A stretch of 64,000 bases of DNA, taken from positions 1,364,001-1,428,000 of the forward strand of contig NZ_CP089746.1 in the NCBI RefSeq assembly GCF_029541745.1, written 5' to 3'. Position numbers and translations under genes: made by a program. The notes below the pieces were generated by a model. That model searched no databases. It saw only the letters and a program-made list of their open reading frames with translations, and was not told the DNA's origin. Positions 1 through 64,000 of the stretch are shown here, one piece after another. Within the stretch, counting starts at the first letter, position 1. Each line of letters starts with the position of its first letter. This DNA comes from Streptomyces sp. LX-29 (GTDB lineage Bacteria > Actinomycetota > Actinomycetes > Streptomycetales > Streptomycetaceae).

Positions 1-627
1 GGGGAGCAGCAGATTGCGCTCCGGCTGGCCGACCCGGATGGCCAGGCCGCCGTACGGATCGGTCAGCGCCCACCAGCGGCGGCCCTCCAGGTCCTCCAGC
101 GGCAGGGCGCTCTCCAGGGGGCGGCCGATCGCCTCGGCCGCGCACAGCTCGGTGATCCGGGCAGCGGCGGCGTTGAAGCAGGTGACGCGGCCGTTCTCGT
201 CGGCGACCACGAGGCCGTCCGGCAGGTCGTCCGGGTGCAGGCCGAGACCGGCCGGATCGGGCAGCGCGGGCGCCACGGCGGACGTCGGCGGCCCGGCGAA
301 CGCCGGCGGGCCCGCGGAGGCGGGTGCCGTGTCCGAGGTCGACGTCTCCGCGGAGACGGGTGCACCGGCCGAGGCCGCACCGGCTGCCGCCGGGGTGGTG
401 CGCGGGGCCGGCGTGGCGGCCACCCCGGGCCGCGCGGGCGGGGCGGCGGGTGACGTCGTCGGGGCGGGTGCCCCGACGTGTGTCGCCGACGTGGGTGTGC
501 CGCGGTCGGCGGGCGTGGACGGATCCCGGCCCGGCGGCTCGCGCCGCTCACGCCGCTCCGCCCGGCGCGCGCCCGCTCCGGGCGCATGGGCGCTCCTCAT
601 CCCGGCACTGGAGGTCCCGACCTCCAT
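1..627 (-). CDS. PAS-domain sensor protein, N-terminal part (cut by window edge)
   Basis: The frame stays open to the window edge, so only about 209 N-terminal residues are seen. Residues 1-120 are a low-complexity Ala/Pro/Thr stretch. After it comes a PAS-like segment (DDLPDGLVVADENGRVTCFN, then ARITELCAAEAIGRPLE), as in ligand- or redox-sensing domains of histidine kinases; the kinase part would lie beyond the edge. The ATG at 627 is preceded by a GGGGG stretch about 10 nt upstream; an alternative ATG at 600 has a weaker ribosome site. It reads in the same direction as the downstream-placed methyltransferase and the L20 operon. The histidine-kinase assignment is inferred from family architecture, since no catalytic domain is visible here. 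Confidence 0.75.
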   Translation of the reverse strand, partial: MEVGTSSAGMRSAHAPGAGARRAERRERREPPGRDPSTPADRGTPTSATHVGAPAPTTSPAAPPARPGVAATPAPRTTPAAAGAASAGAPVSAETSTSDTAPASAGPPAFAGPPTSAVAPALPDPAGLGLHPDDLPDGLVVADENGRVTCFNAAAARITELCAAEAIGRPLESALPLEDLEGRRWWALTDPYGGLAIRVGQPERNLLLP

Positions 628-667
628 CCGCGCACCCCCTTTCGGGCCCCCAGGGAGTGCAACCCTA

Positions 668-1498
668 CTAGCTGGATGTGACGGAGCGGCACCCTCCGGG
701 CGCACGCTGCGCACGCGCGGAGGCGTACAGGCACACCGCGGCGGCCGTGGCGAGGTTGAGGCTCTCGGCTCGGCCGTGGATCGGGACGCGCACGACGGCG
801 TCGGCCAGCGCGCGGGTCTCCTCCGGGAGACCCCACGCCTCGTTGCCGAAGATCCACGCGGTCGGGCCGCCCATGGCGCCCGCGTCGAGCTCGGCGTCCA
901 GGTCCGCCTCGCCCGCGCCGTCGGCGGCCAGCAGCCGCACCCCGGCCTCGCGCAGCCCGCCGACCACGGTCTCCACCGGCACGCCCACGGCGACCGGGAG
1001 GTGGAAGAGGGAGCCCACGGAGGCGCGCACGGCCTTGGGGTTGTACAGGTCGACCGAGGCGTCGGTGAGCACGACCGCCTCCGCGCCCGCGGCGTCGGCG
1101 CAGCGCAGCACGGTGCCGGCGTTGCCGGGGTCGCGGACGTTCGCCAGCACGGCGACCAGCTTGGGCCGGGCCCGCACGATCTCCTCGAACGGCGTGTCCA
1201 GGAAGCGGCACAGCCCGACGACGCCCTGCGGGGTGACCGTGTCCGACATCTCCGCGATGACCTCGTCGGTGGCGGTCAGCACGGGGACGCCCGCGTCCCG
1301 CGCCGCGGCGATGATGTCCGCGTGCCGCGCGGCCGCCTCCGGCGTCGTGTACACCTCCACGAGGTGCTGGATCGCCTCCCGCACGGCCTGCGGCCCCTCG
1401 GCCAGGAATCGCCGCTCCTTGCCGCGGAAGCTGCGCTTGGCCAACCGCCGGGCCGCGATGACGCGCGGCGATCGCAGGGAGGTCAGCTCGGGGGCCAT
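668..1498 (-). CDS. TrmH/SpoU-family RNA 2'-O-methyltransferase
   Basis: A 276-residue SPOUT-class enzyme expected to methylate a ribose 2'-OH in rRNA or tRNA using S-adenosylmethionine. The three family motifs are visible: motif 1 NVRDPGNAGTVLRCADAAGA, motif 2 WIFGNEAWGLPEE, and motif 3 PIHGRAESLNLATAAAVCLY, the last forming the trefoil-knot cofactor pocket. The N-terminal segment (RRFLAEGPQAVREAI) matches the substrate-binding domain common to this family. The ATG at 1498 was chosen because the frame upstream of it is Pro/Arg-rich and unlike the family. It follows the L20 gene on the same strand but is separated by a strong terminator, so it probably has its own promoter. The exact RNA target cannot be told from sequence. 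Confidence 0.92.
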   Translation of the reverse strand: MAPELTSLRSPRVIAARRLAKRSFRGKERRFLAEGPQAVREAIQHLVEVYTTPEAAARHADIIAAARDAGVPVLTATDEVIAEMSDTVTPQGVVGLCRFLDTPFEEIVRARPKLVAVLANVRDPGNAGTVLRCADAAGAEAVVLTDASVDLYNPKAVRASVGSLFHLPVAVGVPVETVVGGLREAGVRLLAADGAGEADLDAELDAGAMGGPTAWIFGNEAWGLPEETRALADAVVRVPIHGRAESLNLATAAAVCLYASARAQRAPGGCRSVTSS

Positions 1499-1629
1499 GG
1501 CGTTCTGCTCGCTTCGGGGAGGAGGGGCGTCCCGCGCGGTCGCCTGTGCGGCGGGCGGGGTGCCGGTGGGTCGGTGGGCGGGGCGCCGCCGGACGGGTGT
1601 GGGCGGCCCGGCGTCTGGGCGCATGAGAC

Positions 1630-1669
1630 GACCGGACCCGCAGGCGAATGTTCGCCTGCGGGTCCGGTC
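1630..1669 (-). terminator. Rho-independent-type terminator after rplT
   Basis: A perfect 19-bp inverted repeat (arms 1630-1648 and 1651-1669) with a 2-base loop lies 24 bp after the rplT stop codon. It has no long U tract, which is usual for Streptomyces terminators. It should end the infC-rpmI-rplT transcript. Confidence 0.85.
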
Positions 1670-1693
1670 ACGCCGTGCGGCTCAGTGCGGCCA

Positions 1694-2086
1694 TCAGGCC
1701 GCGGAGGCCGCCTTCGGGGCGTTGACGTCGCTCGGCAGCGCCTTCTGGGCCACCTCGACCAGCGCGGCGAACGCGTTGGCGTCGTTGACCGCGAGGTCGG
1801 CCAGGATCTTGCGGTCGACCTCGACGTTGGCGGCCTTCAGACCCTGGACGAAGCGGTTGTAGGTCATGCCGTTGGCGCGGGCAGCGGCGTTGATGCGCTG
1901 GATCCACAGCTGACGGAAGTCGCCCTTGCGCTTCTTGCGGTCGTTGTAGTTGTAAACGAAGGAGTGGGTGACCTGCTCCTTCGCCTTGCGGTACAGGCGG
2001 GAACGCTGGCCGCGGTAACCGCTGGCCTGCTCCAGGATCGCCCGGCGCTTCTTGTGGGCGTTGACTGCGCGCTTGACGCGTGCCAC
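1694..2086 (-). CDS. rplT: 50S ribosomal protein L20
   Basis: A 130-residue L20, binding 23S rRNA early in large-subunit assembly. The conserved start [20 protein letters not shown] and the central [20 protein letters not shown] / [18 protein letters not shown] blocks are all present. The Ala/Pro-rich last 10 residues are an actinobacterial extension. The GTG start at 2086 has AAGGAG 8 nt upstream. It is the last gene of infC-rpmI-rplT, 100 bp after rpmI, and is followed by a strong hairpin terminator. In other bacteria this operon is autoregulated by L20; no L20-type leader could be identified by eye here. Confidence 0.99.
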
Positions 2087-2186
2087 TTGATTAACTCCTT
2101 GTACGGGGCCGCGGGTATGTCACACGGCCCGGAAACGAATGGGTCCCGAACTCAGTCGCGCACCCCGCCGGAGCGGGGCGGGGGCG

Positions 2187-2381
2187 TCACTTGCCGAGAA
2201 GCTTCTTGATCTTCTTGGCGTCGGCCGGGGCCATCTCGACCGTGCCGGCGAGGCGGCGCGTCAGCGTGGACGACTTGTGCTCGAGAAGGTGGCGGCGACC
2301 GGCGCGCTGGCGGACCACCTTGCCGGAGCCGGTGATCTTGAAGCGCTTGCTGGCACCACTGTGCGTCTTGTTCTTCGGCAT
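2187..2381 (-). CDS. rpmI: 50S ribosomal protein L35
   Basis: A 64-residue L35. Typical features are [20 protein letters not shown] at the N-terminus and [10 protein letters not shown] in the middle. The ATG at 2381 has GAGGAGAG about 8 nt upstream. It sits between infC (134 bp upstream) and rplT (100 bp downstream), the near-universal bacterial order. The infC-rpmI gap contains a GC-rich hairpin. Confidence 0.99.
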
Positions 2382-2470
2382 GTCGCCGTTCTCTCCTCGT
2401 CGGTGGCGCTTCCGAGGCAGCCGACCGGTGAAACCGGGCAGGCGGAAGCGTCAGCTGTTTCCTTCGGACC

Positions 2471-2489
2471 CCGGGGCCGGTGGCCCCGG
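2471..2489 (-). other. GC-rich hairpin between infC and rpmI
   Basis: An 8-bp perfect stem (2471-2478 with 2482-2489) and 3-nt loop in the 134-bp gap between infC and rpmI. It lacks a U tract. It could be an RNA processing or partial attenuation site tuning IF3 against L35/L20 output, but it may be chance in GC-rich DNA. Confidence 0.4.
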
Positions 2490-2515
2490 AGATGCCGGGG
2501 CTCGCACCCCGGACG

Positions 2516-3148
2516 TCACGCCTCGGCGGGCTCCTCGGCGGGCTCCTCGGCAGGCTCCTCCGCAGGGGCGTCGCCCTGCTGGCGCGCGGCCTTGCGGGCG
2601 GCCTGGGCCTCGCGGGCTTCAGCCATCGCCTCGGTCTTCTTCTTGTGCGGACCGAGGACCATGATCATGTTGCGGCCGTCCTGCTTCGGGTTCGACTCCA
2701 CGAAGCCCAGATCCTGGACGTCCTCCGCGAGGCGCTGCAGCAGCCGGTAGCCGAGCTCCGGCCGGGACTGCTCGCGTCCACGGAACATGATCGTGATCTT
2801 GACCTTGTCGCCCTGCTTGAGGAACCGGACGACGTGACCCTTCTTGGTGTCGTAGTCGTGCGGGTCGATCTTCGGCCGGAGCTTCATCTCCTTGATGACC
2901 GTGTGCGCCTGGTTCTTGCGCGCCTCACGGGCCTTCATGGCCGACTCGTACTTGAACTTTCCGTAGTCCATGAGCTTGCAGACCGGCGGACGGGCGTTCG
3001 CCGCCACCTCGACCAGGTCAAGGTCGTACTCCTGCGCAAGCTCCAGGGCCTTGGCAAGCGGCACAATGCCGACCTGCTCGCCACTGGGACCGACGAGTCG
3101 CACCTCGGGGACGCGAATCCGGTCGTTGATGCGGGGCTCGGCGCTGAT
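2516..3148 (-). CDS. infC: Translation initiation factor IF-3
   Basis: A 210-residue IF3, which binds the 30S subunit and checks start-codon pairing. Recognisable blocks are [60 protein letters not shown] and [15 protein letters not shown]. The start is placed at an ATC codon (3148-3146), because a perfect AGGAGG lies just upstream (4-nt gap) and the IF3 homology begins right after it. An in-frame GTG at 3172 is the alternative, but it would put the ribosome site inside the coding region. Non-canonical AUU/AUC starts are known for infC in several bacteria and underlie its autoregulation. The C-terminus ends in three tandem AEEP repeats encoded by a 12-bp repeat. Confidence 0.97.
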
Positions 3149-3508
3149 GGATCCTCCTCGGTTGCACCACACGACCGCCTGGCGGACAGCCGCGTAAAGC
3201 CTGTTTCGGTTCGACCACCGTGCCCCGGACGCGAAAAACGCCCCGGACGGTACACAGGCGGGGCTCCATACAACCGGGAGCACCACCGTGCGTATTCCAC
3301 GGGGCGCAATATGACCGGTGACCCGCCGACCGCTGGTCGACTGGGTGGGAGATCGGAGCCTCCACTTGTGGGCTGGCACAGGTGTCCAGCCGGTCGTGGC
3401 CCAACTCTACACGACTCGGGAGCGAGACGCTTCCCGTGCGGCCGGCGGAGGGCGAGCGACCGGGGGCGCCTAGGCTGGGGCGGGCACCGTCCACCAGAAA
3501 GTTGAGCC
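3149..3508. promoter_or_regulatory. Divergent control region of infC and the DUF1844 gene
   Basis: This 360-bp gap holds the long leader of the infC operon (minus) and the promoter of the DUF1844 gene (plus). On the minus strand, two copies of GTCCGGGGC flank a TTTTTCGCG stretch (about 3219-3246). No clean -35/-10 pair or known riboregulator could be assigned by eye. Confidence 0.4.
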
Positions 3509-3898
3509 ATGAGCGACGCCACCCCCGCCCCGAACGACCCCAACGGTTCGAACGACTCCCACCCCGGCTTCGACGCGATGACCCGCGACATCGCGGACGT
3601 GCCCGCGGTGGAGGTCATCACGACGGTGGCGGTCCACCTGATGAGCGCCGCCGCGGTCAATCTCGGGCTGGCCGAGGAGGGCGAGCGGCACAAGGACCTC
3701 GATGAGGCGCGGAAGCTGATCAACGCCCTGGCGGGCCTGGTGACCGCCAGTGCCACCGAGATCAGCTCCTTCCACGCCGCGCCGCTGCGGGACGGCCTGA
3801 AGTCGCTGCAGCTGGCCTTCCGCGAGGCGTCCGTGGTGCCGGACGAGCCGGGCCAAGGGCCCGGCGAGAAGTTCACCGGGCCGATCTTCTCGAGCTGA
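3509..3898 (+). CDS. DUF1844 family protein
   Basis: A 129-residue protein with the DUF1844 core: VPAVEVITTVAVHLMSAAAVNLGL followed by a helical segment containing DLDEARKLINALAGLV. The first 25 residues are Asn/Pro/Ser-rich and the last ten carry EKFTGPIFSS. No signal peptide is apparent. It is divergent from infC, an arrangement I recall as conserved in Streptomyces. The molecular function of DUF1844 proteins is unknown, and nothing in the sequence indicates a catalytic site. Confidence 0.9.
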   Translation: MSDATPAPNDPNGSNDSHPGFDAMTRDIADVPAVEVITTVAVHLMSAAAVNLGLAEEGERHKDLDEARKLINALAGLVTASATEISSFHAAPLRDGLKSLQLAFREASVVPDEPGQGPGEKFTGPIFSS

Positions 3899-3955
3899 CG
3901 TCGCGGCCCGCCGGGCCGACGTGCCGGGCCTGGTGCGCCGGTTCGGGCCGCCGTC

Positions 3956-4732
3956 CTATCCGCGGCCCGGCCCGGCCCTCCCCGGGCCCGCGGTCCGCGG
4001 AGTGGCCTCGGCCGTCTCGTCCGCCGTCTGCGCGTGGATGTACTGGTGCACCAGGGCCGCCAGCGCGCCGCCGACCAGTGGCGCGATCAGGAACAGCCAG
4101 AACTGGGCCATCGCGTCACCCCCGGCGAAGATCCCCGGGCCGAGGCTCCGCGCGGGGTTCACCGAGGCGCCGGTGAGCGGCACGCCCACCATCGTCACCA
4201 CGGCCAGGGTCAGTCCGATCGGCAGCGGGTCGAAGCCCCCGACCAGGACCGTCTGGGTCACCGAGAGGAACACGAAGACCAGCAGGAAGGTGAGCACCAC
4301 CTCCGCGAGGAAGGCGCCCCCCGCGTCCATGCTCACCGCGGACCGGTCGCCGTAGCCGTTGCTGCCGAAGGCGCCGGACGTCTTCAGGTCCGGCACCTGC
4401 TTGGCCACCAGGAAGAGCAGCGCGGCCCCCACGATGGCGCCGACGATCTGCGCGATCCAGTACTCGATCGCCGTACGCAGCTCGATACGCCGGGCCATCA
4501 GCACGCCGAGGGTGATCGCCGGGTTCAGATGGCAGCCCGAGATCCGGCCCAGCGCGTAGGACAGCCCCACCATCGTGAAGCCGAAGGCCAGCGCGATGCC
4601 GGTGGTGCCCAGATAGCGCGCCCCCAGGACCGCGGAGCCCACCCCGAAGAACACCAGCAGCAGCGTGCCGACGCACTCCGAGAGGGCCGTACGGATCTCG
4701 GCCTCGCTGATGTCGAGCGTTCTGGTCTCCAT
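3956..4732 (-). CDS. Aquaporin / glycerol facilitator (MIP family)
   Basis: A 258-residue channel with the MIP hourglass fold. Six hydrophobic segments are evident, and both NPA boxes are present: HLNPAITLG in the first half and VNPARSLGP in the second. The N-terminal helix begins ECVGTLLLVFFGVGSAVL. The ATG at 4732 has GGAGAG about 7 nt upstream; the longer open frame upstream is unrelated sequence. Selectivity (water or glycerol) cannot be decided safely. It is convergent with the DUF1844 gene and stands alone; about 50-60 bp upstream are repeated GCAATGC/GAATGC elements that could be an operator. Confidence 0.93.
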   Translation of the reverse strand: METRTLDISEAEIRTALSECVGTLLLVFFGVGSAVLGARYLGTTGIALAFGFTMVGLSYALGRISGCHLNPAITLGVLMARRIELRTAIEYWIAQIVGAIVGAALLFLVAKQVPDLKTSGAFGSNGYGDRSAVSMDAGGAFLAEVVLTFLLVFVFLSVTQTVLVGGFDPLPIGLTLAVVTMVGVPLTGASVNPARSLGPGIFAGGDAMAQFWLFLIAPLVGGALAALVHQYIHAQTADETAEATPRTAGPGRAGPGRG

Positions 4733-4841
4733 GGGCGCTCTCCTCGGCCGGGTCGCGAGCATTGCTTGCATTCTCGGACAATCCGGAATGTTTCGCGCGT
4801 CGAAGATCAGCGGTGGGAGTGGGGTTCGCGAGGGCGGTGGG

Positions 4842-5588
4842 TCAGCGGCTGAACAGCGGCTCGCCCGGCACCACGGCCCCGGGCGGCAGCAGCGCGAGAT
4901 CCAGGCCGCGCACCAGCCGGCCCCGCAACACCTCGTGCGCCGCCAGCGCGCCCGCCACCCGCTGCGCGGTCTCCCGCGGCTCGGCCTGCGGCGCGAGCGC
5001 CAGGGCGAGGGTGCCGTCGGCGCCGCCGGGGGCGGAGCGCGCGAGGTAGGCGCGGAGCACACCGGGCTCGGCCTCCACCACACTTCGGACCGCCTCGGCC
5101 ACCGCCGGGTCGGCGAGCGGGTCCGCGCTGGTCCGGCCCTCGGCGAGGGCGAGCAGGGCGGGGCCGGTCAGCTGGTAGGTCACCGGTCCGGCCAGGTCGA
5201 GCACCAGGGTGTCGGCCTTCTCGTGGGCCATCGCCTCCAGGGCCTGGCGCAGCGGTACCGCCACGGGGCGGCCGTCCGGTCGCCAGCGGGCGAGGGCGTC
5301 GGTGGAGGTGAAGGCGGGCAGCGCGCGCCGGCCGTCGGGGGCCTGGAGCGTCGGCACCGCCATGTCGCTGGTCTTCTCCCGGCGCAGCCCGTCGGGGCCC
5401 TCCTCGACCTCGCCCAGGACGGCGACGACCGGCACCAGCAGTCGCGCCCCGGCGAGCGCGGCCAGCACCTCGGACTCGGACACGGGCGACCGGTCCGCCG
5501 CCCATGCGGCCAGGGCCGCGCTCAGCCGGGGGTCGGCCGAGCCGTCGTCGTCGGAGAAGCCGGGGTCGGGAATGTTCTTGAGGGCCAC
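4842..5588 (-). CDS. SseB-like protein
   Basis: A 248-residue cytosolic protein with an SseB-type N-terminal domain: LAALAGARLLVPVVAVLGE, then the signature LPAFTSTDALARWRPDGRPV. A C-terminal SseB-like half follows (VEAEPGVLRAYLARS, RLVRGLDLALLPPG). SseB domains are poorly understood; in actinobacteria they occur in stand-alone proteins of unknown role. The GTG at 5588 is taken as start because homology begins right after it (ALKNIPDPGFSDDDGSADPR); no strong ribosome site precedes it. The 406-bp region upstream carries tandem repeats rather than a gene. Confidence 0.85.
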   Translation of the reverse strand: MALKNIPDPGFSDDDGSADPRLSAALAAWAADRSPVSESEVLAALAGARLLVPVVAVLGEVEEGPDGLRREKTSDMAVPTLQAPDGRRALPAFTSTDALARWRPDGRPVAVPLRQALEAMAHEKADTLVLDLAGPVTYQLTGPALLALAEGRTSADPLADPAVAEAVRSVVEAEPGVLRAYLARSAPGGADGTLALALAPQAEPRETAQRVAGALAAHEVLRGRLVRGLDLALLPPGAVVPGEPLFSR

Positions 5589-5994
5589 CTGATGAGGGTA
5601 TCGGGGTGCGGTGGCGTGCCTGCTGAAGGGTCTGAGCGGGGGGCGGTGCGGGTGGGGTGGGGGCGAGGCCGTTGTGCGAGGGGGTCGGTGCGGGTGGGGT
5701 GGGGGCGAGGGCGTTGTGCGAGGGGGACGGTGCGAATGGGGTGGGGACGAGGGCGTTGTGCGAGGGGGACGGTGCGTGGGTGGGTCGGGCCGGGGCCTCC
5801 AGGGCAGGGTCCGAGCCCGCATATTTACGGGCGACGACCCCGTACCGTCGGTTCGCCCCCTCTTCGCCCACACATATGCGACAGCGGCTCGGACTTCCTG
5901 CCCTTGCGGCCCCGGCCACTCCCCTCGTCCCCCGGGTGCCGGCCCGCGATTCCTCCGCTCCCGTGCCGTCGGCCTCCCGGCCCGTGGTGTGCGT
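5589..5994. other. 406-bp intergenic region, no gene seen
   Basis: Lies between the SseB-like gene and the subtilase. It contains a 42-bp tandem repeat (5644-5776) and a TAAATA sequence (5826-5821, minus) that could be the -10 of the SseB-like gene. Open frames crossing it have Pro/His-rich compositions typical of non-coding GC-rich DNA. Confidence 0.6.
5644..5776. repeat. 42-bp tandem repeat, three copies plus a partial copy
   Basis: The motif CGGTGCG recurs at 5644, 5686, 5728 and 5770, exactly 42 bp apart. The intervening sequence (GGTGGGG, CGTTGTGCGAGGGGG) is nearly identical in each copy. The period is a multiple of three, but no supported gene covers it. Confidence 0.9.
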
Positions 5995-7149
5995 TCAGAA
6001 GACGCGGCGGCGGCGCAGGGACACCGCCGTGATCAGCAGGCCCACGCCGCCCAGGGCCGCCGCCAGGGCGAGGCGGTTCGGGGTGTCGTCCTTCTCGGGG
6101 GCGGGCGCAGGGCTGGGACCGCGGCCGAAGTAGCGCCGGGGGTAGGGCGCGGCGGACGGGGTGGGGGGCCGCGGGGTCATCTTGGCGCCCGCCTCGATGG
6201 CGGCCGCCGGGTCCACCAGGCCGGCGCCGAACTCGTCGCTGCGGCCGCCCTCGGGGCGGTCCTGGGCGGTGTCCATGAGCAGCTGTTTGACCTGTGCGGG
6301 GCTGAGGTCGGGGTGAGCGGCACGGACGAGGGCGGCCGCCCCGGAGACGAACGCGGCGGCCGCGCTGGTGCCCCAGCCCTCGTAGTAGCGGCGGTCCGGG
6401 TCGGCGATGACGACGTTGACCCCGGGGGCGCACACGGTGGCGTACCAGCGGCGGGTGGAGAAGGGGGCGCGGACGCCGTGGCGGTCGACGGCCGTCACGG
6501 CGATCACTCCGGGGTACGCGGCCGGGTAGGAGGCTCGGTCGCCCTTCTCGCCGCCGTTGCCGGCGGAGGCGACCACGACGGCGCCCTTGCGGAGCGCGTA
6601 CTGGACGGCGGCGTCCTCGGCGGCCTCCGGGTGGGCCGACGCGCTGTCGTCGCCGAGCGACAGGTTGATCACGTCGGCGCCGTGGTCGGCGGCCCACCGG
6701 ATCCCGTCGGCGAGCGCGTTGCCGCGGGCGTTGCGGGCCTTCTTGCGTGCCGGGTCGGCGTCTTCGAGGATCACCCGGACCGGAAGGATCTTCGCCTCGG
6801 GTGCCACTCCGAGCACTCCGTCGTCGTTGGTGGGGCCGTGGCCGCGTCCGGCGATGATCCCCGCCATGGCGGTGCCGTGTCGCGCCCATGCGCGGTCGCC
6901 GCGTTCGGCACCGAACCCGATGAGGTCCTTGCCGTCGAGGACCTGGCCGGAGAGGTCGGGGTGGGCGGCGTCGACCCCGGTGTCCAGGACGGCGACGGTG
7001 ACGCCTTCGCCCTTGGTCGTCTGCCAGGCCCTGGGGGCGTTGATGGCGTCCAGCGCCCACTCCTCAGCCCGTATGCCGTCCGCCTGTGCCGGGGAGGAGG
7101 CCAGCAGGACGAGGGTGGCGGCCGCGACGGCCGAGAGGCGGCGGGTCAC
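5995..7149 (-). CDS. Mycosin-like S8 family serine protease
   Basis: A 384-residue exported subtilase. It has a signal peptide (residues 1-23, ending PAQA) and the catalytic triad Asp56 (VAVLDTGVD), His91 (ARHGTAMAG) and Ser262 (GWGTSAAAA), with oxyanion Asn198. A Pro-rich linker leads to a C-terminal membrane helix and an RRRR stop-transfer, the layout of mycosins of type VII secretion. The GTG at 7149 has GGAGG 7-8 nt upstream. It overlaps the stop of the upstream membrane-protein gene by 4 bp (GTGA), so the two are translationally coupled. No WXG100 or EccC genes are in the window, so a true type VII role is inference. Confidence 0.93.
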   Translation of the reverse strand: MTRRLSAVAAATLVLLASSPAQADGIRAEEWALDAINAPRAWQTTKGEGVTVAVLDTGVDAAHPDLSGQVLDGKDLIGFGAERGDRAWARHGTAMAGIIAGRGHGPTNDDGVLGVAPEAKILPVRVILEDADPARKKARNARGNALADGIRWAADHGADVINLSLGDDSASAHPEAAEDAAVQYALRKGAVVVASAGNGGEKGDRASYPAAYPGVIAVTAVDRHGVRAPFSTRRWYATVCAPGVNVVIADPDRRYYEGWGTSAAAAFVSGAAALVRAAHPDLSPAQVKQLLMDTAQDRPEGGRSDEFGAGLVDPAAAIEAGAKMTPRPPTPSAAPYPRRYFGRGPSPAPAPEKDDTPNRLALAAALGGVGLLITAVSLRRRRVF

Positions 7150-8156
7150 GGTCGGTCCTCCGTCGTCTTCGCGACGGCCGCGCGGAAGGCGCGTTCGACA
7201 CCGGCGGCCACGCCCTTCGCGTCGTGGGCGAGGCCGGACTGGGCGGGCATGCTGGTCGCTCGGGGTGCGGTCGCCTCCCGCGCGGGTCGCGGGTCGATGA
7301 CCTCGCGCCCGTCGGCGAAGCCGGTCACCGCGTAGACGAGGGCGGGGGCGTCGGTGAGGACGCTGATGTGCCAGGTGGCGCGCTGGGCGGTGGTGAATTC
7401 CGCGGCGGGGGTGTCCGCGACCGGGTACGGGCGGGGCATCAGGTCCGCGCGCTCCGCCAGCCGCTCGTCGGTGAAGCGGGTGCGCAGCGCGCGCATGCCG
7501 TCGGCGTCGGCGCGGGTCACCAGGACCCCGACCGTCGTCACGCTGGTGCTCGTCGCGTCCAGGTAGGTGGCGCGGAGCAGCCGTTGGCAGCCCACCGGCG
7601 TCAGCACCGTGCTCAGCAGCGGGTCGAAGGCGTCGGCGCAGCGGCTGTCCGGGGCGACGGCGATGCGGGTCCACACCCGGTCGGCGCGGCCCGGTCCGGT
7701 GCCGCGCAGGGTGGTCGGGAAGAGGTCGTCCACCGGGACGTTGTGCCAGGCGTCGCGCGCCCGCGCGTAACCCGCCTGGGTCGACGGGTGCTTGTCCGAC
7801 TCCTCCGCCAGCCAGGTGCCGGCGCCGGCCCCGGCGAGCAGCCCCAGGCCGAGGACGAGACAGGCCGCGGCGGTGACCGTGCGGGCGTGACCGCGGGTGG
7901 AGGTGTCCCGTGGCGCGGGCGAACCGCTCTCCGCGGTGGGCGCGTCGGTCGCGGGGACGCCGGTCGGCGCTGTTCGCGGTCGGGGCACTCCCCCGGGCGC
8001 TCGCACCGCGCGGCGCGGCAACACGGGCGTGGGGTCGTCGAGCTCGATGCGTCCCCGTCGTGCGGGACCGGGTATCGCGCCCTGATGGACGGGCCGCGGC
8101 GGGTGGGGTGGGGGCGGTGGAGCGGTGGGGCGTGCGGGCTCGGCCTCCGTGCTCAC
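7146..8156 (-). CDS. Single-pass membrane protein coupled to mycosin-like protease
   Basis: A protein of about 336 residues with no family I recognise with certainty. It has a Pro-rich cytosolic N-terminus of about 90 residues and one membrane helix (TAAACLVLGLGLLAGAGAG). An extracytoplasmic domain of about 220 residues follows, with two Cys (SRCADAF, VGCQRLL) that could pair. The GTG at 8156 is preferred because GAGGGG then sits 6 nt upstream; GTG 8162 is also possible. Its stop overlaps the protease start (GTGA). The tight coupling suggests the two products act together at the membrane, perhaps as protease partner or substrate. Confidence 0.8.
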   Translation of the reverse strand: MSTEAEPARPTAPPPPPHPPRPVHQGAIPGPARRGRIELDDPTPVLPRRAVRAPGGVPRPRTAPTGVPATDAPTAESGSPAPRDTSTRGHARTVTAAACLVLGLGLLAGAGAGTWLAEESDKHPSTQAGYARARDAWHNVPVDDLFPTTLRGTGPGRADRVWTRIAVAPDSRCADAFDPLLSTVLTPVGCQRLLRATYLDATSTSVTTVGVLVTRADADGMRALRTRFTDERLAERADLMPRPYPVADTPAAEFTTAQRATWHISVLTDAPALVYAVTGFADGREVIDPRPAREATAPRATSMPAQSGLAHDAKGVAAGVERAFRAAVAKTTEDRP

Positions 8157-8350
8157 CGCCACCCCCTCGACCCCGGTGCCCCCGGGCGCGCCCGCCCCTC
8201 CCGCCCGTGCGTGGGCGGCACGCCGTCGACCTGTCGGTCGTGGCGTGCGCGTGTACGCGGGGCGTGCGCGACACTTTACGGGGCGGGGGGCCGCGTCCGC
8301 ACCGGCCGCCCCTCTACCCCCGGCTCAGCGCCCTCTGGCAAGCTGCGGTC

Positions 8351-9571
8351 ATGTCGGCCGACGTCTTTGTTACCGCGCACGGGCCCGCCGCGGAGCGGGC
8401 CCGGTACGAGCGGGCCACCGCTCGACTGGACGCTCCGCTGGCCATCGTGGACCTGGCCGCCTTCGAAGCCAACGCGCGTGATCTGGTGCGCCGGGCGGGG
8501 GGCAAGCCGGTGCGGGTGGCCAGCAAGTCGGTGCGGTGCCGGGCGCTGCTGGAGCGGGTGCTGGCGATGGACGGTTTCTCGGGGGTCATGAGCTTCACGC
8601 TGGCCGAGTCGGTGTGGCTGGCGCGGAAGGGCTTCAGGGATGTGCTGCTCGCCTACCCGTCCGTCGACCGGGCGCGGTTCGCCGAGCTGACCTCGGACCC
8701 GGGGCTGGCGGCGGCGGTGACCGTGATGGTGGACGACGCGGCACAGCTCGACCTGATCGACGCCGCGCGCGGGGGCGCGGAGGAGGTGCGGGTCTGCCTG
8801 GAGCTGGACACCTCGCTGCGGCTGCTGGGCGGCCGGGTGCGGGTGGGGGCGTTGCGCTCGCCGCTGCACGAGCCCGCGCGGCTGGTGGAGCTGGCTCGCG
8901 CGGTGGTCCGTCGGCCGGGCTTCCGGGTGGTGGGGCTGATGGCGTACGAGGGTCATCTGGCGGGCGTCGGGGACGCGCCGGCGGGGCGGCCGCTGCGGGC
9001 GCGCACCGTGCGGTTGATGCAGGCGGCGGCCCGTCGGCAGCTGGTGGCGCGGCGTGCGGAGGCGGTGCGGGCCGTGCGGGAGGTGACGGAGCTGGAGTTC
9101 GTGAACGGCGGTGGGACCGGGAGCGTGCAGCACACGGTGGCCGAGGCGGTGGTCACGGAGGTGGCGGCGGGCTCCGGGCTCTACCAGCCGCGGCTGTTCG
9201 ACGACTACACCGCGTTCCGGGGGCGCCCGGCGGCGCTGTTCGCGCTGCCGGTGGTGCGCCGGCCGGGGGTGGGCGTGGTGACGGTGCTCGGTGGCGGCTA
9301 TCCGGCGTCGGGGGTGCCGGGCGCGGATCGGCTGCCGGTGCCGTATCTGCCGCGGGGCTTGCGCTACGACTCCATGGAGGGGGCGGGCGAGGTGCAGACG
9401 CCGCTGGTGGGCGCGGCCGCCGACGGTCTGTCGGTGGGCGACCGCGTCTGGTTCCGGCACGCCAAGGCCGGGGAGTTGTGCGAGCGCTTCGAGGCGCTGC
9501 ACCTCGTCGACGGGGACCGGGTGGTGGACACGGTGCCCACCTATCGGGGCGAGGGGCGGACGTTCCTCTAG
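8351..9571 (+). CDS. Fold-type III PLP enzyme (alanine racemase/D-threonine aldolase-like)
   Basis: A 406-residue cytosolic enzyme of the alanine-racemase N-terminal TIM-barrel class. The PLP lysine is probably in PVRVASKSVRC. Other family segments are LELDTSLRLLGG, VVGLMAYEGHLAG and FVNGGGTGSVQHT (phosphate-binding Gly-rich turn). The C-terminal part (GDRVWFRHAKAGELCERFE) matches D-serine dehydratase-like domains with a metal site. The family is commonly annotated amino-acid deaminase/aldolase; the substrate, possibly a D-amino acid or D-threonine, is not decided by sequence. The ATG at 8351 starts the homology, without an obvious ribosome site. It is divergent from the membrane-protein gene. 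Confidence 0.87.
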   Translation: MSADVFVTAHGPAAERARYERATARLDAPLAIVDLAAFEANARDLVRRAGGKPVRVASKSVRCRALLERVLAMDGFSGVMSFTLAESVWLARKGFRDVLLAYPSVDRARFAELTSDPGLAAAVTVMVDDAAQLDLIDAARGGAEEVRVCLELDTSLRLLGGRVRVGALRSPLHEPARLVELARAVVRRPGFRVVGLMAYEGHLAGVGDAPAGRPLRARTVRLMQAAARRQLVARRAEAVRAVREVTELEFVNGGGTGSVQHTVAEAVVTEVAAGSGLYQPRLFDDYTAFRGRPAALFALPVVRRPGVGVVTVLGGGYPASGVPGADRLPVPYLPRGLRYDSMEGAGEVQTPLVGAAADGLSVGDRVWFRHAKAGELCERFEALHLVDGDRVVDTVPTYRGEGRTFL

Positions 9572-9605
9572 CCCCGCCCGGGGCGCACCGGCAGCTCCCC
9601 GCGGG

Positions 9606-10580
9606 TCACACCGACTCGCTGTCGCCGTCCTCGCCGACGCCCTTGATCCCCCGCACGATCCGGTCCATGTCGGAGAGGGGCGGCGCCTCGTCGCTCGCGT
9701 CGAAGCCCATGCGGACCAGGACCATCTGGTCGGGCAGGGTCGGCGAGGGGAAGACCACGGACTGGACGTAGCCGTCGGCGCCCATCTTGGTGTCCACCTT
9801 CCAGCGCACCAGGTAGCCCCGCTGGCCGGCGACGGTCACCGCCTCCGACTTCAGCCGGCTGTGTCCCTTGAGGCCGCCGTAGGCGCTGCGCTTGCCGTCC
9901 GGGTCGGTGCCGTAGGAGTCCTCGGCGTTCCGCTCGATGTCCTCCTTGGCTATGCCCTCCGCGGTCTTGGCCTTGAAGCCGGTGGCCGTGGAGGTGAAGA
10001 CGCCGCCGCGCACGCAGTTGGTCTCCGGGTCGTTGGGGCAGGGGTAGTTGGAGGTGGACAGTCCGGCGCCGCCCGCGCTGCTGCGGCCGGCCTGCCAGCC
10101 GGGGAGGACGGGCAGGCTGATGCCGTTGAGCGCGTCGATCGCGACGCCGGGGTCGTCGGAGGGCGGCGGGGTGGGGATGTCGTCGGTGCCGCCGTCGTCC
10201 TCGGGCGCCGGGGTCGTCGGAGTCGTCGGGGCGGAGGCGCTCGGCCGCGGGTCGGCCCGCTCGTCCTTGTCCTCGTCGCCGTCGTCCTGGAGCAGGAAGA
10301 CGCCGCCGACGATGGCGGCCACCAGGACCCCCGCGGCGACGACCACCGCCGCTATCTTCGGGCCGCGGCCGCGCCGACCGCCGCCGTCCGGCGCGGGGTA
10401 CCCGGGCGGGTATCCCGGGGTTCCGGGGTACCCCGGAGCGGCCTGACCGAAGGGCTGCGCGTACTGCGGCTCGCGACGGTGGTCGGTCCAGGCGGTGCCG
10501 TCCCACCAGCGTTCCGGGGCGGGGCCGGCGGCCCGGTGTTCGGGGTCGGGGTACCAGCCGGGCGGGGTCGTCATGCTCAC
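9606..10580 (-). CDS. DUF2510 domain membrane-anchored protein
   Basis: A 324-residue protein. It opens with a DUF2510 module (PPGWYPDPEHRAAGPAPERW, WDGTAWTDH), followed by a Gly/Pro/Tyr-rich linker and one membrane helix (IAAVVVAAGVLVAAIVGGVF). An acidic Pro/Thr linker and an extracytoplasmic domain of about 190 residues follow, with a CPNDPETNC pair. DUF2510 is common at the N-terminus of actinobacterial membrane proteins and has no known activity. The start is GTG 10580; an ATG two codons later is possible. It converges with the PLP-enzyme gene across a 34-bp gap. No function can be assigned. Confidence 0.85.
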   Translation of the reverse strand: MSMTTPPGWYPDPEHRAAGPAPERWWDGTAWTDHRREPQYAQPFGQAAPGYPGTPGYPPGYPAPDGGGRRGRGPKIAAVVVAAGVLVAAIVGGVFLLQDDGDEDKDERADPRPSASAPTTPTTPAPEDDGGTDDIPTPPPSDDPGVAIDALNGISLPVLPGWQAGRSSAGGAGLSTSNYPCPNDPETNCVRGGVFTSTATGFKAKTAEGIAKEDIERNAEDSYGTDPDGKRSAYGGLKGHSRLKSEAVTVAGQRGYLVRWKVDTKMGADGYVQSVVFPSPTLPDQMVLVRMGFDASDEAPPLSDMDRIVRGIKGVGEDGDSESV

Positions 10581-10731
10581 ACCGTCACCCTATGGGCAGA
10601 CTTCGATGCCGTATACCGGATCCCCGTCGCCCGGGCCAGACGTTTACAGGGGTGTGATGTTCACCGGCGCCCGCCGCCCGAGCGAGGCGCGCAGACGCCG
10701 GCGAACCCTCACAGACCCTGACGAACACGCC

Positions 10732-11514
10732 CTACAGCGGCGTGACGTAGGCCCCCGCGATGCCGCCGTCGACCAGGAACTCCGCGGCGTTGACGAACGA
10801 GGAGTCGTCGCTGGCCAGGAAGGCGACCGCGGCGGCGATCTCCTCGGGCTCGGCGAACCGGCCGACCGGCACGTGCACCAGGCGGCGCGCGGCCCGCTCC
10901 GGGTCCTTGGCGAAGAGCTCCTTGAGCAGCGGCGTGTTCACGGGACCCGGGCAGAGCGCGTTGACCCGGATGCCCTCGCGGGCGAACTGCACGCCCAGCT
11001 CGCGGGACATGGCCAGCACGCCGCCCTTGGAGGCGGTGTAGCTGATCTGCGAGGTCGCGGCGCCCATCTTGGCGACGAAGGAGGCGGTGTTGATGATGGA
11101 GCCCCTGCCCTGGCGCTGCATGTAGGGGATGGCGGCCTTGCAGCACAGGTAGACGGAGGTGAGGTTGACCTCCTGGACCCGCTTCCAGGCGTCCAGCCCG
11201 GTGACGAGGATGGAGTCGTCGTCGGGCGGGGAGATGCCCGCGTTGTTGAAGGCGATGTCGACCGAGCCGTAGGTGTCGTACGCGGTCTTGAACAGCGCCT
11301 CGACCTGCTCGGCGTCGGTGACGTCGACCTTGACGTAGGTGCCGCCGACCTCTTCGGCGGCGGCCTTGCCCGCGGTCTCGTCGATGTCGGCGCAGACGAC
11401 GTTGGCGCCCTCGGAGGCCATCCGGCGCGCGGTGGCCAGGCCGATGCCGCTGCCGGCTCCGGTGATCACGGCGGTGCGGCCCACCAGGCGGCGGCAGATG
11501 TTGGTGTCGGTCAT
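10732..11514 (-). CDS. Short-chain dehydrogenase (3-oxoacyl-ACP reductase-like)
   Basis: A 260-residue classical SDR. The NAD(P)-binding TGAGSGIG is near the N-terminus, followed by NNAG and catalytic Ser in NTASFVAKMG. The catalytic YxxxK is in ISYTASKGG, and the C-terminal end is FLVDGGIAGAYVTPL. It starts 5 bp after the stop of the aldehyde dehydrogenase, with its GGAGG inside that gene's end. It is therefore the third gene of glnA4-like - ALDH - SDR. The annotation 3-oxoacyl-ACP reductase is generic; context points to oxidation or reduction of an amino-alcohol or aldehyde intermediate. Confidence 0.92.
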   Translation of the reverse strand: MTDTNICRRLVGRTAVITGAGSGIGLATARRMASEGANVVCADIDETAGKAAAEEVGGTYVKVDVTDAEQVEALFKTAYDTYGSVDIAFNNAGISPPDDDSILVTGLDAWKRVQEVNLTSVYLCCKAAIPYMQRQGRGSIINTASFVAKMGAATSQISYTASKGGVLAMSRELGVQFAREGIRVNALCPGPVNTPLLKELFAKDPERAARRLVHVPVGRFAEPEEIAAAVAFLASDDSSFVNAAEFLVDGGIAGAYVTPL

Positions 11515-11519
11515 GGTGC

Positions 11520-12905
11520 TCAGGCCTCCGTGCTGATGAAGACGTTCTTGGTTTCGGTGAAAGCGGCGAGCGCGTCGGGGCCCAGCTCCCGGCCGAGGCC
11601 GGACTGCTTGAAGCCGCCGAAGGGGGTCCAGTAGCGGACGCTGCTGTGGGAGTTGACGGACAGGTTGCCGGCGGCGACGGCGCGCGAGACACGGATGGCG
11701 CGCCCCACGTCGCGGGTCCACAGCGACCCGGAGAGGCCGTACTCGGTGGCGTTGGCGATCCGCACCGCCTCCGCCTCGTCGTCGAAGGGGATCACGACCG
11801 CGACCGGGCCGAAGATCTCCTCGACGGCGGTGCGGTCCTCGTGCCCGCCCTCCAGGACGGTGGCCGGGTACCAGAAGCCGTCGCCCCCCGGCGCCTCGCC
11901 GCGGATGGCGGCCGGAGCGTCCTCGGCCACATAGGAGCGGACCCGCTCCCGCTGGGCGGCCGAGATCAGCGGGCCCATCTGGGTCGCGGGATCGGCGGGG
12001 TCGCCGACCCGGAACGCCTTGACGGCGGGCTCCAGCAGCTCCATGAAACGGTCGTAGACGGCGCGCTCCACCAGGATCCGGCTGCGGGCGCAGCAGTCCT
12101 GGCCGGTGTTGTCGAGGAAGGATCCGGGGGCGGAGGCGGCGGCCAGTTCCAGGTCGGCGTCGGCGAAGACGATGTTGGGGCTCTTGCCGCCGAGCTCCAG
12201 GGTCACCCGCTTCACCGTCCGGGCGCACTTGGCCATGATCTGCTTGCCGACCGTGGTCGAGCCGGTGAAGACGACCTTGGCCACGCCGGGGTGTTCGACC
12301 AGCGCGTCGCCGGCGACCGGGCCCTGGCCGGGCAGCACCTGGAAGAGCCCCTCCGGCAGCCCGGCCTCCAGGGCCAGTTCGGCCAGCCGCAGCGCGGTGA
12401 GCGGGGTGGTCTCGGCGGGCTTGAGGATCACGGCGTTGCCGGCGGCCAGCGCGGGCGCGCTGCCCCAACCGGCGATCGGCATGGGGAAGTTCCACGGCGC
12501 GATGACAGCGATCACGCCCAGCGGCTCGTGGAAGGTGATGTCCAGTCCCCCGGCCACGGGGATCTGACGGCCATTCATCCGTTCCACGCCGCCGGCGGCG
12601 AAGTCGAGCAGGTCGCGGAAGTTGCCCGCCTCCCAGCGGGCGTTGCCGATCGGGTGGCCGGCCTCGCGGACCTCCAGCTGGGCGAGCTCCTCGACGTGCT
12701 CGTCGACGGCGGCGGCGAACCGGCGCAGCAGCCGGGCCCGGTCGCCGGGGGCCAGCGCGGCCCAGTCGCGCTGTGCGGCGGCGGCGCGGCCCACCGCCGC
12801 GTCGACCTCGGCCGGGGTGGCGGCCGGGACGGTGGCGATGACCTCCCCCGTCGCCGGGTTGAGGACGTCGAGGGCGGGGAGCGCCTCGGTCTCGTGCAGA
12901 GTCAC
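11520..12905 (-). CDS. Aldehyde dehydrogenase family protein
   Basis: A 461-residue NAD(P)-dependent aldehyde dehydrogenase. Visible family blocks are PWNFPMPIAGWGSAPALAAG (cofactor fold), VFTGSTTVGKQI, the general-base region VTLELGGKSPNIV, and the catalytic cysteine in NTGQDCCARSRI. The C-terminal block is PFGGFKQSGLGRELG. The GTG start at 12905 has AAGGA about 8 nt upstream and lies 10 bp after the glutamine-synthetase-like gene. In gamma-glutamylation pathways such an enzyme oxidises a gamma-glutamyl-amino-aldehyde to the acid; here that role is inferred from neighbours. Substrate choice is not visible in the sequence. Confidence 0.95.
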   Translation of the reverse strand: MTLHETEALPALDVLNPATGEVIATVPAATPAEVDAAVGRAAAAQRDWAALAPGDRARLLRRFAAAVDEHVEELAQLEVREAGHPIGNARWEAGNFRDLLDFAAGGVERMNGRQIPVAGGLDITFHEPLGVIAVIAPWNFPMPIAGWGSAPALAAGNAVILKPAETTPLTALRLAELALEAGLPEGLFQVLPGQGPVAGDALVEHPGVAKVVFTGSTTVGKQIMAKCARTVKRVTLELGGKSPNIVFADADLELAAASAPGSFLDNTGQDCCARSRILVERAVYDRFMELLEPAVKAFRVGDPADPATQMGPLISAAQRERVRSYVAEDAPAAIRGEAPGGDGFWYPATVLEGGHEDRTAVEEIFGPVAVVIPFDDEAEAVRIANATEYGLSGSLWTRDVGRAIRVSRAVAAGNLSVNSHSSVRYWTPFGGFKQSGLGRELGPDALAAFTETKNVFISTEA

Positions 12906-12915
12906 GCGGTAGTCC

Positions 12916-14310
12916 TTACATGCGCTCGAAGGAGCGGTAGCGCTCCCAGTCCGTGACGGCGGTGTCGAACGCGTCCTGCTCGACACGGGCCATGTTCAGG
13001 TAGTGCTCGACGACCTCGTCGCCGAAGGCGGCGCGCGCGATGGGGCTGGCGGCCCACAGCTCGGATGCCTCGCGCAGCGTGGTGGGCACGTGCTGGGCGC
13101 CGCCGGTGTAGGCGTTGCCGGTGCACGCCTCGGGGAGTTCCAGCTCGTTCTCGATGCCGTGGAGCCCGGCGGCCACCATGCCCGCGACCGCCAGGTACGG
13201 GTTGACGTCGCCGCCCGGCAGCCGGTTCTCGAACCGGTGGGCGTGGCCGTGGCCGATGACGCGCAGCGCGCAGGTGCGGTTGTCCGGCCCCCAGGCCACG
13301 GCGGTGGGCGCGAAGGACCCGGGCCGGAAGCGCTTGTAGGAGTTGATGTTCGGGGCGTAGAGGAGGGTGAAGTCCCGCATGGCGGCGAGCTGTCCGGCCA
13401 GGAAGTGCCGCATGGTCTTCGACATGCCGTACGGGTCCTGGCCGGTGTCGTCCGCGAGCACCGGCACGCCCGCCTCGTCGCGCAGCGAGAGGTGGATGTG
13501 ACAGGAGTTGCCTTCACGCTCGTCGTACTTGGCCATGAAGGTGAGCGCCACGCCCTCCTGGGAGGCGATCTCCTTGGCTCCGGTCTTGTAGACGGAGTGC
13601 TGGTCGCAGGTGGTGAGCGCCTCGTCGTAGCGGAACGCGATCTCGTGCTGGCCCAGGTTGCACTCGCCCTTGGCGGACTCCACCGTCATGCCGGCCGCGC
13701 CCATCTCGTTGCGGATGCGGCGCAGCAGCGGCTCCACCCGGCCGGTGCCGAGCACGGAGTAGTCGATGTTGTACTGGTTCGCGGGGTTCATGCCGCGGTA
13801 GCCGCGGCTCCATGCCTCCTCATAGGTGTCCTTGAAGACCATGAACTCCAGTTCGGTCCCGGCGTAGGCGGTCCAGCCACGCCCCGTTCTGTCCAGCCCC
13901 GCCTGGTGGAGCCGGTCCAGCTGGCGGCGGAGGATCTGGCGGGGCGAGGCGAGGACCGGCGAGCCGTCGTGCCACGCGAGGTCGGCGGTGATCAGCGCGG
14001 TGCCGGGGTTCCAGGGGGTGCGGCGCAGGGTGGCGGTGTCGCCGTGCATGGCGAAGTCGCCGTACCCGCGCTCCCAGGAGGACATGGCGTATCCGTCGAC
14101 GGTGTTCATGTCGGCGTCCACGGCGAGCAGGTAGTTGCAGCCTTCGGTGCCATGCTCCAGGGCGTCGTCGAGGAAGAAGCGCGCGGCGAACCGCTTGCCC
14201 TGCAACCTGCCCTGCATGTCGGTGAAGGCGAGGACGACGGTGTCGATCTCTCCGGCTTCGACGAGCTTGCGCAGTTCGTCGACAGAGAGCGGGGGCGTGC
14301 GGTCTGACAC
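12916..14310 (-). CDS. glnA4: Glutamine synthetase-like gamma-glutamyl ligase (GlnA4 type)
   Basis: A 464-residue GS-fold enzyme. It has the beta-Grasp N-domain (VVLAFTDMQGRLQGKR) and the catalytic barrel with MTVESAKGECNLGQHEI (metal ligands) and the ATP-site block FMAKYDEREGNSCHIHLSL. The ring segment NSYKRFRPGSFAPTAVAWG and the ENRLPGGDVNPYLAVAG loop are also present. From established work on Streptomyces, GlnA4 glutamylates ethanolamine rather than ammonia. The neighbours here (permease, ALDH, C26 amidase, FadR regulator) match that locus better than nitrogen assimilation. The GTG at 14310 has AGGAGG 7-8 nt upstream. It is divergent from the regulator gene. Polyamine activity, as for GlnA3, is the alternative. 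Confidence 0.88.
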   Translation of the reverse strand: MSDRTPPLSVDELRKLVEAGEIDTVVLAFTDMQGRLQGKRFAARFFLDDALEHGTEGCNYLLAVDADMNTVDGYAMSSWERGYGDFAMHGDTATLRRTPWNPGTALITADLAWHDGSPVLASPRQILRRQLDRLHQAGLDRTGRGWTAYAGTELEFMVFKDTYEEAWSRGYRGMNPANQYNIDYSVLGTGRVEPLLRRIRNEMGAAGMTVESAKGECNLGQHEIAFRYDEALTTCDQHSVYKTGAKEIASQEGVALTFMAKYDEREGNSCHIHLSLRDEAGVPVLADDTGQDPYGMSKTMRHFLAGQLAAMRDFTLLYAPNINSYKRFRPGSFAPTAVAWGPDNRTCALRVIGHGHAHRFENRLPGGDVNPYLAVAGMVAAGLHGIENELELPEACTGNAYTGGAQHVPTTLREASELWAASPIARAAFGDEVVEHYLNMARVEQDAFDTAVTDWERYRSFERM

Positions 14311-14360
14311 GGTTGATGCCTCCTGTCGGTGCGACCGGAGGTCTTAAGGTAGGGCCGTAG

Positions 14361-14367
14361 ACCATTG
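14361..14367 (+). promoter_or_regulatory. ACCATTG motif in the glnA4-like / FadR divergent promoter
   Basis: ACCATTG occurs here between the ligase and regulator genes and again at 15232-15238 and 15293-15299 upstream of the permease. The shared element near all three promoters suggests binding by the FadR-type regulator encoded between them. The motif is short and unproven. Confidence 0.35.
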
Positions 14368-14384
14368 ATTGGGAAGAGGCTTCC

Positions 14385-15110
14385 ATGGACGAAGACGCGG
14401 CAGACCGGCTGGCGCCGGTGCTGCGGCCGGTGCGCGCGGGCAACGGCTTCGAGGAGGCGCTGGAGCAGATACTCCAGATCGTGCGGCTCGGGCTGGTGCC
14501 CGACGGCGGGCGGCTGCCGGCCGAGCGCGAGCTGGCCGAGCGGCTCCAGATCAGCCGGGTCACCCTGCGCGAGGTGCTGAAGGTGCTCCAGGACCAGGGG
14601 CTGGTGGAGAGCCGGCGCGGCCGGTACGGCGGTACCTTCGTCCGCGCCCGCCGGGAGCCCTCCGGCGGCGAGGCGGAGCTGCGCCGCCGGATCGCACAGG
14701 TGGACCTGGAGGACACGCTGCGCTTCCGCGAGGTGCTGGAGGTGGGCGCGGCCGGGCTGTGCGCGGCGCACGGCCTGGACGCGGACCAGGTGGCGCGGCT
14801 GCGCGGGGCGCTGGACGCCACCCGCGACGCCCCGCTGACGGACTACCGGCGGCTGGACACGCTGCTGCACCTGACCCTGGCCGAGCTCTCCGGCTCGCCG
14901 TCGCTGGCCGCGCGCTACGCCGCCGTCCGGGCCACCGTCAACGACCTGCTGGACTGCATCCCGCTGCTGGTGCGGAACCTGGAGCACTCCCAGCACCAGC
15001 ACACCGCACTGGTGGAGGCGGTGCTGGACGGGGACGCGGACGCGGCGCGCGAGGTGATGCGGGAGCACTGCGCGGGGACGGCGGCGCTGCTGCGCGGCTT
15101 CCTGGCCTAG
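14385..15110 (+). CDS. FadR/GntR-family transcriptional regulator
   Basis: A 241-residue regulator. The GntR winged helix occupies about residues 20-85 (GRLPAERELAERLQISRVTL, REVLKVLQDQGLVESRRG). An all-helical FCD ligand-binding domain follows, including RFREVLEVGAAGLCAAHGLD and HQHTALVEAVLDGDADAARE with the Asp/His metal-site pattern. The ATG at 14385 has GAAGAGG 5 nt upstream. It lies between the ligase operon and the permease and is a natural local repressor responding to an amine or its gamma-glutamyl derivative; the ligand is not known. The 267-bp gap after it carries candidate operators. Confidence 0.92.
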   Translation: MDEDAADRLAPVLRPVRAGNGFEEALEQILQIVRLGLVPDGGRLPAERELAERLQISRVTLREVLKVLQDQGLVESRRGRYGGTFVRARREPSGGEAELRRRIAQVDLEDTLRFREVLEVGAAGLCAAHGLDADQVARLRGALDATRDAPLTDYRRLDTLLHLTLAELSGSPSLAARYAAVRATVNDLLDCIPLLVRNLEHSQHQHTALVEAVLDGDADAAREVMREHCAGTAALLRGFLA

Positions 15111-15227
15111 CCGGGGTGGGCGCGGCGCCCCGGGGAGCGGCGCGGCGTGACCGGGCGGGGGCGGTGTGCGACCGGGAGCGGCGCCGCCGGCCGCGGTGGC
15201 CGGCTGGAAAGGGCGACGTGACGCGCT

Positions 15228-15245
15228 CGTAACCATTGTTTTACG
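15228..15245 (+). promoter_or_regulatory. 18-bp inverted repeat upstream of permease gene
   Basis: CGTAA and TTACG arms 8 bp apart enclose an ACCATTG motif. The spacing of half-sites (GTAAC, 6 bp, TTTAC) also loosely resembles a GlnR-type box. Either the local FadR-type regulator or GlnR could bind; the sequence does not decide. Confidence 0.4.
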
Positions 15246-15377
15246 CAAGGGGCTTGCGCATGGCCATGCGGAGAGAAAAGGTATGCCCCCAAACCATTGC
15301 CACACCCCGTCCGCCGACGCCTCCCCCACGCCCGCGTGGACGATATCCCCTCTCCCCGCCCCGAGCAGGAGCTCCCC

Positions 15378-16865
15378 ATGGCCGATGGAACCGAGTCCCG
15401 CACCCCGCTGAGCGACGCGCCGCCAGGCGCCGACGCCTCCGTCTCCCCCTCCTCCCCCGACGACGGTTATCTGGAGCGCCGCTCGCTGCGCCGCGGCAGC
15501 TCGGGCCCGCTGCTGCTGACCGGGCTGGGCGTCGCCTACGTCGTCTCGGGCGACTTCTCCGGCTGGAACCTGGGCCTCCAGGAAGGCGGCTTCGGCGGGC
15601 TCGCCATCGCCGCGCTGATCATGGGCGTGATGTACACCTGCATGGTGTTCTCGCTGGCCGAGCTGGCCGCGATCCTGCCGACGGCCGGCGGCGGCTACGG
15701 CTTCGCGCGCCGCGCGCTGGGCACCTGGGGCGGCTTCCTCACCGGCACCGCGATCCTCATCGAGTACGTGCTGGCGCCCGCCGCGATCTCGCTCTTCATC
15801 GGCGACTACGTGGAGTCGCTCAAGCTCTTCGGGCTGGAGTCCGGCTGGCCGGTCTACCTCGCCTGTTTCGTCATCTTCATCGGCATCCACCTGTGGGGCG
15901 TGGGCGAGGCGCTGCGCTTCAGCCTGATCGTCACGGCGGTCGCCGTCGCCGCCCTGCTGATCTTCGCCGTCGCCGCCTTCACCGACTTCGACGCGGGCTC
16001 ACTCAACGACATCCCGGTCGACCACGACGCCTTCGGCGCCAACTCCTGGCTGCCCTTCGGCATCCTGGGCATCTGGGCGGCCTTCCCCTTCGGCATGTGG
16101 TTCTTCCTGGGCGTGGAGGGCGTGCCGCTGGCCGCCGAGGAGACCCGCGACCCGGCCCGTACGCTGCCCAAGGCCATGGCCGCGGCGATGGGCGTGCTGC
16201 TGCTCCTGGCCCTGGTCACCTTCCTCGCCGCGACCGGGGCGCGCGGTTCGGCCGCGATCCAGGAGGCGGGCAACCCGCTGGTGGAGGCGCTGCAACCGGA
16301 CGGTGAGCCGACGGTGCTGTCCCGCATCGTCAACTACGCCGGCCTGGCGGGCCTGGTCGCCTCCTTCTTCTCCCTCATCTACGCCGGCTCCCGGCAGCTC
16401 TTCGCCCTCTCCCGCGCCGGCTACCTGCCCCGCTTCCTCTCCCTGACCAGCCGCCGCAAGGCGCCGTACCTGGGCCTGCTGGTCCCCGGCGCGCTGGGGT
16501 TCGCGCTGGCCGCCTGGTCCGGGGACAGCGCGCGGATGCTCAACGTGGCGGTCTTCGGCGCCACCATCTCCTACGCCCTGATGGCGCTGTCCCACATCGT
16601 GCTGCGCCGCCGCGAGCCGCTGCTGCACCGGCCCTACCGCACCCCCGGCGGCGTGCTCACCTCTTCGGTGGCCTTCGTGCTGGCGCTGTCGGCGCTGGTG
16701 GCCACCTTCCTGGTGGACAAGGACGCCGCCTTCATCGCCCTGGGCGTCTACGCCGTCGCCCTCGCCTACTTCGCCCTCTACAGCCGTCACCGCCTGGTCG
16801 CCACCGCCCCCGAGGAGGAGTTCGCGGCGCTGGCGGCCGCCGAGGCGGAACTGTCCCGCGACTGA
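15378..16865 (+). CDS. Amino acid permease, ethanolamine-transporter type
   Basis: A 495-residue APC-superfamily transporter with about 12 membrane segments. The first helix has the substrate-binding signature LLLTGLGVAYVVSGDFSGWN, close to bacterial ethanolamine permeases. Further segments include SLAELAAILPTAGGGYGFAR, WFFLGVEGVPLAAEETRDPA and a cytosolic C-tail. The ATG at 15378 has AGGAG 5 nt upstream; the frame upstream is non-coding in character. It is followed 23 bp later by the peptidase C26 gene. Uptake of ethanolamine or a similar amine for the neighbouring ligase is the likely role. Confidence 0.9.
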   Translation: MADGTESRTPLSDAPPGADASVSPSSPDDGYLERRSLRRGSSGPLLLTGLGVAYVVSGDFSGWNLGLQEGGFGGLAIAALIMGVMYTCMVFSLAELAAILPTAGGGYGFARRALGTWGGFLTGTAILIEYVLAPAAISLFIGDYVESLKLFGLESGWPVYLACFVIFIGIHLWGVGEALRFSLIVTAVAVAALLIFAVAAFTDFDAGSLNDIPVDHDAFGANSWLPFGILGIWAAFPFGMWFFLGVEGVPLAAEETRDPARTLPKAMAAAMGVLLLLALVTFLAATGARGSAAIQEAGNPLVEALQPDGEPTVLSRIVNYAGLAGLVASFFSLIYAGSRQLFALSRAGYLPRFLSLTSRRKAPYLGLLVPGALGFALAAWSGDSARMLNVAVFGATISYALMALSHIVLRRREPLLHRPYRTPGGVLTSSVAFVLALSALVATFLVDKDAAFIALGVYAVALAYFALYSRHRLVATAPEEEFAALAAAEAELSRD

Positions 16866-16888
16866 GAACCGAAACCGGAGCGTCTCCC

Positions 16889-17599
16889 GTGATCCAAGCC
16901 AAGCCCCTCATCGGCATCAGCACCTACCTGGAGCAGTCCGTGCGCTGGGGGGTGTGGGAGCTGCCCGCCGCACTGCTGCCCGCCGGCTACCACCGGCTCG
17001 TCCAACGGGCCGGCGGCCTGGCGGCGCAGCTGCCGCCGGACGACCCGGGGGCGGCCGCGGCCGTGGTGTCCCGACTGGACGGCCTGGTCATCGCGGGCGG
17101 CCCCGATGTGGAGCCGGTGCGGTACGGAGCCGAGCCGCACCCCCGCACCGGACCGCCCGCCCGGGAGCGCGACGCCTGGGAACTGGCCCTGATCGAGGCG
17201 GCGCTGGCGGCCGGGGTGCCGCTGCTGGGCATCTGCCGGGGCATGCAGCTGCTCAACGTCGCCCGCGGCGGCACGCTCGTCCAGCACCTTCCGGAGACGG
17301 TGGGGCACGAGGGGCACAGCGGGCCTCCCGGCGTCTTCGAACGCCACGAGGTCACCCCGGTCCCGGGCACGCTGCTCGCCCGGGTGCTGCCGGAGCCGGT
17401 GTCCGTGCCCACCTACCACCACCAGGCGGTGGACCGGATCGGCGCCGGACTGGAGGTCTCCGCGCACGCGGCGGACGGGACGGTCGAGGCCCTGGAGCTC
17501 CCGGGCGCCCGGGGCTTCGCCCTCGGGGTGCAGTGGCACCCCGAGGCGGGCGACGACCCCCGTGTCATGGAGGCTCTGACGGCCGCCGCGCGCGGCTGA
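16889..17599 (+). CDS. Gamma-glutamyl hydrolase, peptidase C26 (PuuD-like)
   Basis: A 236-residue class I glutamine-amidotransferase-fold hydrolase. The nucleophile Cys is in LLGICRGMQLLNVARGG, and the His/Glu pair is in GVQWHPEAG near the C-terminus. GLVIAGGPDVEPVRYG and the N-terminal PLIGISTYLE are typical of PuuD-like enzymes that cleave gamma-glutamyl-GABA. The GTG at 16889 has GGAG about 7 nt upstream. It would release glutamate from the oxidised gamma-glutamyl product of the divergent ligase/dehydrogenase genes, closing the pathway. A strong hairpin terminator follows 15 bp after its stop. Confidence 0.92.
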   Translation: MIQAKPLIGISTYLEQSVRWGVWELPAALLPAGYHRLVQRAGGLAAQLPPDDPGAAAAVVSRLDGLVIAGGPDVEPVRYGAEPHPRTGPPARERDAWELALIEAALAAGVPLLGICRGMQLLNVARGGTLVQHLPETVGHEGHSGPPGVFERHEVTPVPGTLLARVLPEPVSVPTYHHQAVDRIGAGLEVSAHAADGTVEALELPGARGFALGVQWHPEAGDDPRVMEALTAAARG

Positions 17600-17613
17600 C
17601 CTCCCGGAGGGGA

Positions 17614-17655
17614 CGGACGGCCCCGGGCCCGGTACGCCGGGCCCGGGGCCGTCCG
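17614..17655 (+). terminator. Hairpin terminator after the C26 hydrolase gene
   Basis: A perfect 19-bp inverted repeat (17614-17632 and 17637-17655) with a TACG tetraloop, just after the peptidase C26 stop. It is GC-rich without a U tract and should end the permease-hydrolase transcript. Confidence 0.85.
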
Positions 17656-18029
17656 CGTGCGCCCGGGTTCAGGCCGCGCGCCCCCGTCCGCACGCCCCTG
17701 TCCGCGCGCGCCCGTCCCCGCGCCTTGTCCGCGTGCGCCCGTCCCCGCGCCTTGTCCGCGTGCGCCCGGGCGGTGGGCGCCCGTCCACCCGCCCATCCAC
17801 CGCCCGTCCGCGCCGTCCGCGCGCCCGGCAGCGCGCACCCCCAGCCCCGGGCGCCCCTCCTCGTGCGTCCATACGTGTGCGCCGACCCCCGCGCGAACGC
17901 CCGCGGCCCCGCCGGCCCCGAGCGGGCACCTCGGGTGGTACGGGGTCGGCCGGCGGAACAAGGTGACCAGCGGTGTGAGTTCTTCCCACAGATAATGGGG
18001 TGGCCCCACCCCCTCACGCTGGAGGTGCC
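17656..18029. other. Repeat-rich intergenic region, no gene seen
   Basis: Pyrimidine-rich, low-complexity DNA with CCGTCCGCGC-like runs and a 27-bp tandem duplication, followed by the promoter/ribosome-site region of the MBL-fold gene. Frames through it have highly biased Ala/Arg/Pro composition and no homology. Confidence 0.55.
17711..17764. repeat. 27-bp direct tandem duplication
   Basis: Two identical adjacent 27-bp units (17711-17737 and 17738-17764), starting CCCGTCCCCGCGCC, within a pyrimidine-rich intergenic run. Confidence 0.85.
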
Positions 18030-19283
18030 GTGACCGGTTCGCACACGACGGAGTCGCAGACCAGCCGGGTGTACCCGCGCTCGTGGCGGGGTGCGCTGCG
18101 CCCCGCCGCCTTCGGGGCGGACCCGGACGGCGAGCGGATGGAGCGTATCCGCCGGTCGCCGAACTTCGCCGACGGCGTGTTCGTCAATCCGGTGGCCGCA
18201 CGGGTCGTCCCGTCCGGGTCGATGCTGAAGTTCCTGTCCACGTACTTCCGCAAGGAGGAACGGGTGCGCAGGGCGCCGGCCGGCACCGTGCCGGTGCACC
18301 CGACCACGCTCGCCGACCTGGCCGCGCCGCCCGCCTCCGGGCTGCGGTTGACCTGGATGGGCCATTCGAGCGTGCTGGCGGAGATCGACGGTCGGCGGGT
18401 GCTGTTCGATCCGGTCTGGGGGCAGCGCTGCTCGCCGTTCGCCTTCGTCGGGCCGAAGCGGCTGCACCCGATGCCGGTGCCCCTGCGCGAGCTGGGGACC
18501 GTGGACGCCGTGGTCATCTCGCACGACCACTACGACCACCTCGACATGCCGACCGTCCGGGCGCTGGCCCGCACCGGCACGGTCTTCGTGGTGCCCCTGG
18601 GGGTCGGCGCGCACCTGGAGCACTGGAGCGTCCCGGCCGACCAGATCACCGAGCTCGACTGGCACGAGTCGACCAGGGTCGCCGGGCTCACCCTCACCGC
18701 CACCCCGGCCCGCCACTTCTGCGGTCGGGCGCTGCGCAACACCCAGCACACGCTGTGGGCCTCCTGGGTGGTCGCGGGCCCGGAGCACACGGTCTTCCAC
18801 AGCGGGGACACCGGGTACTTCCCCGGCTTCCGGGACATCGGCGCCGCGTACGGCCCGTTCGACGCCACGATGATCCAGATCGGCGCGTACAGCGAGTTCT
18901 GGCCGGACATCCACATGACGCCCCAGGAGGGGCTGCGCGCCCATGTGGACCTGCAGGGCGGCCGGCCCACGGGCGTCATGCTGCCGATCCACTGGGGCAC
19001 CTTCAATCTGGCTCCGCACCCGTGGGAGGAGCCGGCCGAGGGCTCTGTGACCGCCGCCGGGGCGGTCGGCGCGACGGTGGCGATGCCGCGCCCCGGGCAG
19101 CCCTTCGAACCGGCGGCCGGGCTGCCGCTGGACCCGTGGTGGCGAGCGGTCGCGGCGCTGCCCCCTGGCGGCCGACAGGCCCCCTCGGGGGGCGGCACGC
19201 CCGGCATGGGAGCCGGCCCCGAGCGGCCGGAGCGCACGGACGACACCCCGCCCGCCGTGCCCCAGCCTCTGCCCCAGCCGTAG
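18030..19283 (+). CDS. MBL-fold metallohydrolase (UlaG / NAPE-PLD-like)
   Basis: A 417-residue protein with a metallo-beta-lactamase core: LTWMGHSSVLAEIDGRRVLF, then metal motif SHDHYDHLD. Further ligands are in ATPARHFCGR, FHSGDTGYF and MLPIHWGTFN. The pattern resembles the N-acyl-phosphatidylethanolamine phospholipase D-like / UlaG group rather than beta-lactamases. The N-terminal 90 residues contain the RRSPNFADGVFVNP block shared by this group. The C-terminal 60 residues are Pro/Gly-rich and probably disordered. The GTG at 18030 has GGAGG 5 nt upstream. It stands alone; the substrate is unknown, and phospholipid-type phosphodiesters are only a family-based guess. Confidence 0.88.
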   Translation: MTGSHTTESQTSRVYPRSWRGALRPAAFGADPDGERMERIRRSPNFADGVFVNPVAARVVPSGSMLKFLSTYFRKEERVRRAPAGTVPVHPTTLADLAAPPASGLRLTWMGHSSVLAEIDGRRVLFDPVWGQRCSPFAFVGPKRLHPMPVPLRELGTVDAVVISHDHYDHLDMPTVRALARTGTVFVVPLGVGAHLEHWSVPADQITELDWHESTRVAGLTLTATPARHFCGRALRNTQHTLWASWVVAGPEHTVFHSGDTGYFPGFRDIGAAYGPFDATMIQIGAYSEFWPDIHMTPQEGLRAHVDLQGGRPTGVMLPIHWGTFNLAPHPWEEPAEGSVTAAGAVGATVAMPRPGQPFEPAAGLPLDPWWRAVAALPPGGRQAPSGGGTPGMGAGPERPERTDDTPPAVPQPLPQP

Positions 19284-19554
19284 ACCGCGCGTAGACCCCG
19301 GTTGCGGATCCCGGGCGAGGAGCGACCACGGCTCGGCGGCGCCGGGCCGTGCCTTCCTACGGGGCTCTTGTGGCGCGAAAGACGGTCGCCTTCGCTCTCG
19401 CCCGGTCCGACCGCGCCGGCCGTCGGGCCGCCTCGGTCCGGTCTGCCCGCTTCGACGGCGTTCGGGAAAGGTTCCGGCGACGGCTCCGCGCGAGGTCCAC
19501 GGCGACCCGTACGGGATCCTCCCGTGGCCCCCGGGGCGGGGCCCGCGGCGGCGG

Positions 19555-20361
19555 TCAGCCCGCCTTCTCGATCTCCTCCGACGAGAGGTGGAACAGCGCG
19601 CCCTGCGGGTCGCGGACGCTGGCCATCGGGCCGAAGGGGGTGTCACGCGGCCGGGTGATGACCGTGCCGCCCGCGGCGTCGGCCCGGTCCACCGCGGCCT
19701 CGACGTCGTCCACACAGAAGTAGACGTGCCACTGCGGCCGCAGATGCGGGTCGGGCGCGGTCTCGACGCCGCCGCCGTAGATCCCGGCCACGGTGTGGCC
19801 GCCGACGGAGAGCATCACCCGGTCGTGCTCGTAGCGCACGTCGATCTTCCGGGGGCCCTCCACGTCCCAGTCGAAGACACCGCCGTAGAACATCGCCGAG
19901 GCGAACGGGTCCCTGGTGCGCAGCTCCAGCCAGGCCGGGGCGCCGGCGGTGCGCCCCACCTGCCACTCGGGGTCGACGGCGCCCTCCCAGATACCGAAGA
20001 CCGCGTCGAAGGGGTCGGCGGCCCAGGCCACCCGGCCGTTGCCGAACTCCAGCGGACCCACCGCGACGGTGGCGCCGCGCTCGCGGATCCGGGCGGCGAC
20101 CACATCGGCGCTGTCGGCGACGAAGTACGCCGTCCAGACCGCCTGCCGGCCGAGGCCGGAGGCCGCCCCGATGCCGGCCACCGGGGTGGCCTTGGCCAGG
20201 GCCACGGAGTAGCTGCCCTGGCCCTGGAAGCCGGGCTTGTACTCCCAGCCGAGCACGGCCGCGTAGAAGTCCTGCGCGGCCTTCAGGTCGGGCACCGTCA
20301 GGCTCACCCAGCAGGGTGCCCCCTGGACCCCGCGCGATGTGGCCGTCGTCAACGCCCTCAC
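19555..20361 (-). CDS. VOC (glyoxalase/bleomycin-resistance) family protein
   Basis: A 268-residue protein made of two VOC (beta-alpha-beta-beta-beta) domains. The first has CWVSLTVPDLKAAQDFYAAV and the second has PAWLELRTRDPFASAMFYGG. Each has a conserved terminal segment (AWAADPFDAVFGIWE, ASVRDPQGALFHLS). The classical His/Glu metal ligands are only partly present, so the activity is uncertain; many Streptomyces relatives are simply annotated hydroxylase or VOC protein. The GTG at 20361 is used as start. No operon partner is evident; the gaps on both sides (271 bp and 135 bp) contain no further gene. Confidence 0.88.
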   Translation of the reverse strand: MRALTTATSRGVQGAPCWVSLTVPDLKAAQDFYAAVLGWEYKPGFQGQGSYSVALAKATPVAGIGAASGLGRQAVWTAYFVADSADVVAARIRERGATVAVGPLEFGNGRVAWAADPFDAVFGIWEGAVDPEWQVGRTAGAPAWLELRTRDPFASAMFYGGVFDWDVEGPRKIDVRYEHDRVMLSVGGHTVAGIYGGGVETAPDPHLRPQWHVYFCVDDVEAAVDRADAAGGTVITRPRDTPFGPMASVRDPQGALFHLSSEEIEKAG

Positions 20362-20496
20362 CTCGTTCCCAGTCGTTCTCTACACCCTCCGTCCGAACCG
20401 GTCCGGGCGCCACCTGTGGCCCGCCTGTCGGGCGGCTCGGCGCCCGTCGGGGCCGGGCCGGTGGCGGCGCTGAGTATTCCGCCGGGCTGTCGGCGG

Positions 20497-20754
20497 TCAT
20501 GCGAGCAGGAAGTCGGCCTCCCCGGCCTTGGCCCCCTGGATGAACCGTTCCATCTCGTGGAGCGTGTAGATCAGGGCGGGGCCGTCGGGATCGGTCGACT
20601 GGCGCAGCGCCACCCGACCGTCACCGAGCTTCATGGCCTCGACGCAACTTCCCCCGTTACCGCCGCTCCACGGCTTGTGCCAGCCCTCGTTGCCGAGGTC
20701 CCTCGCCGGCATGCCGTTGTAGATGCGTATGCGGTCCCTGCATATGCGATCCAT
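20497..20754 (-). CDS. DUF397 domain protein
   Basis: An 85-residue protein with the DUF397 core: WHKPWSGGNGGSCVEAMKLG, then VALRQSTDPDGPALIYTLHE. Such small proteins are paired with DUF5753 HTH regulators in Streptomyces development loci. The ATG lies 3 bp after the stop of the HTH gene, with AAGGAG inside the end of that gene, so the two are co-translated. From known family pairs, it probably modulates the neighbouring HTH protein. Confidence 0.93.
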   Translation of the reverse strand: MDRICRDRIRIYNGMPARDLGNEGWHKPWSGGNGGSCVEAMKLGDGRVALRQSTDPDGPALIYTLHEMERFIQGAKAGEADFLLA

Positions 20755-20757
20755 GGT

Positions 20758-21630
20758 TCAGATCTCCTTGCGAATACCACCCAGAATGTCCTGAGTGTTC
20801 TGTGCTGGCGCGGCCTGCGCGCACATCCGGTCCAGGGCCTCCCGGAAGACGGACACGTCATCGCGTTGGTCGATATACGAAGCACCGATGAGGTTCTCCG
20901 CATACGCGATGTCCGGCAGTTCCGGGATCGGGAACCGGAAGACATGGAAGGGGCCGTACATCGCCGGATGCGGTCCGGCGGCGAACGGCATGATCTGCAA
21001 CCGCACGCTGGGCAGCTCGGACGCCTCCAGGAGGCGGGTGAGCTGTCCGCGCATGATCTCCGACGAACCGCCGATGGGTCGACGCAGCACCGTCTCGTCC
21101 ATGACCACCCACAGCAGCGGCGGGTTGGGCCGGGTGAGGAGCGCCTGGCGCTCCACCCGCAGCGCGACGACGCGCTCGATCTCCTCGTCGGCGGCGGTCG
21201 GCATCCCGGCGCGCAGCACCGCGCGGGCGTACTCCGCGGTCTGCAGCAGGCCGGGCACGTAGTGCGGCTCGTAGGCCCGGATCAGGTTGGCCTCCGACTC
21301 CAGGCTGACGAACGCGCTGAACCACTCGGGCAGGACGTCCCGGAAGCGGTGCCACCAGCCGGGCTGGTTGGCCTCGCGGGCCAGGGTCACGAAGGAGTCG
21401 AACTCCTCCGGGTCGGTGACGCCGTAGGTCGACAGCAGCTTCTCGACGTACGGGATCTTCAGCCCGACCTCGGCCTTCTCCATCCGCCGGATGGTGGCGT
21501 GGGTGACGTCGAGGGCGCGACCGGCCTGCTCGTACGACAGCCCCGCCTTCTCCCTGAGGTCCTGCAGCCGTCTGCCGAGCACCACTCTGAGTACGGTGGG
21601 GGCACCCCCGCCGTGCCGCGTGTCCGCCAC
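20758..21630 (-). CDS. XRE-family regulator with DUF5753 domain (WhiJ-like)
   Basis: A 290-residue regulator. Residues 15-75 form an XRE helix-turn-helix (LGRRLQDLREKAGLSYEQAG, ALDVTHATIRRMEKAEVG). The DUF5753 domain follows: YEPHYVPGLLQTAEYARAVL, RQALLTRPNPPLLWVVMDET, VRLQIMPFAAGPHPAMYGPF. The GTG at 21630 begins the protein. With the DUF397 gene downstream and a divergent ATP-binding protein, it forms the WhiJ-type trio repeated many times in Streptomyces genomes and linked to control of development. An imperfect palindrome in the divergent promoter (21713-21727) is a candidate binding site. Confidence 0.93.
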   Translation of the reverse strand: MADTRHGGGAPTVLRVVLGRRLQDLREKAGLSYEQAGRALDVTHATIRRMEKAEVGLKIPYVEKLLSTYGVTDPEEFDSFVTLAREANQPGWWHRFRDVLPEWFSAFVSLESEANLIRAYEPHYVPGLLQTAEYARAVLRAGMPTAADEEIERVVALRVERQALLTRPNPPLLWVVMDETVLRRPIGGSSEIMRGQLTRLLEASELPSVRLQIMPFAAGPHPAMYGPFHVFRFPIPELPDIAYAENLIGASYIDQRDDVSVFREALDRMCAQAAPAQNTQDILGGIRKEI

Positions 21631-21712
21631 TACCGCTCCCCTTCAACTGGCCCCACGAAGCAGCAGTCTGGCACGGTCTCAACTTCGCCCGGAACACTCT
21701 GTCCAGTGCGAT

Positions 21713-21727
21713 TCTGCAATTTACAGA
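21713..21727. promoter_or_regulatory. 15-bp near-palindrome between divergent WhiJ-like and ATP-binding genes
   Basis: TCTGCAATTTACAGA is a near-perfect dyad in an unusually AT-rich stretch of the 119-bp divergent promoter. Its position suits an operator for the XRE protein encoded alongside. Confidence 0.5.
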
Positions 21728-21749
21728 TTGAACCTTGCCATACGTGAGA

Positions 21750-22214
21750 GTGACAGAGCATAGTGACGGCGTGGCTCCTTCCCATGAGGCTCTCCGTTTA
21801 GGGCATTCGGGCGGCGGTTCCCTCGCCCGGTGTCTTCAGGACGCGTTCTCCCTCCCCGCGCTGAGCACGTCGGTCGCGGAGGCGCGACGGCGGGTCCTGG
21901 CGCGGCTGCGGGAGTGGGGCATCGGCGAAGAGGTCCGCGACAACGCCGAATTGATCGTCTCCGAGCTGTTCACCAACGCGGTGCGGCACACCTCGAGCGA
22001 GCGGGTCTGCTGCGAGGTGCGCGCGGTCGGCCCCCGGCTGCGGTTGGAGGTCACCGACCAGGGTTGCGCCCGCACCGAGCCGATGGCCCGCCCGGTCACC
22101 GTCGACCAGGAGGGCGGGCGCGGGCTGATGCTGGTGGAGGCGCTGTCCGACTCATGGGGCGTCAGACCCGCGGAGGGCGGCCGGGGTCGGGCGGTCTGGG
22201 CGCATCTGAGCTAG
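21750..22214 (+). CDS. ATP-binding protein, anti-sigma-factor-kinase-like (HATPase_c_2)
   Basis: A protein of about 154 residues with a GHKL ATPase fold related to RsbW/SpoIIAB. The N-box is ELIVSELFTNAVRHTSSE, the G1 region is RLEVTDQGCARTEP, and the G2 region is GGRGLMLVEALSDSWGV. In Streptomyces such small proteins partner the DUF5753/DUF397 regulators across a divergent promoter. The start is uncertain: GTG 21750 is chosen, with TTG 21735 and GTG 21744 possible; none has a strong ribosome site, so leaderless translation is conceivable. Whether it still binds a sigma factor is unknown. Confidence 0.9.
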   Translation: MTEHSDGVAPSHEALRLGHSGGGSLARCLQDAFSLPALSTSVAEARRRVLARLREWGIGEEVRDNAELIVSELFTNAVRHTSSERVCCEVRAVGPRLRLEVTDQGCARTEPMARPVTVDQEGGRGLMLVEALSDSWGVRPAEGGRGRAVWAHLS

Positions 22215-22270
22215 CCCGCCTCCGGGCCGCGCCGCCCGGGCCTCCGGTGCGCGCCTGATGTGACGTCACA

Positions 22271-22325
22271 CGTCCTCGGTGGTCGGGCCGGCTCGATCTC
22301 CGAGCCCGCCCGACCACCGAGGACG
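22271..22325. terminator. Bidirectional terminator between convergent genes
   Basis: A perfect 18-bp inverted repeat (22271-22288 and 22308-22325) encloses a second 6-bp stem (22290-22295 and 22301-22306) with a 5-base loop. It lies between the convergent ATP-binding and esterase genes and can stop both transcripts. Confidence 0.88.
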
Positions 22326-22342
22326 GCGCCTGTCCCCGCCGA

Positions 22343-23173
22343 CTACGGCAGCGGCAGCAGGTCCGGGCGCTTGGCGTGGACGTGGTCGCCGGAGGACTCC
22401 CCGCGCAGCCGCCGCCCGATCCAGGGCACCAGGTGTTCCCGCGCCCAGTGGATGTTGTCCCGGCGCACCTCGGCCGCCGAGCGATGACCCTCCTCCGGCC
22501 AGGGCTGATCCGGGTCGGTGGCCAGGGGCAGGCCCAGCACCTGTGCGGCGCGCAGTGCCACGCGGGTGTGGCCGTCGGCCGAGAGGTGCAGTCGGTCCTC
22601 GCTCCAGGCGCGGCGGTCCTGCACCGAACGCAGCGACCACAGGTCGAGCACCGGGCAGCCGTGCCGGTCGGCGATGGCCCGGACGTGTGCCGTGTAGGTG
22701 GCGATCTTTCCGCGCAGATGGCGCAGCACCGGGACGCCTCGGGTGTCGAAGCCGGTGCACACCAGCACGGTGCCGACGGAGGCGGTGAGGTCGGCGACGG
22801 CCGCCTCGTAGCGGGCGGCGATGTCGTCGGGGTCGCTGCCCGGACGCAGGATGTCGTTGCCGCCGGCGCAGAAGCTCACCAGGTCGGGGGCGAGCTCCTT
22901 GGCGCGCGGCACCTGCTCCTCGACGATCTGGTCCAGGAGCCGACCGCGCACGGCGAGGTTGGCGTACCGGAAGTCGGCAGCGAAGTCCCCCGCGGACTCC
23001 GCTGCCGGATGGGCGGTATGCAGCCGATCGGACAGCAGTACGGCCAGCCGGTCGGCCCAGCCGACGAACGCCCCCGCGGGACCCGGGTCGCCGACTCCCT
23101 CCGTGAAGCTGTCGCCGACGGCTGCGTACGACCCGATCGTGCCAATGATGAATCTCTTCGAATCGTCTGCCAT
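22343..23173 (-). CDS. SGNH/GDSL-type esterase
   Basis: A 276-residue SGNH hydrolase. Block I holds the nucleophile Ser in SYAAVGDSFTEGVGDP. Block II Gly is in YANLAVRGRLLDQI, block III Asn in VSFCAGGNDILRPGSD, and block V Asp/His in WSEDRLHLSADGHTRVA. There is no signal peptide, so it acts in the cytosol. The ATG at 23173 has GAAGGA about 9 nt upstream. It may hydrolyse small acyl or acetyl esters; the natural substrate is unknown. It is divergent from the tyrosine phosphatase gene across a 428-bp gap. Confidence 0.93.
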   Translation of the reverse strand: MADDSKRFIIGTIGSYAAVGDSFTEGVGDPGPAGAFVGWADRLAVLLSDRLHTAHPAAESAGDFAADFRYANLAVRGRLLDQIVEEQVPRAKELAPDLVSFCAGGNDILRPGSDPDDIAARYEAAVADLTASVGTVLVCTGFDTRGVPVLRHLRGKIATYTAHVRAIADRHGCPVLDLWSLRSVQDRRAWSEDRLHLSADGHTRVALRAAQVLGLPLATDPDQPWPEEGHRSAAEVRRDNIHWAREHLVPWIGRRLRGESSGDHVHAKRPDLLPLP

Positions 23174-23601
23174 GTCAGCACATCCTTCACGGTGGGAAGT
23201 GACTTACGCCACCGTAACCAGGGGTTGACGAGGCGTGATGAATACCACCCGGTCAGTTTTGGCGGAGGTGGAATAGGACGGCGAGGCGCAACGCCGCCCG
23301 GTGCCGCGCATGCGCCCGCTTCCTCCTCCGGACGGGGCGCACGAGCCGGGGTCCGTCCTCGACCGGCCACCCCGCACGCCCGCCGGAGGGAGATTCACGG
23401 CTCGGAGCCGCGGGGATGGGGTCGGCGACGGGGAGAGGGAAGAGGTGAGTCGACCCCTGCGAGCGGCGCGACACGGCATGGAGCCGAGGCGCCGACCGGG
23501 GCCGCCACGTCGAACTGATTGCCCTGGGAACATTTGTCGTATCGTCAACAGAACCGTGTCTCGCCGACGACCAGCGCCGGCGAACGACCCGAGGAGCGCC
23601 C
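23174..23601. other. 428-bp divergent intergenic region, no gene seen
   Basis: Holds promoters for the esterase (minus) and phosphatase (plus). Near the phosphatase is a less GC-rich stretch (23515-23560) with TTGCCC and TATCGT, but their 15-bp spacing is short for a sigma-70-type promoter. No repeat or RNA structure was recognised. Confidence 0.4.
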
Positions 23602-24411
23602 GTGACGCAGTCGCCGCAGATCCCGTCCGTCGAGCCCGACCTGGTAGGGGTACGCAACTTCCGGGACGTGGGCGGGCTGCCCACCGGGGACGGACGGCGG
23701 ATCCGGCACGGCGTGCTGTTCCGCAGCGGGCACCTGGCGAGCGCCACCACGGAGGACACCGCCTTCCTCGACTCGCTCGGTCTGCACACCGTCTTCGACT
23801 TCCGCAACTCCGCCGACATCAAGCTGGAGGGACGGGACGTCGCCCTGACCGGCGTGCGGAACGTCAACATCCCGCTCAGCGACCCGGCCGACGGCTCGGG
23901 CTTCTGGACCATGGTGCGCGAGGGCGAGCTGCACGAGCTGCGGGAGCTGCTCGCCGAGGGCCGGGCGGCCGGGCGCATGATCGCCTCCTACCGCGAGATC
24001 GTCACCACCCGGACGGGGGAACACGGCCGGCTGCTGGCCGAGCTGGCCGGCGGCAGCTCCCCCGCGCTCCTGCACTGTTCCGCCGGCAAGGACCGCGCGG
24101 GGCTCTCCATCGCGGTCATCCTGCTGGCGCTCGGCGTCGAACGGGACGCCATCGAGCAGGACTACCTGGAGTCCGGCGCCGCCCACCGCCGCTACAAGAT
24201 CTGGCGCAGCGGCGACCCCGCGAACGCCATGGCCCCCGAGGTCATCGAGCTCCTCACGCCCCTCTTCGACGCCCGCCTCGAATACCTGACCGCGGCCTGG
24301 GACACGATCGACTCCGTCTGGGGCGGCGTGGAGAAGTACCTGACCCAGGGCCTCGGACTGACGGATCAGATGCGGGAGTCCCTGCGGGAGCGCCTGTTGG
24401 CACCCTTCTAG
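23602..24411 (+). CDS. Tyrosine-protein phosphatase (PTP-like, DSP family)
   Basis: A 269-residue phosphatase with the CX5R catalytic loop in LLHCSAGKDRAGLSIAV and the N-terminal family block GVRNFRDVGGLPTGDGRRI. The general-acid region is around VNIPLSDPADG. It resembles the bacterial protein-tyrosine/serine phosphatase group that includes mycobacterial PtpB and lipid phosphatases. No signal peptide or membrane helix is seen. The GTG at 23602 has GAGGAG about 6 nt upstream. Stand-alone gene; substrates could be phosphotyrosine proteins or phosphoinositides. Confidence 0.93.
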   Translation: MTQSPQIPSVEPDLVGVRNFRDVGGLPTGDGRRIRHGVLFRSGHLASATTEDTAFLDSLGLHTVFDFRNSADIKLEGRDVALTGVRNVNIPLSDPADGSGFWTMVREGELHELRELLAEGRAAGRMIASYREIVTTRTGEHGRLLAELAGGSSPALLHCSAGKDRAGLSIAVILLALGVERDAIEQDYLESGAAHRRYKIWRSGDPANAMAPEVIELLTPLFDARLEYLTAAWDTIDSVWGGVEKYLTQGLGLTDQMRESLRERLLAPF

Positions 24412-24572
24412 GGGGCTCGGTTCGCCTCCGGGCGCCTTAAGCGACTGCCGACAGTCGACCGTGCTCGCCTGCTCGTTCCTCACAGGCTCCGCGCGCTCTC
24501 CCTTTCGGCAGCCGCGCGCCCTTCGGCTCACTCGCCGGTGCGTACGGGGCCGGAGTGCGTGCGGGGCGGTGG

Positions 24573-25772
24573 TCACCAGGGGCGGTTGGGGGCCTTGTCC
24601 GGGTCGGTGACCCAGCCGGCGGCCAGGATCAGGCCGGAGGCGCGGTGGCGGGCGAGGAAACCGAAGGGCTGGTCGAAGCGGGCGCCGACCTGCTTCGAGC
24701 GCTGCCTGGGGACGCCGCCCAGGCCCATCCCGACGGAGGTCACGGCCGCCGCCTCGAAGCCCGTGGCGGTGAAGCCGGCCGTCATGCTCTGGCGTGCGGA
24801 GGTGACGGCGAGCGGGGTCGGGCTGATGCCCGGGAAGTGGCCGCGCCCGGGGTCGGTCGCCGTGCGCAGGCCGAACAGCCCCGCGGAGTCGAGCAGATCG
24901 TGCTCCGCCCGCACGGTGAAGCGGACGGTGGCCAGGTTGAGGGTCGGGCGGTCCTCCCAGCTGGTCGCCTCCACCACGCGGACGCCGGGGGCCGGTTCAC
25001 CATACGGGAGCGCCGAGCCGGGCAGCGCCGGGTGCTCCCCCTCCAGTACGGCCACCGCCGCCTGCAGCACCTCGCCGCCGGGGACGCCCGCGGCGCCGCG
25101 GACCAGGCGCACCTCCAGCCCGTTGTCGCCGGCGACCTCCGCGAGCGTCAGCGGCCCCGCCGGGGTGTCGGGGGCCACCCGAAGCAGGTCGAGGTCCGGG
25201 CCGGAGCGGTAGAGGCCGGTCAGCCGCCGCCCCCGCCACGGCCCGTCGTCGGGCTCGAGCCGCCCCTCGCCGAACGGGCGGGTCCACCGGGTGCGCAGCA
25301 GCAGCGCCCCGGCCAGGACCAGCAGGGTGTCGGCGGTCAGCGGCACCGGCAACCCGGTGATCTGGCCGTCCGTGTGCCGGGTCGCCCAGGCGTCCAGCGC
25401 CGCGCGGTCCCGGTCGAGGTCGCCGGTCAAATCCGCGTGGACGCCGGGCGGCAGCGCGGCCGCCCACACCGGCCGTAGCGGCACCCGCTCCGCGCGGGTC
25501 CACAGGCCGGTGGCCGCGGCCACGCCCTCCATCGCGCCCAGCGCCTCGATCAGCTCGCGGCCGCGGGCCGACGCGCTGTCCGCACCGGCGATGGAGAGGG
25601 CGCCGTGCAGTTCCCCCCGGGCCCGGCCGTCGGCGCCGCCCGCCAGCAGGGCGAGCAGCGGCCACACCCCGGCGGCGGAGAACACGGTGCCCTCGGCCGC
25701 CTTCGGCACCGCGCTCCGCGCCCACCACCCGGTCAGCTCGTTGACGGAACGTATGGTCTCCGTGGCGAGCAT
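24573..25772 (-). CDS. Serpin family protein
   Basis: A 399-residue serpin-fold protein: ETIRSVNELTGWWARS at the N-terminus, GTVFSAAGVWPLLALLAGGA (helix B region), and the C-terminal strands PFGFLARHRASGLILAAGWV. The reactive-loop hinge is visible as ATGFEAAAVTSVGMG, followed by a Gly/Arg-rich stretch GGVPRQRS. The hinge P14 position (by alignment) is Phe, not the Thr/Ser usual for inhibitory serpins. There is no signal peptide, so it probably acts in the cytosol. The ATG at 25772 has GGGAGAGG about 7 nt upstream. Protease inhibition is expected from the family, but the odd hinge could mean a non-inhibitory protein. Confidence 0.88.
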   Translation of the reverse strand: MLATETIRSVNELTGWWARSAVPKAAEGTVFSAAGVWPLLALLAGGADGRARGELHGALSIAGADSASARGRELIEALGAMEGVAAATGLWTRAERVPLRPVWAAALPPGVHADLTGDLDRDRAALDAWATRHTDGQITGLPVPLTADTLLVLAGALLLRTRWTRPFGEGRLEPDDGPWRGRRLTGLYRSGPDLDLLRVAPDTPAGPLTLAEVAGDNGLEVRLVRGAAGVPGGEVLQAAVAVLEGEHPALPGSALPYGEPAPGVRVVEATSWEDRPTLNLATVRFTVRAEHDLLDSAGLFGLRTATDPGRGHFPGISPTPLAVTSARQSMTAGFTATGFEAAAVTSVGMGLGGVPRQRSKQVGARFDQPFGFLARHRASGLILAAGWVTDPDKAPNRPW

Positions 25773-25817
25773 GGCTCGTGCCTCTCCCGTGTGCGACGCG
25801 TCAGTCGGCCGGCCGGT

Positions 25818-27218
25818 TCACCGACCCGCCACCGCCTGCTTCACCAGCGTGCGGCCGAAGTCCCAGATCAGACCGCCGCCCGAGTGGGCCTCGTCCATGA
25901 CGGCGGTGAACGCTTCGACGAAGCGGTCCACTTCGCGCTCGCCGATGATCAGCGGCGGGATCAGCTTAATGACCTCCATGTGGTCGCCGGAGACCTGGGC
26001 GAGAATGCGATGCCGGTGCAGCAGCGGGGCGACGACCAACTGCGCGAACAGCCCCTTCCGGGCCGTCTGGAGCATGGTCCAGCGGCCGCGCAGGGCCAGC
26101 GACCGGGGCCGGCCGAACTCGATCCCGATCATCAGGCCGCGCCCGCGCACCTCGTACAGCAGCTCGTAGCGGTCCACCAGCGCGGCGAGTCGGTCGCGCA
26201 GCAGGTCGCCGGTGCGCCGGGCGTTCTCGACGGTCTTCTCGTCCTCCATGACCGCGAGCACGGCCAGCCCCGCGGCCATGGCCTGCGCGTTGGAGCCGAA
26301 GCTGGCGGAGTGCACCAGCACCCGGTCCATCGAGGAGTAGACCTTCTTGAAGATCCAGTCCTTGCCGAGGGTGGCGCCGACCGGCACATAGCCGCCGGAG
26401 AGCGCCTTGGCCACGCAGACCAGGTCCGGTTCGACGCCCTCCTCGTGCTGGTAGGCGAAGAAGTCCCCGGTCCGGCCGAGCCCGGTCTGCACCTCGTCGG
26501 CGATGAGCAGCCCCTTGTGTCGGTGCAGCAGCTCCTGCGCGGCACGCAGGAAGCCGGGCGGGGCGGGGTGCACGCCCTTGCCCTGGATCGGCTCGACCAC
26601 CAGCGCGGCCACGTCACCGCGCCCGACCTCCCGCTCCAGGGCGGCCAGGTCCCCCAGTTCGATGGCGGTGTCCGGCAGCAGCGGGGCGAAGCCCGCGCGG
26701 AAGCCGTCCTCACCGTTGACCGAGAGCGAGCCGGTGGTCAGCCCGTGGAAGGCGTGCGCGCAGTAGACGACGCGCGGCCTGCCGGTGGCGAACCGGGCGA
26801 ACTTCAGGGCCGTCTCGACGGCCTCGGTGCCGCTGTTGCCGAAGAACACCCGGTCCAGGTGGGGGGCGTACGACAGCAGCCGCTCGGCCAGCAGCCCGGG
26901 CAGCGGCGGGCAGTCGAAGCGGGTCAGATCGGCCAGCGAGGCGTCCAGGACGTCGTGCAGCGCCCGGCGCACGACGGGGTGGTGGCGGCCCAGGCCCATC
27001 ACGCCGAATCCGGCGAGCATGTCCAGGTAGTCCCGGCCGTCCGCGTCCCAGAAGTAGGCGCCCTCGGCCCGCTCGTAGACCTTGTCGAAGCCGATGGTGT
27101 GCAGCATGCGCGGCAGTTGGTGGTTGAGGTACCGGGCGTGCAGCTCGTACCGCTCGGCGCCGCGCTCGGCGAGGAGTCCGGCGAGGTCGAAGCCCGGTGG
27201 CGGTTCGGCGGCGGTCAT
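25818..27218 (-). CDS. hpnO: Class III aminotransferase of hopanoid side chain (HpnO-like)
   Basis: A 466-residue fold-type I PLP enzyme. Family blocks are [38 protein letters not shown], the [15 protein letters not shown] cofactor Asp region, and the PLP lysine in [15 protein letters not shown]. As the last gene of the hopanoid operon it is the expected aminotransferase converting ribosylhopane-derived aldehyde to aminobacteriohopanetriol. Its ATG overlaps the dxs stop by 4 bp (ATGA), showing translational coupling. The C-terminal 35 residues ([18 protein letters not shown]) are a hopanoid-cluster signature. Confidence 0.93.
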
Positions 27219-29263
27219 CGGCGGCTCTCCCTGCTCTCCATGGTGTGCTCACCCGCCCCGCTCGACGCGTGGTCCGGGGCCTGCCGGCGGCTCTCGGCGG
27301 TGGTCTCGACGGGGCTTTCGGCGAGGGTCTCGGTGGGCCGGGCGTGAACCCGGGCGTCCTCGGCGGCGGACCCGCGCTGCCGGCTGACCCGTCCGTGGCC
27401 CAGCACCGCGCCGATCCCCGCGGCGATCTCGACCGGGGTCAGCCCGATGTCGGCGAGGACCTCGCCCCGCTTGGCGTGCGGCAGGAACCGCTCGGGGATG
27501 CCGAAGGTGCGCACCGGCAGGTCCACCGCGGCGTCGCGCAGCGCCTGGGCGACCGCCGACCCGACGCCGCCGTTGCGGCTGCTGTCCTCCACGACGGCCA
27601 CCGCCCGGTGGCGGGCCGCCAGCGCGGGCAGCGCCGCGTCGACGGGCTTGACCCACCGCGGGTCGACGACCGTGCACCGGACGGCGCGCTCGGCCAGCAG
27701 CTCGGCCGCCGCCAGCGCGACCGGCGCCATCGCCCCGACCGCGACCAGCAGCACATCGGCGCCGTCCGGCGCCTCGCGCAGCACGTCCATGCCGCCCACC
27801 CGGGACACCGCCGGGATCGGCTCGCCGACCGACTCCTTCGGGAAGCGGACCACGGTGGGCGCGTCGTCCACGTCGACCGCCTCACGCAGTTGCGCCCGCA
27901 GCTGGTCGGCGTCGCGCGGCGCGGCGATCCGCAGTCCGGGCACGACCTGGAGGATGGACAGGTCCCACATGCCGTTGTGGCTGGGGCCGTCGGTGCCGGT
28001 GACGCCCGCGCGGTCGAGTACGAAGGTCACCCCGCAGCGGTGCAGCGCGACATCCATCAGCAGTTGGTCGAAGGCGCGGTTGAGGAAGGTGGCGTAGACG
28101 GCGAAGACCGGGTGCAACCCGCCGGTGGCCAGCCCCGCGGCCGACACCGCGGCGTGCTGCTCGGCGATGCCCACGTCCCAGACCCGGTGCGGGAACCGCT
28201 CGGCGAACGGGCCGAGCCCGACCGGGTGCAGCATCGCCGCGGTCAGGGCCACCACATCGGGCCGTTCGGAGCCGATCCGCACCATCTCGTCGCCGAAGAC
28301 CGAGGTCCAGGACGGGCCGCCGGAGGGGCTGAGCGGCTGGCAGGTCAGCGGGTCCATCGCGCCGACGGTGTGGAAGCGGTCGGCCTCGTCCTCCAGGGCG
28401 GGCCGATAGCCGCGGCCCTTGGCGGTGATGCAGTGGATCAGTACGGGGCCGTGGAACCGTCGGGCGCGGCGCAGCGCCGACTCGACGGCCGCGATGTCGT
28501 GCCCGTCGACGGGTCCGACGTACTTCAGCCCCAGGTCCTCGAACATGCCCTGCGGCGCGAAGGTGTCCTTGAAGCCCTTCTTGGCGCCGTGCAGCGACCC
28601 GTAGATGTGCTGGCCGACGACGGGCGTGCGTTGCAGCACGTCCTTGCCCCAGGCGAGGACGCGCTCGTAGCCGTCGGTGGTGCGCAACGTGGCGAGGTGG
28701 TTGGCGAGGCCGCCGATGGTGGGCGCGTAGGAGCGCTCGTTGTCGTTGACGACGATGATCAGTGGCCGGTCCTTGGCGGCGGCGATGTTGTTGAGCGCCT
28801 CCCAGGCCATGCCGCCGGTCAGCGCGCCGTCGCCGATCACCGCGACCACGTGCCGGTCGGTGCGGCCGAGCACCTCGTCGGCCTTGGCGAGGCCGTCGGC
28901 CCACCCCAGCACCGTGGAGGCGTGGCTGTTCTCGATGACGTCGTGCTCGGACTCGTCGCGGGACGGATAGCCGGAGAGCCCGCCCTTGCCGCGGAGCTTG
29001 GAGAAGTCCTGGCGGCCGGTGAGCAGCTTGTGGACGTAGGACTGGTGGCCGGTGTCCCACAGGATGCGGTCGGTGGGCGAGTCGAAGACCCGGTGGAGGG
29101 CTATCGACAGCTCCACGACGCCGAGGTTGGGGCCGAGGTGTCCGCCGGTTCTGGTCACCGCGCGGACCAGGAACTCACGGATCTCGGCGGCGAGTCGGCC
29201 GAGTTGGTCTTCGGGTAGCGCTTTCAGGTCGCGCGGGCCTCGGATGGTCTCCAAGAGCGACAT
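27215..29263 (-). CDS. dxs: 1-deoxy-D-xylulose-5-phosphate synthase
   Basis: A 682-residue thiamine-diphosphate enzyme joining pyruvate and glyceraldehyde-3-phosphate, the first step of the MEP isoprenoid pathway. Diagnostic parts are [20 protein letters not shown], the ThDP-binding [18 protein letters not shown] with [16 protein letters not shown], the transketolase central domain ([20 protein letters not shown]), and the C-terminal domain. It is about 45-50 residues longer than usual, with an extra Glu/Thr/Ser-rich, Arg-ended C-terminal tail. It lies between ispG and hpnO in the hopanoid operon, so it is likely a pathway-dedicated copy; a housekeeping dxs may exist elsewhere. Confidence 0.97.
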
Positions 29264-29284
29264 GGTCGGTCCCCCTCTTCGTGG

Positions 29285-30451
29285 CTAGCTCACGGTCACA
29301 TCGGGGGTCCCGGCCGGGACACCCTCGGTCTCCATCACCTCCGCGAGCCGCATGGCCTCTTCGATCAGCGTTTCGACGATCTTCGACTCGGGCACCGTCT
29401 TGATCACCTCGCCCTTCACGAAGATCTGCCCCTTACCGTTGCCCGAGGCCACACCGAGGTCGGCCTCCCGAGCCTCGCCGGGACCGTTCACCACACAGCC
29501 CATCACCGCCACCCGCAGCGGGACCTCCATGCCCTCCAGACCCGCGGTGACCTGGTCGGCCAGCTTGTAGACGTCCACCTGGGCGCGGCCGCAGGACGGG
29601 CAGGAGACGATCTCCAGACGGCGCTGGCGCAGGTTGAGCGACTCCAGGATCTGGATGCCGACCTTGACCTCCTCCGCCGGCGGGGCGGAGAGGGAGACGC
29701 GGATGGTGTCGCCGATGCCCTCCGAGAGCAGGGCGCCGAAGGCCACCGCGGACTTGATGGTGCCCTGGAAGGCGGGGCCCGCCTCGGTGACGCCCAGGTG
29801 GAGCGGGTAGTCGCACTGGGCGGCGAGCTGCCGGTAGGCGTTGACCATGACCACCGGGTCGTTGTGCTTGACGGAGATCTTGATGTCCCTGAAGCCGTGC
29901 TCCTCGAACAGCGAGCACTCCCACAGCGCCGACTCCACCAGCGCCTCCGGGGTGGCCTTGCCGTACTTGGCCAGCAGCCGCTTGTCGAGAGAGCCGGCGT
30001 TGACACCGATACGGATCGGGACACCGGCGTCGGACGCCGCCTTCGCGATCTCCTTCACCTTGTCGTCGAACTGCCGGATATTGCCCGGATTGACCCGCAC
30101 CGCCGCACAACCGGCGTCGATCGCCGCGAACACGTACTTCGGCTGAAAGTGGATATCCGCGATCACCGGGATCTGCGACTTCCTCGCGATCACCGACAAC
30201 GCCTCCGCGTCATCCTGCGACGGACACGCCACCCGCACGATCTGACAACCCGAAGCCGTCAACTCCGCGATCTGCTGCAACGTCGCACCGATGTCCGCCG
30301 TCACCGTCGTCGTCATGGACTGCACCGACACCGGCGCGTCCCCACCCACCGCCACCGACCCCACCTGGATCCGTCGGCTGGCCCGACGCGGGGCGAGCGG
30401 CCGGACGGGCATGGTGGGGAGCCCGAGGTCGAGCGGCTCTGTCGCTGTCAT
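29285..30451 (-). CDS. ispG: 4-hydroxy-3-methylbut-2-enyl diphosphate synthase
   Basis: A 388-residue 4Fe-4S enzyme of the MEP pathway. The N-terminal TIM-barrel has [20 protein letters not shown] and the following [20 protein letters not shown] and RVNPGNIR. The C-terminal cluster domain has SCPSCGR and, further on, [16 protein letters not shown], supplying the three cysteines and a Glu. The ATG at 30451 was chosen: a GTGAGG sits close upstream, and hpnH ends only 4 bp before it. A GTG 12 nt earlier is possible. The next gene is dxs, 21 bp on, so two MEP enzymes are carried in this operon. Confidence 0.97.
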
Positions 30452-30455
30452 GGCC

Positions 30456-31481
30456 TCACCCACGGTTCCCGGACATGGTCTCGCGGGCCGCGCGCAGCGA
30501 CTCCTTGAGCGAGCCCACGGTGGCGAGCACGGCGGTCGGCTCATAGCCGCAGTGCGCCATGCAGTTGTCACAGCGCGGGTCCTTGCCGCGCCCGTACTTG
30601 TCCCAGTCGGTCTCCTCGACCAGCTGCCGGTAGGTGGGGACGTAGCCGTCCGCCATCAGATAGCAGGGGCGCTGCCAGCCGAAGAGGGAGTAGTTCGGAA
30701 TCCCCCAGGCCGTGCAGGGGAAGTCGGTGCGGCCTTCCAGGAAGTCCAGGAAGAGCGGGCTGTGGTTGAGCCGCCAGCGCTTCCGGTTGCCGTCGGCGAA
30801 CGCCTTCCTGAACAGTTCACGGGTCTGCTCGACGCCGAGGAAGTGTTCCTGGTCGGGCGCCTTCTCATAGGCGTAGGCGGGCGAGATCATCATCTCGTCC
30901 ACCTTCAGGTCGTCGTTGAGGAAGTTGAGCACCTCGACCACGGTCTGCGGGGTGTCGGTGTTGAAGAAGGTCGAGTTGGTGGTGGTGCGGAAACCGCGCC
31001 GCTGCGCCTCCTTGATGGCCGCGACCGCCTCGTCGAAGACCCCCTCCTTGGCCACCGACTCGTCGTGCCGCTCGCGCAGCCCGTCGATGTGCACCGCGAA
31101 GGCGAAGTACGGGGACGGGGTGAACTCGTCGATCTTCTTGCGCAGCAGTACGGCGTTGGTGCAGAGGAACACATAGCGCCTCCGTTCCACCAACTGCCGT
31201 ACGATCTCGCCGATCTGCGGGTGCATCAGGGGCTCTCCACCGGCGATGGAGACCATCGGAGCACCGGATTCCAGCACCGCGCCGACCGCCTGGGCCACCG
31301 GCATGCGCTGCTTGAGCACCCCGGCCGGGTGTTGGATCTTCCCGCAGCCCTCGCACTTGAGATTGCAGGCGTACAGCGGCTCCAGCTCCACGATCAGCGG
31401 GAACTTCTCCCGCCGCCGGATGACCTTCTGCGTGAAAACGTATGTCGCGACCCGGATGGACTGTCGGAGCGGCATGGCCAT
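30456..31481 (-). CDS. hpnH: Hopanoid biosynthesis radical SAM protein HpnH
   Basis: A 341-residue radical SAM enzyme that adds an adenosyl group to diploptene to form adenosylhopane. The 4Fe-4S motif is in [17 protein letters not shown] (CX3CX2C). Typical downstream parts are [35 protein letters not shown] and a C-terminal Cys-rich SPASM-like element ([15 protein letters not shown]). The ATG at 31481 is preceded by AGGAGGTGA, which contains the stop codon of hpnG, so translation is coupled. An upstream in-frame Met (31520) lies in the hpnG coding region and is unlikely. Confidence 0.96.
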
Positions 31482-31486
31482 CTGGC

Positions 31487-32134
31487 TCACCTCCTGGGGA
31501 GCGGCAAGGATCGGTGCCATTCAAAGAAAGCTGGGAGCAGAGTGCGTAGTACCCGGAAAGCAGATATTCCACCGCACAAGGTGCCGATCCGGACGAGTTC
31601 ATGTTCAGGAGCGTCCACGACCACTCGTACGGCCGCAACCGGGCGGGCGCCCGCCGACACGGCGGCGCGGAGCGTGGCGGCGGACTCCATGTCCACCGCG
31701 AGGGCGCCGGTGGCGCGCAGTCTCGCGCGCTCCGCACCCCGCACCACATGGTCGGAGCCGACGACAGGCCCGATGTGCGGGGTGCGTCGGACGCCGGCGG
31801 GGGCCAGGGCGGACAGCGCGGCGGCCAGGGTCTCGCTGGCGGTGCACGGGGTGCGGCCCTCGGGGTCGCGGGTCTCGTCGGCGACGACCAGGTCTCCGGG
31901 GTGCATCCCGGGGGCCAGCCCGGCGCAGAAGCCGGTGGCGATCACGGCGGTGTCGCGGGCGGCCGCACCGTCGCCGAGCGCGCGGGCCACCGCGCGCTCG
32001 GCGGACCGCGGGCCCATGCCGGTGCGCACCACCGTCACCGGCCCGGGGGCGCCATCGTGGTCGCCGCGGAGGGCGAGCCGCTCGATGCCGAGCGCGCACG
32101 CGATCAGGAGAGGGATGGGCCGGGCGGGCTCCAT
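31487..32134 (-). CDS. hpnG: Hopanoid-associated nucleosidase/phosphorylase HpnG
   Basis: A 215-residue protein of the purine nucleoside phosphorylase fold, expected to remove adenine from adenosylhopane. Visible blocks are VTVVRTGMGPRSAERAVARA, AVIATGFCAGLAPGMHPGDL and ATGALAVDMESAATLRAAVS, the last holding the family MExA active-site segment. The ATG overlaps the shc stop by one base (TGATG). Its own stop is part of the hpnH ribosome site. Older annotations sometimes misname this gene as a MEP-pathway reductase; the fold here is clearly phosphorylase. Confidence 0.94.
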   Translation of the reverse strand: MEPARPIPLLIACALGIERLALRGDHDGAPGPVTVVRTGMGPRSAERAVARALGDGAAARDTAVIATGFCAGLAPGMHPGDLVVADETRDPEGRTPCTASETLAAALSALAPAGVRRTPHIGPVVGSDHVVRGAERARLRATGALAVDMESAATLRAAVSAGARPVAAVRVVVDAPEHELVRIGTLCGGISAFRVLRTLLPAFFEWHRSLPLPRR

Positions 32135-34080
32135 CAGGCGTCCCGGGCCGACGGCAGGGCCGGCTCGCCGTACACATAGCGGCCGAGCGCGGTGACCGGG
32201 AAGACCTGCCGGTACAGGTGGTAGTTGATGGAGAAGTCCCAGGGGAAGCCGGTGCCGGTGAACTGCGGCTCGTCCCAGGAGCCGTCCGACAGCTGGGTGT
32301 CGGTCAGCCAGGTCACCGCGCGCTCCACGGCCTTGGACTCCCGCTCGCCGGCCGCCAGCAGCGCCAGCAGCGCCCAGGCGGTCTGGGAGGCGGTGGAGGG
32401 TCCGCGGGCGATCCACTCCGGGTCCCGGTAGGAGCGCTGGTCCTCGCCCCAGCCGCCGTCCTCGTTCTGCACCCGCTCCAGCCAGGCGACGGCGCGCCGG
32501 ATCGCGGGGTGCGAGGCGGGGATGCCGGCCGCGACCAGGGCGGGGACGACCGAGCCGGTGCCGTAGACGTAGTTGGTGCCCCAGCGGCCGAACCAGGCGC
32601 CGCCGACCTCCTGCTCGGCCAGCAGCCAGGCGATGCCGCGCCGGGCTCGCGGATCGTCCGCGAGCCCCACCCAGGCGAGCATCTCCACCACGTGCGCGGT
32701 GACATCGGCCGAGGGCGGGTCGATGACCTCGCCGAAGTCGCAGAACGGCAGCCGGTTGGGGAACGGGCTGGTGTTGTCCACGTCGAAGGCGCCCCAGGCG
32801 CCGTTCTTGGACTGCATGCCCAGGTTCCAGCGGGTGGCGCGGCGGACGGCCGCCTCGACCCGGTCCGGTTCGGGGTGGTCCACCCGGCGCAGCGCCAGCA
32901 CCACCTCGGCGGTGTCGTCGATGTCGGGGTAGGTGTCGTTGTGGAACTCGAAGGCCCAGCCGCCGGGCGGGAGTTCGGGCCGGCGCACCGCCCAGTCGCC
33001 GCGTCGGTCGATCTCCTCCCCCAGCATCCAGTCGGCGGCCTTGACCAGGGCCGGGTGGTCCGGGGTGAGTCCGGCGTCGACGAGGGCGATGGTGGCCAGG
33101 CAGGTGTCCCAGACCGGGGACTGGCATGCCTCGATCATCCGGCTGCCGTCCTCGCGCCACACGGCGAACCGGTCCAGCGACTCCAGTCCGGCGCGCAGCA
33201 CCGGGTGGCCGAGGTCGTAGCCGAGGATGTGCAGGGCGATGAGGGAGTAGACGGCGGGCGGCTGGATGCCGCCCCAGCAGCCGTCGTTCTCCTGGCGTTC
33301 GATGATCCAGCGGGTGCAGCTCCGCACCGCGGCTCGGCGCAGCGGGCCGACGGCGATCCTGCGGTAGCCGTGCAGCGCCCGGTCCAGGCGCTGGAAGACG
33401 CCGTCCCAGCTGGTCAGCGGGGCGCCGGGGCGCGGCGGGTTGGGGTGGCGGGGGTCGGTGTGCAGCTCGTCCACGCCGAACGGTCCGGGCCGCACCGGGC
33501 GGTGGGCGGAGACGATGGTGAGCGGCACGATGGTCTGCCGGGCCCAACAGCCGAAGTCGTAGATGTTCAGCGGCACCCAGCTGGGCAGGTAGATCAGCTC
33601 GGGGGGCAGCTCGGGCAGGTCCTCCCAGCGCCACCAGCCGAAGAGGGCGAGCCAGATGCGGGTGAAGACACGGGCCCGGGCGATGCCGCCGCGTTCGCGG
33701 ACCCAGGCGGAGGCGGCGGCCATGTGCGGCTCGTCGGGCCCGTCCCCGGCCAGCCGCAGCGCGACATACGCCTCGACGGTGGCGGAGAGTTCGGAGGGGC
33801 CGCCGTAGAAGGTGGCCCAGGTGCCGTCGGCTCGCTGCTGGGACCGGATGTGGCGCGCCGCGGCGGCGAAGACGCGCTCGTCCCTGATGCCGAGGAACTG
33901 GCGGAGCATCAGGTCCTCGGCGTCCATGGTGACGTTGGTCTCCAGGTCGCCCTTCCACCACCCCTCGGGGTCCTGACACCCCAGCAGGTGGTCGACGGCG
34001 CGGGCCGTGGCCTGCCGGGCGGCCGTCAGGGTCTCGGGCTCGGAGGGGGTCTCGGAGGGTTGGACGGTGGTCGCTGTCAT
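32134..34080 (-). CDS. shc: Squalene-hopene cyclase
   Basis: A 648-residue class II terpene cyclase turning squalene into hopene/hopanol at the membrane. The protonating DXDD box is at residues 386-389 in TYPDIDDTAEVV. Repeated QW motifs are visible, such as QDPEGWW, QRADGTWATF, QENDGCWG, QSKNGAWGAF, QNEDGGWGE and QLSDGSWDE. The ATG at 34080 has AAGGGGA about 6 nt upstream. It lies in the middle of the hpn operon, downstream of the prenyl synthase, with an 86-bp gap to a small repeat ORF. Length and motifs are those of a functional enzyme. Confidence 0.98.
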   Translation of the reverse strand: MTATTVQPSETPSEPETLTAARQATARAVDHLLGCQDPEGWWKGDLETNVTMDAEDLMLRQFLGIRDERVFAAAARHIRSQQRADGTWATFYGGPSELSATVEAYVALRLAGDGPDEPHMAAASAWVRERGGIARARVFTRIWLALFGWWRWEDLPELPPELIYLPSWVPLNIYDFGCWARQTIVPLTIVSAHRPVRPGPFGVDELHTDPRHPNPPRPGAPLTSWDGVFQRLDRALHGYRRIAVGPLRRAAVRSCTRWIIERQENDGCWGGIQPPAVYSLIALHILGYDLGHPVLRAGLESLDRFAVWREDGSRMIEACQSPVWDTCLATIALVDAGLTPDHPALVKAADWMLGEEIDRRGDWAVRRPELPPGGWAFEFHNDTYPDIDDTAEVVLALRRVDHPEPDRVEAAVRRATRWNLGMQSKNGAWGAFDVDNTSPFPNRLPFCDFGEVIDPPSADVTAHVVEMLAWVGLADDPRARRGIAWLLAEQEVGGAWFGRWGTNYVYGTGSVVPALVAAGIPASHPAIRRAVAWLERVQNEDGGWGEDQRSYRDPEWIARGPSTASQTAWALLALLAAGERESKAVERAVTWLTDTQLSDGSWDEPQFTGTGFPWDFSINYHLYRQVFPVTALGRYVYGEPALPSARDA

Positions 34081-34166
34081 GGTTTCCCCTTGCAGTGCGA
34101 GATCTCTGCCGAAATGGGGTTTCCGTCGGCCGGCGCCCCGCGGGGGCGCCGGCCGGCGACTGCGAG

Positions 34167-34295
34167 CTATATGCGGTGGGTGGCGATGCCGTCGACGGCG
34201 GTACGGCTGACGGCGATGCGGCCGAGGGCGATACGGCCGCAGGCGATACGGCTGAGGTCGACGCGGCCGAAGGCGACGCGGCTGATGGCGATCAT
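34167..34295 (-). CDS. Possible small pentapeptide-repeat-like ORF inside the hopanoid operon
   Basis: A 42-residue frame whose ATG overlaps the stop of the prenyl synthase gene (ATGA), with a GAGAG just upstream, as in the other coupled genes here. It reads as five-residue units (VDLSR IACGR IALGR IAVSR), giving hydrophobic central positions and Arg at every fifth residue, like pentapeptide-repeat proteins. The DNA is a degenerate 15-bp tandem repeat, so the ORF could simply be a minisatellite that happens to be open. No homologue is known to me. Treat as hypothetical. Confidence 0.4.
   Translation of the reverse strand: MIAISRVAFGRVDLSRIACGRIALGRIAVSRTAVDGIATHRI
34198..34290. repeat. Degenerate 15-bp tandem repeat, about six units
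   Basis: Units of the form GGCGATACGGCCGAA repeat with single-base changes from 34198 to 34290, between the prenyl synthase stop and shc. All units keep the 15-bp period, and so both strands stay open in five-codon steps. Confidence 0.85.
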
Positions 34296-35389
34296 CTCTC
34301 TCGTACGACCACGAAGTCGGCGAGCGCCACGAGCTGCGCCCGGACCGTCTCGGGCAGCCGCACCTCGCTCAGCGCGGAGACCGCGGTGGCGTGCTGACGG
34401 CGGGCCTCCTGGGAGGTCCAGTCGCGTCCGCCCGCCCGCTCGATCAGCGCCGCGCGGGTGGCGAACTCCTCCTCGTCGAAGTCGGCGAACTCCGAGTCGG
34501 GCTGCTTGGCGTCGGCCGCCAGCAGCTCGGCGAGCTCCTCGGAGGCCGCTCCGCCGGCGGCCAGGGCGGCGACGACGGGCAGCGACTTCTTGCGCTGCCG
34601 CAGATCGCTCCAGGTCTGCTTGCCGGTGGCCTCGGGATCGCCCCAGATCCCGAGCAGGTCGTCGACGGCCTGGAAGGCGAGGCCGAGGTGGTAGCCGTAG
34701 CGCTCCAGGGTGTCGGCGGTGTGGTCGTCCGCGCCGCCCAGCACCGCGCCGATGGAGGTGGCGCAGGCCAGCAGCGCGCCGGTCTTGTTGCCCTCCATCT
34801 CCAGACACTCCTCGACGGTGACCCGCTCCCGGTGTTCGTAGGAGATGTCCTGGGCCTGGCCGTCGATGAGCCTGCGGGTGGCGGCGGTCAGCCGCCGGGT
34901 GGCACGCCCCGCCTCCGCGGTGCCCAGCTCCAGCAGTATCTCGTTGGCCAGCGCGAAGAGCGCGTCGCCGACGAGGATGGCCTGGGCCGGTCCGTGCACC
35001 TTCCACACGGTGTCCCGGTGGCGGCGCTGCTCGTCCCGGTCCATCAGGTCGTCGTGGAGCAGCGAGAAGTTGTGCACCAGCTCGACCGCGACCGCGCCGG
35101 GGATGCCGGTCTCGGGCGGCGCCCCCGCGGCCTCGGCGGAGATCAGCGCCAGCGCCGGGCGGACCGCCTTGCCGCTGTCGCCCGCGGACGGCCGGCCCGC
35201 GGCGTCGATCCAACCGAAGTGGTACGCCGCGACCGCGTCCATGGGTGCCGCCAGTCGGCCCACGGCCGCGCGCAGCACCGGTGTGGCGAGCGTCCGACCG
35301 CGCTCCAGCAGCGCGGCGACGGCCGCGGAGTCGACGGCGGGGGTCACCGGGGTCACGGGCTCTCCTCTGTTCTGGGTCATGGTGCTCAT
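34292..35389 (-). CDS. Polyprenyl (farnesyl-type) diphosphate synthase of hopanoid operon
   Basis: A 365-residue trans-prenyltransferase. The first Asp-rich motif is in HNFSLLHDDLMDRDEQRRHR (DDLMD) and the second is FQAVDDLLGIWGD (DDLLG). Lys/Arg diphosphate contacts (GKAVRPAL, YEHRERVTVEEC) are in place. Residues before the first motif are not bulky enough to tell C15 from C20 with certainty; farnesyl diphosphate for squalene is the expected product in this operon. The ATG at 35389 overlaps the hpnE stop (ATGA) and has AGGAGG 5 nt upstream. The stop overlaps the small repeat ORF. Confidence 0.95.
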   Translation of the reverse strand: MSTMTQNRGEPVTPVTPAVDSAAVAALLERGRTLATPVLRAAVGRLAAPMDAVAAYHFGWIDAAGRPSAGDSGKAVRPALALISAEAAGAPPETGIPGAVAVELVHNFSLLHDDLMDRDEQRRHRDTVWKVHGPAQAILVGDALFALANEILLELGTAEAGRATRRLTAATRRLIDGQAQDISYEHRERVTVEECLEMEGNKTGALLACATSIGAVLGGADDHTADTLERYGYHLGLAFQAVDDLLGIWGDPEATGKQTWSDLRQRKKSLPVVAALAAGGAASEELAELLAADAKQPDSEFADFDEEEFATRAALIERAGGRDWTSQEARRQHATAVSALSEVRLPETVRAQLVALADFVVVRER

Positions 35390-36900
35390 GCCGCCTCCTC
35401 GGGGATCCCCCCGCGCAGGGCGGGGAGAGGGTTCTCATGTGGGCGGCCCAAGGCGGCGAGCGCCTCGCCGGCGGCGGTCAGTCCGCTGCGCACGGCGCCC
35501 TCCATGGTCGCGGGCCATCCGGTGGCGGTCCACGCGCCGGCCAGGTAGAGGCCGGGCGCGTTGGTGGGGGCGGACGGACGCAGCCGGCCGACCCCGGGGG
35601 TGGGGGCGAACGTGGCCGTGCGCTCCCGGGTGACGAAGAAGTCCCGGACCACCGCGCGGCGGGCGGCCGGCAGCAGCCGCGCCAGCTCGGGCAGGTAGCG
35701 CTCGCGCAGCTCGGCGACGGGGCGGTCGATGTCGTCGTGGGCGGCGGACTGGGAGACCGCCAGATACTGTCCGGCCGGGCCCCCGCTCGCGGGGGCGGCG
35801 AGCCCGGAGGAGTCGGTGCGGTCGAAGACCCACTGGATCGGGCTGCCGACGGCCGCGAAGAAGGGGCGGCGCAGCACGGTCCTGTCGTAGACGACGTGCA
35901 GGTTGAGGATGGGCGCGGTGCCGATCCGCAGCAGCCGGTCGGGGTCGTCCAGCGCGCCCTCGGGCAGCAGGGCGTGGGTCTCGCGCTGCGGGACGGCCAG
36001 CACCACGGTGTCGGCCTCCAGCGTCTCCGCGCCGCCGGTGCCGCCCTGGACCGCCACGCTCCAGCGGCCGGCCTCGGTGCGGGTGAGGGCGCCGGCCCGG
36101 GTGCGCAGCAGGGTGCGTACGCCGGCCGTGTCGAGGGCGGCGCGGGCCCGGGTGTCGTGCAGCTCGCCGAGGGGGGCGTGCGCCCAGCCGATGTCGGCGG
36201 CGGCCGGGTCGGAGAGCAGTCCGGTCTTGAAGACCATGGCGGCGAGGCCGAGCGAGGCGTGCGCGGCGGTGGCGTTGAGGGTGGCGACGCCGATCAGGTC
36301 CCACAGCGCCTCGACGGCGCGCGGCGACTGGCCGTGGCGGCGCAGCCAGCTGGCGAAGTCCACCCCGTCCAGGGCCGGGTCGGCGGGGTCGAGCCCCCGG
36401 AGGGCGAGGGCGGCCCGGCCGGCCATGGCCCGTTCGGTCAGGGACAGGTGCGGATAGCCGGCCAGGCTGGGGACCAGGTGCAGCGGCACCGGCAGTGGGG
36501 CGCGGCGGATCCGGCCGAGCCGCGGGCCGTGGGCCGTCCCGGTCCCGCGCCGCGCCCCGGGGTCGAGCACCGGCACGTCCAGGGTGCTCTGGAGCGGGGC
36601 GAGCCGGGCCGCGTCGACGCGGTCCAGGAACCAGCGGTAGGCGGTGCAGCAGCGCAGATAGACGTGCTGGCCGTTGTCGACGCTCAGTTCGCCGGCCGGG
36701 GAGTCGCGACGGAAGGAGAAGGCGAGGCCGCCGAGGCGAGGCCGGCCCTCGAGGAGGGTGACGCGCACCCCGGCGTCGGCGAGCGCCAGCGCCGCGGTGG
36801 TCCCGGCCAGTCCCCCGCCGACAACCACGGCGGCCGCCCCCTCGGGACGGCCTGTCGCGTGCGTCCGGTGCCGGTCGGGGCGCGTGGCGTGTGTCGTCAT
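35386..36900 (-). CDS. hpnE: Hydroxysqualene dehydroxylase HpnE
   Basis: A 504-residue FAD-dependent amine-oxidase-fold protein performing the last, reductive step to squalene. The dinucleotide fold is at the N-terminus (AVVVGGGLAGTTAALALADA, then VTLLEGRPRLGGLAFSF). The family segment SVDNGQHVYLRCCTAYRWFL follows, and the C-terminal FAD block is APGLYLAGAWTATGWPATME. It begins with ATG 36900, preceded by a GGGGGTGG stretch, 79 bp after hpnD. It ends within the start of the prenyl synthase gene. Together with HpnC and HpnD it replaces a eukaryotic-type squalene synthase. Confidence 0.96.
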   Translation of the reverse strand: MTTHATRPDRHRTHATGRPEGAAAVVVGGGLAGTTAALALADAGVRVTLLEGRPRLGGLAFSFRRDSPAGELSVDNGQHVYLRCCTAYRWFLDRVDAARLAPLQSTLDVPVLDPGARRGTGTAHGPRLGRIRRAPLPVPLHLVPSLAGYPHLSLTERAMAGRAALALRGLDPADPALDGVDFASWLRRHGQSPRAVEALWDLIGVATLNATAAHASLGLAAMVFKTGLLSDPAAADIGWAHAPLGELHDTRARAALDTAGVRTLLRTRAGALTRTEAGRWSVAVQGGTGGAETLEADTVVLAVPQRETHALLPEGALDDPDRLLRIGTAPILNLHVVYDRTVLRRPFFAAVGSPIQWVFDRTDSSGLAAPASGGPAGQYLAVSQSAAHDDIDRPVAELRERYLPELARLLPAARRAVVRDFFVTRERTATFAPTPGVGRLRPSAPTNAPGLYLAGAWTATGWPATMEGAVRSGLTAAGEALAALGRPHENPLPALRGGIPEEAA

Positions 36901-36979
36901 GTGTCCACCCCCTCACTCGTGGACTGGGACGTGCGGCCGCGGCGGAGGGTTGCCCGCCGCTTGTGCCGGGCGGTTCGGT

Positions 36980-37942
36980 TCACCGCAGCTCTCCCCTCGG
37001 TCCCCGGGCGTGTTGTCGGGCGACCAGCCGGGCGTCCATCCCGGCCAGCCCGCGCACCGCGACGTACGCCTTCTCATGGCCGGGCAGCGAGACCCGGCCG
37101 CGTAGCACGGCTGCCGGATCGCGGGCGATGCGCTCCAACAGCCGCCGGTAGATGCCCGCCATGGCCGCCACACAGGCGCCGCTGCGCCGGTCCAGCATGG
37201 GCAGCAGCCGGAAGCCGGTGGCGAACAGCGCCCTGGCCCGCCGCACCTCGAAGTGCACCAGGCCGGTGAAGTCGGCCTCCGGTGGTGCGACGGAGGTGTG
37301 GAAGGCCGGCGGGCAGCCGAACTTGGCCAGGTCCTCGGTGGGCAGGTAACCGCGTCCGCTGGCCGCGTCCTCGCGAACGTCCCTGAGGATATTGGTCAGT
37401 TGGAGCGCCAGGCCAAGCGTGTCGGCGTACTCGGCGGCGCGCTCGGCGTCCCGCGCGCCCGGCAGGGTGCCGAAGACCCCGAGCGAGAGCCGGCCGATGG
37501 CGCCGGCCACGCAGCGGCAGTACACCTTCAGGTCGTCCCAGGTCTCGTAGCGCTCGCCGGAGACGTCCATCAGCACGCCGTCGATCAGCTCGTCCAGCCC
37601 GTCCAGCGGGATCGGGAAGCGGCGGGCGGCGTGGGCGAGGGCGACCGCCACCGGGTCGGTGTCGTCCTCGGCGATCCGGCCGTCCCGGATCCGGTCGAGC
37701 ACCGCGCGGGTGTCGGCCAGCCGGGTCCGCTTGGCTGCGGCGTCCAGCGGTCCGTCGCCGATGTCGTCGACCCGGCGCGAGAAGGCGTACAGCGCGGACA
37801 TGGCGTGCCGCTTCTCGGTCGGCAGCAGCCTGATGCCATAGGCGAAGTTACGGGCCTGCACCCCGGTCACGGCCTCGCAGTAACGGTACGCCGCGAGTAC
37901 TGGCGCGGACACGTGCCCCGATCCGTTCACGGTCCGGCTCAC
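36980..37942 (-). CDS. hpnD: Presqualene diphosphate synthase HpnD
   Basis: A 320-residue phytoene/squalene-synthase-fold enzyme condensing two farnesyl diphosphates. The Asp-rich motifs are in LYAFSRRVDDIGDGPLD and LQLTNILRDVREDAASGRGY. YRYCEAVTGVQARNFAYGIR is the HpnD-type N-terminus. The GTG at 37942 overlaps the hpnC stop by 4 bp (GTGA), so the pair is co-translated. It is the second gene of the operon. Assignment to HpnD rather than HpnC rests on the longer ILRDVREDAA region and the gene order. Confidence 0.95.
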   Translation of the reverse strand: MSRTVNGSGHVSAPVLAAYRYCEAVTGVQARNFAYGIRLLPTEKRHAMSALYAFSRRVDDIGDGPLDAAAKRTRLADTRAVLDRIRDGRIAEDDTDPVAVALAHAARRFPIPLDGLDELIDGVLMDVSGERYETWDDLKVYCRCVAGAIGRLSLGVFGTLPGARDAERAAEYADTLGLALQLTNILRDVREDAASGRGYLPTEDLAKFGCPPAFHTSVAPPEADFTGLVHFEVRRARALFATGFRLLPMLDRRSGACVAAMAGIYRRLLERIARDPAAVLRGRVSLPGHEKAYVAVRGLAGMDARLVARQHARGPRGELR

Positions 37943-38934
37943 CCCTCTCTTCGCAGTGTCGCCCCCACCTCGCGCAGCAGGCTGAGCTTGGTGGGCTTGG
38001 GAGGTCCAGCGAGTACGTCGTGTCCCCGGCTGGCGACCGCGCGCAGCGCGGCTCGGCCGCCCGCCACGAAACCGGCGAGCAGCAGCCTGAGCCTGCCGTC
38101 GACGCTACCCACCAGCGGGCTGCCTTCGTCCAGCAGGTCCCGGGCGCGTTCCGCCTCGAAGGCGACCAGCGCGCGCACCGACGCGGTCGCCTTCGGCGCG
38201 GCCAGGTCGGCCTCGGTGACGGAGAAACGCGCCATGTCCTCGGCAGGGAGGTAGACGCGGTCGCGGCCGAGGTCCTCGGCCACGTCCTGGAGGTGCTCGA
38301 TGATCTGGAGGGCGGTGCAGACGGCGTCCGAGTGTCGGACGCGCTCCGGGCTGGTGGTGCCGGTGATGCCCAGCACCAGCCGGCCGACGGGGTTGGCGGA
38401 CAGCTCGCAGTAGTCGAGCAGCTCCTGGTAGGTGGCGTAGCGGCGGACCCGCTGGTCCTGCCGGTTGGCCTCGATCAGTCCCAGGAAGGGGCCGGGGGTG
38501 AGCCCGCAGCGGCGGACGGTGGGGCGCAGCGCCCGCAGCAGCGGGTGGCGGGGCGACTCGCCCGTGGCGGCGAAGACGCGCCACAGGTCGGCCTCGAAGG
38601 CGTCCAGCAGCGCCAGCCGGTCCGCGGCCCGCTCGGGGTCGACGCCGAGCAGGGCGGCGTCGGTGCCGCCCGGGGCCAGGTCGCCGTCGCCGATGTCGTC
38701 GACGAGCCGGGCGTAGCCGTAGACCGCCATCAGGTCGGTGCGCCAGGCCCGCGGCAGGAAGAACGGCGCGACCGGGAAGTTCTCGCGGCCGGCCTTGCCG
38801 AGCAGGGCCCGGGTGTGCGCCTGTGCGTCGGGCCGCTCGTCGTGGCCGAGCCGTGGGCGTGCGGCGGCACGGATCGGGCGCCCGGACGCGGGGCGGCCGC
38901 CGGTCGTCGGATCGCCGGAGCGGCCGTGGGGCAC
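37939..38934 (-). CDS. hpnC: Hydroxysqualene synthase HpnC
   Basis: A protein of about 331 residues, first gene of the hopanoid operon, converting presqualene diphosphate to hydroxysqualene. ALLGKAGRENFPVAPFFLPR is the HpnC-type opening. The Asp-rich motifs are in GYARLVDDIGDGD and IIEHLQDVAEDLGRDRVYLP. The start is uncertain: GTG 38934 is used, with GTG 38997 in frame upstream; neither has a good ribosome site, so transcription may begin close to the start. The N-terminal 40 residues are Arg/Pro-rich. It lies about 350 bp downstream of the TetR gene. Confidence 0.92.
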   Translation of the reverse strand: MPHGRSGDPTTGGRPASGRPIRAAARPRLGHDERPDAQAHTRALLGKAGRENFPVAPFFLPRAWRTDLMAVYGYARLVDDIGDGDLAPGGTDAALLGVDPERAADRLALLDAFEADLWRVFAATGESPRHPLLRALRPTVRRCGLTPGPFLGLIEANRQDQRVRRYATYQELLDYCELSANPVGRLVLGITGTTSPERVRHSDAVCTALQIIEHLQDVAEDLGRDRVYLPAEDMARFSVTEADLAAPKATASVRALVAFEAERARDLLDEGSPLVGSVDGRLRLLLAGFVAGGRAALRAVASRGHDVLAGPPKPTKLSLLREVGATLRREG

Positions 38935-39287
38935 GGCGTACTCATGCGACGTAGGAGACTCGAGGGAGGACCCGCTGCGCTCGTCCTCCCCGGTCACTGT
39001 GGACAGCCAGGCATACGGACGAGGACCGCGCCTCCGCGCGGGAGCGGTCGACCGGGCCCAGTGGGAGCGCTGGAGGTGGGCCGTGAAGCCAATGCCGTCA
39101 CATCCCCGTTCTACACCGGTTAACAGGATCGGCACGAAGCGGACACGCCGCGCCGCCCTGTCAAGGGCGGCTGACCACTCACCTCCGCTCACCTGGAACG
39201 AGGTGAGCGGGCGACGGTCCCGGCGTGGCCCGAATGGGCACCGGTCCAGCTTACGCCTTCGCTTGTGGAGACGACCGGGGGGAGTCC
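38935..39287 (-). promoter_or_regulatory. Upstream region of the hopanoid operon
   Basis: 353 bp without a gene, between the TetR stop and hpnC. On the minus strand it has a TTGACA (39164-39159) set inside a CCGCCC/GGGCGG dyad, a plausible -35 or operator. An AT-richer GTTAACCGGTGTAGAAC stretch lies about 30 bp further on. The promoter assignment is tentative because the spacing is not canonical. Confidence 0.4.
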
Positions 39288-40031
39288 CTACGCCTCCTGT
39301 TCGAACAGGTCCTCGATGCCCACGACCCGGGTGAGGTCCCGCAGCTCGCGCTCGAAGAACGCCTCCCCGTCCGCCAGCGCGAACGACATGAAGCCCAGGG
39401 TCTCCAGGCACATCAGCCCGTAGAGCCGCACCCAGCAGCGCAGCATGACGGCGATGGCGCCGGTGGGGAGCGTGATCTCCTGGGCCTCGCTGAGCCCGCG
39501 CAACTGCTCCACCAGCGCCGGTTCCAGCTCGGCCACCTCGGGCACGGGCCAGGGCCGGACCCGCCACAGGTCCTCGAACAGGTGGGACCAGAGCGAGCCG
39601 AAGACGGTCCAGCCGGTCTCCGGATCCGGCCGGGCGCCGGACCGGCCGAGACCCTGTGTCCAGGGGCCGAGCACCAGCCCGAACTCGTGCGGGTTCCGCA
39701 GCGCCCAGGCGCGCAGCGCCCGCGCGGCGGCGATCAGCCGTCGGCCGGGGTCGTCCGCGGGGAGCGCCTCGGTCATCACCCGGACCCGCTCCGCCATCTC
39801 GGCGAAGATGTCCGCCCGCAGCGCCATGATCAGGGCGTCCCGGCTGGTGAAGTAGCGGTAGACGGCCGGGGCGGTCATGCCCATGTCCCGGGCGATGGCC
39901 CGTATCGTCACGTTCTCCGGCCCCTGCTGGACCAGCAGCTCCCGCGCCACGTCCTTGATCTCGCGGATGGTGGCGATCCGCAGTCGCTCACGCCGGGTGT
40001 ACGGCACGACCGGCGCGTCCCCCTGGGACAT
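39288..40031 (-). CDS. TetR/AcrR-family regulator with TetR_C-type ligand domain
   Basis: A 247-residue repressor-type protein. The N-terminal helix-turn-helix is IKDVARELLVQQGPENVTIR and DMGMTAPAVYRYFTSRDALI. The C-terminal ligand domain (AWALRNPHEFGLVLGPWTQG, WVRLYGLMCLETLGFM) is the WHG-like class common in actinobacteria. The ATG at 40031 has GAGGGGGAAG about 5 nt upstream. It lies upstream of the hopanoid operon on the same strand and downstream of the PKS cluster; either could be its target. A 7-bp inverted repeat in its own promoter is a candidate operator. Confidence 0.92.
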   Translation of the reverse strand: MSQGDAPVVPYTRRERLRIATIREIKDVARELLVQQGPENVTIRAIARDMGMTAPAVYRYFTSRDALIMALRADIFAEMAERVRVMTEALPADDPGRRLIAAARALRAWALRNPHEFGLVLGPWTQGLGRSGARPDPETGWTVFGSLWSHLFEDLWRVRPWPVPEVAELEPALVEQLRGLSEAQEITLPTGAIAVMLRCWVRLYGLMCLETLGFMSFALADGEAFFERELRDLTRVVGIEDLFEQEA

Positions 40032-40100
40032 GCGCTTCCCCCTCGTCTTCGCGCACCGAGCCCCTCACGGCGCCCGGCTTCACGATACAGCCATAGGTTT

Positions 40101-40136
40101 GGTGAACACCTGCCGCTGAGGCGTCTCGCGTTCACC
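40101..40136. promoter_or_regulatory. Inverted repeat upstream of TetR gene
   Basis: GGTGAAC (40101-40107) and GTTCACC (40130-40136) are perfect complements 22 bp apart, 70-105 bp upstream of the TetR start. TetR proteins often bind paired half-sites near their own genes, though this spacing is long. Confidence 0.4.
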
Positions 40137-40145
40137 GTTAAACGA

Positions 40146-40185
40146 CCCCCGTCACCGCGCCCACCTGCGGACACGGCGACGGGGG
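40146..40185 (-). terminator. Candidate terminator after the P450 gene
   Basis: CCCCCGTC (40146-40153) pairs with GACGGGGG (40178-40185), an 8-bp stem with a 24-nt GC-rich loop, 11 bp past the P450 stop. It would separate the PKS cluster from the TetR gene. It is weaker than the other terminators here. Confidence 0.4.
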
Positions 40186-40195
40186 CCGGAGCCGG

Positions 40196-41809
40196 TCAGG
40201 AGGGGTGATGCGGACAGGAGGCGGGCGGGGCGTCCCCCGCCGCCGCGGTGTCGACCGTCCCGGCGTCGCCCGTCCTGACGTCGACCGCCCCCGCGTCGAC
40301 CGTCTTCGTGTCGACCGCCCCGGCGTCGACCGTCCCGATGTCGACCGCCCCCGCGTCGGCCGTCCCCGCGGCCGGGGCCGGGACGCTCGCCGGGGCCGGG
40401 ACGCTCGCCGGGGCGGGCTGCCGCGCCGGGGTCGCGGCCCGCTCGCGCGGGACCACGGTCACCATGACGTCCTGGAGCGGGCGCAGCGAGACCACCGGCG
40501 AGCCGTACTGCAGCGAGCTGCCGGGGATCCGCTGGATCTTGAACCGCTGGTTGACCATGGCGACGATGAGCCGCAGCTCCAGCAGGGCCATGAAGTTGCC
40601 CACGCACTGCCGGGGCCCGGCGCCGAACGGGAAGTACGCCAGCCGGGGCCGCTGCCGGATGGCCTCGGTGGTGAAGCGGTACGGGTCGAAGGCGAGCGGG
40701 TTGTCCCAGTAGCGCGGGTTGTGGTGGGTGACGAGCGGGGAGAGCAGGATCGAGGAGCCGGCCTCGATGTCGTAGCCGCCCAGCTGGTCCGCCCCCACGG
40801 CGGCCCGCGGGAAGATCCAGATCGGCGGGTGCATCCGCAGGCTCTCGTCGACGACCATGCGGGTGTAGCTGAGGGAGTCGGCGTTCTGCGCGTCGGGCAG
40901 CCCGCCGCCGAGCACGGTGGCGATCTCGGCGTCCAGCTCCTCCTGCACGTTGGGGTGGGAGGCGATCGACAGCAGCGTCCAGCACAGCGACACCGCGGTG
41001 GTCTCATGGCCGGCCAGGTAGACCGTGAGCAGCTCGTCCTTGATCTGCTGGGCGGTCCAGGGACGGCCGGTGACGGGGTCGACGGCCTGCTCCATCAGCG
41101 CGATCAGCGGGCCCTCGCCGGTCTCCGCGTACCGCCGGCGGACGTCGGCCACCACCCGGTCGAAGACCCGGTGGATCCGCTCGATCTTGCGCTTGCGCTC
41201 CGTGGGCACCCAGGAGGGCAGCATCTCGGCGGCGGTGCCGCGGCGGAACATCACCTCGACGACGTCGTCGACGATCTGCTTCAGCACCCGGGTCTCGGTC
41301 TTGATGTCGTAGGCGAACAGCGAGCGGCTGAGGGTGACCAGGGTCAGCTTCAGCATGTCGGTCATCAGGTCGACCGGCTGGCCCGCGGCGGCCTTGCGCT
41401 CCCAGCCCTCCATCATCTCCTCGGTGGCCCGGACGATGTTGGGGACGATGTCGTTGACGGCCTGCTTGAGGAAGACCGGCTGGACCGCGCGTCGGTGGCC
41501 GCGCCAGAACTCGCCGTCGGTGGTCAGCAGGCCCTTGCCCATGACCACGCCGAACTGCTCGTACAGCGGGCCGCGGACGTAGTTGGCGTGGTTCTCCACC
41601 AGGACCCGGCGCACCGCGTCCGGGCCGGTGACCTGATGCACCGTCATCGGGCCCAGCTGCATGCGCACCACCTCGCCGTAGTCGCGCTGCAGGCCCAGCA
41701 GGAACTCCGCGGTGTTGCGCTTCCAGTGCGCCAGGCTGCCCAGCAGGGGGACGCCCTTGGGGCCGGGCGCGAGGGAGCGCCGGCGCTGGGGGATCGTGGT
41801 CGTCGCCAT
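40196..41809 (-). CDS. Cytochrome P450 with repetitive C-terminal tail
   Basis: A 537-residue P450. The I-helix oxygen motif is LTVYLAGHETTAVSLCW, the ExxR is in VVDESLRMHPPIW, and the haem-Cys motif is FPFGAGPRQCVGNFMALLE. The domain is complete by about residue 460, similar to fatty-acid or long-chain hydroxylase-like bacterial P450s. The last 75 residues are an unusual low-complexity tail of five-residue units (VDAGA, VDIGT, VDTKT), then ASCPHHPS. The ATG at 41809 has AAGGAG about 10 nt upstream. It is the last gene of the PUFA-like PKS cluster, so it likely oxidises the released chain. No redox partner is encoded nearby. Confidence 0.94.
   Translation of the reverse strand: MATTTIPQRRRSLAPGPKGVPLLGSLAHWKRNTAEFLLGLQRDYGEVVRMQLGPMTVHQVTGPDAVRRVLVENHANYVRGPLYEQFGVVMGKGLLTTDGEFWRGHRRAVQPVFLKQAVNDIVPNIVRATEEMMEGWERKAAAGQPVDLMTDMLKLTLVTLSRSLFAYDIKTETRVLKQIVDDVVEVMFRRGTAAEMLPSWVPTERKRKIERIHRVFDRVVADVRRRYAETGEGPLIALMEQAVDPVTGRPWTAQQIKDELLTVYLAGHETTAVSLCWTLLSIASHPNVQEELDAEIATVLGGGLPDAQNADSLSYTRMVVDESLRMHPPIWIFPRAAVGADQLGGYDIEAGSSILLSPLVTHHNPRYWDNPLAFDPYRFTTEAIRQRPRLAYFPFGAGPRQCVGNFMALLELRLIVAMVNQRFKIQRIPGSSLQYGSPVVSLRPLQDVMVTVVPRERAATPARQPAPASVPAPASVPAPAAGTADAGAVDIGTVDAGAVDTKTVDAGAVDVRTGDAGTVDTAAAGDAPPASCPHHPS
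40240..40400 (-). repeat. 15-bp degenerate repeats coding the P450 tail
   Basis: Repeating GTCGACGCCGGGGCG-type units, phase-locked to the P450 frame, encode the Val-Asp-x-Gly-Thr/Ala pentads. The adjoining part has two PAPASV units encoded by an 18-bp direct repeat. Confidence 0.75.
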
Positions 41810-41829
41810 GGTTGGGGTTCTCCTTGCTG

Positions 41830-42714
41830 TCAAGAGCGCGGCCCGCGCGGGACGGGGAACAGGCGGCGTACGAAGAGGTTGTCGAAGACCGAGTCCGGGG
41901 CGAGGCGGCGCAGCGCGAGGGTGCTGTGCGCCAGGAAGCCCACCGGGTAGCGGGCGCGGGGCCGCGCGGTGCGCAGGATCCGCTCCACGGTCCTGGCCAC
42001 GTCGTCCGACTGGATGGCGAAGGTGCCCGCCAGGGTGCGGCGGCCGCCGCCGTAGATGGCGTTGAAGTAGTCGACGGTCTGGCGGCGGAACTCCTCGTAG
42101 TCGCGGCCGGCGAGCTTGAGGTTCCGCACGTTCTCCACGTACTTGGCGCCGAACTCGGTGCTGCGCACCGGTCCGGGCTCGACGAGGACCACCCGGACGC
42201 CGAAGGCGGCGGTCTCCAGTCGCATCGCGTCGCTGAGTGCCTCGACGGCGTGCTTGGTGGCGTTGTAGTAGCCGGAGCCGGGCACGGCGTAGCGGCCGAA
42301 GATGGAGGAGACGTTGACGACGGTGCCGCTGCCGGCCGCGCGCATGCCCGGCAGCACCAGTCGACTGAGCCGCACCAGGCCGAAGACGTTGGTCTCGAAC
42401 TGCCGCCGCACCTCGTCGAGTTCGGCCTCCTCGACCACCGCGGACAGTGCGTAGCCGGCGCTGTTGACCAGCGCCCCGACCGAGCCGTGCGCGGCCTCCA
42501 CCTCGGCCACGGCCGCGCGCATGCTCTCCTCGTCGGTGACGTCCAGCGGCAGGGTGTGAATGCCGGCCCCGGCGAGGTCCTTGATCGCGTCGGGGCGGCG
42601 GGCGGTCGCGTACACCTGGTGCCCGGCCCGGTGCAGCCGCAGCGCGCAGGCCCGGCCGATGCCGGAGGAGCAGCCGGTGATCAGGACCGAGGTCGGGGTG
42701 GGCTTCGTGGTCAT
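41830..42714 (-). CDS. Short-chain dehydrogenase/reductase
   Basis: A 294-residue SDR. It has VLITGCSSGIGRACALRLHR at the N-terminus, NSAGYALS, catalytic Ser in VNVSSIFGRYAV, and YxxxK in GYYNATKHAVEAL. The C-terminal extension (residues 240-294) is longer than in FabG-type enzymes, resembling retinol/hydroxysteroid-dehydrogenase-like SDRs acting on lipophilic alcohols. It starts at ATG 42714 and ends 20 bp before the P450, in the same transcript as the PKS genes. Oxidation or reduction of a hydroxyl on the polyketide/fatty chain is the likely role. Confidence 0.93.
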   Translation of the reverse strand: MTTKPTPTSVLITGCSSGIGRACALRLHRAGHQVYATARRPDAIKDLAGAGIHTLPLDVTDEESMRAAVAEVEAAHGSVGALVNSAGYALSAVVEEAELDEVRRQFETNVFGLVRLSRLVLPGMRAAGSGTVVNVSSIFGRYAVPGSGYYNATKHAVEALSDAMRLETAAFGVRVVLVEPGPVRSTEFGAKYVENVRNLKLAGRDYEEFRRQTVDYFNAIYGGGRRTLAGTFAIQSDDVARTVERILRTARPRARYPVGFLAHSTLALRRLAPDSVFDNLFVRRLFPVPRGPRS

Positions 42715-42787
42715 CGAGGTCCTCGTGTGACGGGTCGGTGGGCGGCCGCGCGGGCCGGTCCCGACGGCGGGACCGGCCCGGGGCGGG

Positions 42788-43231
42788 TCAGGGCGCGGCG
42801 GGCGGGTCGAAGGCGCCGAGCTGCTGGGCGAGGTCGTAGGAGTCCATGGAGAACCAGCTCTCCACGATCAGGCCCTCGTCGTCGAACTCGTCGATGACGA
42901 TGCCGGGGATCTCCAGCTTCCGGCCGCGCGCCGGGATGAGGCCGCCGGCGTAGGGCTCGCCGGTGTGGGTGCCCCGCGCGGTGAAGCGGCTGACCACCTT
43001 GTTGCCCTCGATGATCCAGTCCTCGACGGTGACGTGCAGGTCGGGGAAGGAGGCGCGCTGGATCCGCACCCACTCCTTGAGGTGCTCCACACCGGACTTG
43101 CCGTTGGGGGCGGTGCCGTGGCTGATGTGGTCGTCCCCCGCGCCCTCGTAGATGACGTCGAGGTTGCCCTTGTTGAGGCACTCCTCGTAGTAGCGCTCCA
43201 GGGTCGCCTTGTTCTGCTCGGCGGTTGCCAT
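42788..43231 (-). CDS. SnoaL-like ester cyclase / polyketide-cyclase-fold protein
   Basis: A 147-residue protein of the SnoaL/NTF2 alpha+beta fold: QNKATLERYYEECLNKGNLD, ERIQ-type helix EHLKEWVRIQRASFPDLHVT, and the barrel strands IIEGNKVVSRFTARGTHTG. His/Asp residues in DDHISHG and SFPDLH occupy positions used by aldol cyclases, but the same fold also serves hydroxylases and isomerases. The ATG at 43231 has GAGAGGGAC close upstream; an earlier ATG at 43282 lacks one. Its place just after the PKS genes suggests it acts on the PKS product. Confidence 0.9.
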   Translation of the reverse strand: MATAEQNKATLERYYEECLNKGNLDVIYEGAGDDHISHGTAPNGKSGVEHLKEWVRIQRASFPDLHVTVEDWIIEGNKVVSRFTARGTHTGEPYAGGLIPARGRKLEIPGIVIDEFDDEGLIVESWFSMDSYDLAQQLGAFDPPAAP

Positions 43232-43319
43232 GTTCGTCCCTCTCGTCGTTCGTCGCTCGCCGCTGCGGACAGCGGTGGTCATGGGTGGTGGGTGGTGGGG
43301 GCGGGCGCGGCCGGGGCGG

Positions 43320-45797
43320 TCACCGGGGCCCGTGCCGGGTGGCGGGGGCGTCGCCGGACGGGCCGGGGGGATCGTCGCCGAGCGGGCCGGGCAGCCCGGA
43401 GACGGTGAGCACCGGCTCCCCGGTGGCCGCGCGGGTGACCCGCCACACCCCCAGGGCCGGGTCGCCCTCCACGCGGGACGGCCCGCGCTCCGCGGCGTGC
43501 GGCGCGATGCGCCCGATGACCAGGGGGTCGACGGTGACCGAGAGCCCCTCCCCGCGCCGGGCGCAGCGCCGCACGATGTTCTCCAGCGGCGCCACCGGCA
43601 GCGCGGGGTGCGGCACCTGCGGGGTCGCCCACAGGTCGTTGGCGGCGCACGGCCGTACCTCGGCGACCGGCCGGCCGTCGGGGCCGGTGTGCCACGCGGC
43701 GGCCGGCACCACCGCGGACCGCCAGCGCAGGAACGGCGGGCCGGAGCGCAGGGTGGTGCTCTGGGTGACCGCGGGGCGCTCCAGCGGGCCGGGCGGCTCG
43801 GCGTCGCGCCGGTGGACGACGCGCAGGCTCGCCTCCGTCGCCTCCCCGCCGTCCTCCCCCGCGCCGGTGTCGCCGGCCCGGCGGTAGCGCACCTCCACGA
43901 CCCAGTCGCGGCCCTCGTGGAAGCCGCGCGCGGTGCGGGTGAGCCGGAGCCGTCCCCCGTCGAGCCGCAGCAGCGCCAGGGGCACCACGATCCGCTCGAC
44001 GGCGGCGACCCGCAGTGCCGGGTAGTCCTCGGGGACCAGCCATTCGGCGCCGCGCACCGCGTTCTCCAGCAGCACGCTGACCGGCACCGCGTCGCCGCCG
44101 TCGACCTGGAAGTCGCCGAGCACCGGCGCCCGGTCGCGGTCGAAGACGACGGTGGCGTCCAGGCGGGCGTGCGGCTGGAAGGCGGTGACCTCGCCGAGGT
44201 GGAAGATCCGCGGGTACGCGGCCTGGAAGCCGGGCAGCGCGGGCACCACCGGGTAGCCGACGGCCTGGCCGGGGTCGATCGCCCGTCCCAGCGGGCCGAC
44301 GAAGGTGACCTCCCCCGCCGTGCCGGCCAGCAACTCCGCCTCCCAGCGGGCCAGTCCGTCGGCGACGTCGATGGCCGCCATGTAGCGCAGGGTGGCGCCG
44401 AAGTTGGCGATGAGGCCGATCCGGTCCCAGGTGGGCCAGGCCAGCGTCATCACGGGGAAGGCGGCCCGGCGGTCGGCCCAGGTGCCCAGCCGCGCCAGCC
44501 CGTCGTTGGCCGCGGCGTACTCCAACTGGCCGACCATGCCGCCCAGTCGGCCGGTGAGCGAGCCGACCGCGCAGAAGAACTTCAGGTCGAGCTGCCGCAC
44601 CTCCTCGAAGAGGTGCAGGAAGCCGTCGACCTTGACCTCGACGGTGCGCAGGATCTCCGCGTCGGACTTCTTGGGCAGCCGGGCGGCGGTGTCCACGCCG
44701 GCGTTGTGGATCACGCCGGTGAGCGCCCCGCCCTCGCGTCGGACCAGCTCCCGGACCTGCGCGGGGTCGGTGAAGTCGCATCGCGCGTAGTCGATGCGCA
44801 GGCCGTGCCGCCGCGCGGAGGTGAGGTTGGCCGCCAGCTCCCACAGCCGGCGCTCCCGGCCGAGGCGGCGACGCACCTCGGCCGGCGACCGTCCCGGGGG
44901 CCGCTCCGCCCACACCCCCCGCTCGTACGCCTTCAGCGCGGCCTCGTCCGCGCCGAACCACGGCTCGTCCCCGGTGGGGAAGGGCTCGCGGCCGGTCACC
45001 ACGACCCGTACGCCGTGTCGTTCGGCGAGGGTGCGCGCCAGCTCCCAGCCGATGCCGCGGCCGCCGCCGGAGACCAGCACGGTGTCGGCGGGCCCGAGGG
45101 TGAGCGCCGGCGCGGCGGGCGGCCGGGCGCCGGGGGTGAGGGTGAGCCGGCGCCCGTCGCGGTAGCCGACCTCGATCTGGCCGACCCGGCCCAGCTCGGC
45201 GGCGACGATGCCGGGCAGCTCGGCCGCGGCGTCCAGGGCGAGGTCGACGACCCGCGCGTTGCAGTTGGGGAACTCGCGGTGCAGGGTCTTCGCCAGGCCG
45301 GCCCAGATGCCGCCGAGCGGCTGCGCCAGGTCGTCGTCGGGGTGCTGGCCCATCCCGCCGCCCAGATAGCTGACGGCGAGGTAGAACAGCCGGTCCGCGG
45401 CGGTCTCGGCCGCCCAGGCGTCGTACACGCCGCGCAGCGCCGTGACGGTCTCGGTCAACGCGGCCCGCCACGCCCCCACCGCCTCGCGACCGCCGGCCGA
45501 GAGGCGGTGCCCCACGGTGAGGTCGACGATGGCGTCGACGGGACCGGTGTGGGCCGCGCCGTGCCGCACCCGGGCGCCGCACCGGGTCAGCTCCACGCCG
45601 ACGGCCCGCGCCACGGCGGGCTCGCCGCCCAGCAGCAGCACCCGCAGGCCGGCCAGCCGGGCGGGATCGTCGACGGCCGGCGGCAGTTCGGTGAGCTCCC
45701 ACACCATCCGGGTCACCGGCTGGACGGCGGCGTCCTCCGCCGGCCCCTCCGCGGGGGCCGGCGGCGCCGCGACGGGCGTCGGGTCGGTGAGGGTCAT
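43320..45797 (-). CDS. PKS/PUFA-type ketoreductase protein with degenerate dehydratase-like domain
   Basis: An 825-residue protein. Residues 45-230 are a KR structural subdomain (PNCNARVVDLALDA). Residues 235-440 are a catalytically complete KR: SGGGRGIG for NADPH, Ser413 in VGSLTGRLGG, Tyr427 and Asn431 in EYAAAND. Residues 545-800 look like a hot-dog dehydratase, but at the place of the catalytic His there is Asp562 (VLGDFQVDGG), so it is probably inactive or structural. The ATG overlaps the stop of the large synthase (ATGA), with GGAGG upstream, so the two are co-translated. It probably works in trans on the ACP-bound chain of the 2032-residue synthase. Confidence 0.9.
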   Translation of the reverse strand: MTLTDPTPVAAPPAPAEGPAEDAAVQPVTRMVWELTELPPAVDDPARLAGLRVLLLGGEPAVARAVGVELTRCGARVRHGAAHTGPVDAIVDLTVGHRLSAGGREAVGAWRAALTETVTALRGVYDAWAAETAADRLFYLAVSYLGGGMGQHPDDDLAQPLGGIWAGLAKTLHREFPNCNARVVDLALDAAAELPGIVAAELGRVGQIEVGYRDGRRLTLTPGARPPAAPALTLGPADTVLVSGGGRGIGWELARTLAERHGVRVVVTGREPFPTGDEPWFGADEAALKAYERGVWAERPPGRSPAEVRRRLGRERRLWELAANLTSARRHGLRIDYARCDFTDPAQVRELVRREGGALTGVIHNAGVDTAARLPKKSDAEILRTVEVKVDGFLHLFEEVRQLDLKFFCAVGSLTGRLGGMVGQLEYAAANDGLARLGTWADRRAAFPVMTLAWPTWDRIGLIANFGATLRYMAAIDVADGLARWEAELLAGTAGEVTFVGPLGRAIDPGQAVGYPVVPALPGFQAAYPRIFHLGEVTAFQPHARLDATVVFDRDRAPVLGDFQVDGGDAVPVSVLLENAVRGAEWLVPEDYPALRVAAVERIVVPLALLRLDGGRLRLTRTARGFHEGRDWVVEVRYRRAGDTGAGEDGGEATEASLRVVHRRDAEPPGPLERPAVTQSTTLRSGPPFLRWRSAVVPAAAWHTGPDGRPVAEVRPCAANDLWATPQVPHPALPVAPLENIVRRCARRGEGLSVTVDPLVIGRIAPHAAERGPSRVEGDPALGVWRVTRAATGEPVLTVSGLPGPLGDDPPGPSGDAPATRHGPR

Positions 45798-48700
45798 CGG
45801 CGGGCCTCCGATGCCGCGTCGGCGGGGACCGCCTCGCCGGTCTCGGCGTCGATGTAGCCGATGAGCGTGGCCTGGAGGTCCTTCATCTGGAGCAGCATCC
45901 GGCCGTCCGGGCGGGCGGCGACGAAGCGGTTGCTCACCCGGTCGGCGGCCAGGTCGAAGCCGGGCGGGGTGACGTACAGATCGATGACGTCGCCGCCGGT
46001 GGCCAGGGCGCGGTCGCTGGTCTCCTCGTACAGGTCGATACGGCGGATGGAGAGCGGCGCGGCCACCGGCACCAGCCGGCCGTCGACCAGGTCCAGCACG
46101 CCCACCCGCGCCAGCCCGTCCAGCAGGATGCCGGGCACGGTGAAGCGGGACCAGACCGGGTCGCCGGCCGGGATGTCGGGGGCGTAGCGGGCCCGCTTGC
46201 CGCGCGGGTGGATGCGGGTGTCGGTGGTGGAGACGAAGGGGCCGGTCAGCATCACCGGGGCGCCCGACTGGTGGTACGGGTCGGGCACCGGGGTCTCCGC
46301 GCCGGCCTCCCACGGCTCCCAGCGGGGCGCGGCGGGCAGGGCGTCGGCGAGCAGCACCCTGGCCAGGAAGTGCACCCGGTCCTTCTTGAGCACCACGCCG
46401 CTGGGTGCGACCACGTCCTCGGTGATCCGCACCTGGACGACGGTGGTGTCCCCGACGGTCTCGGCCAGTTCGGCGCGGATCCGCTTGGGTCCGGTGGGCA
46501 CGTCCTGGTAGACCCGCAGGAAGTGTTCGAAGCGCAGGTCCTCGAAGCCGATGACCTTCTTGTCGGGGACCAGCGCCCGGGCGGCCTCGGCCGCGATCTC
46601 GGTGACGAAGGTGCCGGGCAGCGTCGCCTCGCCGCGCACCGTGTGGTGGCCGAGGTAGGCGTCGGTCTCCAGGTCGAAGGGGCACTCGTAGACCACCGCG
46701 GTCGCGCTGCGCTCGACCGGGCGGCGCAGGTAGAACCCCTGGTCCGCGGCGGCCGGGCCGGCGAGGTAACCGGGGTAGAAGCGCTCCACCGTGGCCCGCT
46801 CGGCCTCGCCCAGGTGCACCACCGAGGGCCGGCGGTGCGGCGCGTGCAGCTCCTGGACGAAGTGCTGGATGCCCTCGGCGATCGACATGTTGCTGTAGGA
46901 GCCGGCGCGCTCGTAGTACGCCTTGGTCAGCTCGTCGGCGCCCATGCCGACGCCTTCCCACAGCGTCCAGCCGATGGTGAACTCCTCGGTGGCGGTGGTC
47001 GCCGAGGCATGGGTGGCGGCGCTGGCGAGGAAGTCGTTGGCGGCCGCGTAGTCGGCCTCCCCCAGCTGCCCGAAGTAGCCCAGCAGCGAGCCGAAGTTGC
47101 ACCACAGCCGGGGTGGCCGGCCGCGCAGCGCGTGCTTGAGGTTGAGGTAGGAGTCCACCTTCAGGTCGCGGATGGCGGTGAACTCCGCGAAGCTCTTGTC
47201 CTTGATCAGCCCGGAGCGCTGCAACCCGGCGGCGTTGACCAGCAGGTCGATCCGGCCCTGCTCGTCCAGGACCCGGCCCATGGCACGGTCCACCGCGTCC
47301 CGGTCGCGCATGTCGCAGGCGAGGTACGTCACCCGGCCGGGGCCGCTGTGCGCCTCCATCTCGGTCAGGTTGCGGCGCGCCCAGCGGGCGTTGACGAGGC
47401 GGTCGAAGGCGCGGTTGATGTCGGCGACGCTGCGTCCGTCGCGCCGGGCCAGCTCCGCCTTGATGAAGCCGGAGCGGCGGGCGGCGAACTCCTCGTCGGT
47501 GCCGGTGAAGGTGTCCGCCGGGTGGCTGTCCAGCGCGTTGCTGCCGAGGACGTAGATCCGCGGCCGGAAGTGCTCGGCGACGGCCTTGACCACCTCGGCG
47601 GTGATGCCGCGCGCGCCGCCGGCGACCACCACGACCGACTCCCGGTCCAGGACCGCGGTCGCTCCGGCGGCCAGCGCGTTGGGCTCGTCCCGGAGCACAT
47701 ACCCCTTCCGCACCCCGTCGAGGTCGAAGACGACCGGGAAGGCGCGGTCCGCGGCGCTCTCCTGCTCGGCACGGGCGACGGCCGCCGCCGGGTCGGTGGC
47801 GGAGGTGAACAGCGCGTAGCCCAGCGCCTCCGGGCGCTCCAGGCGGGCGGTCTTCAGCAGCCCGGAGAACAGCCCGGTGTACGGGTGCGGGACGCCGCCG
47901 GACGCGGCGCCGAGCAGCAGCACCACGAAGGAGGCGGCGGGGTCGCCCAGGTCGTCGTACGCCTGCTGGAGCACCAGGTAGGCGGCGTCGTGCAGGGCGG
48001 TCAGCCGGGGCACCGGGGTGGTGAGCGCCTGCTCGGGCGGCGCGGAGCGGCCGAGGTCGCCGAACACCCGCAGCGCGGTGACTCCCGGGCCGGCGGCGGC
48101 CAGCACCTCGCGCACCGCCTCCGGGGTGGCCTCGGGCAGGTGGTGCCAGCCGGGGCGCGGGGCGTCCAGGGGCACGGTGGAGAGCACCGTCAGCGGCGCG
48201 TCGGCGGGGGCCACCCGCGCGAGCGACTCGGGGGCGTCGGTGAGGACCAGCGCGCCGCTCGGCAGGAACGGGGTGCGGGGGCGCACCTCCCGCGCGGGCA
48301 GCTCGGTGAGCACCGGCACCTGGCGGTGGACGCGCAGCGGGGTGCCGGGGGCCAGCTCGCCGTCGGTGGCGAAGGTCGAGGGCAGCGGGGCGCGTTCGGC
48401 GGCGGGGCCGTCGGCGTCGCCCTCCTCGCCGGGGATGGTGAGCCGCAGCCGGGCGCCGGCCGCGCTCTCGCTCTCGTCGGTGGAGACCGCCACCGTGCCG
48501 GGGCGGCCGTGCAGCGCCTTCAGTACGGCCAGTCCGCCGGCCGCGCCGAGGTAGCGGGCGGTCGCCGGGGCGGGCGCCCCGCACAGCAGGGTCTCGTCCT
48601 CGCCGGCGTCCTGGTCCAGCGCCTCGTCGACGTAGGCCAGGACCTTCAGTCCGGCGCTGCGGGCGCGCTCCTCGGTGGTGAGCGCGAAGAGGAAGGCGCC

Positions 48701-51700
48701 CTCGGCGAGCTCCGCGGCCTCCGGCGGCAGCAGGTCGCCGATCAGCGTGCGGTACTCCGGCAGGCTGTTGCCGTTGATGCCGCCGGCCAGCGCGAAGTCC
48801 AGTTCCCCGGTGCGCAGATAGCGGCTGGCGGAGGTGATGGAGGACAGCGCGGAGGCGAAGCCGGAGTCCATCGTCATGTTGGGGCCGTGCAGGTCGAAGT
48901 AGTTCGCCACCCGGGCCGAGATGATGTTCGGCATCTGGCCGGGGAAGGAGTCCTCGTTGGAGGCCGGGATCATCTCCCGCACCTGGGCGCGCAGCCCGTC
49001 CAGCAGCCGCGGCACGGCGTCCGAGGCCACGTCGGCCAGGGCCTCCTCGATGTCGTCGAGGTAGCAGCGGTTGGCGTAGAGCATCGCCGCGCGGGTGGGG
49101 CCCATGTGGCCGACGAAGACGCCGGTGGTCAGGGCCTGCTCGGCCCAGAAGTCGGGCATCTGGTCGCGCAGTTGGTGCGCGCACTCCAGGATCATCAGCT
49201 GGCAGCGGTCCAGCGCCCGGATGGTCTTCGGAGGGAGCCGCACCTTGTTGAACGGCGGCGCCGGGTAGTCCCGGCCGAAGCTGTCCAGCGGGCGCGCGCC
49301 GCCGTCGAGCCAGCGGAGGACGTCGTCGCGGGAGTCGAGCCCGGGCAGGTGTGCCGACCAGCCCACGACGGCCACCCGGTTGCCGGTGTCCGGCACCTTG
49401 GCGGCGGGCGCGGCCGCGGCCCGGGCCGGCGCGGCGGCGGAGCGGGCGGCGGGCCGGCTCTCGGAGACGATCAGGTGGGCGTTGGTGCCGCCGAAGCCGA
49501 AGCCGGAGACGGCGGACAACCGCGGCTCGCCGGCCGGCCCGGACCACTCCCGGTGCTCCGGGGTGATCTCCAGCCCGGTCTCCGCCAGCCGGAAGTCCTC
49601 CCGGGGCGCGCTGAAGCGGAACTGGCCGGGGATGGTGTGCTCCTCCAGGCCCAGCAGGTTCTCGATCAGCGAGACCACGCCGGCGGCCCAACCGGTGTGC
49701 CCGATCAGCGACTTGTTGGAGGTCACGGAGGCGGGCCCGGAGGTGCCGTAGTACTCGCGCAGCGTGGTGAACTCCGCCAGGTCGCCGGCCGGGGTGCCGG
49801 TGGCGTGCGCGTTGACCCACCGCACATCGCCGCCGTCGACGTCGCCGGCCTCCAGCGCCCGCTGCACGGCGAGCGACTGGCCGGCGGCGTTCGGGGCGTA
49901 GATCGCCTTGCCCTTGCCGTCGGAGGAGGAGCCGAAGGCGCGCAGCACGCCCAGCACCCGGTCGCCGTCGGCCTCGGCCCGACTGAGCCGCTTGAGGACC
50001 ACCAGCGCGGCCCCGTCGGCGAAGATCACGCCGTCGGCGTCCTCGTCCAGCGCGTGCACCCGGCCGCGCTTGGAGAGCCCCTGGAGCTTGGAGAAGAGCA
50101 CAGTCCCGCGCGGGGCCAGGGCGAAGGCGCCGCCGCACACCGCGATGTCCTGCTTGCCCATCAGCAGGCCCTTGGCGGCGATGTCGATCGCGTACAGGGA
50201 CGAGGAGCAGGCCGTGTCGACCATGTGCAGCTCGGTGTCGGCCGGCAGCAGCCCCTGCATGGCCAGCTCGCCGACGCGGTGCGGCAGGAACCGCTCCCCG
50301 CCCTGCGCCGCCCGCCAGTAGCGGCGCTTCAGCGCCGCGTCGACGTCGCCGCGCAGCGCCTCGCGCTCGCCCTCCGCGAGCGGCAGCCCGCCCACGATGT
50401 CGTGCGTCATCCGCACCACGCTGTCCAGCACCCCGGCCTCCTCCAGGTGCTGGCTGCCGTCGGGGGTGTAGCCGACGACGAAGGAGGCGCGGTCGGTCTC
50501 CCGGTGGGCCACCCCCTCCAGCGCCTGCACCAGGCTGTGCCGCAGCCACATGGTGGTGAACTCGTGCTCCTCGGCACCGTCCGCCATGCTGTCCACCGAG
50601 CCGGGCGCCGCCTGGAAGTCGGTGATGAACACGCAGTTCTCGGCGTACGCCTTGTCCTCGTCCGCGGTGTCCGCGGAGTGGAAGTTGGCGTGCCGCCAGC
50701 GGTCCGCGGGCACGGGCGTGAACAGCTCGTCGCCCGTGGTGCGCAGCTTCCAGAACTCCTCGGGGCTGTTGGCGCCCGCGACCGTGAGGCCCATGCCGAC
50801 GACGGCGATGGCGTCGTCCTCGACGGCGATGGCGTCATCTTCGACGGGGGTGGCCGCGGCCCGGTCGGGCTCGCGCTCCCGTACGACGGCGGGCCGCGGG
50901 GGCGCGGCGGCCTCGGCGGCGGGGCCCACGACCGTGTCCGCGGCGGGCGGCGCGCCCTCGCCCGGAGCCGCCACGACCAAGGCCGCGCGCTTCTCGTCGG
51001 CCCGCTCCCCGACAGGGACCGCCGCGTCGACGGCCGTCCCCGCGGCGGGGACGGCCGCGGTCGCCGTCCGGGGCTCGGCCGTCACGGTCGGCTCCGCCGG
51101 CGCGCTCGGTGCCGGCGGGGGCGAGAGCAGGGCCGCGCCCAGGGAGAGGCCGCCGTCGGCGAGGACGACCTGGCCGGTGATCCAGCGGGACTCGTCGGAG
51201 GCGAGGAAGGCGACGACGTCCGCGAACTCCTCGGGGGTGCCGAGCCGACCGAAGGGCGTGGCGCGGGCGATGACCTCCTGCATCTCCCGGGCGCGGGGGA
51301 ACCTGTCGGCGACCTCGCTGGTCAGCATGGCGGCGGAGGCGGTGTTGACGCGGATGCCCAGCGGGGCGAACTCCACCGCGAGGTAGCGGGTCGCCGCCTC
51401 GGCGGCGGCCTTGGCGGGGCCGCACGCCGAGTAGTTGGCCATGACGAACTGCGAGCCGCCCAGCGCGGAGACGGTGACGATGGAGCCGCCCCCGTGGCGG
51501 GCCATCAGCGGGGCCGCCGCGCGGGCGACCCGCAGTCCGCCCTTGTAGTTGGTGTCGACGGCCTTGGCGATGTCCTCGTCCGTGACCTCCCGCAGGGGCA
51601 GCAGCGCGCCGTTGGCGGCGCTGTTCACCAGGATGTCCAGTCGCCCGTGGCGCTCTTCGAGCTCCGCGAACATCCGGTCGACCTGCTCCTGGCGGGCCAC

Positions 51701-51892
51701 CGAGGCGCGGGCCAGGTCGACCGTGGCGCCGTCGGCGACCAGCTCGTCCCGGGTCCGCTTCGCCTGGTCGTGCGAGTGGAAGTAGTTGATGACGAGATGG
51801 GCGCCGCGCGCGGCCAGCGCCTGGGCGATCGCCTTCCCGATCCCCTTCGACCCACCGGTGACGAGCGCCACCTTCCCCGTGAGGTCACTCAT
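45794..51892 (-). CDS. PUFA-synthase-like PKS: enoyl reductase-KS-CLF-KR-DH
   Basis: A 2032-residue iterative synthase. Residues 1-255 are a complete SDR-type enoyl reductase: VTGGSKGIG, and Tyr154-x6-Lys161 with spacing as in FabL/FabI. A disordered Ala/Pro linker spans 256-360. Residues 361-815 are a ketosynthase with Cys562 (DTACSSS), His696 (NAHATGT) and His732. Residues 838-1250 are a second KS fold with Phe1012 where the Cys should be (DSGFASA), i.e. a chain-length-factor-like domain. Residues 1415-1700 are a KR (Ser1602, Tyr1615, Asn1619). Residues 1735-2015 are a DH (His1749/1750, Asp1925). It has no ACP or AT of its own; these come from the adjacent gene. KS-CLF pairing is typical of PUFA synthases, whereas the fused N-terminal reductase is unusual. 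Confidence 0.93.
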   Translation of the reverse strand: MSDLTGKVALVTGGSKGIGKAIAQALAARGAHLVINYFHSHDQAKRTRDELVADGATVDLARASVARQEQVDRMFAELEERHGRLDILVNSAANGALLPLREVTDEDIAKAVDTNYKGGLRVARAAAPLMARHGGGSIVTVSALGGSQFVMANYSACGPAKAAAEAATRYLAVEFAPLGIRVNTASAAMLTSEVADRFPRAREMQEVIARATPFGRLGTPEEFADVVAFLASDESRWITGQVVLADGGLSLGAALLSPPPAPSAPAEPTVTAEPRTATAAVPAAGTAVDAAVPVGERADEKRAALVVAAPGEGAPPAADTVVGPAAEAAAPPRPAVVREREPDRAAATPVEDDAIAVEDDAIAVVGMGLTVAGANSPEEFWKLRTTGDELFTPVPADRWRHANFHSADTADEDKAYAENCVFITDFQAAPGSVDSMADGAEEHEFTTMWLRHSLVQALEGVAHRETDRASFVVGYTPDGSQHLEEAGVLDSVVRMTHDIVGGLPLAEGEREALRGDVDAALKRRYWRAAQGGERFLPHRVGELAMQGLLPADTELHMVDTACSSSLYAIDIAAKGLLMGKQDIAVCGGAFALAPRGTVLFSKLQGLSKRGRVHALDEDADGVIFADGAALVVLKRLSRAEADGDRVLGVLRAFGSSSDGKGKAIYAPNAAGQSLAVQRALEAGDVDGGDVRWVNAHATGTPAGDLAEFTTLREYYGTSGPASVTSNKSLIGHTGWAAGVVSLIENLLGLEEHTIPGQFRFSAPREDFRLAETGLEITPEHREWSGPAGEPRLSAVSGFGFGGTNAHLIVSESRPAARSAAAPARAAAAPAAKVPDTGNRVAVVGWSAHLPGLDSRDDVLRWLDGGARPLDSFGRDYPAPPFNKVRLPPKTIRALDRCQLMILECAHQLRDQMPDFWAEQALTTGVFVGHMGPTRAAMLYANRCYLDDIEEALADVASDAVPRLLDGLRAQVREMIPASNEDSFPGQMPNIISARVANYFDLHGPNMTMDSGFASALSSITSASRYLRTGELDFALAGGINGNSLPEYRTLIGDLLPPEAAELAEGAFLFALTTEERARSAGLKVLAYVDEALDQDAGEDETLLCGAPAPATARYLGAAGGLAVLKALHGRPGTVAVSTDESESAAGARLRLTIPGEEGDADGPAAERAPLPSTFATDGELAPGTPLRVHRQVPVLTELPAREVRPRTPFLPSGALVLTDAPESLARVAPADAPLTVLSTVPLDAPRPGWHHLPEATPEAVREVLAAAGPGVTALRVFGDLGRSAPPEQALTTPVPRLTALHDAAYLVLQQAYDDLGDPAASFVVLLLGAASGGVPHPYTGLFSGLLKTARLERPEALGYALFTSATDPAAAVARAEQESAADRAFPVVFDLDGVRKGYVLRDEPNALAAGATAVLDRESVVVVAGGARGITAEVVKAVAEHFRPRIYVLGSNALDSHPADTFTGTDEEFAARRSGFIKAELARRDGRSVADINRAFDRLVNARWARRNLTEMEAHSGPGRVTYLACDMRDRDAVDRAMGRVLDEQGRIDLLVNAAGLQRSGLIKDKSFAEFTAIRDLKVDSYLNLKHALRGRPPRLWCNFGSLLGYFGQLGEADYAAANDFLASAATHASATTATEEFTIGWTLWEGVGMGADELTKAYYERAGSYSNMSIAEGIQHFVQELHAPHRRPSVVHLGEAERATVERFYPGYLAGPAAADQGFYLRRPVERSATAVVYECPFDLETDAYLGHHTVRGEATLPGTFVTEIAAEAARALVPDKKVIGFEDLRFEHFLRVYQDVPTGPKRIRAELAETVGDTTVVQVRITEDVVAPSGVVLKKDRVHFLARVLLADALPAAPRWEPWEAGAETPVPDPYHQSGAPVMLTGPFVSTTDTRIHPRGKRARYAPDIPAGDPVWSRFTVPGILLDGLARVGVLDLVDGRLVPVAAPLSIRRIDLYEETSDRALATGGDVIDLYVTPPGFDLAADRVSNRFVAARPDGRMLLQMKDLQATLIGYIDAETGEAVPADAASEARR

Positions 51893-51947
51893 TGGAACGC
51901 CTACTCCTTACGAAACACTTCGAAACGGGAGGGGGTTGGAGTGGCCG

Positions 51948-53468
51948 TCAGCCGGCGGCCGAGGCGGACGCCGCGGCGCGGTCGCCCCGCGCGTTCAGCT
52001 GCTCCAGCACGAAGTCCGTGATCCGGCCCATGGTGTTGTAGGTCGCCAGCCGGAAGCCGGAGTCGCGCGGCGGCAGTCCGTAGCGGTCCGAGACCCGGGA
52101 GAGCAGCTCGACCTGCTTGACCGAGTCGACCCCGAGCTCCGCCTCCAGCTGCACCTCGTCCTCGAAGACGTCCTCGGGGTACTCCAGCGCCTCGGCGTAC
52201 AGCGCCCGCAGCTCGTCGAAGAGCCGGGGGCGGTCGTAGGAGGCGCCGTCCGCCGGCTCGGCGGCCGCCGGCGCCGAGGCGGGCGCCTCAGGGGCGACGG
52301 TGGCCGGCGGCTCCGCGGCCGCCGCGTCGTGCGCCTTGCGGAAGGCGTCCAGCTCGCCGCGGACCAGCTCCAGGACCATCTCGCCGCGCTCGCTCCAGTA
52401 GGCCGCGAAGACCTCCGCGGGCACCGCCGGGGCGAGCAGCTCGGCGAGTCCGCCGCCGTGGTCGCGGTCGGCGAGGCCCGCCTCGCGCAGGGTGTCCAGG
52501 GTCTGGTCGAGCGCGAGCCGGCCGCCGAGCACCGCCAGCGTGGGCAGGGCCCGCACCGGAGCCCCGGAGGTGAGCCGGCCGACCAGCTTGGCGAGCGCGG
52601 CGCGGCCGCCGGCCTCGACGAAGACGCTGACGCCCGTGTCCCGCAGCTGCCGCACGGCGGCGGCGAACCGGACCGGCCGGGTGAAGTGCTCCGCCAGCAG
52701 GTCGGCCAGCGCGTCACCCGGCTCGTAGTAGCGCTGGAGGATCGGCGAGTAGACCGGGCGGGCCAGCGGGTGCTGGTCCAACTTCCGTACGTACGCGGCG
52801 AACTCGGGGGCGGCCGGGGCCAGCGCCGGGGTGTGGAAGGGGAACGGGGTGTCGATCTCGATGGCGTTCACGCCCAGTTGCCCGGCGATGACCACCACGC
52901 GGTCCAGCACCCCGGCCGGGCCGCTGACCACGGTCTGCTCGTCGTGGTTCTCGGTGGCCACGGCGAGCAGCGGCTCGTCGATGAGCTCCAGCAGCTTGCC
53001 GGTGCGCTCCGCGCTCGCGGACAGCGCCACCATGCGGCCGTCGATGCCGCTCTGCCGCTCGATCACGGCGACCCGCTGGGCGACGATGCGCACCCCGTCC
53101 TCGACGGAGAACGCCCCGGCCGCCACCAGGGCGGTGATCTCGCCGAGGCTGTGTCCGGCCAGCACGTCCGGGGCGGCGCCGTGCGCGGTGAGGATCTCGT
53201 GGGCGGCCAGGCCCGCGCCGTAGATGGCGATCTGGGAGGCCCAGGGGTCGCTGTCCAGCAGGTCGCGCAGGTCGGCCTTGCGGTCGCCGAAGAGCAATTC
53301 GCTGACGCGGCGCGAGTAGAGCTCCTCGGTCGCCGTGTCGATGCGTTCGAAGACCCGACGGACCTGCGGGTAGCGGGTCCTGGCCCGGCGCAGCGCCTCG
53401 CCGTCGAAGCCGCCCTGGCCGGGGAAGAGGAACGCGGTCGTGAAGCCGGCGGAAGAGCTGGGAGACAT
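51948..53468 (-). CDS. Acyltransferase-ACP didomain protein of the PKS
   Basis: A 506-residue protein. Residues 8-345 are a malonyl-CoA-type acyltransferase: FPGQGG, Ser107 in GHSLGE, Arg132, and His212 in FPFHTP. After an Ala/Pro linker, residues 410-495 form one acyl carrier domain with attachment Ser449 in ELGVDSVKQVELL, the motif style of PUFA-synthase ACPs. The ATG at 53468 has GGAGG about 8 nt upstream. It lies 55 bp before the large synthase and supplies its missing AT and ACP in trans. Only one ACP is present, against tandem ACP arrays in classical PUFA synthases. Confidence 0.93.
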   Translation of the reverse strand: MSPSSSAGFTTAFLFPGQGGFDGEALRRARTRYPQVRRVFERIDTATEELYSRRVSELLFGDRKADLRDLLDSDPWASQIAIYGAGLAAHEILTAHGAAPDVLAGHSLGEITALVAAGAFSVEDGVRIVAQRVAVIERQSGIDGRMVALSASAERTGKLLELIDEPLLAVATENHDEQTVVSGPAGVLDRVVVIAGQLGVNAIEIDTPFPFHTPALAPAAPEFAAYVRKLDQHPLARPVYSPILQRYYEPGDALADLLAEHFTRPVRFAAAVRQLRDTGVSVFVEAGGRAALAKLVGRLTSGAPVRALPTLAVLGGRLALDQTLDTLREAGLADRDHGGGLAELLAPAVPAEVFAAYWSERGEMVLELVRGELDAFRKAHDAAAAEPPATVAPEAPASAPAAAEPADGASYDRPRLFDELRALYAEALEYPEDVFEDEVQLEAELGVDSVKQVELLSRVSDRYGLPPRDSGFRLATYNTMGRITDFVLEQLNARGDRAAASASAAG

Positions 53469-53533
53469 GCCGATACCTCCGTCATGGGGGTTGGGGTCGG
53501 GAAGAGGGAAGGGGGCCGGGATCCGGCGGGCGC

Positions 53534-54907
53534 TCAGGCCGTCCGGCCTGCGGAGCCGCCGAGCAGATAGGTCCCCATGGAGCCGAGGTTCGCGGCGATC
53601 AGCCGGTCGGCGAGCCGGGTCACCGGCGGCAGGTGCCGGGGGGCGCCGCGAACCAGCCACTTGACCATCCGGATCTTCCAGCCGGGGTCGCCGCCCGGCG
53701 TGACATGGTCGAAGAGCGCGTGGATGTTGGCCGGGGCGTAGAACTCCGCGGGCGGCACGATGGTGGCGAACATGCCGACCATGCCGGAGCCGTGCTCCGG
53801 GCTGCGCGTCATCGCCCGGATGATCTCGAGCTCCTCGCGGTTGTGGTCGGCGATCATCGCGTGGTCGCGGGTGTACCGGTAGTGGCCGCGCACCAGCGCG
53901 TCGCGCCGGCGGGCGTAGCCGGCCAGCGCCTGGTTCAGGTCGCGGTCCCCGGAGAGCGCCGGCTCGACGGCCTCGGCGAGGAGTTCGGCGCCGCGCAGCG
54001 CGTCGGTGATGCCGGCGGCGGTGATCGGGTCGCGGGTGTAGCCGGCGTCGCCGACCAGAGCCCAGCCGCGACCGTGGGAGCGGCGCAGGAAGTTGGGCAC
54101 GGCACCGGTCATCCACCGGTCGACGCGCTCGGTCTCCCGGAGCCGGGCCGCGAAGTCGGGGTCGACCTCGTCGAAGGCGGCGATGACGGTCTTGTCCCGC
54201 TCCTCGTCGGGGGCCGCCTGGAAGTCCTTGACCGGCAGCGCCACGCCCACGATGGTCAGTCCGTCGTGGGTGGGCCAGGTGAAGGCGTGTTTGTGGTGGT
54301 GGCGGTAGGTGCGCACCCTGCCGTCGTGCGGCAGCCCCGACCAGTAGGACCAGTGGCTCTTGTTGAGCACCGGGGAGGTGTCGTACTTCTCGGCGCCGAC
54401 CAGTCGGGCGACGGTGGAGTTGGCGCCGTCGGCGCCGACCACCAGGCGGGCGTGGGCGACGACGGGGGTGCGGTCCTCGGTCTCGGCCCGGACGCCGATG
54501 ACGGTGCCGTGGTCGTCGGTGAGCAGCTCGCGCAGCGCGACCTGCTCCCGCAGCTCCGCCCCGGCCTCGACCGCGCCTTGCAACAGGATCTCGTCGAGCT
54601 TCGTGCGCTCGGGCGAGTACGCCTCGGCGACGCCGTCGACGGCGGGAAGCCTGGCCATCAGGGCGACCGGACCGCTCTGCAGTCCGTAGGAGTGGATGGG
54701 CGGGCAGCCGGTGGCCCGGACCGCGTCCAACAGGCCCCAGCGGCGCAGTCTGAGAATTCCCGGCGGATGGATCAGATTGGTCGCCGCCGCCTTGCCTCCG
54801 GGGAATTTCGCCCGGTCAAGCAGCAGCACCCGGTGGCCCGCCTTCGATAACAGCATCGCCGTCGCCGCACCGCTGACTCGTGCGCCCACAACAATGACGT
54901 CGTACAT
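53534..54907 (-). CDS. FAD-dependent oxidoreductase (geranylgeranyl reductase / monooxygenase-like)
   Basis: A 457-residue flavoprotein. The FAD-binding N-terminus is MYDVIVVGARVSGAATAMLL. The VVGADGANSTVARLVGAEKY (GD/DG) motif follows, with GWALVGDAGYTRDPITAAGI near residue 300. The set matches the p-hydroxybenzoate hydroxylase/geranylgeranyl-reductase superfamily. It may epoxidise, hydroxylate or reduce double bonds of the PKS chain. The ATG at 54907 has GGGGGTCG close upstream; upstream frame extension is unlikely. It is the first gene of the PKS transcript, 66 bp before AT-ACP, with a 195-bp control region in front. Confidence 0.9.
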   Translation of the reverse strand: MYDVIVVGARVSGAATAMLLSKAGHRVLLLDRAKFPGGKAAATNLIHPPGILRLRRWGLLDAVRATGCPPIHSYGLQSGPVALMARLPAVDGVAEAYSPERTKLDEILLQGAVEAGAELREQVALRELLTDDHGTVIGVRAETEDRTPVVAHARLVVGADGANSTVARLVGAEKYDTSPVLNKSHWSYWSGLPHDGRVRTYRHHHKHAFTWPTHDGLTIVGVALPVKDFQAAPDEERDKTVIAAFDEVDPDFAARLRETERVDRWMTGAVPNFLRRSHGRGWALVGDAGYTRDPITAAGITDALRGAELLAEAVEPALSGDRDLNQALAGYARRRDALVRGHYRYTRDHAMIADHNREELEIIRAMTRSPEHGSGMVGMFATIVPPAEFYAPANIHALFDHVTPGGDPGWKIRMVKWLVRGAPRHLPPVTRLADRLIAANLGSMGTYLLGGSAGRTA

Positions 54908-55009
54908 CGCGACCCCCATGTCCGGTCGGCGCCCGCGCACGGTCGACCGGATCGGCAATTTCGCACTTTGGAAAGATGGCAGCATGACGGAGGCGATTCC
55001 GGCATCGCG

Positions 55010-55022
55010 GCATCGACGATGC
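55010..55022. promoter_or_regulatory. 13-bp perfect palindrome, PKS operon promoter
   Basis: GCATCGACGATGC, arms of six bases around a central A, about 103 bp upstream of the FAD oxidoreductase start. Candidate operator. Confidence 0.5.
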
Positions 55023-55064
55023 TCATCGCCCTCATGGCTTACGGATGAGAAGAACGGCCCACAC

Positions 55065-55077
55065 TATGCGACGCATA
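55065..55077. promoter_or_regulatory. Second 13-bp perfect palindrome, PKS operon promoter
   Basis: TATGCGACGCATA, also six-base arms around a central A, centred 55 bp from the first palindrome. The matching geometry suggests sites for one dimeric regulator, the adjacent LuxR- or IclR-type protein being candidates. Confidence 0.5.
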
Positions 55078-55102
55078 CTCGGCGGGGGCGGCATGAGTAA
55101 CG

Positions 55103-55402
55103 CTATCCGGCCTTCTTCTCCGAGGACACTGTACTTTCGTTCAGGTGCCGGTAGCTGAGGGCGACGAGGCCCGCCTGCAAACGCGACTCCACCTGCAGTT
55201 TCTCAAGTATTCGGGCCACGTGGGCCTTGACTGTGCGCTCGGTCACCTGCATCCGCACCGAGATGCTGCGATTGGACCAGCCGGCGCCGAGCAGCGCGAA
55301 GGTCTCGGCCTCGCGAGCGGACAGGAGCCGGACCCGGCGCAGCTCACGCGACCAGGTCGGCTCGGGGAGATCCATCGTCGACATCACTGACAGCCGCGTC
55401 AC
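55103..55402 (-). CDS. Small LuxR-type HTH regulator (no receiver domain)
   Basis: A 99-residue protein consisting almost only of a LuxR C-terminal DNA-binding domain: RLLSAREAETFALLGAGWSN, RSISVRMQVTERTVKAHVAR, ILEKLQVESRLQAGLVALSY. There is no phospho-receiver or ligand domain, so its activity may be set by expression level or by a partner. The GTG at 55402 is preferred since GGGGGA lies 5 nt upstream; an ATG further upstream (about 55432) is possible. It has a good sigma-70-like promoter. Its position just before the PKS operon makes it the probable pathway activator. Confidence 0.88.
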   Translation of the reverse strand: MTRLSVMSTMDLPEPTWSRELRRVRLLSAREAETFALLGAGWSNRSISVRMQVTERTVKAHVARILEKLQVESRLQAGLVALSYRHLNESTVSSEKKAG

Positions 55403-55478
55403 CACAGCGTTCCCCCTTGCATCGCATTCCATCGGGCACCCCGCAATGATCCGGTGCACCCGCCGGTTTGTGTATTGA

Positions 55479-55508
55479 TTATTAGTCGCGCGGACCCCGC
55501 TCGGTCAA
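55479..55508 (-). promoter_or_regulatory. Promoter of the LuxR-type gene
   Basis: On the minus strand TTGACC (55508-55503) and TAATAA (55484-55479) are 18 bp apart, a near-consensus sigma-70-type promoter in locally AT-rich DNA. The leader would be about 70 nt. Confidence 0.65.
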
Positions 55509-55579
55509 GCTTTCGAACTTTTCTCGCGAGGTGAGAAATGCCTGCGGAGCGCCCCGGAGAAGGCCAAGTATTCACACCG

Positions 55580-56371
55580 TTAACGAGAATTTATTCTGAT
55601 TCCGTCAGCGGCGTGCCGGGTGGCTGCGATCACATCCCGCGAAATCTCCGCGGGCAGTGCGTGGGCCGGCTTCAGTAGCAGCACCGAGCCCATGATCAGC
55701 TCATCCGCGTGGACCGGGGCGGCGCAACCGTGCCAACCGGCCGCGCTCTCCTCGCACTCCACGGCGTACCCCTGCTCCCGGATCGGCTTCAGGGACGCCA
55801 GCAGCTCGACGTCGTCCCGGTGGGCGCCGGGTCCGGCCTCCGGCGGCACGGGCTGCTCCAGCACCGCCTCCCGGATGGCCTCCGGAAGATGGGCCAGGAT
55901 GGCGCGGCCGGCCGCGCCCACCCGCAGCGACTGCGAGACGGCCAGCAGGGCCCGCGGCGACAGGCCGAGCTCCGTCAGGTCGGAGTCGCCGACCGCCATG
56001 TCCACGCACTGCCGTCCGGCGCCGCCGAACGGCGCCAGGAGATAGAGGAAGGCCAGACCGCCCTCGGTGGCCTCGCGCAGGCCCTCCAACGCCGCGTGGC
56101 AGGCGTCCCGGACGGGCGCGTGGGCCAGCGCCTTCAGGGCCAGGTGCGGAGTGGTCGAACCCAGGCGGTAGAGCCCGCGCCCCTCCTGGACGAAGGCCCC
56201 CTCGCCCACCCCGGAGCGCAGGATGCGGTAGACCGTCGAGTCGTCCAGACCGGTCGCCCGGGCCAGCTCCCCGGGGCCGTGGGCCCGCCCCCGCAGCCAG
56301 GTGAACGCCTGCTGGACGCGGAAGACGCGCTCCGCGTGCCCGGTTCCGCCGACCGCACCTCTACTGACCAC
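55580..56371 (-). CDS. IclR-family transcriptional regulator
   Basis: A 263-residue regulator. An N-terminal winged helix lies at about residues 15-75 (VFRVQQAFTWLRGRAHGPGE, LARATGLDDSTVYRILRSG). An IclR effector domain follows (LALKALAHAPVRDACHAALE, GAAGRAILAHLPEAIREAVL, REQGYAVECEESAAGWHGCA, DGIRINSR). The start used is GTG 56371. The last seven codons include AGA, ATA, AAT and TCT, very rare in this genome, coinciding with an AT-rich intergenic patch. It lies 177 bp upstream of the LuxR-type gene on the same strand and may control it or the PKS genes; no target is proven. Confidence 0.9.
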   Translation of the reverse strand: MVSRGAVGGTGHAERVFRVQQAFTWLRGRAHGPGELARATGLDDSTVYRILRSGVGEGAFVQEGRGLYRLGSTTPHLALKALAHAPVRDACHAALEGLREATEGGLAFLYLLAPFGGAGRQCVDMAVGDSDLTELGLSPRALLAVSQSLRVGAAGRAILAHLPEAIREAVLEQPVPPEAGPGAHRDDVELLASLKPIREQGYAVECEESAAGWHGCAAPVHADELIMGSVLLLKPAHALPAEISRDVIAATRHAADGIRINSR

Positions 56372-56481
56372 CCGCCCCGGCCCCCTGCCCGCGCGCCGAT
56401 CTCGACTCTGGTCTTCAGATCTACGTCCAGGCAGGTCAACGCGGATGCCAAGGGGTGGATTCCAGCGTGGCAGGTTGTTGA

Positions 56482-56520
56482 CGACGAGGCCCCGCCGGGA
56501 ACTCCGGCGGGGCCTCGTCG
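56482..56520 (-). terminator. Terminator after the ABC exporter genes
   Basis: A perfect 17-bp inverted repeat (56482-56498 and 56504-56520) with a 5-base loop, 41 bp past the stop of the ABC ATPase gene. It should end the surface-polymer operon transcript before the IclR gene. Confidence 0.88.
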
Positions 56521-56560
56521 TTCGTGGTCGAACCAGGAAGGTGGCAGGAAACTGCGACCG

Positions 56561-57373
56561 CTATTTCCCGGTCTCCTTCTCGTATGCCTTGATGACCTCG
56601 TCGGTCGGGCCGTCCATCAGCAGCTCGCCCTTCTCCAGCCACAGCACCCGGTCACAGGTGTCCCGGATCGACTTGTTGTTGTGGCTGACCAGGAAGACGG
56701 TGCCGGCCTCCTTGCGCAGCTCGCGGATGCGGGCCTCGGAACGCCGCTGGAAGGCGCGGTCACCGGTGGCCAGCGCCTCGTCGATCATGAGGACGTCGTG
56801 GTCCTTGGCGGCGGCGATGGAGAACCGCAGCCGGGCGGCCATGCCGGAGGAGTAGGTCCGCATGGGCAGCGTGATGAAGTCGCCCTTCTCGTTGATGCCC
56901 GAGAAGTCGACGATCTGCTGGTAGCGCTCGCGGATCTGCTCTCGCGACATGCCCATGGCGAGCCCGCCGAGCATCACGTTGCGCTCACCGGTCAGGTCGT
57001 TCATCAGCGCCGCGTTCACACCCAGCAGCGAGGGCTGGCCGTCGGTGTAGACCTTGCCGCGCGCGGTCGGCAGCAGCCCGGCGACCGCCTTCAGCAGCGT
57101 GGACTTGCCGGAGCCGTTGGAGCCGATCAGGCCGATCGACTCACCGCGGTAGGCGACGAAGGTCACGCCGCGCACCGCGTGCACCTCGCGCATGCCCGGC
57201 GCGTCCTTCCGGCGGACGATGCGGTTGAGCGCGGCGGTCGCGCTGCCCCGGCCCCGGCCCCCGCCGTTGACCTTGTAGATGATGTGCACGTCATCGGCGA
57301 TGACCGTGGGCACGCGGGCGCCATCGGCGGCGGCCAGATTCCGGTTCTGTTCGGCGTTCTTCTGATCAGCCAC
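56561..57373 (-). CDS. Polysaccharide/teichoic-acid ABC exporter, ATPase subunit (TagH/Wzt-like)
   Basis: A 270-residue ABC ATPase. Walker A is GLIGSNGSGKSTLLKAVAGL, the signature is the variant TYSSGMAARLRFSIA, Walker B is VLMIDEALATGDRAF, and the H-loop is FLVSHNNKSI. The short N-terminal extension and lack of a C-terminal carbohydrate-binding domain match the TagH type. It would power export of a lipid-linked glycopolymer. The GTG at 57373 overlaps the permease gene by 8 bp, so the subunits are co-translated. It is the last gene of the operon. Confidence 0.94.
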   Translation of the reverse strand: MADQKNAEQNRNLAAADGARVPTVIADDVHIIYKVNGGGRGRGSATAALNRIVRRKDAPGMREVHAVRGVTFVAYRGESIGLIGSNGSGKSTLLKAVAGLLPTARGKVYTDGQPSLLGVNAALMNDLTGERNVMLGGLAMGMSREQIRERYQQIVDFSGINEKGDFITLPMRTYSSGMAARLRFSIAAAKDHDVLMIDEALATGDRAFQRRSEARIRELRKEAGTVFLVSHNNKSIRDTCDRVLWLEKGELLMDGPTDEVIKAYEKETGK

Positions 57374-58301
57374 GGCCGTACTCCTCCTCCGCCTTCCAGA
57401 AGTAGATGAAGCCGCCGATGCCGAACAGCAGCGCCCAGCCCGCGGCGGCCAGCCACACGTGCGGCGGCAGGTTCGAGGAGCCGTACCCGTCGATCAGCGC
57501 GAACCGCATCAGGTCCATGAAGATCGCGGCCGGGTTCCACTGGAGCACGTCGGCGATCCAGGCCGGCTTGTCCGCCAGCATGTGCCGGATGCTGAACATC
57601 ACGCCCGAGGCGTACATCCAGGTGCGCATGACGAACGGCATCAGCTGGGCCAGGTCCGGCGTCTTGGAGCCCAGCCGGGCCATGATCATCGCCAGACCGG
57701 TGTTGAAGACGAACTGGAGCGCCAGCACGGGCACCATCAGCAGCCAGGACAGCGTCGGGTAGCTGCCGAAGCCGACCGCGACGGCCACCATCACGATCAT
57801 CGAGAACAGCAGCTGCTGGAGCTGCTGCAGGGAGAACGAGATGGGCAGCGACGCCCGCGGGAAGTGCAGCGCCCGCACCAGCCCCAGGTTGCCGGAGATC
57901 GCGCGGACGCCCGCCATCACCGAGCTCTGGGTGAAGGTGAAGACGAAGACGCCCGTCACCAGGAACGGGATGTAGACGTCCTTCTCCAGGCCGCGGTCGG
58001 CGTTGAGGATCAGGCCGAAGATCAGGTAGTAGACCAGCGCGTTCAGCAGCGGGGTCGCCACCTGCCACAGCTGGCCCAGCTTGGCCTGGCTGTACTGCGC
58101 GGTGAGCTTGGCCTGCGAGAAGGCAAGGATGAAGAAGCGCCGGCCCCACAGCTGGCGGAGGTACTCCGCCAGCCCCACCCGGGCACCGCTGACCGACAGG
58201 CCGTACTTGGTCGCCAGTTCGCCGGGGGTCAGGCCGTCATCAGGTGATGGCGGGGCACTCACGACCGCACGCTCGTGCGTTGTCTCGCTCACAGTAGACA
58301 C
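57366..58301 (-). CDS. Polysaccharide/teichoic-acid ABC exporter, permease subunit (TagG/Wzm-like)
   Basis: A 311-residue membrane protein of the ABC-2 class with about six membrane segments. It has the amphipathic entry helix AEYLRQLWGRRFFILAFSQA, then KLGQLWQVATPLLNALVYYL, FQSSV-type FTFTQSSVMAGVRAISGNLG, and WMYASGVMFSIRHMLADKPA. The N-terminal 50 residues are cytosolic. The GTG at 58301 has GAGG about 9 nt upstream; a GTG at 58292 is also possible. It pairs with the downstream ATPase for export of a surface polymer made by the genes upstream. Confidence 0.94.
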   Translation of the reverse strand: MSTVSETTHERAVVSAPPSPDDGLTPGELATKYGLSVSGARVGLAEYLRQLWGRRFFILAFSQAKLTAQYSQAKLGQLWQVATPLLNALVYYLIFGLILNADRGLEKDVYIPFLVTGVFVFTFTQSSVMAGVRAISGNLGLVRALHFPRASLPISFSLQQLQQLLFSMIVMVAVAVGFGSYPTLSWLLMVPVLALQFVFNTGLAMIMARLGSKTPDLAQLMPFVMRTWMYASGVMFSIRHMLADKPAWIADVLQWNPAAIFMDLMRFALIDGYGSSNLPPHVWLAAAGWALLFGIGGFIYFWKAEEEYGRG

Positions 58302-58371
58302 TTTCGTCCTCGGGGTGCGCTGCCGGGGCCGCGCCCCGGATCGCGCCCGATGCTCTCAGATCCGAGCTTGT

Positions 58372-59268
58372 TCAGATGACAGGAGGTCGGCCCAGTCGGG
58401 TCAGGCGCCATACCGTACGCCACTTCATGGGCCGGCGGGGCCCGCACGGAGTCTTCCAGCCTTCCCGGAAACCGCCGAACCACGCACGCAGCGCCGCCCC
58501 CGAGGGCTTGCGGGCCAGCGTGAGCAGCATCCACACACCCAGGTACACGGGCACCAGCGGGGCCGGGAGGTTGCGCCGGGCCAGCCAGACCCGGTTCCGG
58601 GCCACCATGCGGTGGTAGACCGCGTGCCGGCTGGGCGCGGTGGCCGGGTGGTGCAGCACCATGTCCGACCGGTAATCGATCATCCAGCCGGCGTCCAGCG
58701 CCCGCCAGGCCAGGTCCGTCTCCTCATGCGCGTAGAAGAAGTCGTCCGGAAGCCCTCCCACCTGCTCGAAGACCTCGGTGCGCACGGCGTTGGCACCGCC
58801 GAGGAAGGTGGTGACACGCGAGGAGCGCATCGGGTCGGCGGCCCGCAGCCGCGGCACGTGCCGGCGCTGGGTGGTGCCGGTCTCCGGGTCCGCGATACGG
58901 AAGCTGATGATGCCGAGTGCCGGGTCGGCGGCGAACGCCTGCCGGCACAGCTCGGCGGTGTCGGTGTTGGGCAGCAGCCCGTCGTCATCGAGGAACAGCA
59001 GCACATCGACGTCGCGACCACCAGGGCCGAACGCCTCTATGCCGACGTTGCGGCCCGCCGGGATGCCCACGTTCTCGGGCAGCTCGACGGTACGGATCGT
59101 CAGCCCCGACACCGCCAGCTCAGGCAGCGGAGAACCGTTTCCGACGACCACGACCTCGATCGGGTCGCCGTCCTGCTTGGCGACGGAGTCGAGCAGCGCA
59201 CGCAGCTCTTCGGGGCGGTTGCCCATGGTCAGGACAACCGCGCCGAGCCGCATCGTACGGGCGCTCAC
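58372..59268 (-). CDS. Family 2 glycosyltransferase
   Basis: A 298-residue GT-A glycosyltransferase. VVLTMGNRPEELRALLDSVA starts the nucleotide-sugar domain, and VDVLLFLDDDGLLPNTDTAE holds the DxD-type metal site. The acceptor side has LGGANAVRTEVFEQVGGLPDD followed by FFYAHEETDLAWRALDAGW (the ED base motif). A hydrophobic C-terminal segment (VPVYLGVWMLLTLARK) may lie at the membrane. The GTG at 59268 overlaps the stop of the CDP-alcohol phosphotransferase (GTGA). Sugar and acceptor are unknown; context points to cell-wall glycopolymer assembly. Confidence 0.94.
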   Translation of the reverse strand: MSARTMRLGAVVLTMGNRPEELRALLDSVAKQDGDPIEVVVVGNGSPLPELAVSGLTIRTVELPENVGIPAGRNVGIEAFGPGGRDVDVLLFLDDDGLLPNTDTAELCRQAFAADPALGIISFRIADPETGTTQRRHVPRLRAADPMRSSRVTTFLGGANAVRTEVFEQVGGLPDDFFYAHEETDLAWRALDAGWMIDYRSDMVLHHPATAPSRHAVYHRMVARNRVWLARRNLPAPLVPVYLGVWMLLTLARKPSGAALRAWFGGFREGWKTPCGPRRPMKWRTVWRLTRLGRPPVI

Positions 59269-60044
59269 TTGAGCCTGCTCGACGCGAGGATGGACACGAG
59301 GTGAAGCACGGTTTGCAGCAGGGCGATGCCGGCCAGCACGGCCACGCTGAGCCGGGTGAAGAAGAGGTCGCCCCGGGCCGCGTCGAGAATCGCCACGAAC
59401 AGGATGAGCAGGGACGCCTCGACCCCGAGGACCAGCCGGTGGAACTTCAGCGCCGCGGCCGCCTTGCGGGCCAGCGCCATGCCGGAGGAACGCGGCTCGG
59501 ACGCCGCCTCCTTGACCGGCGGCAGCCCGCCCTGGTGCCGGGCGACGCCGACGAGGTCCGTCTCGGCCTTGATCAGGATGGCGCCGAGCGCGGCGAGGGT
59601 GCCGAGGAACGCCCACAGCCAGTCGATGCGCCCGCCGCCCCACAGGTCGGCGGCGCGCAGGCCCAGGCCGACGAGGACCGCGGCGTCGCACAGGTAGGCG
59701 GCCACCCGGTCCAGGTAGACCCCGCTGAGCGAGAACTGCTTCTTCCACCGGGCGATCTCGCCGTCGACGCAGTCCAGCAGCAGGTAGAGCTGGACCGCGA
59801 CCACGCCGAGCACGGCGCCCCAGATCCCCGGCACCAGCAGGGCCGGGGCGGCGAGGACGCCGGCGACGGTCATCAGGTAGGTCAGCTGGTTGGCCGTGAC
59901 CCGGGTGTTCACCAGGTGCCGGTCGATGCGCAGCGAGACCTCGCGCATGTAGAGCCGGCCGGCCCAGTGCTCACCACTGCGCCGGTCCTTGACGCCCGGG
60001 GGGTGGACGACCGGGCGGAGCTCAGCTACCGATGGCTTTTGCAT
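59265..60044 (-). CDS. CDP-alcohol phosphatidyltransferase family protein, motif variant
   Basis: A 259-residue integral membrane enzyme with about six helices. The family motif D-x2-DG-x2-AR-x8-G-x3-D-x3-D is present as Asp91, Asp94-Gly95, Ala98-Arg99, Gly108 and Asp112. The fourth Asp, expected at 116 and thought to act as base, is Ala116. The nearest other acid is Asp120. Either the family subgroup uses a different base or activity is altered. The ATG at 60044 lies inside the end of the dehydrogenase gene (23-bp overlap). It would link a CDP-activated alcohol to an acceptor in surface-polymer or lipid synthesis. Confidence 0.9.
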   Translation of the reverse strand: MQKPSVAELRPVVHPPGVKDRRSGEHWAGRLYMREVSLRIDRHLVNTRVTANQLTYLMTVAGVLAAPALLVPGIWGAVLGVVAVQLYLLLDCVDGEIARWKKQFSLSGVYLDRVAAYLCDAAVLVGLGLRAADLWGGGRIDWLWAFLGTLAALGAILIKAETDLVGVARHQGGLPPVKEAASEPRSSGMALARKAAAALKFHRLVLGVEASLLILFVAILDAARGDLFFTRLSVAVLAGIALLQTVLHLVSILASSRLK

Positions 60045-61083
60045 AGTCGGCGAATGCGTCCCTGATCTGGTCGGTGGACAGGTCGAGGTGTTCCAGGATC
60101 GTGTAGCGGCCCGGACGGGTCTGCGGGGCGAACTCCACCACCTGCACGAACTCCTCCGCGGTGAAGCCGATCTCGGAGGGAAGCACCGGCAGCCCGTGAC
60201 GGCGCAGCACCTCCGCCATGAAACCGGCGTCCTCGTGGGCGCCGCGCAGGTGCATGGCGAAGGCGGCGCCGAGGCCGCACTGCTCGCCGTGGCTGGCCGC
60301 GCGCTTCGGGAAGAGCAGGTCGAAGGCGTGGTTGATCTCGTGGCAGGCGCCGGAGGCCGGGCGACTGTCGCCGGCCACCGACATCGAGATGCCGGTGAGG
60401 ACCAGGCCCTCGGCCAGCACCTGGAGGAAGTCGTCGTCGCCCACGCCGCCGGGGTGGCGCAGCACGGCCTCGCCGGCCTGCCGGGCCATGGCGGCGGCCA
60501 GCCCGTCGATGCCCTCTCCGGTCTCCCGGTGGGACAGCTCCCAGTCGGCGACGGCGGAGATGTTGGACAGCGCGTCGCCGATGCCGGAGCGGACGAACCG
60601 CACCGGGGCCTCGCGGATGATGTCGAGGTCGATGACGACGGCGATCGGGTTCGGGACCCCGTAGGAGCCACGGCCCGCGTCGTTGTCCAGGGTGGCGACC
60701 GGCGAGCACAGCCCGTCGTGCGACAGGTTGGTGGCCACCGCGACCAGCGGCAGGCCGATGCGCGCGGCGGCGAACTTCGCACAGTCGATGATCTTGCCGC
60801 CGCCCAGGCCCACGACCGCGTCGTAGTGCCCGGACTTCATCCCGTCGGCGAGCTTGATCGCGTCATCCAGGGTGCCGCCGCCGACCTCGTACCAGCTGGC
60901 GCCCGGAAGGGCCGGGGCGAGCCGCTCGCGCAGCGCCGCCCCGGAACCACCGCTGATCGCGATGGCCAGCTTGCCCGATGCGGAGATCCGCTGGTCGGCC
61001 AGGACCCCCGCGAGATCATCCAGCGCGCCGGGACGAATGTCGACGACGACCGGCGAGGGGATGAGTCGGGTCAGTACTGGCAC
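60022..61083 (-). CDS. Iron-type alcohol dehydrogenase, sn-glycerol-1-phosphate dehydrogenase-like
   Basis: A 353-residue enzyme of the dehydroquinate-synthase-like/AraM-EgsA group. The NAD(P) site is DAVVGLGGGKIIDCAKFAAA. Metal-site regions are RSGIGDALSNISAVADWELS and GACHEINHAFDLLFPKRAAS / HGEQCGLGAAFAMH (Asp, His, His ligands). This fold makes glycerol-1-phosphate from dihydroxyacetone phosphate in archaea and some bacteria, but related enzymes use other polyol phosphates. The GTG at 61083 overlaps the nucleotidyltransferase stop by 13 bp. It is placed to provide the polyol phosphate later activated by the neighbouring nucleotidyltransferase. Confidence 0.9.
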   Translation of the reverse strand: MPVLTRLIPSPVVVDIRPGALDDLAGVLADQRISASGKLAIAISGGSGAALRERLAPALPGASWYEVGGGTLDDAIKLADGMKSGHYDAVVGLGGGKIIDCAKFAAARIGLPLVAVATNLSHDGLCSPVATLDNDAGRGSYGVPNPIAVVIDLDIIREAPVRFVRSGIGDALSNISAVADWELSHRETGEGIDGLAAAMARQAGEAVLRHPGGVGDDDFLQVLAEGLVLTGISMSVAGDSRPASGACHEINHAFDLLFPKRAASHGEQCGLGAAFAMHLRGAHEDAGFMAEVLRRHGLPVLPSEIGFTAEEFVQVVEFAPQTRPGRYTILEHLDLSTDQIRDAFADYAKAIGS

Positions 61084-61808
61084 GCGATCTCACGGCCCTT
61101 CGCGAGGTCGTCGTGGTTGTCGATCTCGACCCAGCGCACCTCGCCGATCGGGGCCACGTCGACCTTGAAGCCGCGGTTGACCAGCTCCTGGTAGCCGTCC
61201 TCGTAGTACAGGTCGGGGTCGCGCTCGAAAGTGGCGCGCAGCGCGTCGCCCAGCTCCTCGGCGGCCTCGCCCTCGATGAGGGTGACGCCGATGTACTCGC
61301 CGGTGGCCTCGGACGGGTCCATCAGCTTGGTGATCCGCTGGACGCCCTTCTCCGGGTCCACGATGACCTTCATCTCCTCGTCGGCGAGCTGCTTCACCGT
61401 GTCGAGGGCGAGGATGATCTTCTGGCCGTTGCCGCGGGCGGCGAGCAGGGTCTTCTCGACGGAGACCGGGTGCACGGTGTCGCCGTTGGCGAGGATCACG
61501 CTGTGCTTGATCTCGTCACGGGCGCACCACAGGGAGTAGGCGTTGTTCCACTCCTCGGCCTTGTCGTTGTCGATCAGGGTGATCTTCAGGCCGTACTTCT
61601 GCTCCAGCGCCGCCTTGCGCTCGTACACGGCCTCCTTGCGGTAGCCGACGACGATCGCGACCTCGGTCAGTCCCACCTCGGCGAAGTTGCCCAGGGTCAG
61701 GTCGAGGACGGTGGTGTCGCCGTCCACGGGCACCAGGGCCTTGGGCAGGGTGTCGGTGTAGGGGCGCAGACGCCGTCCGGCGCCGGCGGCCAGCACGAGG
61801 CCGATCAT
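61071..61808 (-). CDS. Sugar/polyol-phosphate nucleotidyltransferase
   Basis: A 245-residue nucleotidyltransferase. The N-terminal signature is MIGLVLAAGAGRRLRPYTDT with LPKALVPVDG, the nucleotide-binding loop. HSVILANGDTVHPVSVEKTL has the metal Asp, and RWVEIDNHDDLAKGREI is near the C-terminus. The short length and the NNAYSLWCARDEI segment resemble LicC/inositol-1-phosphate-cytidylyltransferase-like enzymes, so a CDP-activated alcohol is likely but not proven. The ATG overlaps the upstream stop (ATGA). It works between a polyol-phosphate dehydrogenase and two CDP-alcohol phosphotransferases. Confidence 0.93.
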   Translation of the reverse strand: MIGLVLAAGAGRRLRPYTDTLPKALVPVDGDTTVLDLTLGNFAEVGLTEVAIVVGYRKEAVYERKAALEQKYGLKITLIDNDKAEEWNNAYSLWCARDEIKHSVILANGDTVHPVSVEKTLLAARGNGQKIILALDTVKQLADEEMKVIVDPEKGVQRITKLMDPSEATGEYIGVTLIEGEAAEELGDALRATFERDPDLYYEDGYQELVNRGFKVDVAPIGEVRWVEIDNHDDLAKGREIACQY

Positions 61809-63646
61809 GCGGGTTCTCCTGTTTCGTCGTGTACAGCGGGTGCTCCGGAGGACACCCAGAAGCGAATGCTCTCGATGAGCACCGCCAGCGCCAGGGCCCC
61901 GGCAAGGGCCGTCAGCGCGATGGTGAAACCTTGGTCATGCCACACGGCGGCGGCGGCTGTGACAGCCAGGGTCCGCCCCTCGTGCCCCCCGGTGATCCGC
62001 ACCAGCCAGTGCGGCGGCGCGCCGGTGCCACCGCGGATGCGGTACACCGTGTCGTAGTGATGGTAGGCGACGGCGGCCACCAGCCCGAAAGCCGCGGGCA
62101 AGGCTCCGTTCACCTCGCTGCGAGCCGCCAGGATGAGCACCGTGGTGTACTCCGCCACCCGGAACAGCGGCGGGACCAGCCAGTCCAGCGGGCCCTTCAG
62201 CGGCCGGCCGACCGCGAGACCGGCCAGCAGGGCGTAGACCGCGGCCGCGCCCACCGGGGCCCAGCCGCCGTACGCCGGCAGGGCCACCCCCGCCAGCAGC
62301 ACGCCCGTCGCGGCCGCCGCCCACAGCAGCGGGCCGTAGGTCCCCAGCCCGATCCGGCGGCCGGCGCCCTTGGCCACCAGCTCCGCCAGCGGGCCGGTGT
62401 CGGCGAGGTCCGCCAGCGCCCGCGCGGCCCGGTCGGTCCGCCGCGCCCTGCGGGTCAGCGAGCGCAGCACCCGGCCGGCGGTGGTGTAGCAGGCCGCGAA
62501 CGAGCAGCCGATCAGCAGGGCGTAGAAGACGATGCGGGGCGTGGTGAGCGCGGTGAGGACGGCGATCATCGCCCAGCGCTCGCCGATCGGCAGCACGATC
62601 ATGCGCCGGGCCCAGACGGTCCAGCCGACGCTGTCCAGCCGGTCGGAGAGCGCGGCGGTGGGGCTGGTGTTGCCGGTGGCGTCGTGGTTGGCCTCGTTGA
62701 AGGAGAAATCCACCACATGCCGGCAGGTCTGGAGCACCATCGCGGCCAGCGCCAGCGCCCAGACGTCGTCACCGCCGCCGCTGTTGGCGGCGCCCAGCGC
62801 CAGGCCGGCGTAGTACGCGTACTCCTTGGCCCGGTCGAAGGTGGCGTCCAGCCAGGCGCCCAGCGTGGAGTACTGCAGGGAGTAGCGGGCCAGCTGGCCG
62901 TCGGTGCAGTCCAGCACGAAGGAGAAGATCAGCAGCGCGCCGGCGGCGATGAAGCCGGGCCGGGTGCCGGTGGCCGCGCAGCCCGCCGCGATCAGCGCGG
63001 TGAACAGCGAGGCGGTGGTGACGTGGTTGGGCGTGAGGCCGCGGCGGGCGCACCAGCGGGCGATGTAGCGCGAGTACGGGCTGATGAAGAAGGTGGTGAA
63101 GAAGCCGTCCCGCGACTTCACGGCGGTGCGCAGCCGGATCTCCTCGTCGTCGACGCGGTCGACGGCGGCGCGTGCCCGCGCCCGCTCCTCCGGGGCGACC
63201 GGCACCCCCGCGACCAGCACCCCGAGCTCGGGGCGGTGCACGTCGACGCCTGCGGCGAGCAGATCGTCGACGAGGGCGTCGGGCAGGGGTTGATCGTGGT
63301 CGGCCGGTGGTCGGGTCGTGCCCGCCCCTTCCGCCCCCGCGGAACGACCGCCCACGACCTCGGCCAGCTCGGCGCGAGCCTCCGGCTGCACGGTCATCGC
63401 ACCCGGCACCGCGCCCGCGGTGAAGCGGGGGTCGGTCAGCGCGAGCCGCAGGGCGTGCGCATGGCCCACGAAGCGGGTGTCGACGACGGCGACGCGCTCG
63501 CCCGCCGGGACGGCGACCAGCTGCGTCGCCACACCGGCGGCGTCAGCCGCCATACGCACGTCGAACCCCAGCGACCGCAGCTCGTCCGCGAGGGACGAGC
63601 CGACGACCGGCGGACCGGTGAGAATGGCGGTCGACAGACGACTCAC
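61805..63646 (-). CDS. DUF5941 / CDP-alcohol phosphatidyltransferase fusion membrane protein
   Basis: A 613-residue protein. Residues 1-180 are a soluble domain with a nucleotidyltransferase-like look (TAILTGPPVVGSSLADELRS), but I see no clear catalytic motif. Residues 180-400 hold a CDP-alcohol phosphotransferase with the full motif (DCTDGQLAR, GAWLDATFD, all four Asp). Residues 440-600 are a further membrane domain (DUF5941-like: HHYDTVYRIRGGTGAPPHW). The GTG at 63646 follows an AAGGA directly, an unusually short spacing. It heads the surface-polymer operon. The product alcohol is unknown; the three-part fusion suggests a dedicated glycopolymer or phosphoinositol-type lipid. Confidence 0.9.
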   Translation of the reverse strand: MSRLSTAILTGPPVVGSSLADELRSLGFDVRMAADAAGVATQLVAVPAGERVAVVDTRFVGHAHALRLALTDPRFTAGAVPGAMTVQPEARAELAEVVGGRSAGAEGAGTTRPPADHDQPLPDALVDDLLAAGVDVHRPELGVLVAGVPVAPEERARARAAVDRVDDEEIRLRTAVKSRDGFFTTFFISPYSRYIARWCARRGLTPNHVTTASLFTALIAAGCAATGTRPGFIAAGALLIFSFVLDCTDGQLARYSLQYSTLGAWLDATFDRAKEYAYYAGLALGAANSGGGDDVWALALAAMVLQTCRHVVDFSFNEANHDATGNTSPTAALSDRLDSVGWTVWARRMIVLPIGERWAMIAVLTALTTPRIVFYALLIGCSFAACYTTAGRVLRSLTRRARRTDRAARALADLADTGPLAELVAKGAGRRIGLGTYGPLLWAAAATGVLLAGVALPAYGGWAPVGAAAVYALLAGLAVGRPLKGPLDWLVPPLFRVAEYTTVLILAARSEVNGALPAAFGLVAAVAYHHYDTVYRIRGGTGAPPHWLVRITGGHEGRTLAVTAAAAVWHDQGFTIALTALAGALALAVLIESIRFWVSSGAPAVHDETGEPA

Positions 63647-63896
63647 TCCTTGGCGACTGGACGGGGCGGCCCCGCCGGTTCCACGGCGTCCGGGCAGCGG
63701 GTGGTGCCCGCATGGGCCCGACGTCGGGCGGGTGCGGCACGTCGGCAGAGGCTATCGGATACGTCGAAGCACCCGTTCACCGCACATTCACCGCCCGATC
63801 GGGTGAGCGACGGCTATGTCTGCCGCGATCATCATGGTGGATACCGGCTTCCCCATCAAACGGCCGCCCCCCTTCCGCTCTGGATAGGGTGCCGTC

Positions 63897-64000
63897 ATGA
63901 CATGGCTGATCACGGGTGGTGCCGGATATATCGGGGCGCATGTAGTAGGGGTCATGGCGGAGGCCGGGGAGCGGGTCGCCGTGCTCGACAACCTGAGCAG
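63897..64000 (+). CDS. galE: UDP-glucose 4-epimerase, N-terminus only (cut by window edge)
   Basis: The 34 residues visible begin MTWLITGGAGYIGAHVVGVM and continue to AVLDNLS, the NAD-binding GGAGYIG fold and Asp of GalE-type extended SDRs. The ATG at 63897 has only a weak ribosome site. It is divergent from the surface-polymer operon across 250 bp and may supply UDP-galactose for it. The rest of the gene is outside the window. Confidence 0.88.
   Translation, partial: MTWLITGGAGYIGAHVVGVMAEAGERVAVLDNLS

Follow-up and report, generated by a model that had tools for sequence, protein, structure and literature searches.

The window, a 64,000-nucleotide stretch of the genome of the soil bacterium Streptomyces sp. 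LX-29 (NZ_CP089746.1, positions 1,364,001 to 1,428,000), carries a gene cluster whose features described here all lie on the minus strand. Among them is a multidomain synthase gene (45794-51892) coding for 2032 amino acids, with its ATG at 51892, an AAGGAG motif on the upstream side of this ATG and a GC3 of 0.98. Residues 1-256 (51125-51892) form a complete short-chain dehydrogenase/reductase (SDR) domain, matched by Pfam adh_short_C2 at residues 16-250. It is followed by an Ala/Pro/Glu-rich variable linker, identified by alignment (residues 257-356; 50825-51124), with dN/dS of 0.40-1.27 across nine genome pairs. The ketosynthase (KS; residues 357-822; 49427-50824) carries the Cys-His-His motifs VDTACSSS, NAHATGT and SNKSLIGHTG and is supported by Pfam (best ketoacyl-synt stretch 556-639, Ketoacyl-synt_C 648-758) as well as by trees. 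Three stretches of the gene match the ketoacyl-synt model, one of them (48767-49237) inside a second, chain-length-factor-like KS (CLF; residues 823-1200; 48293-49426) which has lost the active-site cysteine (MTMDSGFASA). Residues 1201-1400 (47693-48292) have no Pfam match, are present in relatives and evolve fast; they are probably the structural half of the ketoreductase (KR). The KR itself (residues 1401-1690; 46823-47692; Pfam KR at 1420-1646) has an intact Tyr-x3-Asn (EADYAAANDF), and the dehydratase (DH; residues 1691-2032; 45797-46822; PKS_DH_N at 1726-1809) retains the catalytic-histidine motif HHTVRGEATLPG. A sequence-only reading had given the order as ER-KS-CLF-KR-DH, ER being an enoyl reductase; Pfam and motifs bear this out as SDR-KS-CLF-KR-DH, with the minus strand added, and VTGGSKGIG, Tyr154 and Lys161 all lie where that reading had placed them.

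Directly upstream of the synthase lies a gene for a 506-residue acyltransferase-acyl carrier protein (AT-ACP) didomain protein (51948-53468; Pfam Acyl_transf_1 and PP-binding; motifs GHSLGE and GVDSVKQ). On the other side, the start codon of a gene for an 825-residue KR2-DH-like protein (43320-45797; Pfam and motifs) overlaps the synthase stop. The KR tyrosine is present in this protein; its DH-like half has no catalytic histidine (LGDFQVDG) and no Pfam match, and the model of this half is too poor for use (mean pLDDT 49.0). Pfam and synteny further place in the cluster a SnoaL-like protein (42788-43282), a cytochrome P450 (40196-41833), whose homologue is fused to that of KR2-DH in Paraburkholderia (L154), and an FAD-dependent oxidoreductase (53534-54985); the best NCBIfam model of the latter, of the geranylgeranyl-reductase family, reaches 98.9 bits against a cut-off of 158.8. 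A stand-alone SDR of 294 amino acids (41830-42714) is assigned by NCBIfam and Pfam scans and synteny. A LuxR-type HTH protein (55103-55459) and, at the downstream edge, a TetR-type regulator (39288-40031) are placed by synteny and by weak matches below cut-offs. Pfam found no thioesterase among the seven cluster proteins scanned. A functional tie to the adjoining hopanoid genes was set aside as not needed, since these genes have no match in the examined flanks of two related loci (L016 and L021); a third, L020, is short on the downstream side.

The fusion of the SDR to the KS, proposed in the sequence-only reading, proved both genuine and widespread. It recurs in 13 of 20 fetched loci, one of which (L014) ends at its contig end, and the 13 comprise 12 from Streptomyces and one from Nocardia. 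The SDR-KS linker is highly variable in length between relatives, with the reading frame kept throughout the alignment. Because the fusion is shared by so many loci and the changes in linker length preserve the frame, it is not an accident of assembly.

The active site of the SDR domain, Asn115-Ser142-Tyr154-x6-Lys161, follows the arrangement of FabL (enoyl-ACP reductase III) and not the Tyr-x3-Lys of FabG. According to the available text of PMC9260719, the signature of FabL is Asn-Xn-Ser-Xn-Tyr-x6-Lys without the internal methionine of FabI, and the domain has exactly this pattern. Its best PDB match is Bacillus subtilis FabL (3oic, 173.8 bits; 40% identity), followed by a FabG at 137.4 bits. 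FabL is also the top SDR-sized NCBIfam model for all four fused domains scanned (the window, Nocardia, Paraburkholderia and L057). The window domain reaches 224.8 bits on this model (NF005975), below the curated cut-off of 328, which no fused domain scored attains, and the model leads that of glucose-1-dehydrogenase by just 15 bits. In a tree of 67 SDR rows, left from 83 after removal of 16 near-copies or partial rows, the fused domains stand on the FabL/FabI side of a branch with 100/96 support, away from FabG. Twenty-two fused rows make up a single clade (100/99), next to which stands the FabL/FabI group with a fork of 88/91 support; the FabL references were 11 rows above the FabL cut-off, five below it and B. 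subtilis FabL. Identity with FabG was rejected on the Tyr-x6-Lys spacing and the tree, so the outcome that the sequence-only reading had named as its refutation, grouping with FabG ketoreductases in a phylogeny, did not occur. The earlier label "FabL-type" holds in so far as motif, PDB match, profile rank and tree all point to the FabL/FabI side; it fails in the strict sense, since the score lies below the FabL cut-off, and the domain is better described as related to FabL but forming its own clade.

The spacing also sets the domain apart from the SDRs of its own genome: 18 of the 19 distinct others have Tyr-x3-Lys, as does Escherichia coli FabG, and none of 31 fused SDRs has a tyrosine four positions before the lysine. 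The 19 derive from 30 SDR loci (49 matches in total), 20 of which were extracted (L087 repeats L063), leaving out the window itself, six loci with an internal stop and three others; L089, with tyrosine at both positions, was counted as Tyr-x3-Lys. The structural model (mean pLDDT 76.7; residues 151-156 around Tyr154 below 50) gave Z scores from 29.9 to 28.7 over 50 rows, among which FabL, FabG and other SDRs are not separated; FabI-type chains are missing from this list, an absence that does not count against them.

An alternative is that the domain is a third ketoreductase, or another carbonyl or alcohol dehydrogenase drifted to Tyr-x6-Lys, the product then being a polyene or a hydroxylated chain made with no enoyl reduction. 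The score below the FabL cut-off and the structural tie with FabG and other SDRs agree with it, and Asn-Ser-Tyr-Lys is used by FabG and other SDRs too, the FabL site being a FabI/FabG hybrid in the available text of PMC9260719. Set against these are the well-supported branch parting the domain from FabG and the conservation of Tyr-x6-Lys in all 33 of the intact fused SDRs that were inspected (31 of 31, and two added; the 33 include those of Nocardia and a Paraburkholderia plasmid). Moreover, a FabL-like N[N/S]AAxG replaces NNAG in 30 of 31 fused SDRs, L052 being the exception, and a third ketoreductase would be redundant, as the cis KR and KR2 both keep their tyrosine and already cover ketoreduction. 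We regard this alternative as unlikely and favour an enoyl reductase.

Asn-Ser-Tyr-Lys is complete in 30 of 31 fused SDRs (L052 lacks the asparagine), and in seven of nine genome pairs dN/dS of the SDR is the lowest of seven synthase segments; KS and DH are lower in the pair L010-L011, and KS in L011-L013. Such conservation counts against the domain being a pure docking or scaffolding piece, which needs neither catalytic residues nor low dN/dS. This possibility, together with that of an enoyl reductase working apart from chain elongation (for instance in a single step on a finished or released chain), would accord with the variable linker of no conserved length, with loss or decay of the SDR in relatives and with its position ahead of the KS, as MDR-type ER domains are usually not N-terminal to KS. 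On balance we hold it to be improbable, and a reductase working within the cycle remains the preferred reading.

The FabL model gave 18 matches in 101 genomes of the genus (the window and a genome of the same species included); 12 of them are joined to the front of a KS of this kind, with AT-ACP seen adjoining 11 of the 12; in 14 control genomes the model matched in B. subtilis only. The synthase of one relative (L019), complete in its aligned protein, is 79-90% identical to that of the window per domain. Within the order there are at least 14 related KS-CLF places, a lower bound given that six candidates were scored per genome: eight with an SDR, five without and one, L056, with a decayed remnant. 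Decay in one lineage and absence at five places fit the expectation for an optional reducing domain. By tblastn with three fused SDRs, none was found in L049, L050 or L051, and in a second KS-CLF gene of L051 no SDR precedes the KS. Just downstream of the L060 synthase, which has no SDR, lies an SDR gene of FabG type (NNAG, Tyr-x3-Lys), not a displaced FabL. In SDR-less L050 an MDR gene lies about 2 kb past the AT-ACP gene, so some SDR-less systems may use other reductases.

The set of KS-CLF, AT, ACP, KR and DH is shared with iterative polyunsaturated fatty acid (PUFA, Pfa) synthases including Type L (available text of PMC3098273). The sequence-only reading had proposed a "PUFA-like synthase", which would be a Pfa variant with PfaD exchanged for the fused SDR. 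The synthase does match TIGR02813, at 295 bits and far under the cut-off of 1010.1, and three genomes (G064, G170 and G207) have a PfaA-clade KS not far from a related SDR-KS-CLF cluster. In the KS tree, however, the family is one clade (100/100) apart from nine PfaA and three PfaC-like rows, all of them Streptomyces references; the PfaA rows exceed the TIGR02813 cut-off, and the PfaC-like rows, neighbours of PfaA genes, were named by KS content and not by profile. The deep joining of the KS clades has support of 54/5, and two further KS trees contain four rows (L091, L094, L100 and L102) in which less than half of the alignment is occupied. Furthermore, Pfam finds one PP-binding domain in the window cluster (two in the relative L053) and, among the seven cluster proteins scanned, the synthase included, no flavin enoyl reductase of the PfaD type; Pfa systems, as far as the sources consulted describe them, have a separate PfaD, usually tandem ACPs, and DH/I domains. 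Membership among PUFA synthases was rejected on the KS tree with these references and on the profile score, and we give the PfaD-exchange variant hardly any credence. The S. coelicolor locus SCO0124-SCO0129, earlier named as the nearest comparison, is probably not the nearest, being by its description, and not by sequence comparison, a Type L cluster with fused pfaBC and pfaD (Shulse & Allen 2011, available text of PMC3098273). S. flaveolus (L022) was considered as a PUFA-like relative; its KS groups with ordinary PKS rows.

We consider it probable that the synthase belongs to a separate, non-PUFA family of iterative KS-CLF synthases, in which a FabL-clade enoyl reductase acting in cis is an optional part. 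The best reading of its layout is an iterative type I polyketide or fatty-acyl synthase of three proteins, [AT-ACP], [SDR-KS-CLF-KR-DH] and [KR2-DH-like]. In the proposed mechanism, AT would put the extender unit onto ACP, KS-CLF would carry out the condensation, and KR and DH would yield trans-2-enoyl-ACP, whose double bond the N-terminal SDR would reduce with NAD(P)H via Tyr154 and Lys161, in every cycle or in chosen ones. The flexible linker may allow the SDR to act as a separate module beside the KS dimer; free FabL is a tetramer (available text of PMC9260719). The P450, the FAD enzyme, the SnoaL-like protein and the 294-residue SDR could tailor the chain, and relatives without the fused SDR would keep double bonds. 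On a broader scale, it seems rather likely that a wide KS-CLF family with a cis SDR enoyl reductase before the KS arose by fusion, spread by transfer of clusters between phyla and underwent loss or active-site decay of the SDR in some lineages. The same SDR-KS arrangement was found in relatives from distant bacteria.

With B. subtilis FabL (PDB IDs: 3oic and 3oid) the fused domain shares the SDR size of about 250 amino acids, Asn-Ser-Tyr-x6-Lys without internal methionine and the N[N/S]AAxG region; it differs from this free-standing enzyme in its fusion to a type I KS, its separate clade and its score below the curated one. FabL2/FabI2-type enoyl reductases are further SDR-family enzymes outside classical FabI, described in the available text of PMC9260719 as separate enzymes and not as synthase domains. 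The titles and abstract openings searched, which exclude most subscription journals and so leave absence unproven, describe no FabL or SDR enoyl reductase fused to a KS; nor do they, or the available texts of PMC3098273, PMC13291983, PMC9260719 and PMC4979870, describe an SDR-type ER domain for a type I megasynthase.

The window cluster resembles iterative type I PKS and FAS with an MDR-type or flavin-type ER in having a full reducing set within one system, and differs in that its putative ER is an SDR placed before the KS. To our knowledge, type I synthases rely on domains of these two types for enoyl reduction, beside which a cis FabL-type SDR, if true, would be a third solution. Its loss and decay series would then be a natural on/off set for saturation programming: as the family includes members that have the SDR, that lack it or that retain a dead remnant, the programming could be examined by comparing them and by mutating a single active-site residue. 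The fused SDR could thereby help explain how such synthases keep or remove double bonds and may, as the sequence-only reading proposed, alter the timing of reduction and with it the double-bond pattern.

The family appears to lack a name in annotation; the Paraburkholderia synthase protein is annotated merely as "SDR family oxidoreductase". Clusters of the L057 type have as neighbours, by Pfam, a KS III-like protein, P450, Rieske protein, 3-hydroxyacyl-CoA dehydrogenase, acyl-CoA dehydrogenase and HAD hydrolase. Our own reading of the HAD hydrolase is FkbH, and a link of these clusters to RK-682 and tetronates is one idea.

The synthase gene (45794-51892, minus strand) comprises 2032 codons, starts with an ATG at 51892 a little downstream of an AAGGAG, and has a GC content of 0.98 at the third codon position; the genome is a single contig of 8.23 Mb. 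Pfam domains follow along the protein in the order SDR, KS, KR and PKS_DH_N, and the CLF stretch is also matched by the KS model. According to motif reading, the KS retains Cys-His-His, the KR Tyr and Asn, and the DH its His motif, and the active-site Cys of the CLF is gone. The first gene upstream (51948-53468) codes for an AT-ACP protein. The first gene downstream (43320-45797), overlapping the synthase stop codon, codes for a KR2-DH-like protein of 825 aa with no catalytic His in its DH-like half.

The N-terminal SDR (residues 1-256) has FabL of B. subtilis as its best PDB match (173.8 bits; a FabG scored 137.4). Among SDR-sized NCBIfam models, FabL (224.8 bits, below its cut-off of 328) precedes glucose-1-dehydrogenase (210.1) and FabG (192.8). 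For the corresponding domains of Nocardia, Paraburkholderia and the divergent locus L057 the FabL model is ahead by 43-52 bits, all scores lying below the cut-off. A review (PMC9260719) characterizes FabL by Asn-Ser-Tyr-x6-Lys and no internal Met. All four residues are present in 30 of 31 fused SDRs, the exception (L052) having Asp in place of Asn. Tyr-x6-Lys occurs in all 31, a count outside which stands one decayed remnant (L056), and in two domains examined afterwards (L154, L155). Among 19 other distinct SDRs extracted from the same genome, Tyr-x3-Lys is the rule (18 of 19), L075 alone having Tyr-x6-Lys; the E. coli references show Tyr-x3-Lys in FabG and Tyr-x6-Lys in FabI. In a tree of 67 SDR rows, the 22 fused rows form a single clade (100/99, recovered in 200/200 bootstrap trees), and a split with support 100/96 sets this clade, FabL and FabI against FabG and the classical SDRs of the genome. 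The sequence-only reading, which proposed a FabL-type enoyl reductase, had named grouping with FabG as the contrary outcome; it was sought in this tree and is absent, and by sequence the domain is not of FabG type. Fold comparison did not distinguish the SDR kinds.

When dN/dS was calculated for nine genome pairs and seven segments, the SDR was lowest in seven pairs; between the window and L010 it reached 0.13 versus 0.26-0.44 for KS to DH. In the exceptions, KS and DH (L010-L011) or KS (L011-L013) lie below the SDR. The linker (residues 257-356) gave 0.40-1.27. Judged by these substitution rates, the SDR appears to be retained as an enzyme and its joint with the KS to be free to vary.

The proposal of a PUFA-like synthase is not supported. 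In a KS tree (51 rows) the family is a single clade (100/100) on a long branch, separate from nine PfaA and three PfaC-like rows, all PfaA/PfaC references being from Streptomyces; the joining order of deep clades is poorly supported (54/5). This separation, a TIGR02813 score of 295 bits against a cut-off of 1010.1, and the lack of a PfaD-like protein among the seven cluster proteins scanned with Pfam speak against a PUFA synthase. Shulse & Allen (2011, PMC3098273) assign the S. coelicolor cluster, which has pfaBC and pfaD, to Type L. Other genomes do show a PUFA link: a 20 kb stretch of G064 holds both a PfaA-clade KS and an SDR-KS-CLF gene, and in G170 and G207 about 25 kb separates such a gene from an above-cut-off PfaA. 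These sister clusters close to a PfaA-clade PUFA synthase (L055, L144-L146, L148-L150) have an SDR-KS-CLF frame that stops after the CLF in all three genomes, with an additional PKS nearby in G170 and G207; a hybrid lipid pathway is possible there. The LX-29 genome contains a second, PfaA-like PKS (L147, G000:C1:457780-460467; TIGR02813 687 bits, below cut-off), and PKSs of this kind with similar scores are found in many of 101 genomes of the genus.

Genes for a FAD enzyme (53534-54985), AT-ACP, synthase, KR2-DH, SnoaL (42788-43282), SDR294 (41830-42714) and P450 (40196-41833) keep the same order in 10 of the 12 Streptomyces loci found by homology search; the other two (L014, L020) have incomplete sequence. 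Relatives carry extra genes, MFS in L012 and WS/DGAT in L021. The Nocardia locus L015 has AT-ACP and synthase, gave no match to a separate KR2-DH, and has its synthase gene followed immediately by a hotdog gene of the AfsA (A-factor synthase) type (15589-16668). The product is likely a tailored acyl chain, saturated at least in part.

A homologue search yielded 20 loci, 13 with the fused synthase; L022 is a different PKS, and L023-L028 match weakly or in the SDR part. In a survey of 147 genomes from the order, complete KS-CLF relatives (at least 339 bits, the following match having 196) occupy at least 14 places in 11 genomes, a lower bound as six candidates were scored per genome. The SDR is present at eight of the 14, absent at five and a remnant at one, in G090, where the synthase (L056, 1638-7136) starts with a shortened SDR without Tyr and Lys, by its sequence a natural dead-SDR version. 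KS-CLF trees require at least three changes in SDR presence. Since the SDR domains nevertheless form a single clade, one fusion followed by losses would fit both trees, though not uniquely. Scanning the 101 genomes of the genus with the FabL model gave 18 matches (E 1e-55 or better) in 15 genomes; 12 of the matches are fused before a KS, counting the window itself and one same-species genome; AT-ACP adjoins 11 of these, and L094 is at a contig end. Among 346 genomes of the phylum, 11 have above-cut-off FabLs, none of them fused, as their open frames span only 256-434 aa.

In Paraburkholderia ginsengisoli, AT-ACP and the fused synthase are plasmid-borne, together with a 1344-aa P450-KR2-DH protein (L154, 21036-25070) that unites the counterparts of what in the window are two genes (40196-41833 and 43320-45797); a PPTase gene and IS elements lie close by. 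The KS-CLF of this plasmid is nested within the actinobacterial family, next to the window's group (96/94), which points to transfer between phyla.

Several variants and neighbours were seen besides. L049 (G104) and L051 (G100) each have two divergently facing KS-CLF genes, one KS per pair having Ser for Cys (VDTASSSS / VDAASASS). L057 (10748-17981) is a divergent fused branch, and its neighbouring genes, KS III-like, P450, Rieske, 3-hydroxyacyl-CoA dehydrogenase, acyl-CoA dehydrogenase and HAD-type, suggest unusual extender or tetronate-like chemistry. Adjoining the window's cluster is a hopanoid-like set (29285-39567, minus strand), named by eye: squalene-synthase-like pair, HpnE-like, prenyltransferase, squalene-hopene cyclase, HpnH-like and IspG-like genes; it also lies next to the cluster in L009-L013 and L017-L019. 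At 56561-63646 (minus strand) an ABC transporter pair and glycosyltransferase-, dehydrogenase-, nucleotidyltransferase- and CDP-alcohol transferase-like genes, again named by eye, are perhaps a wall-polymer locus.
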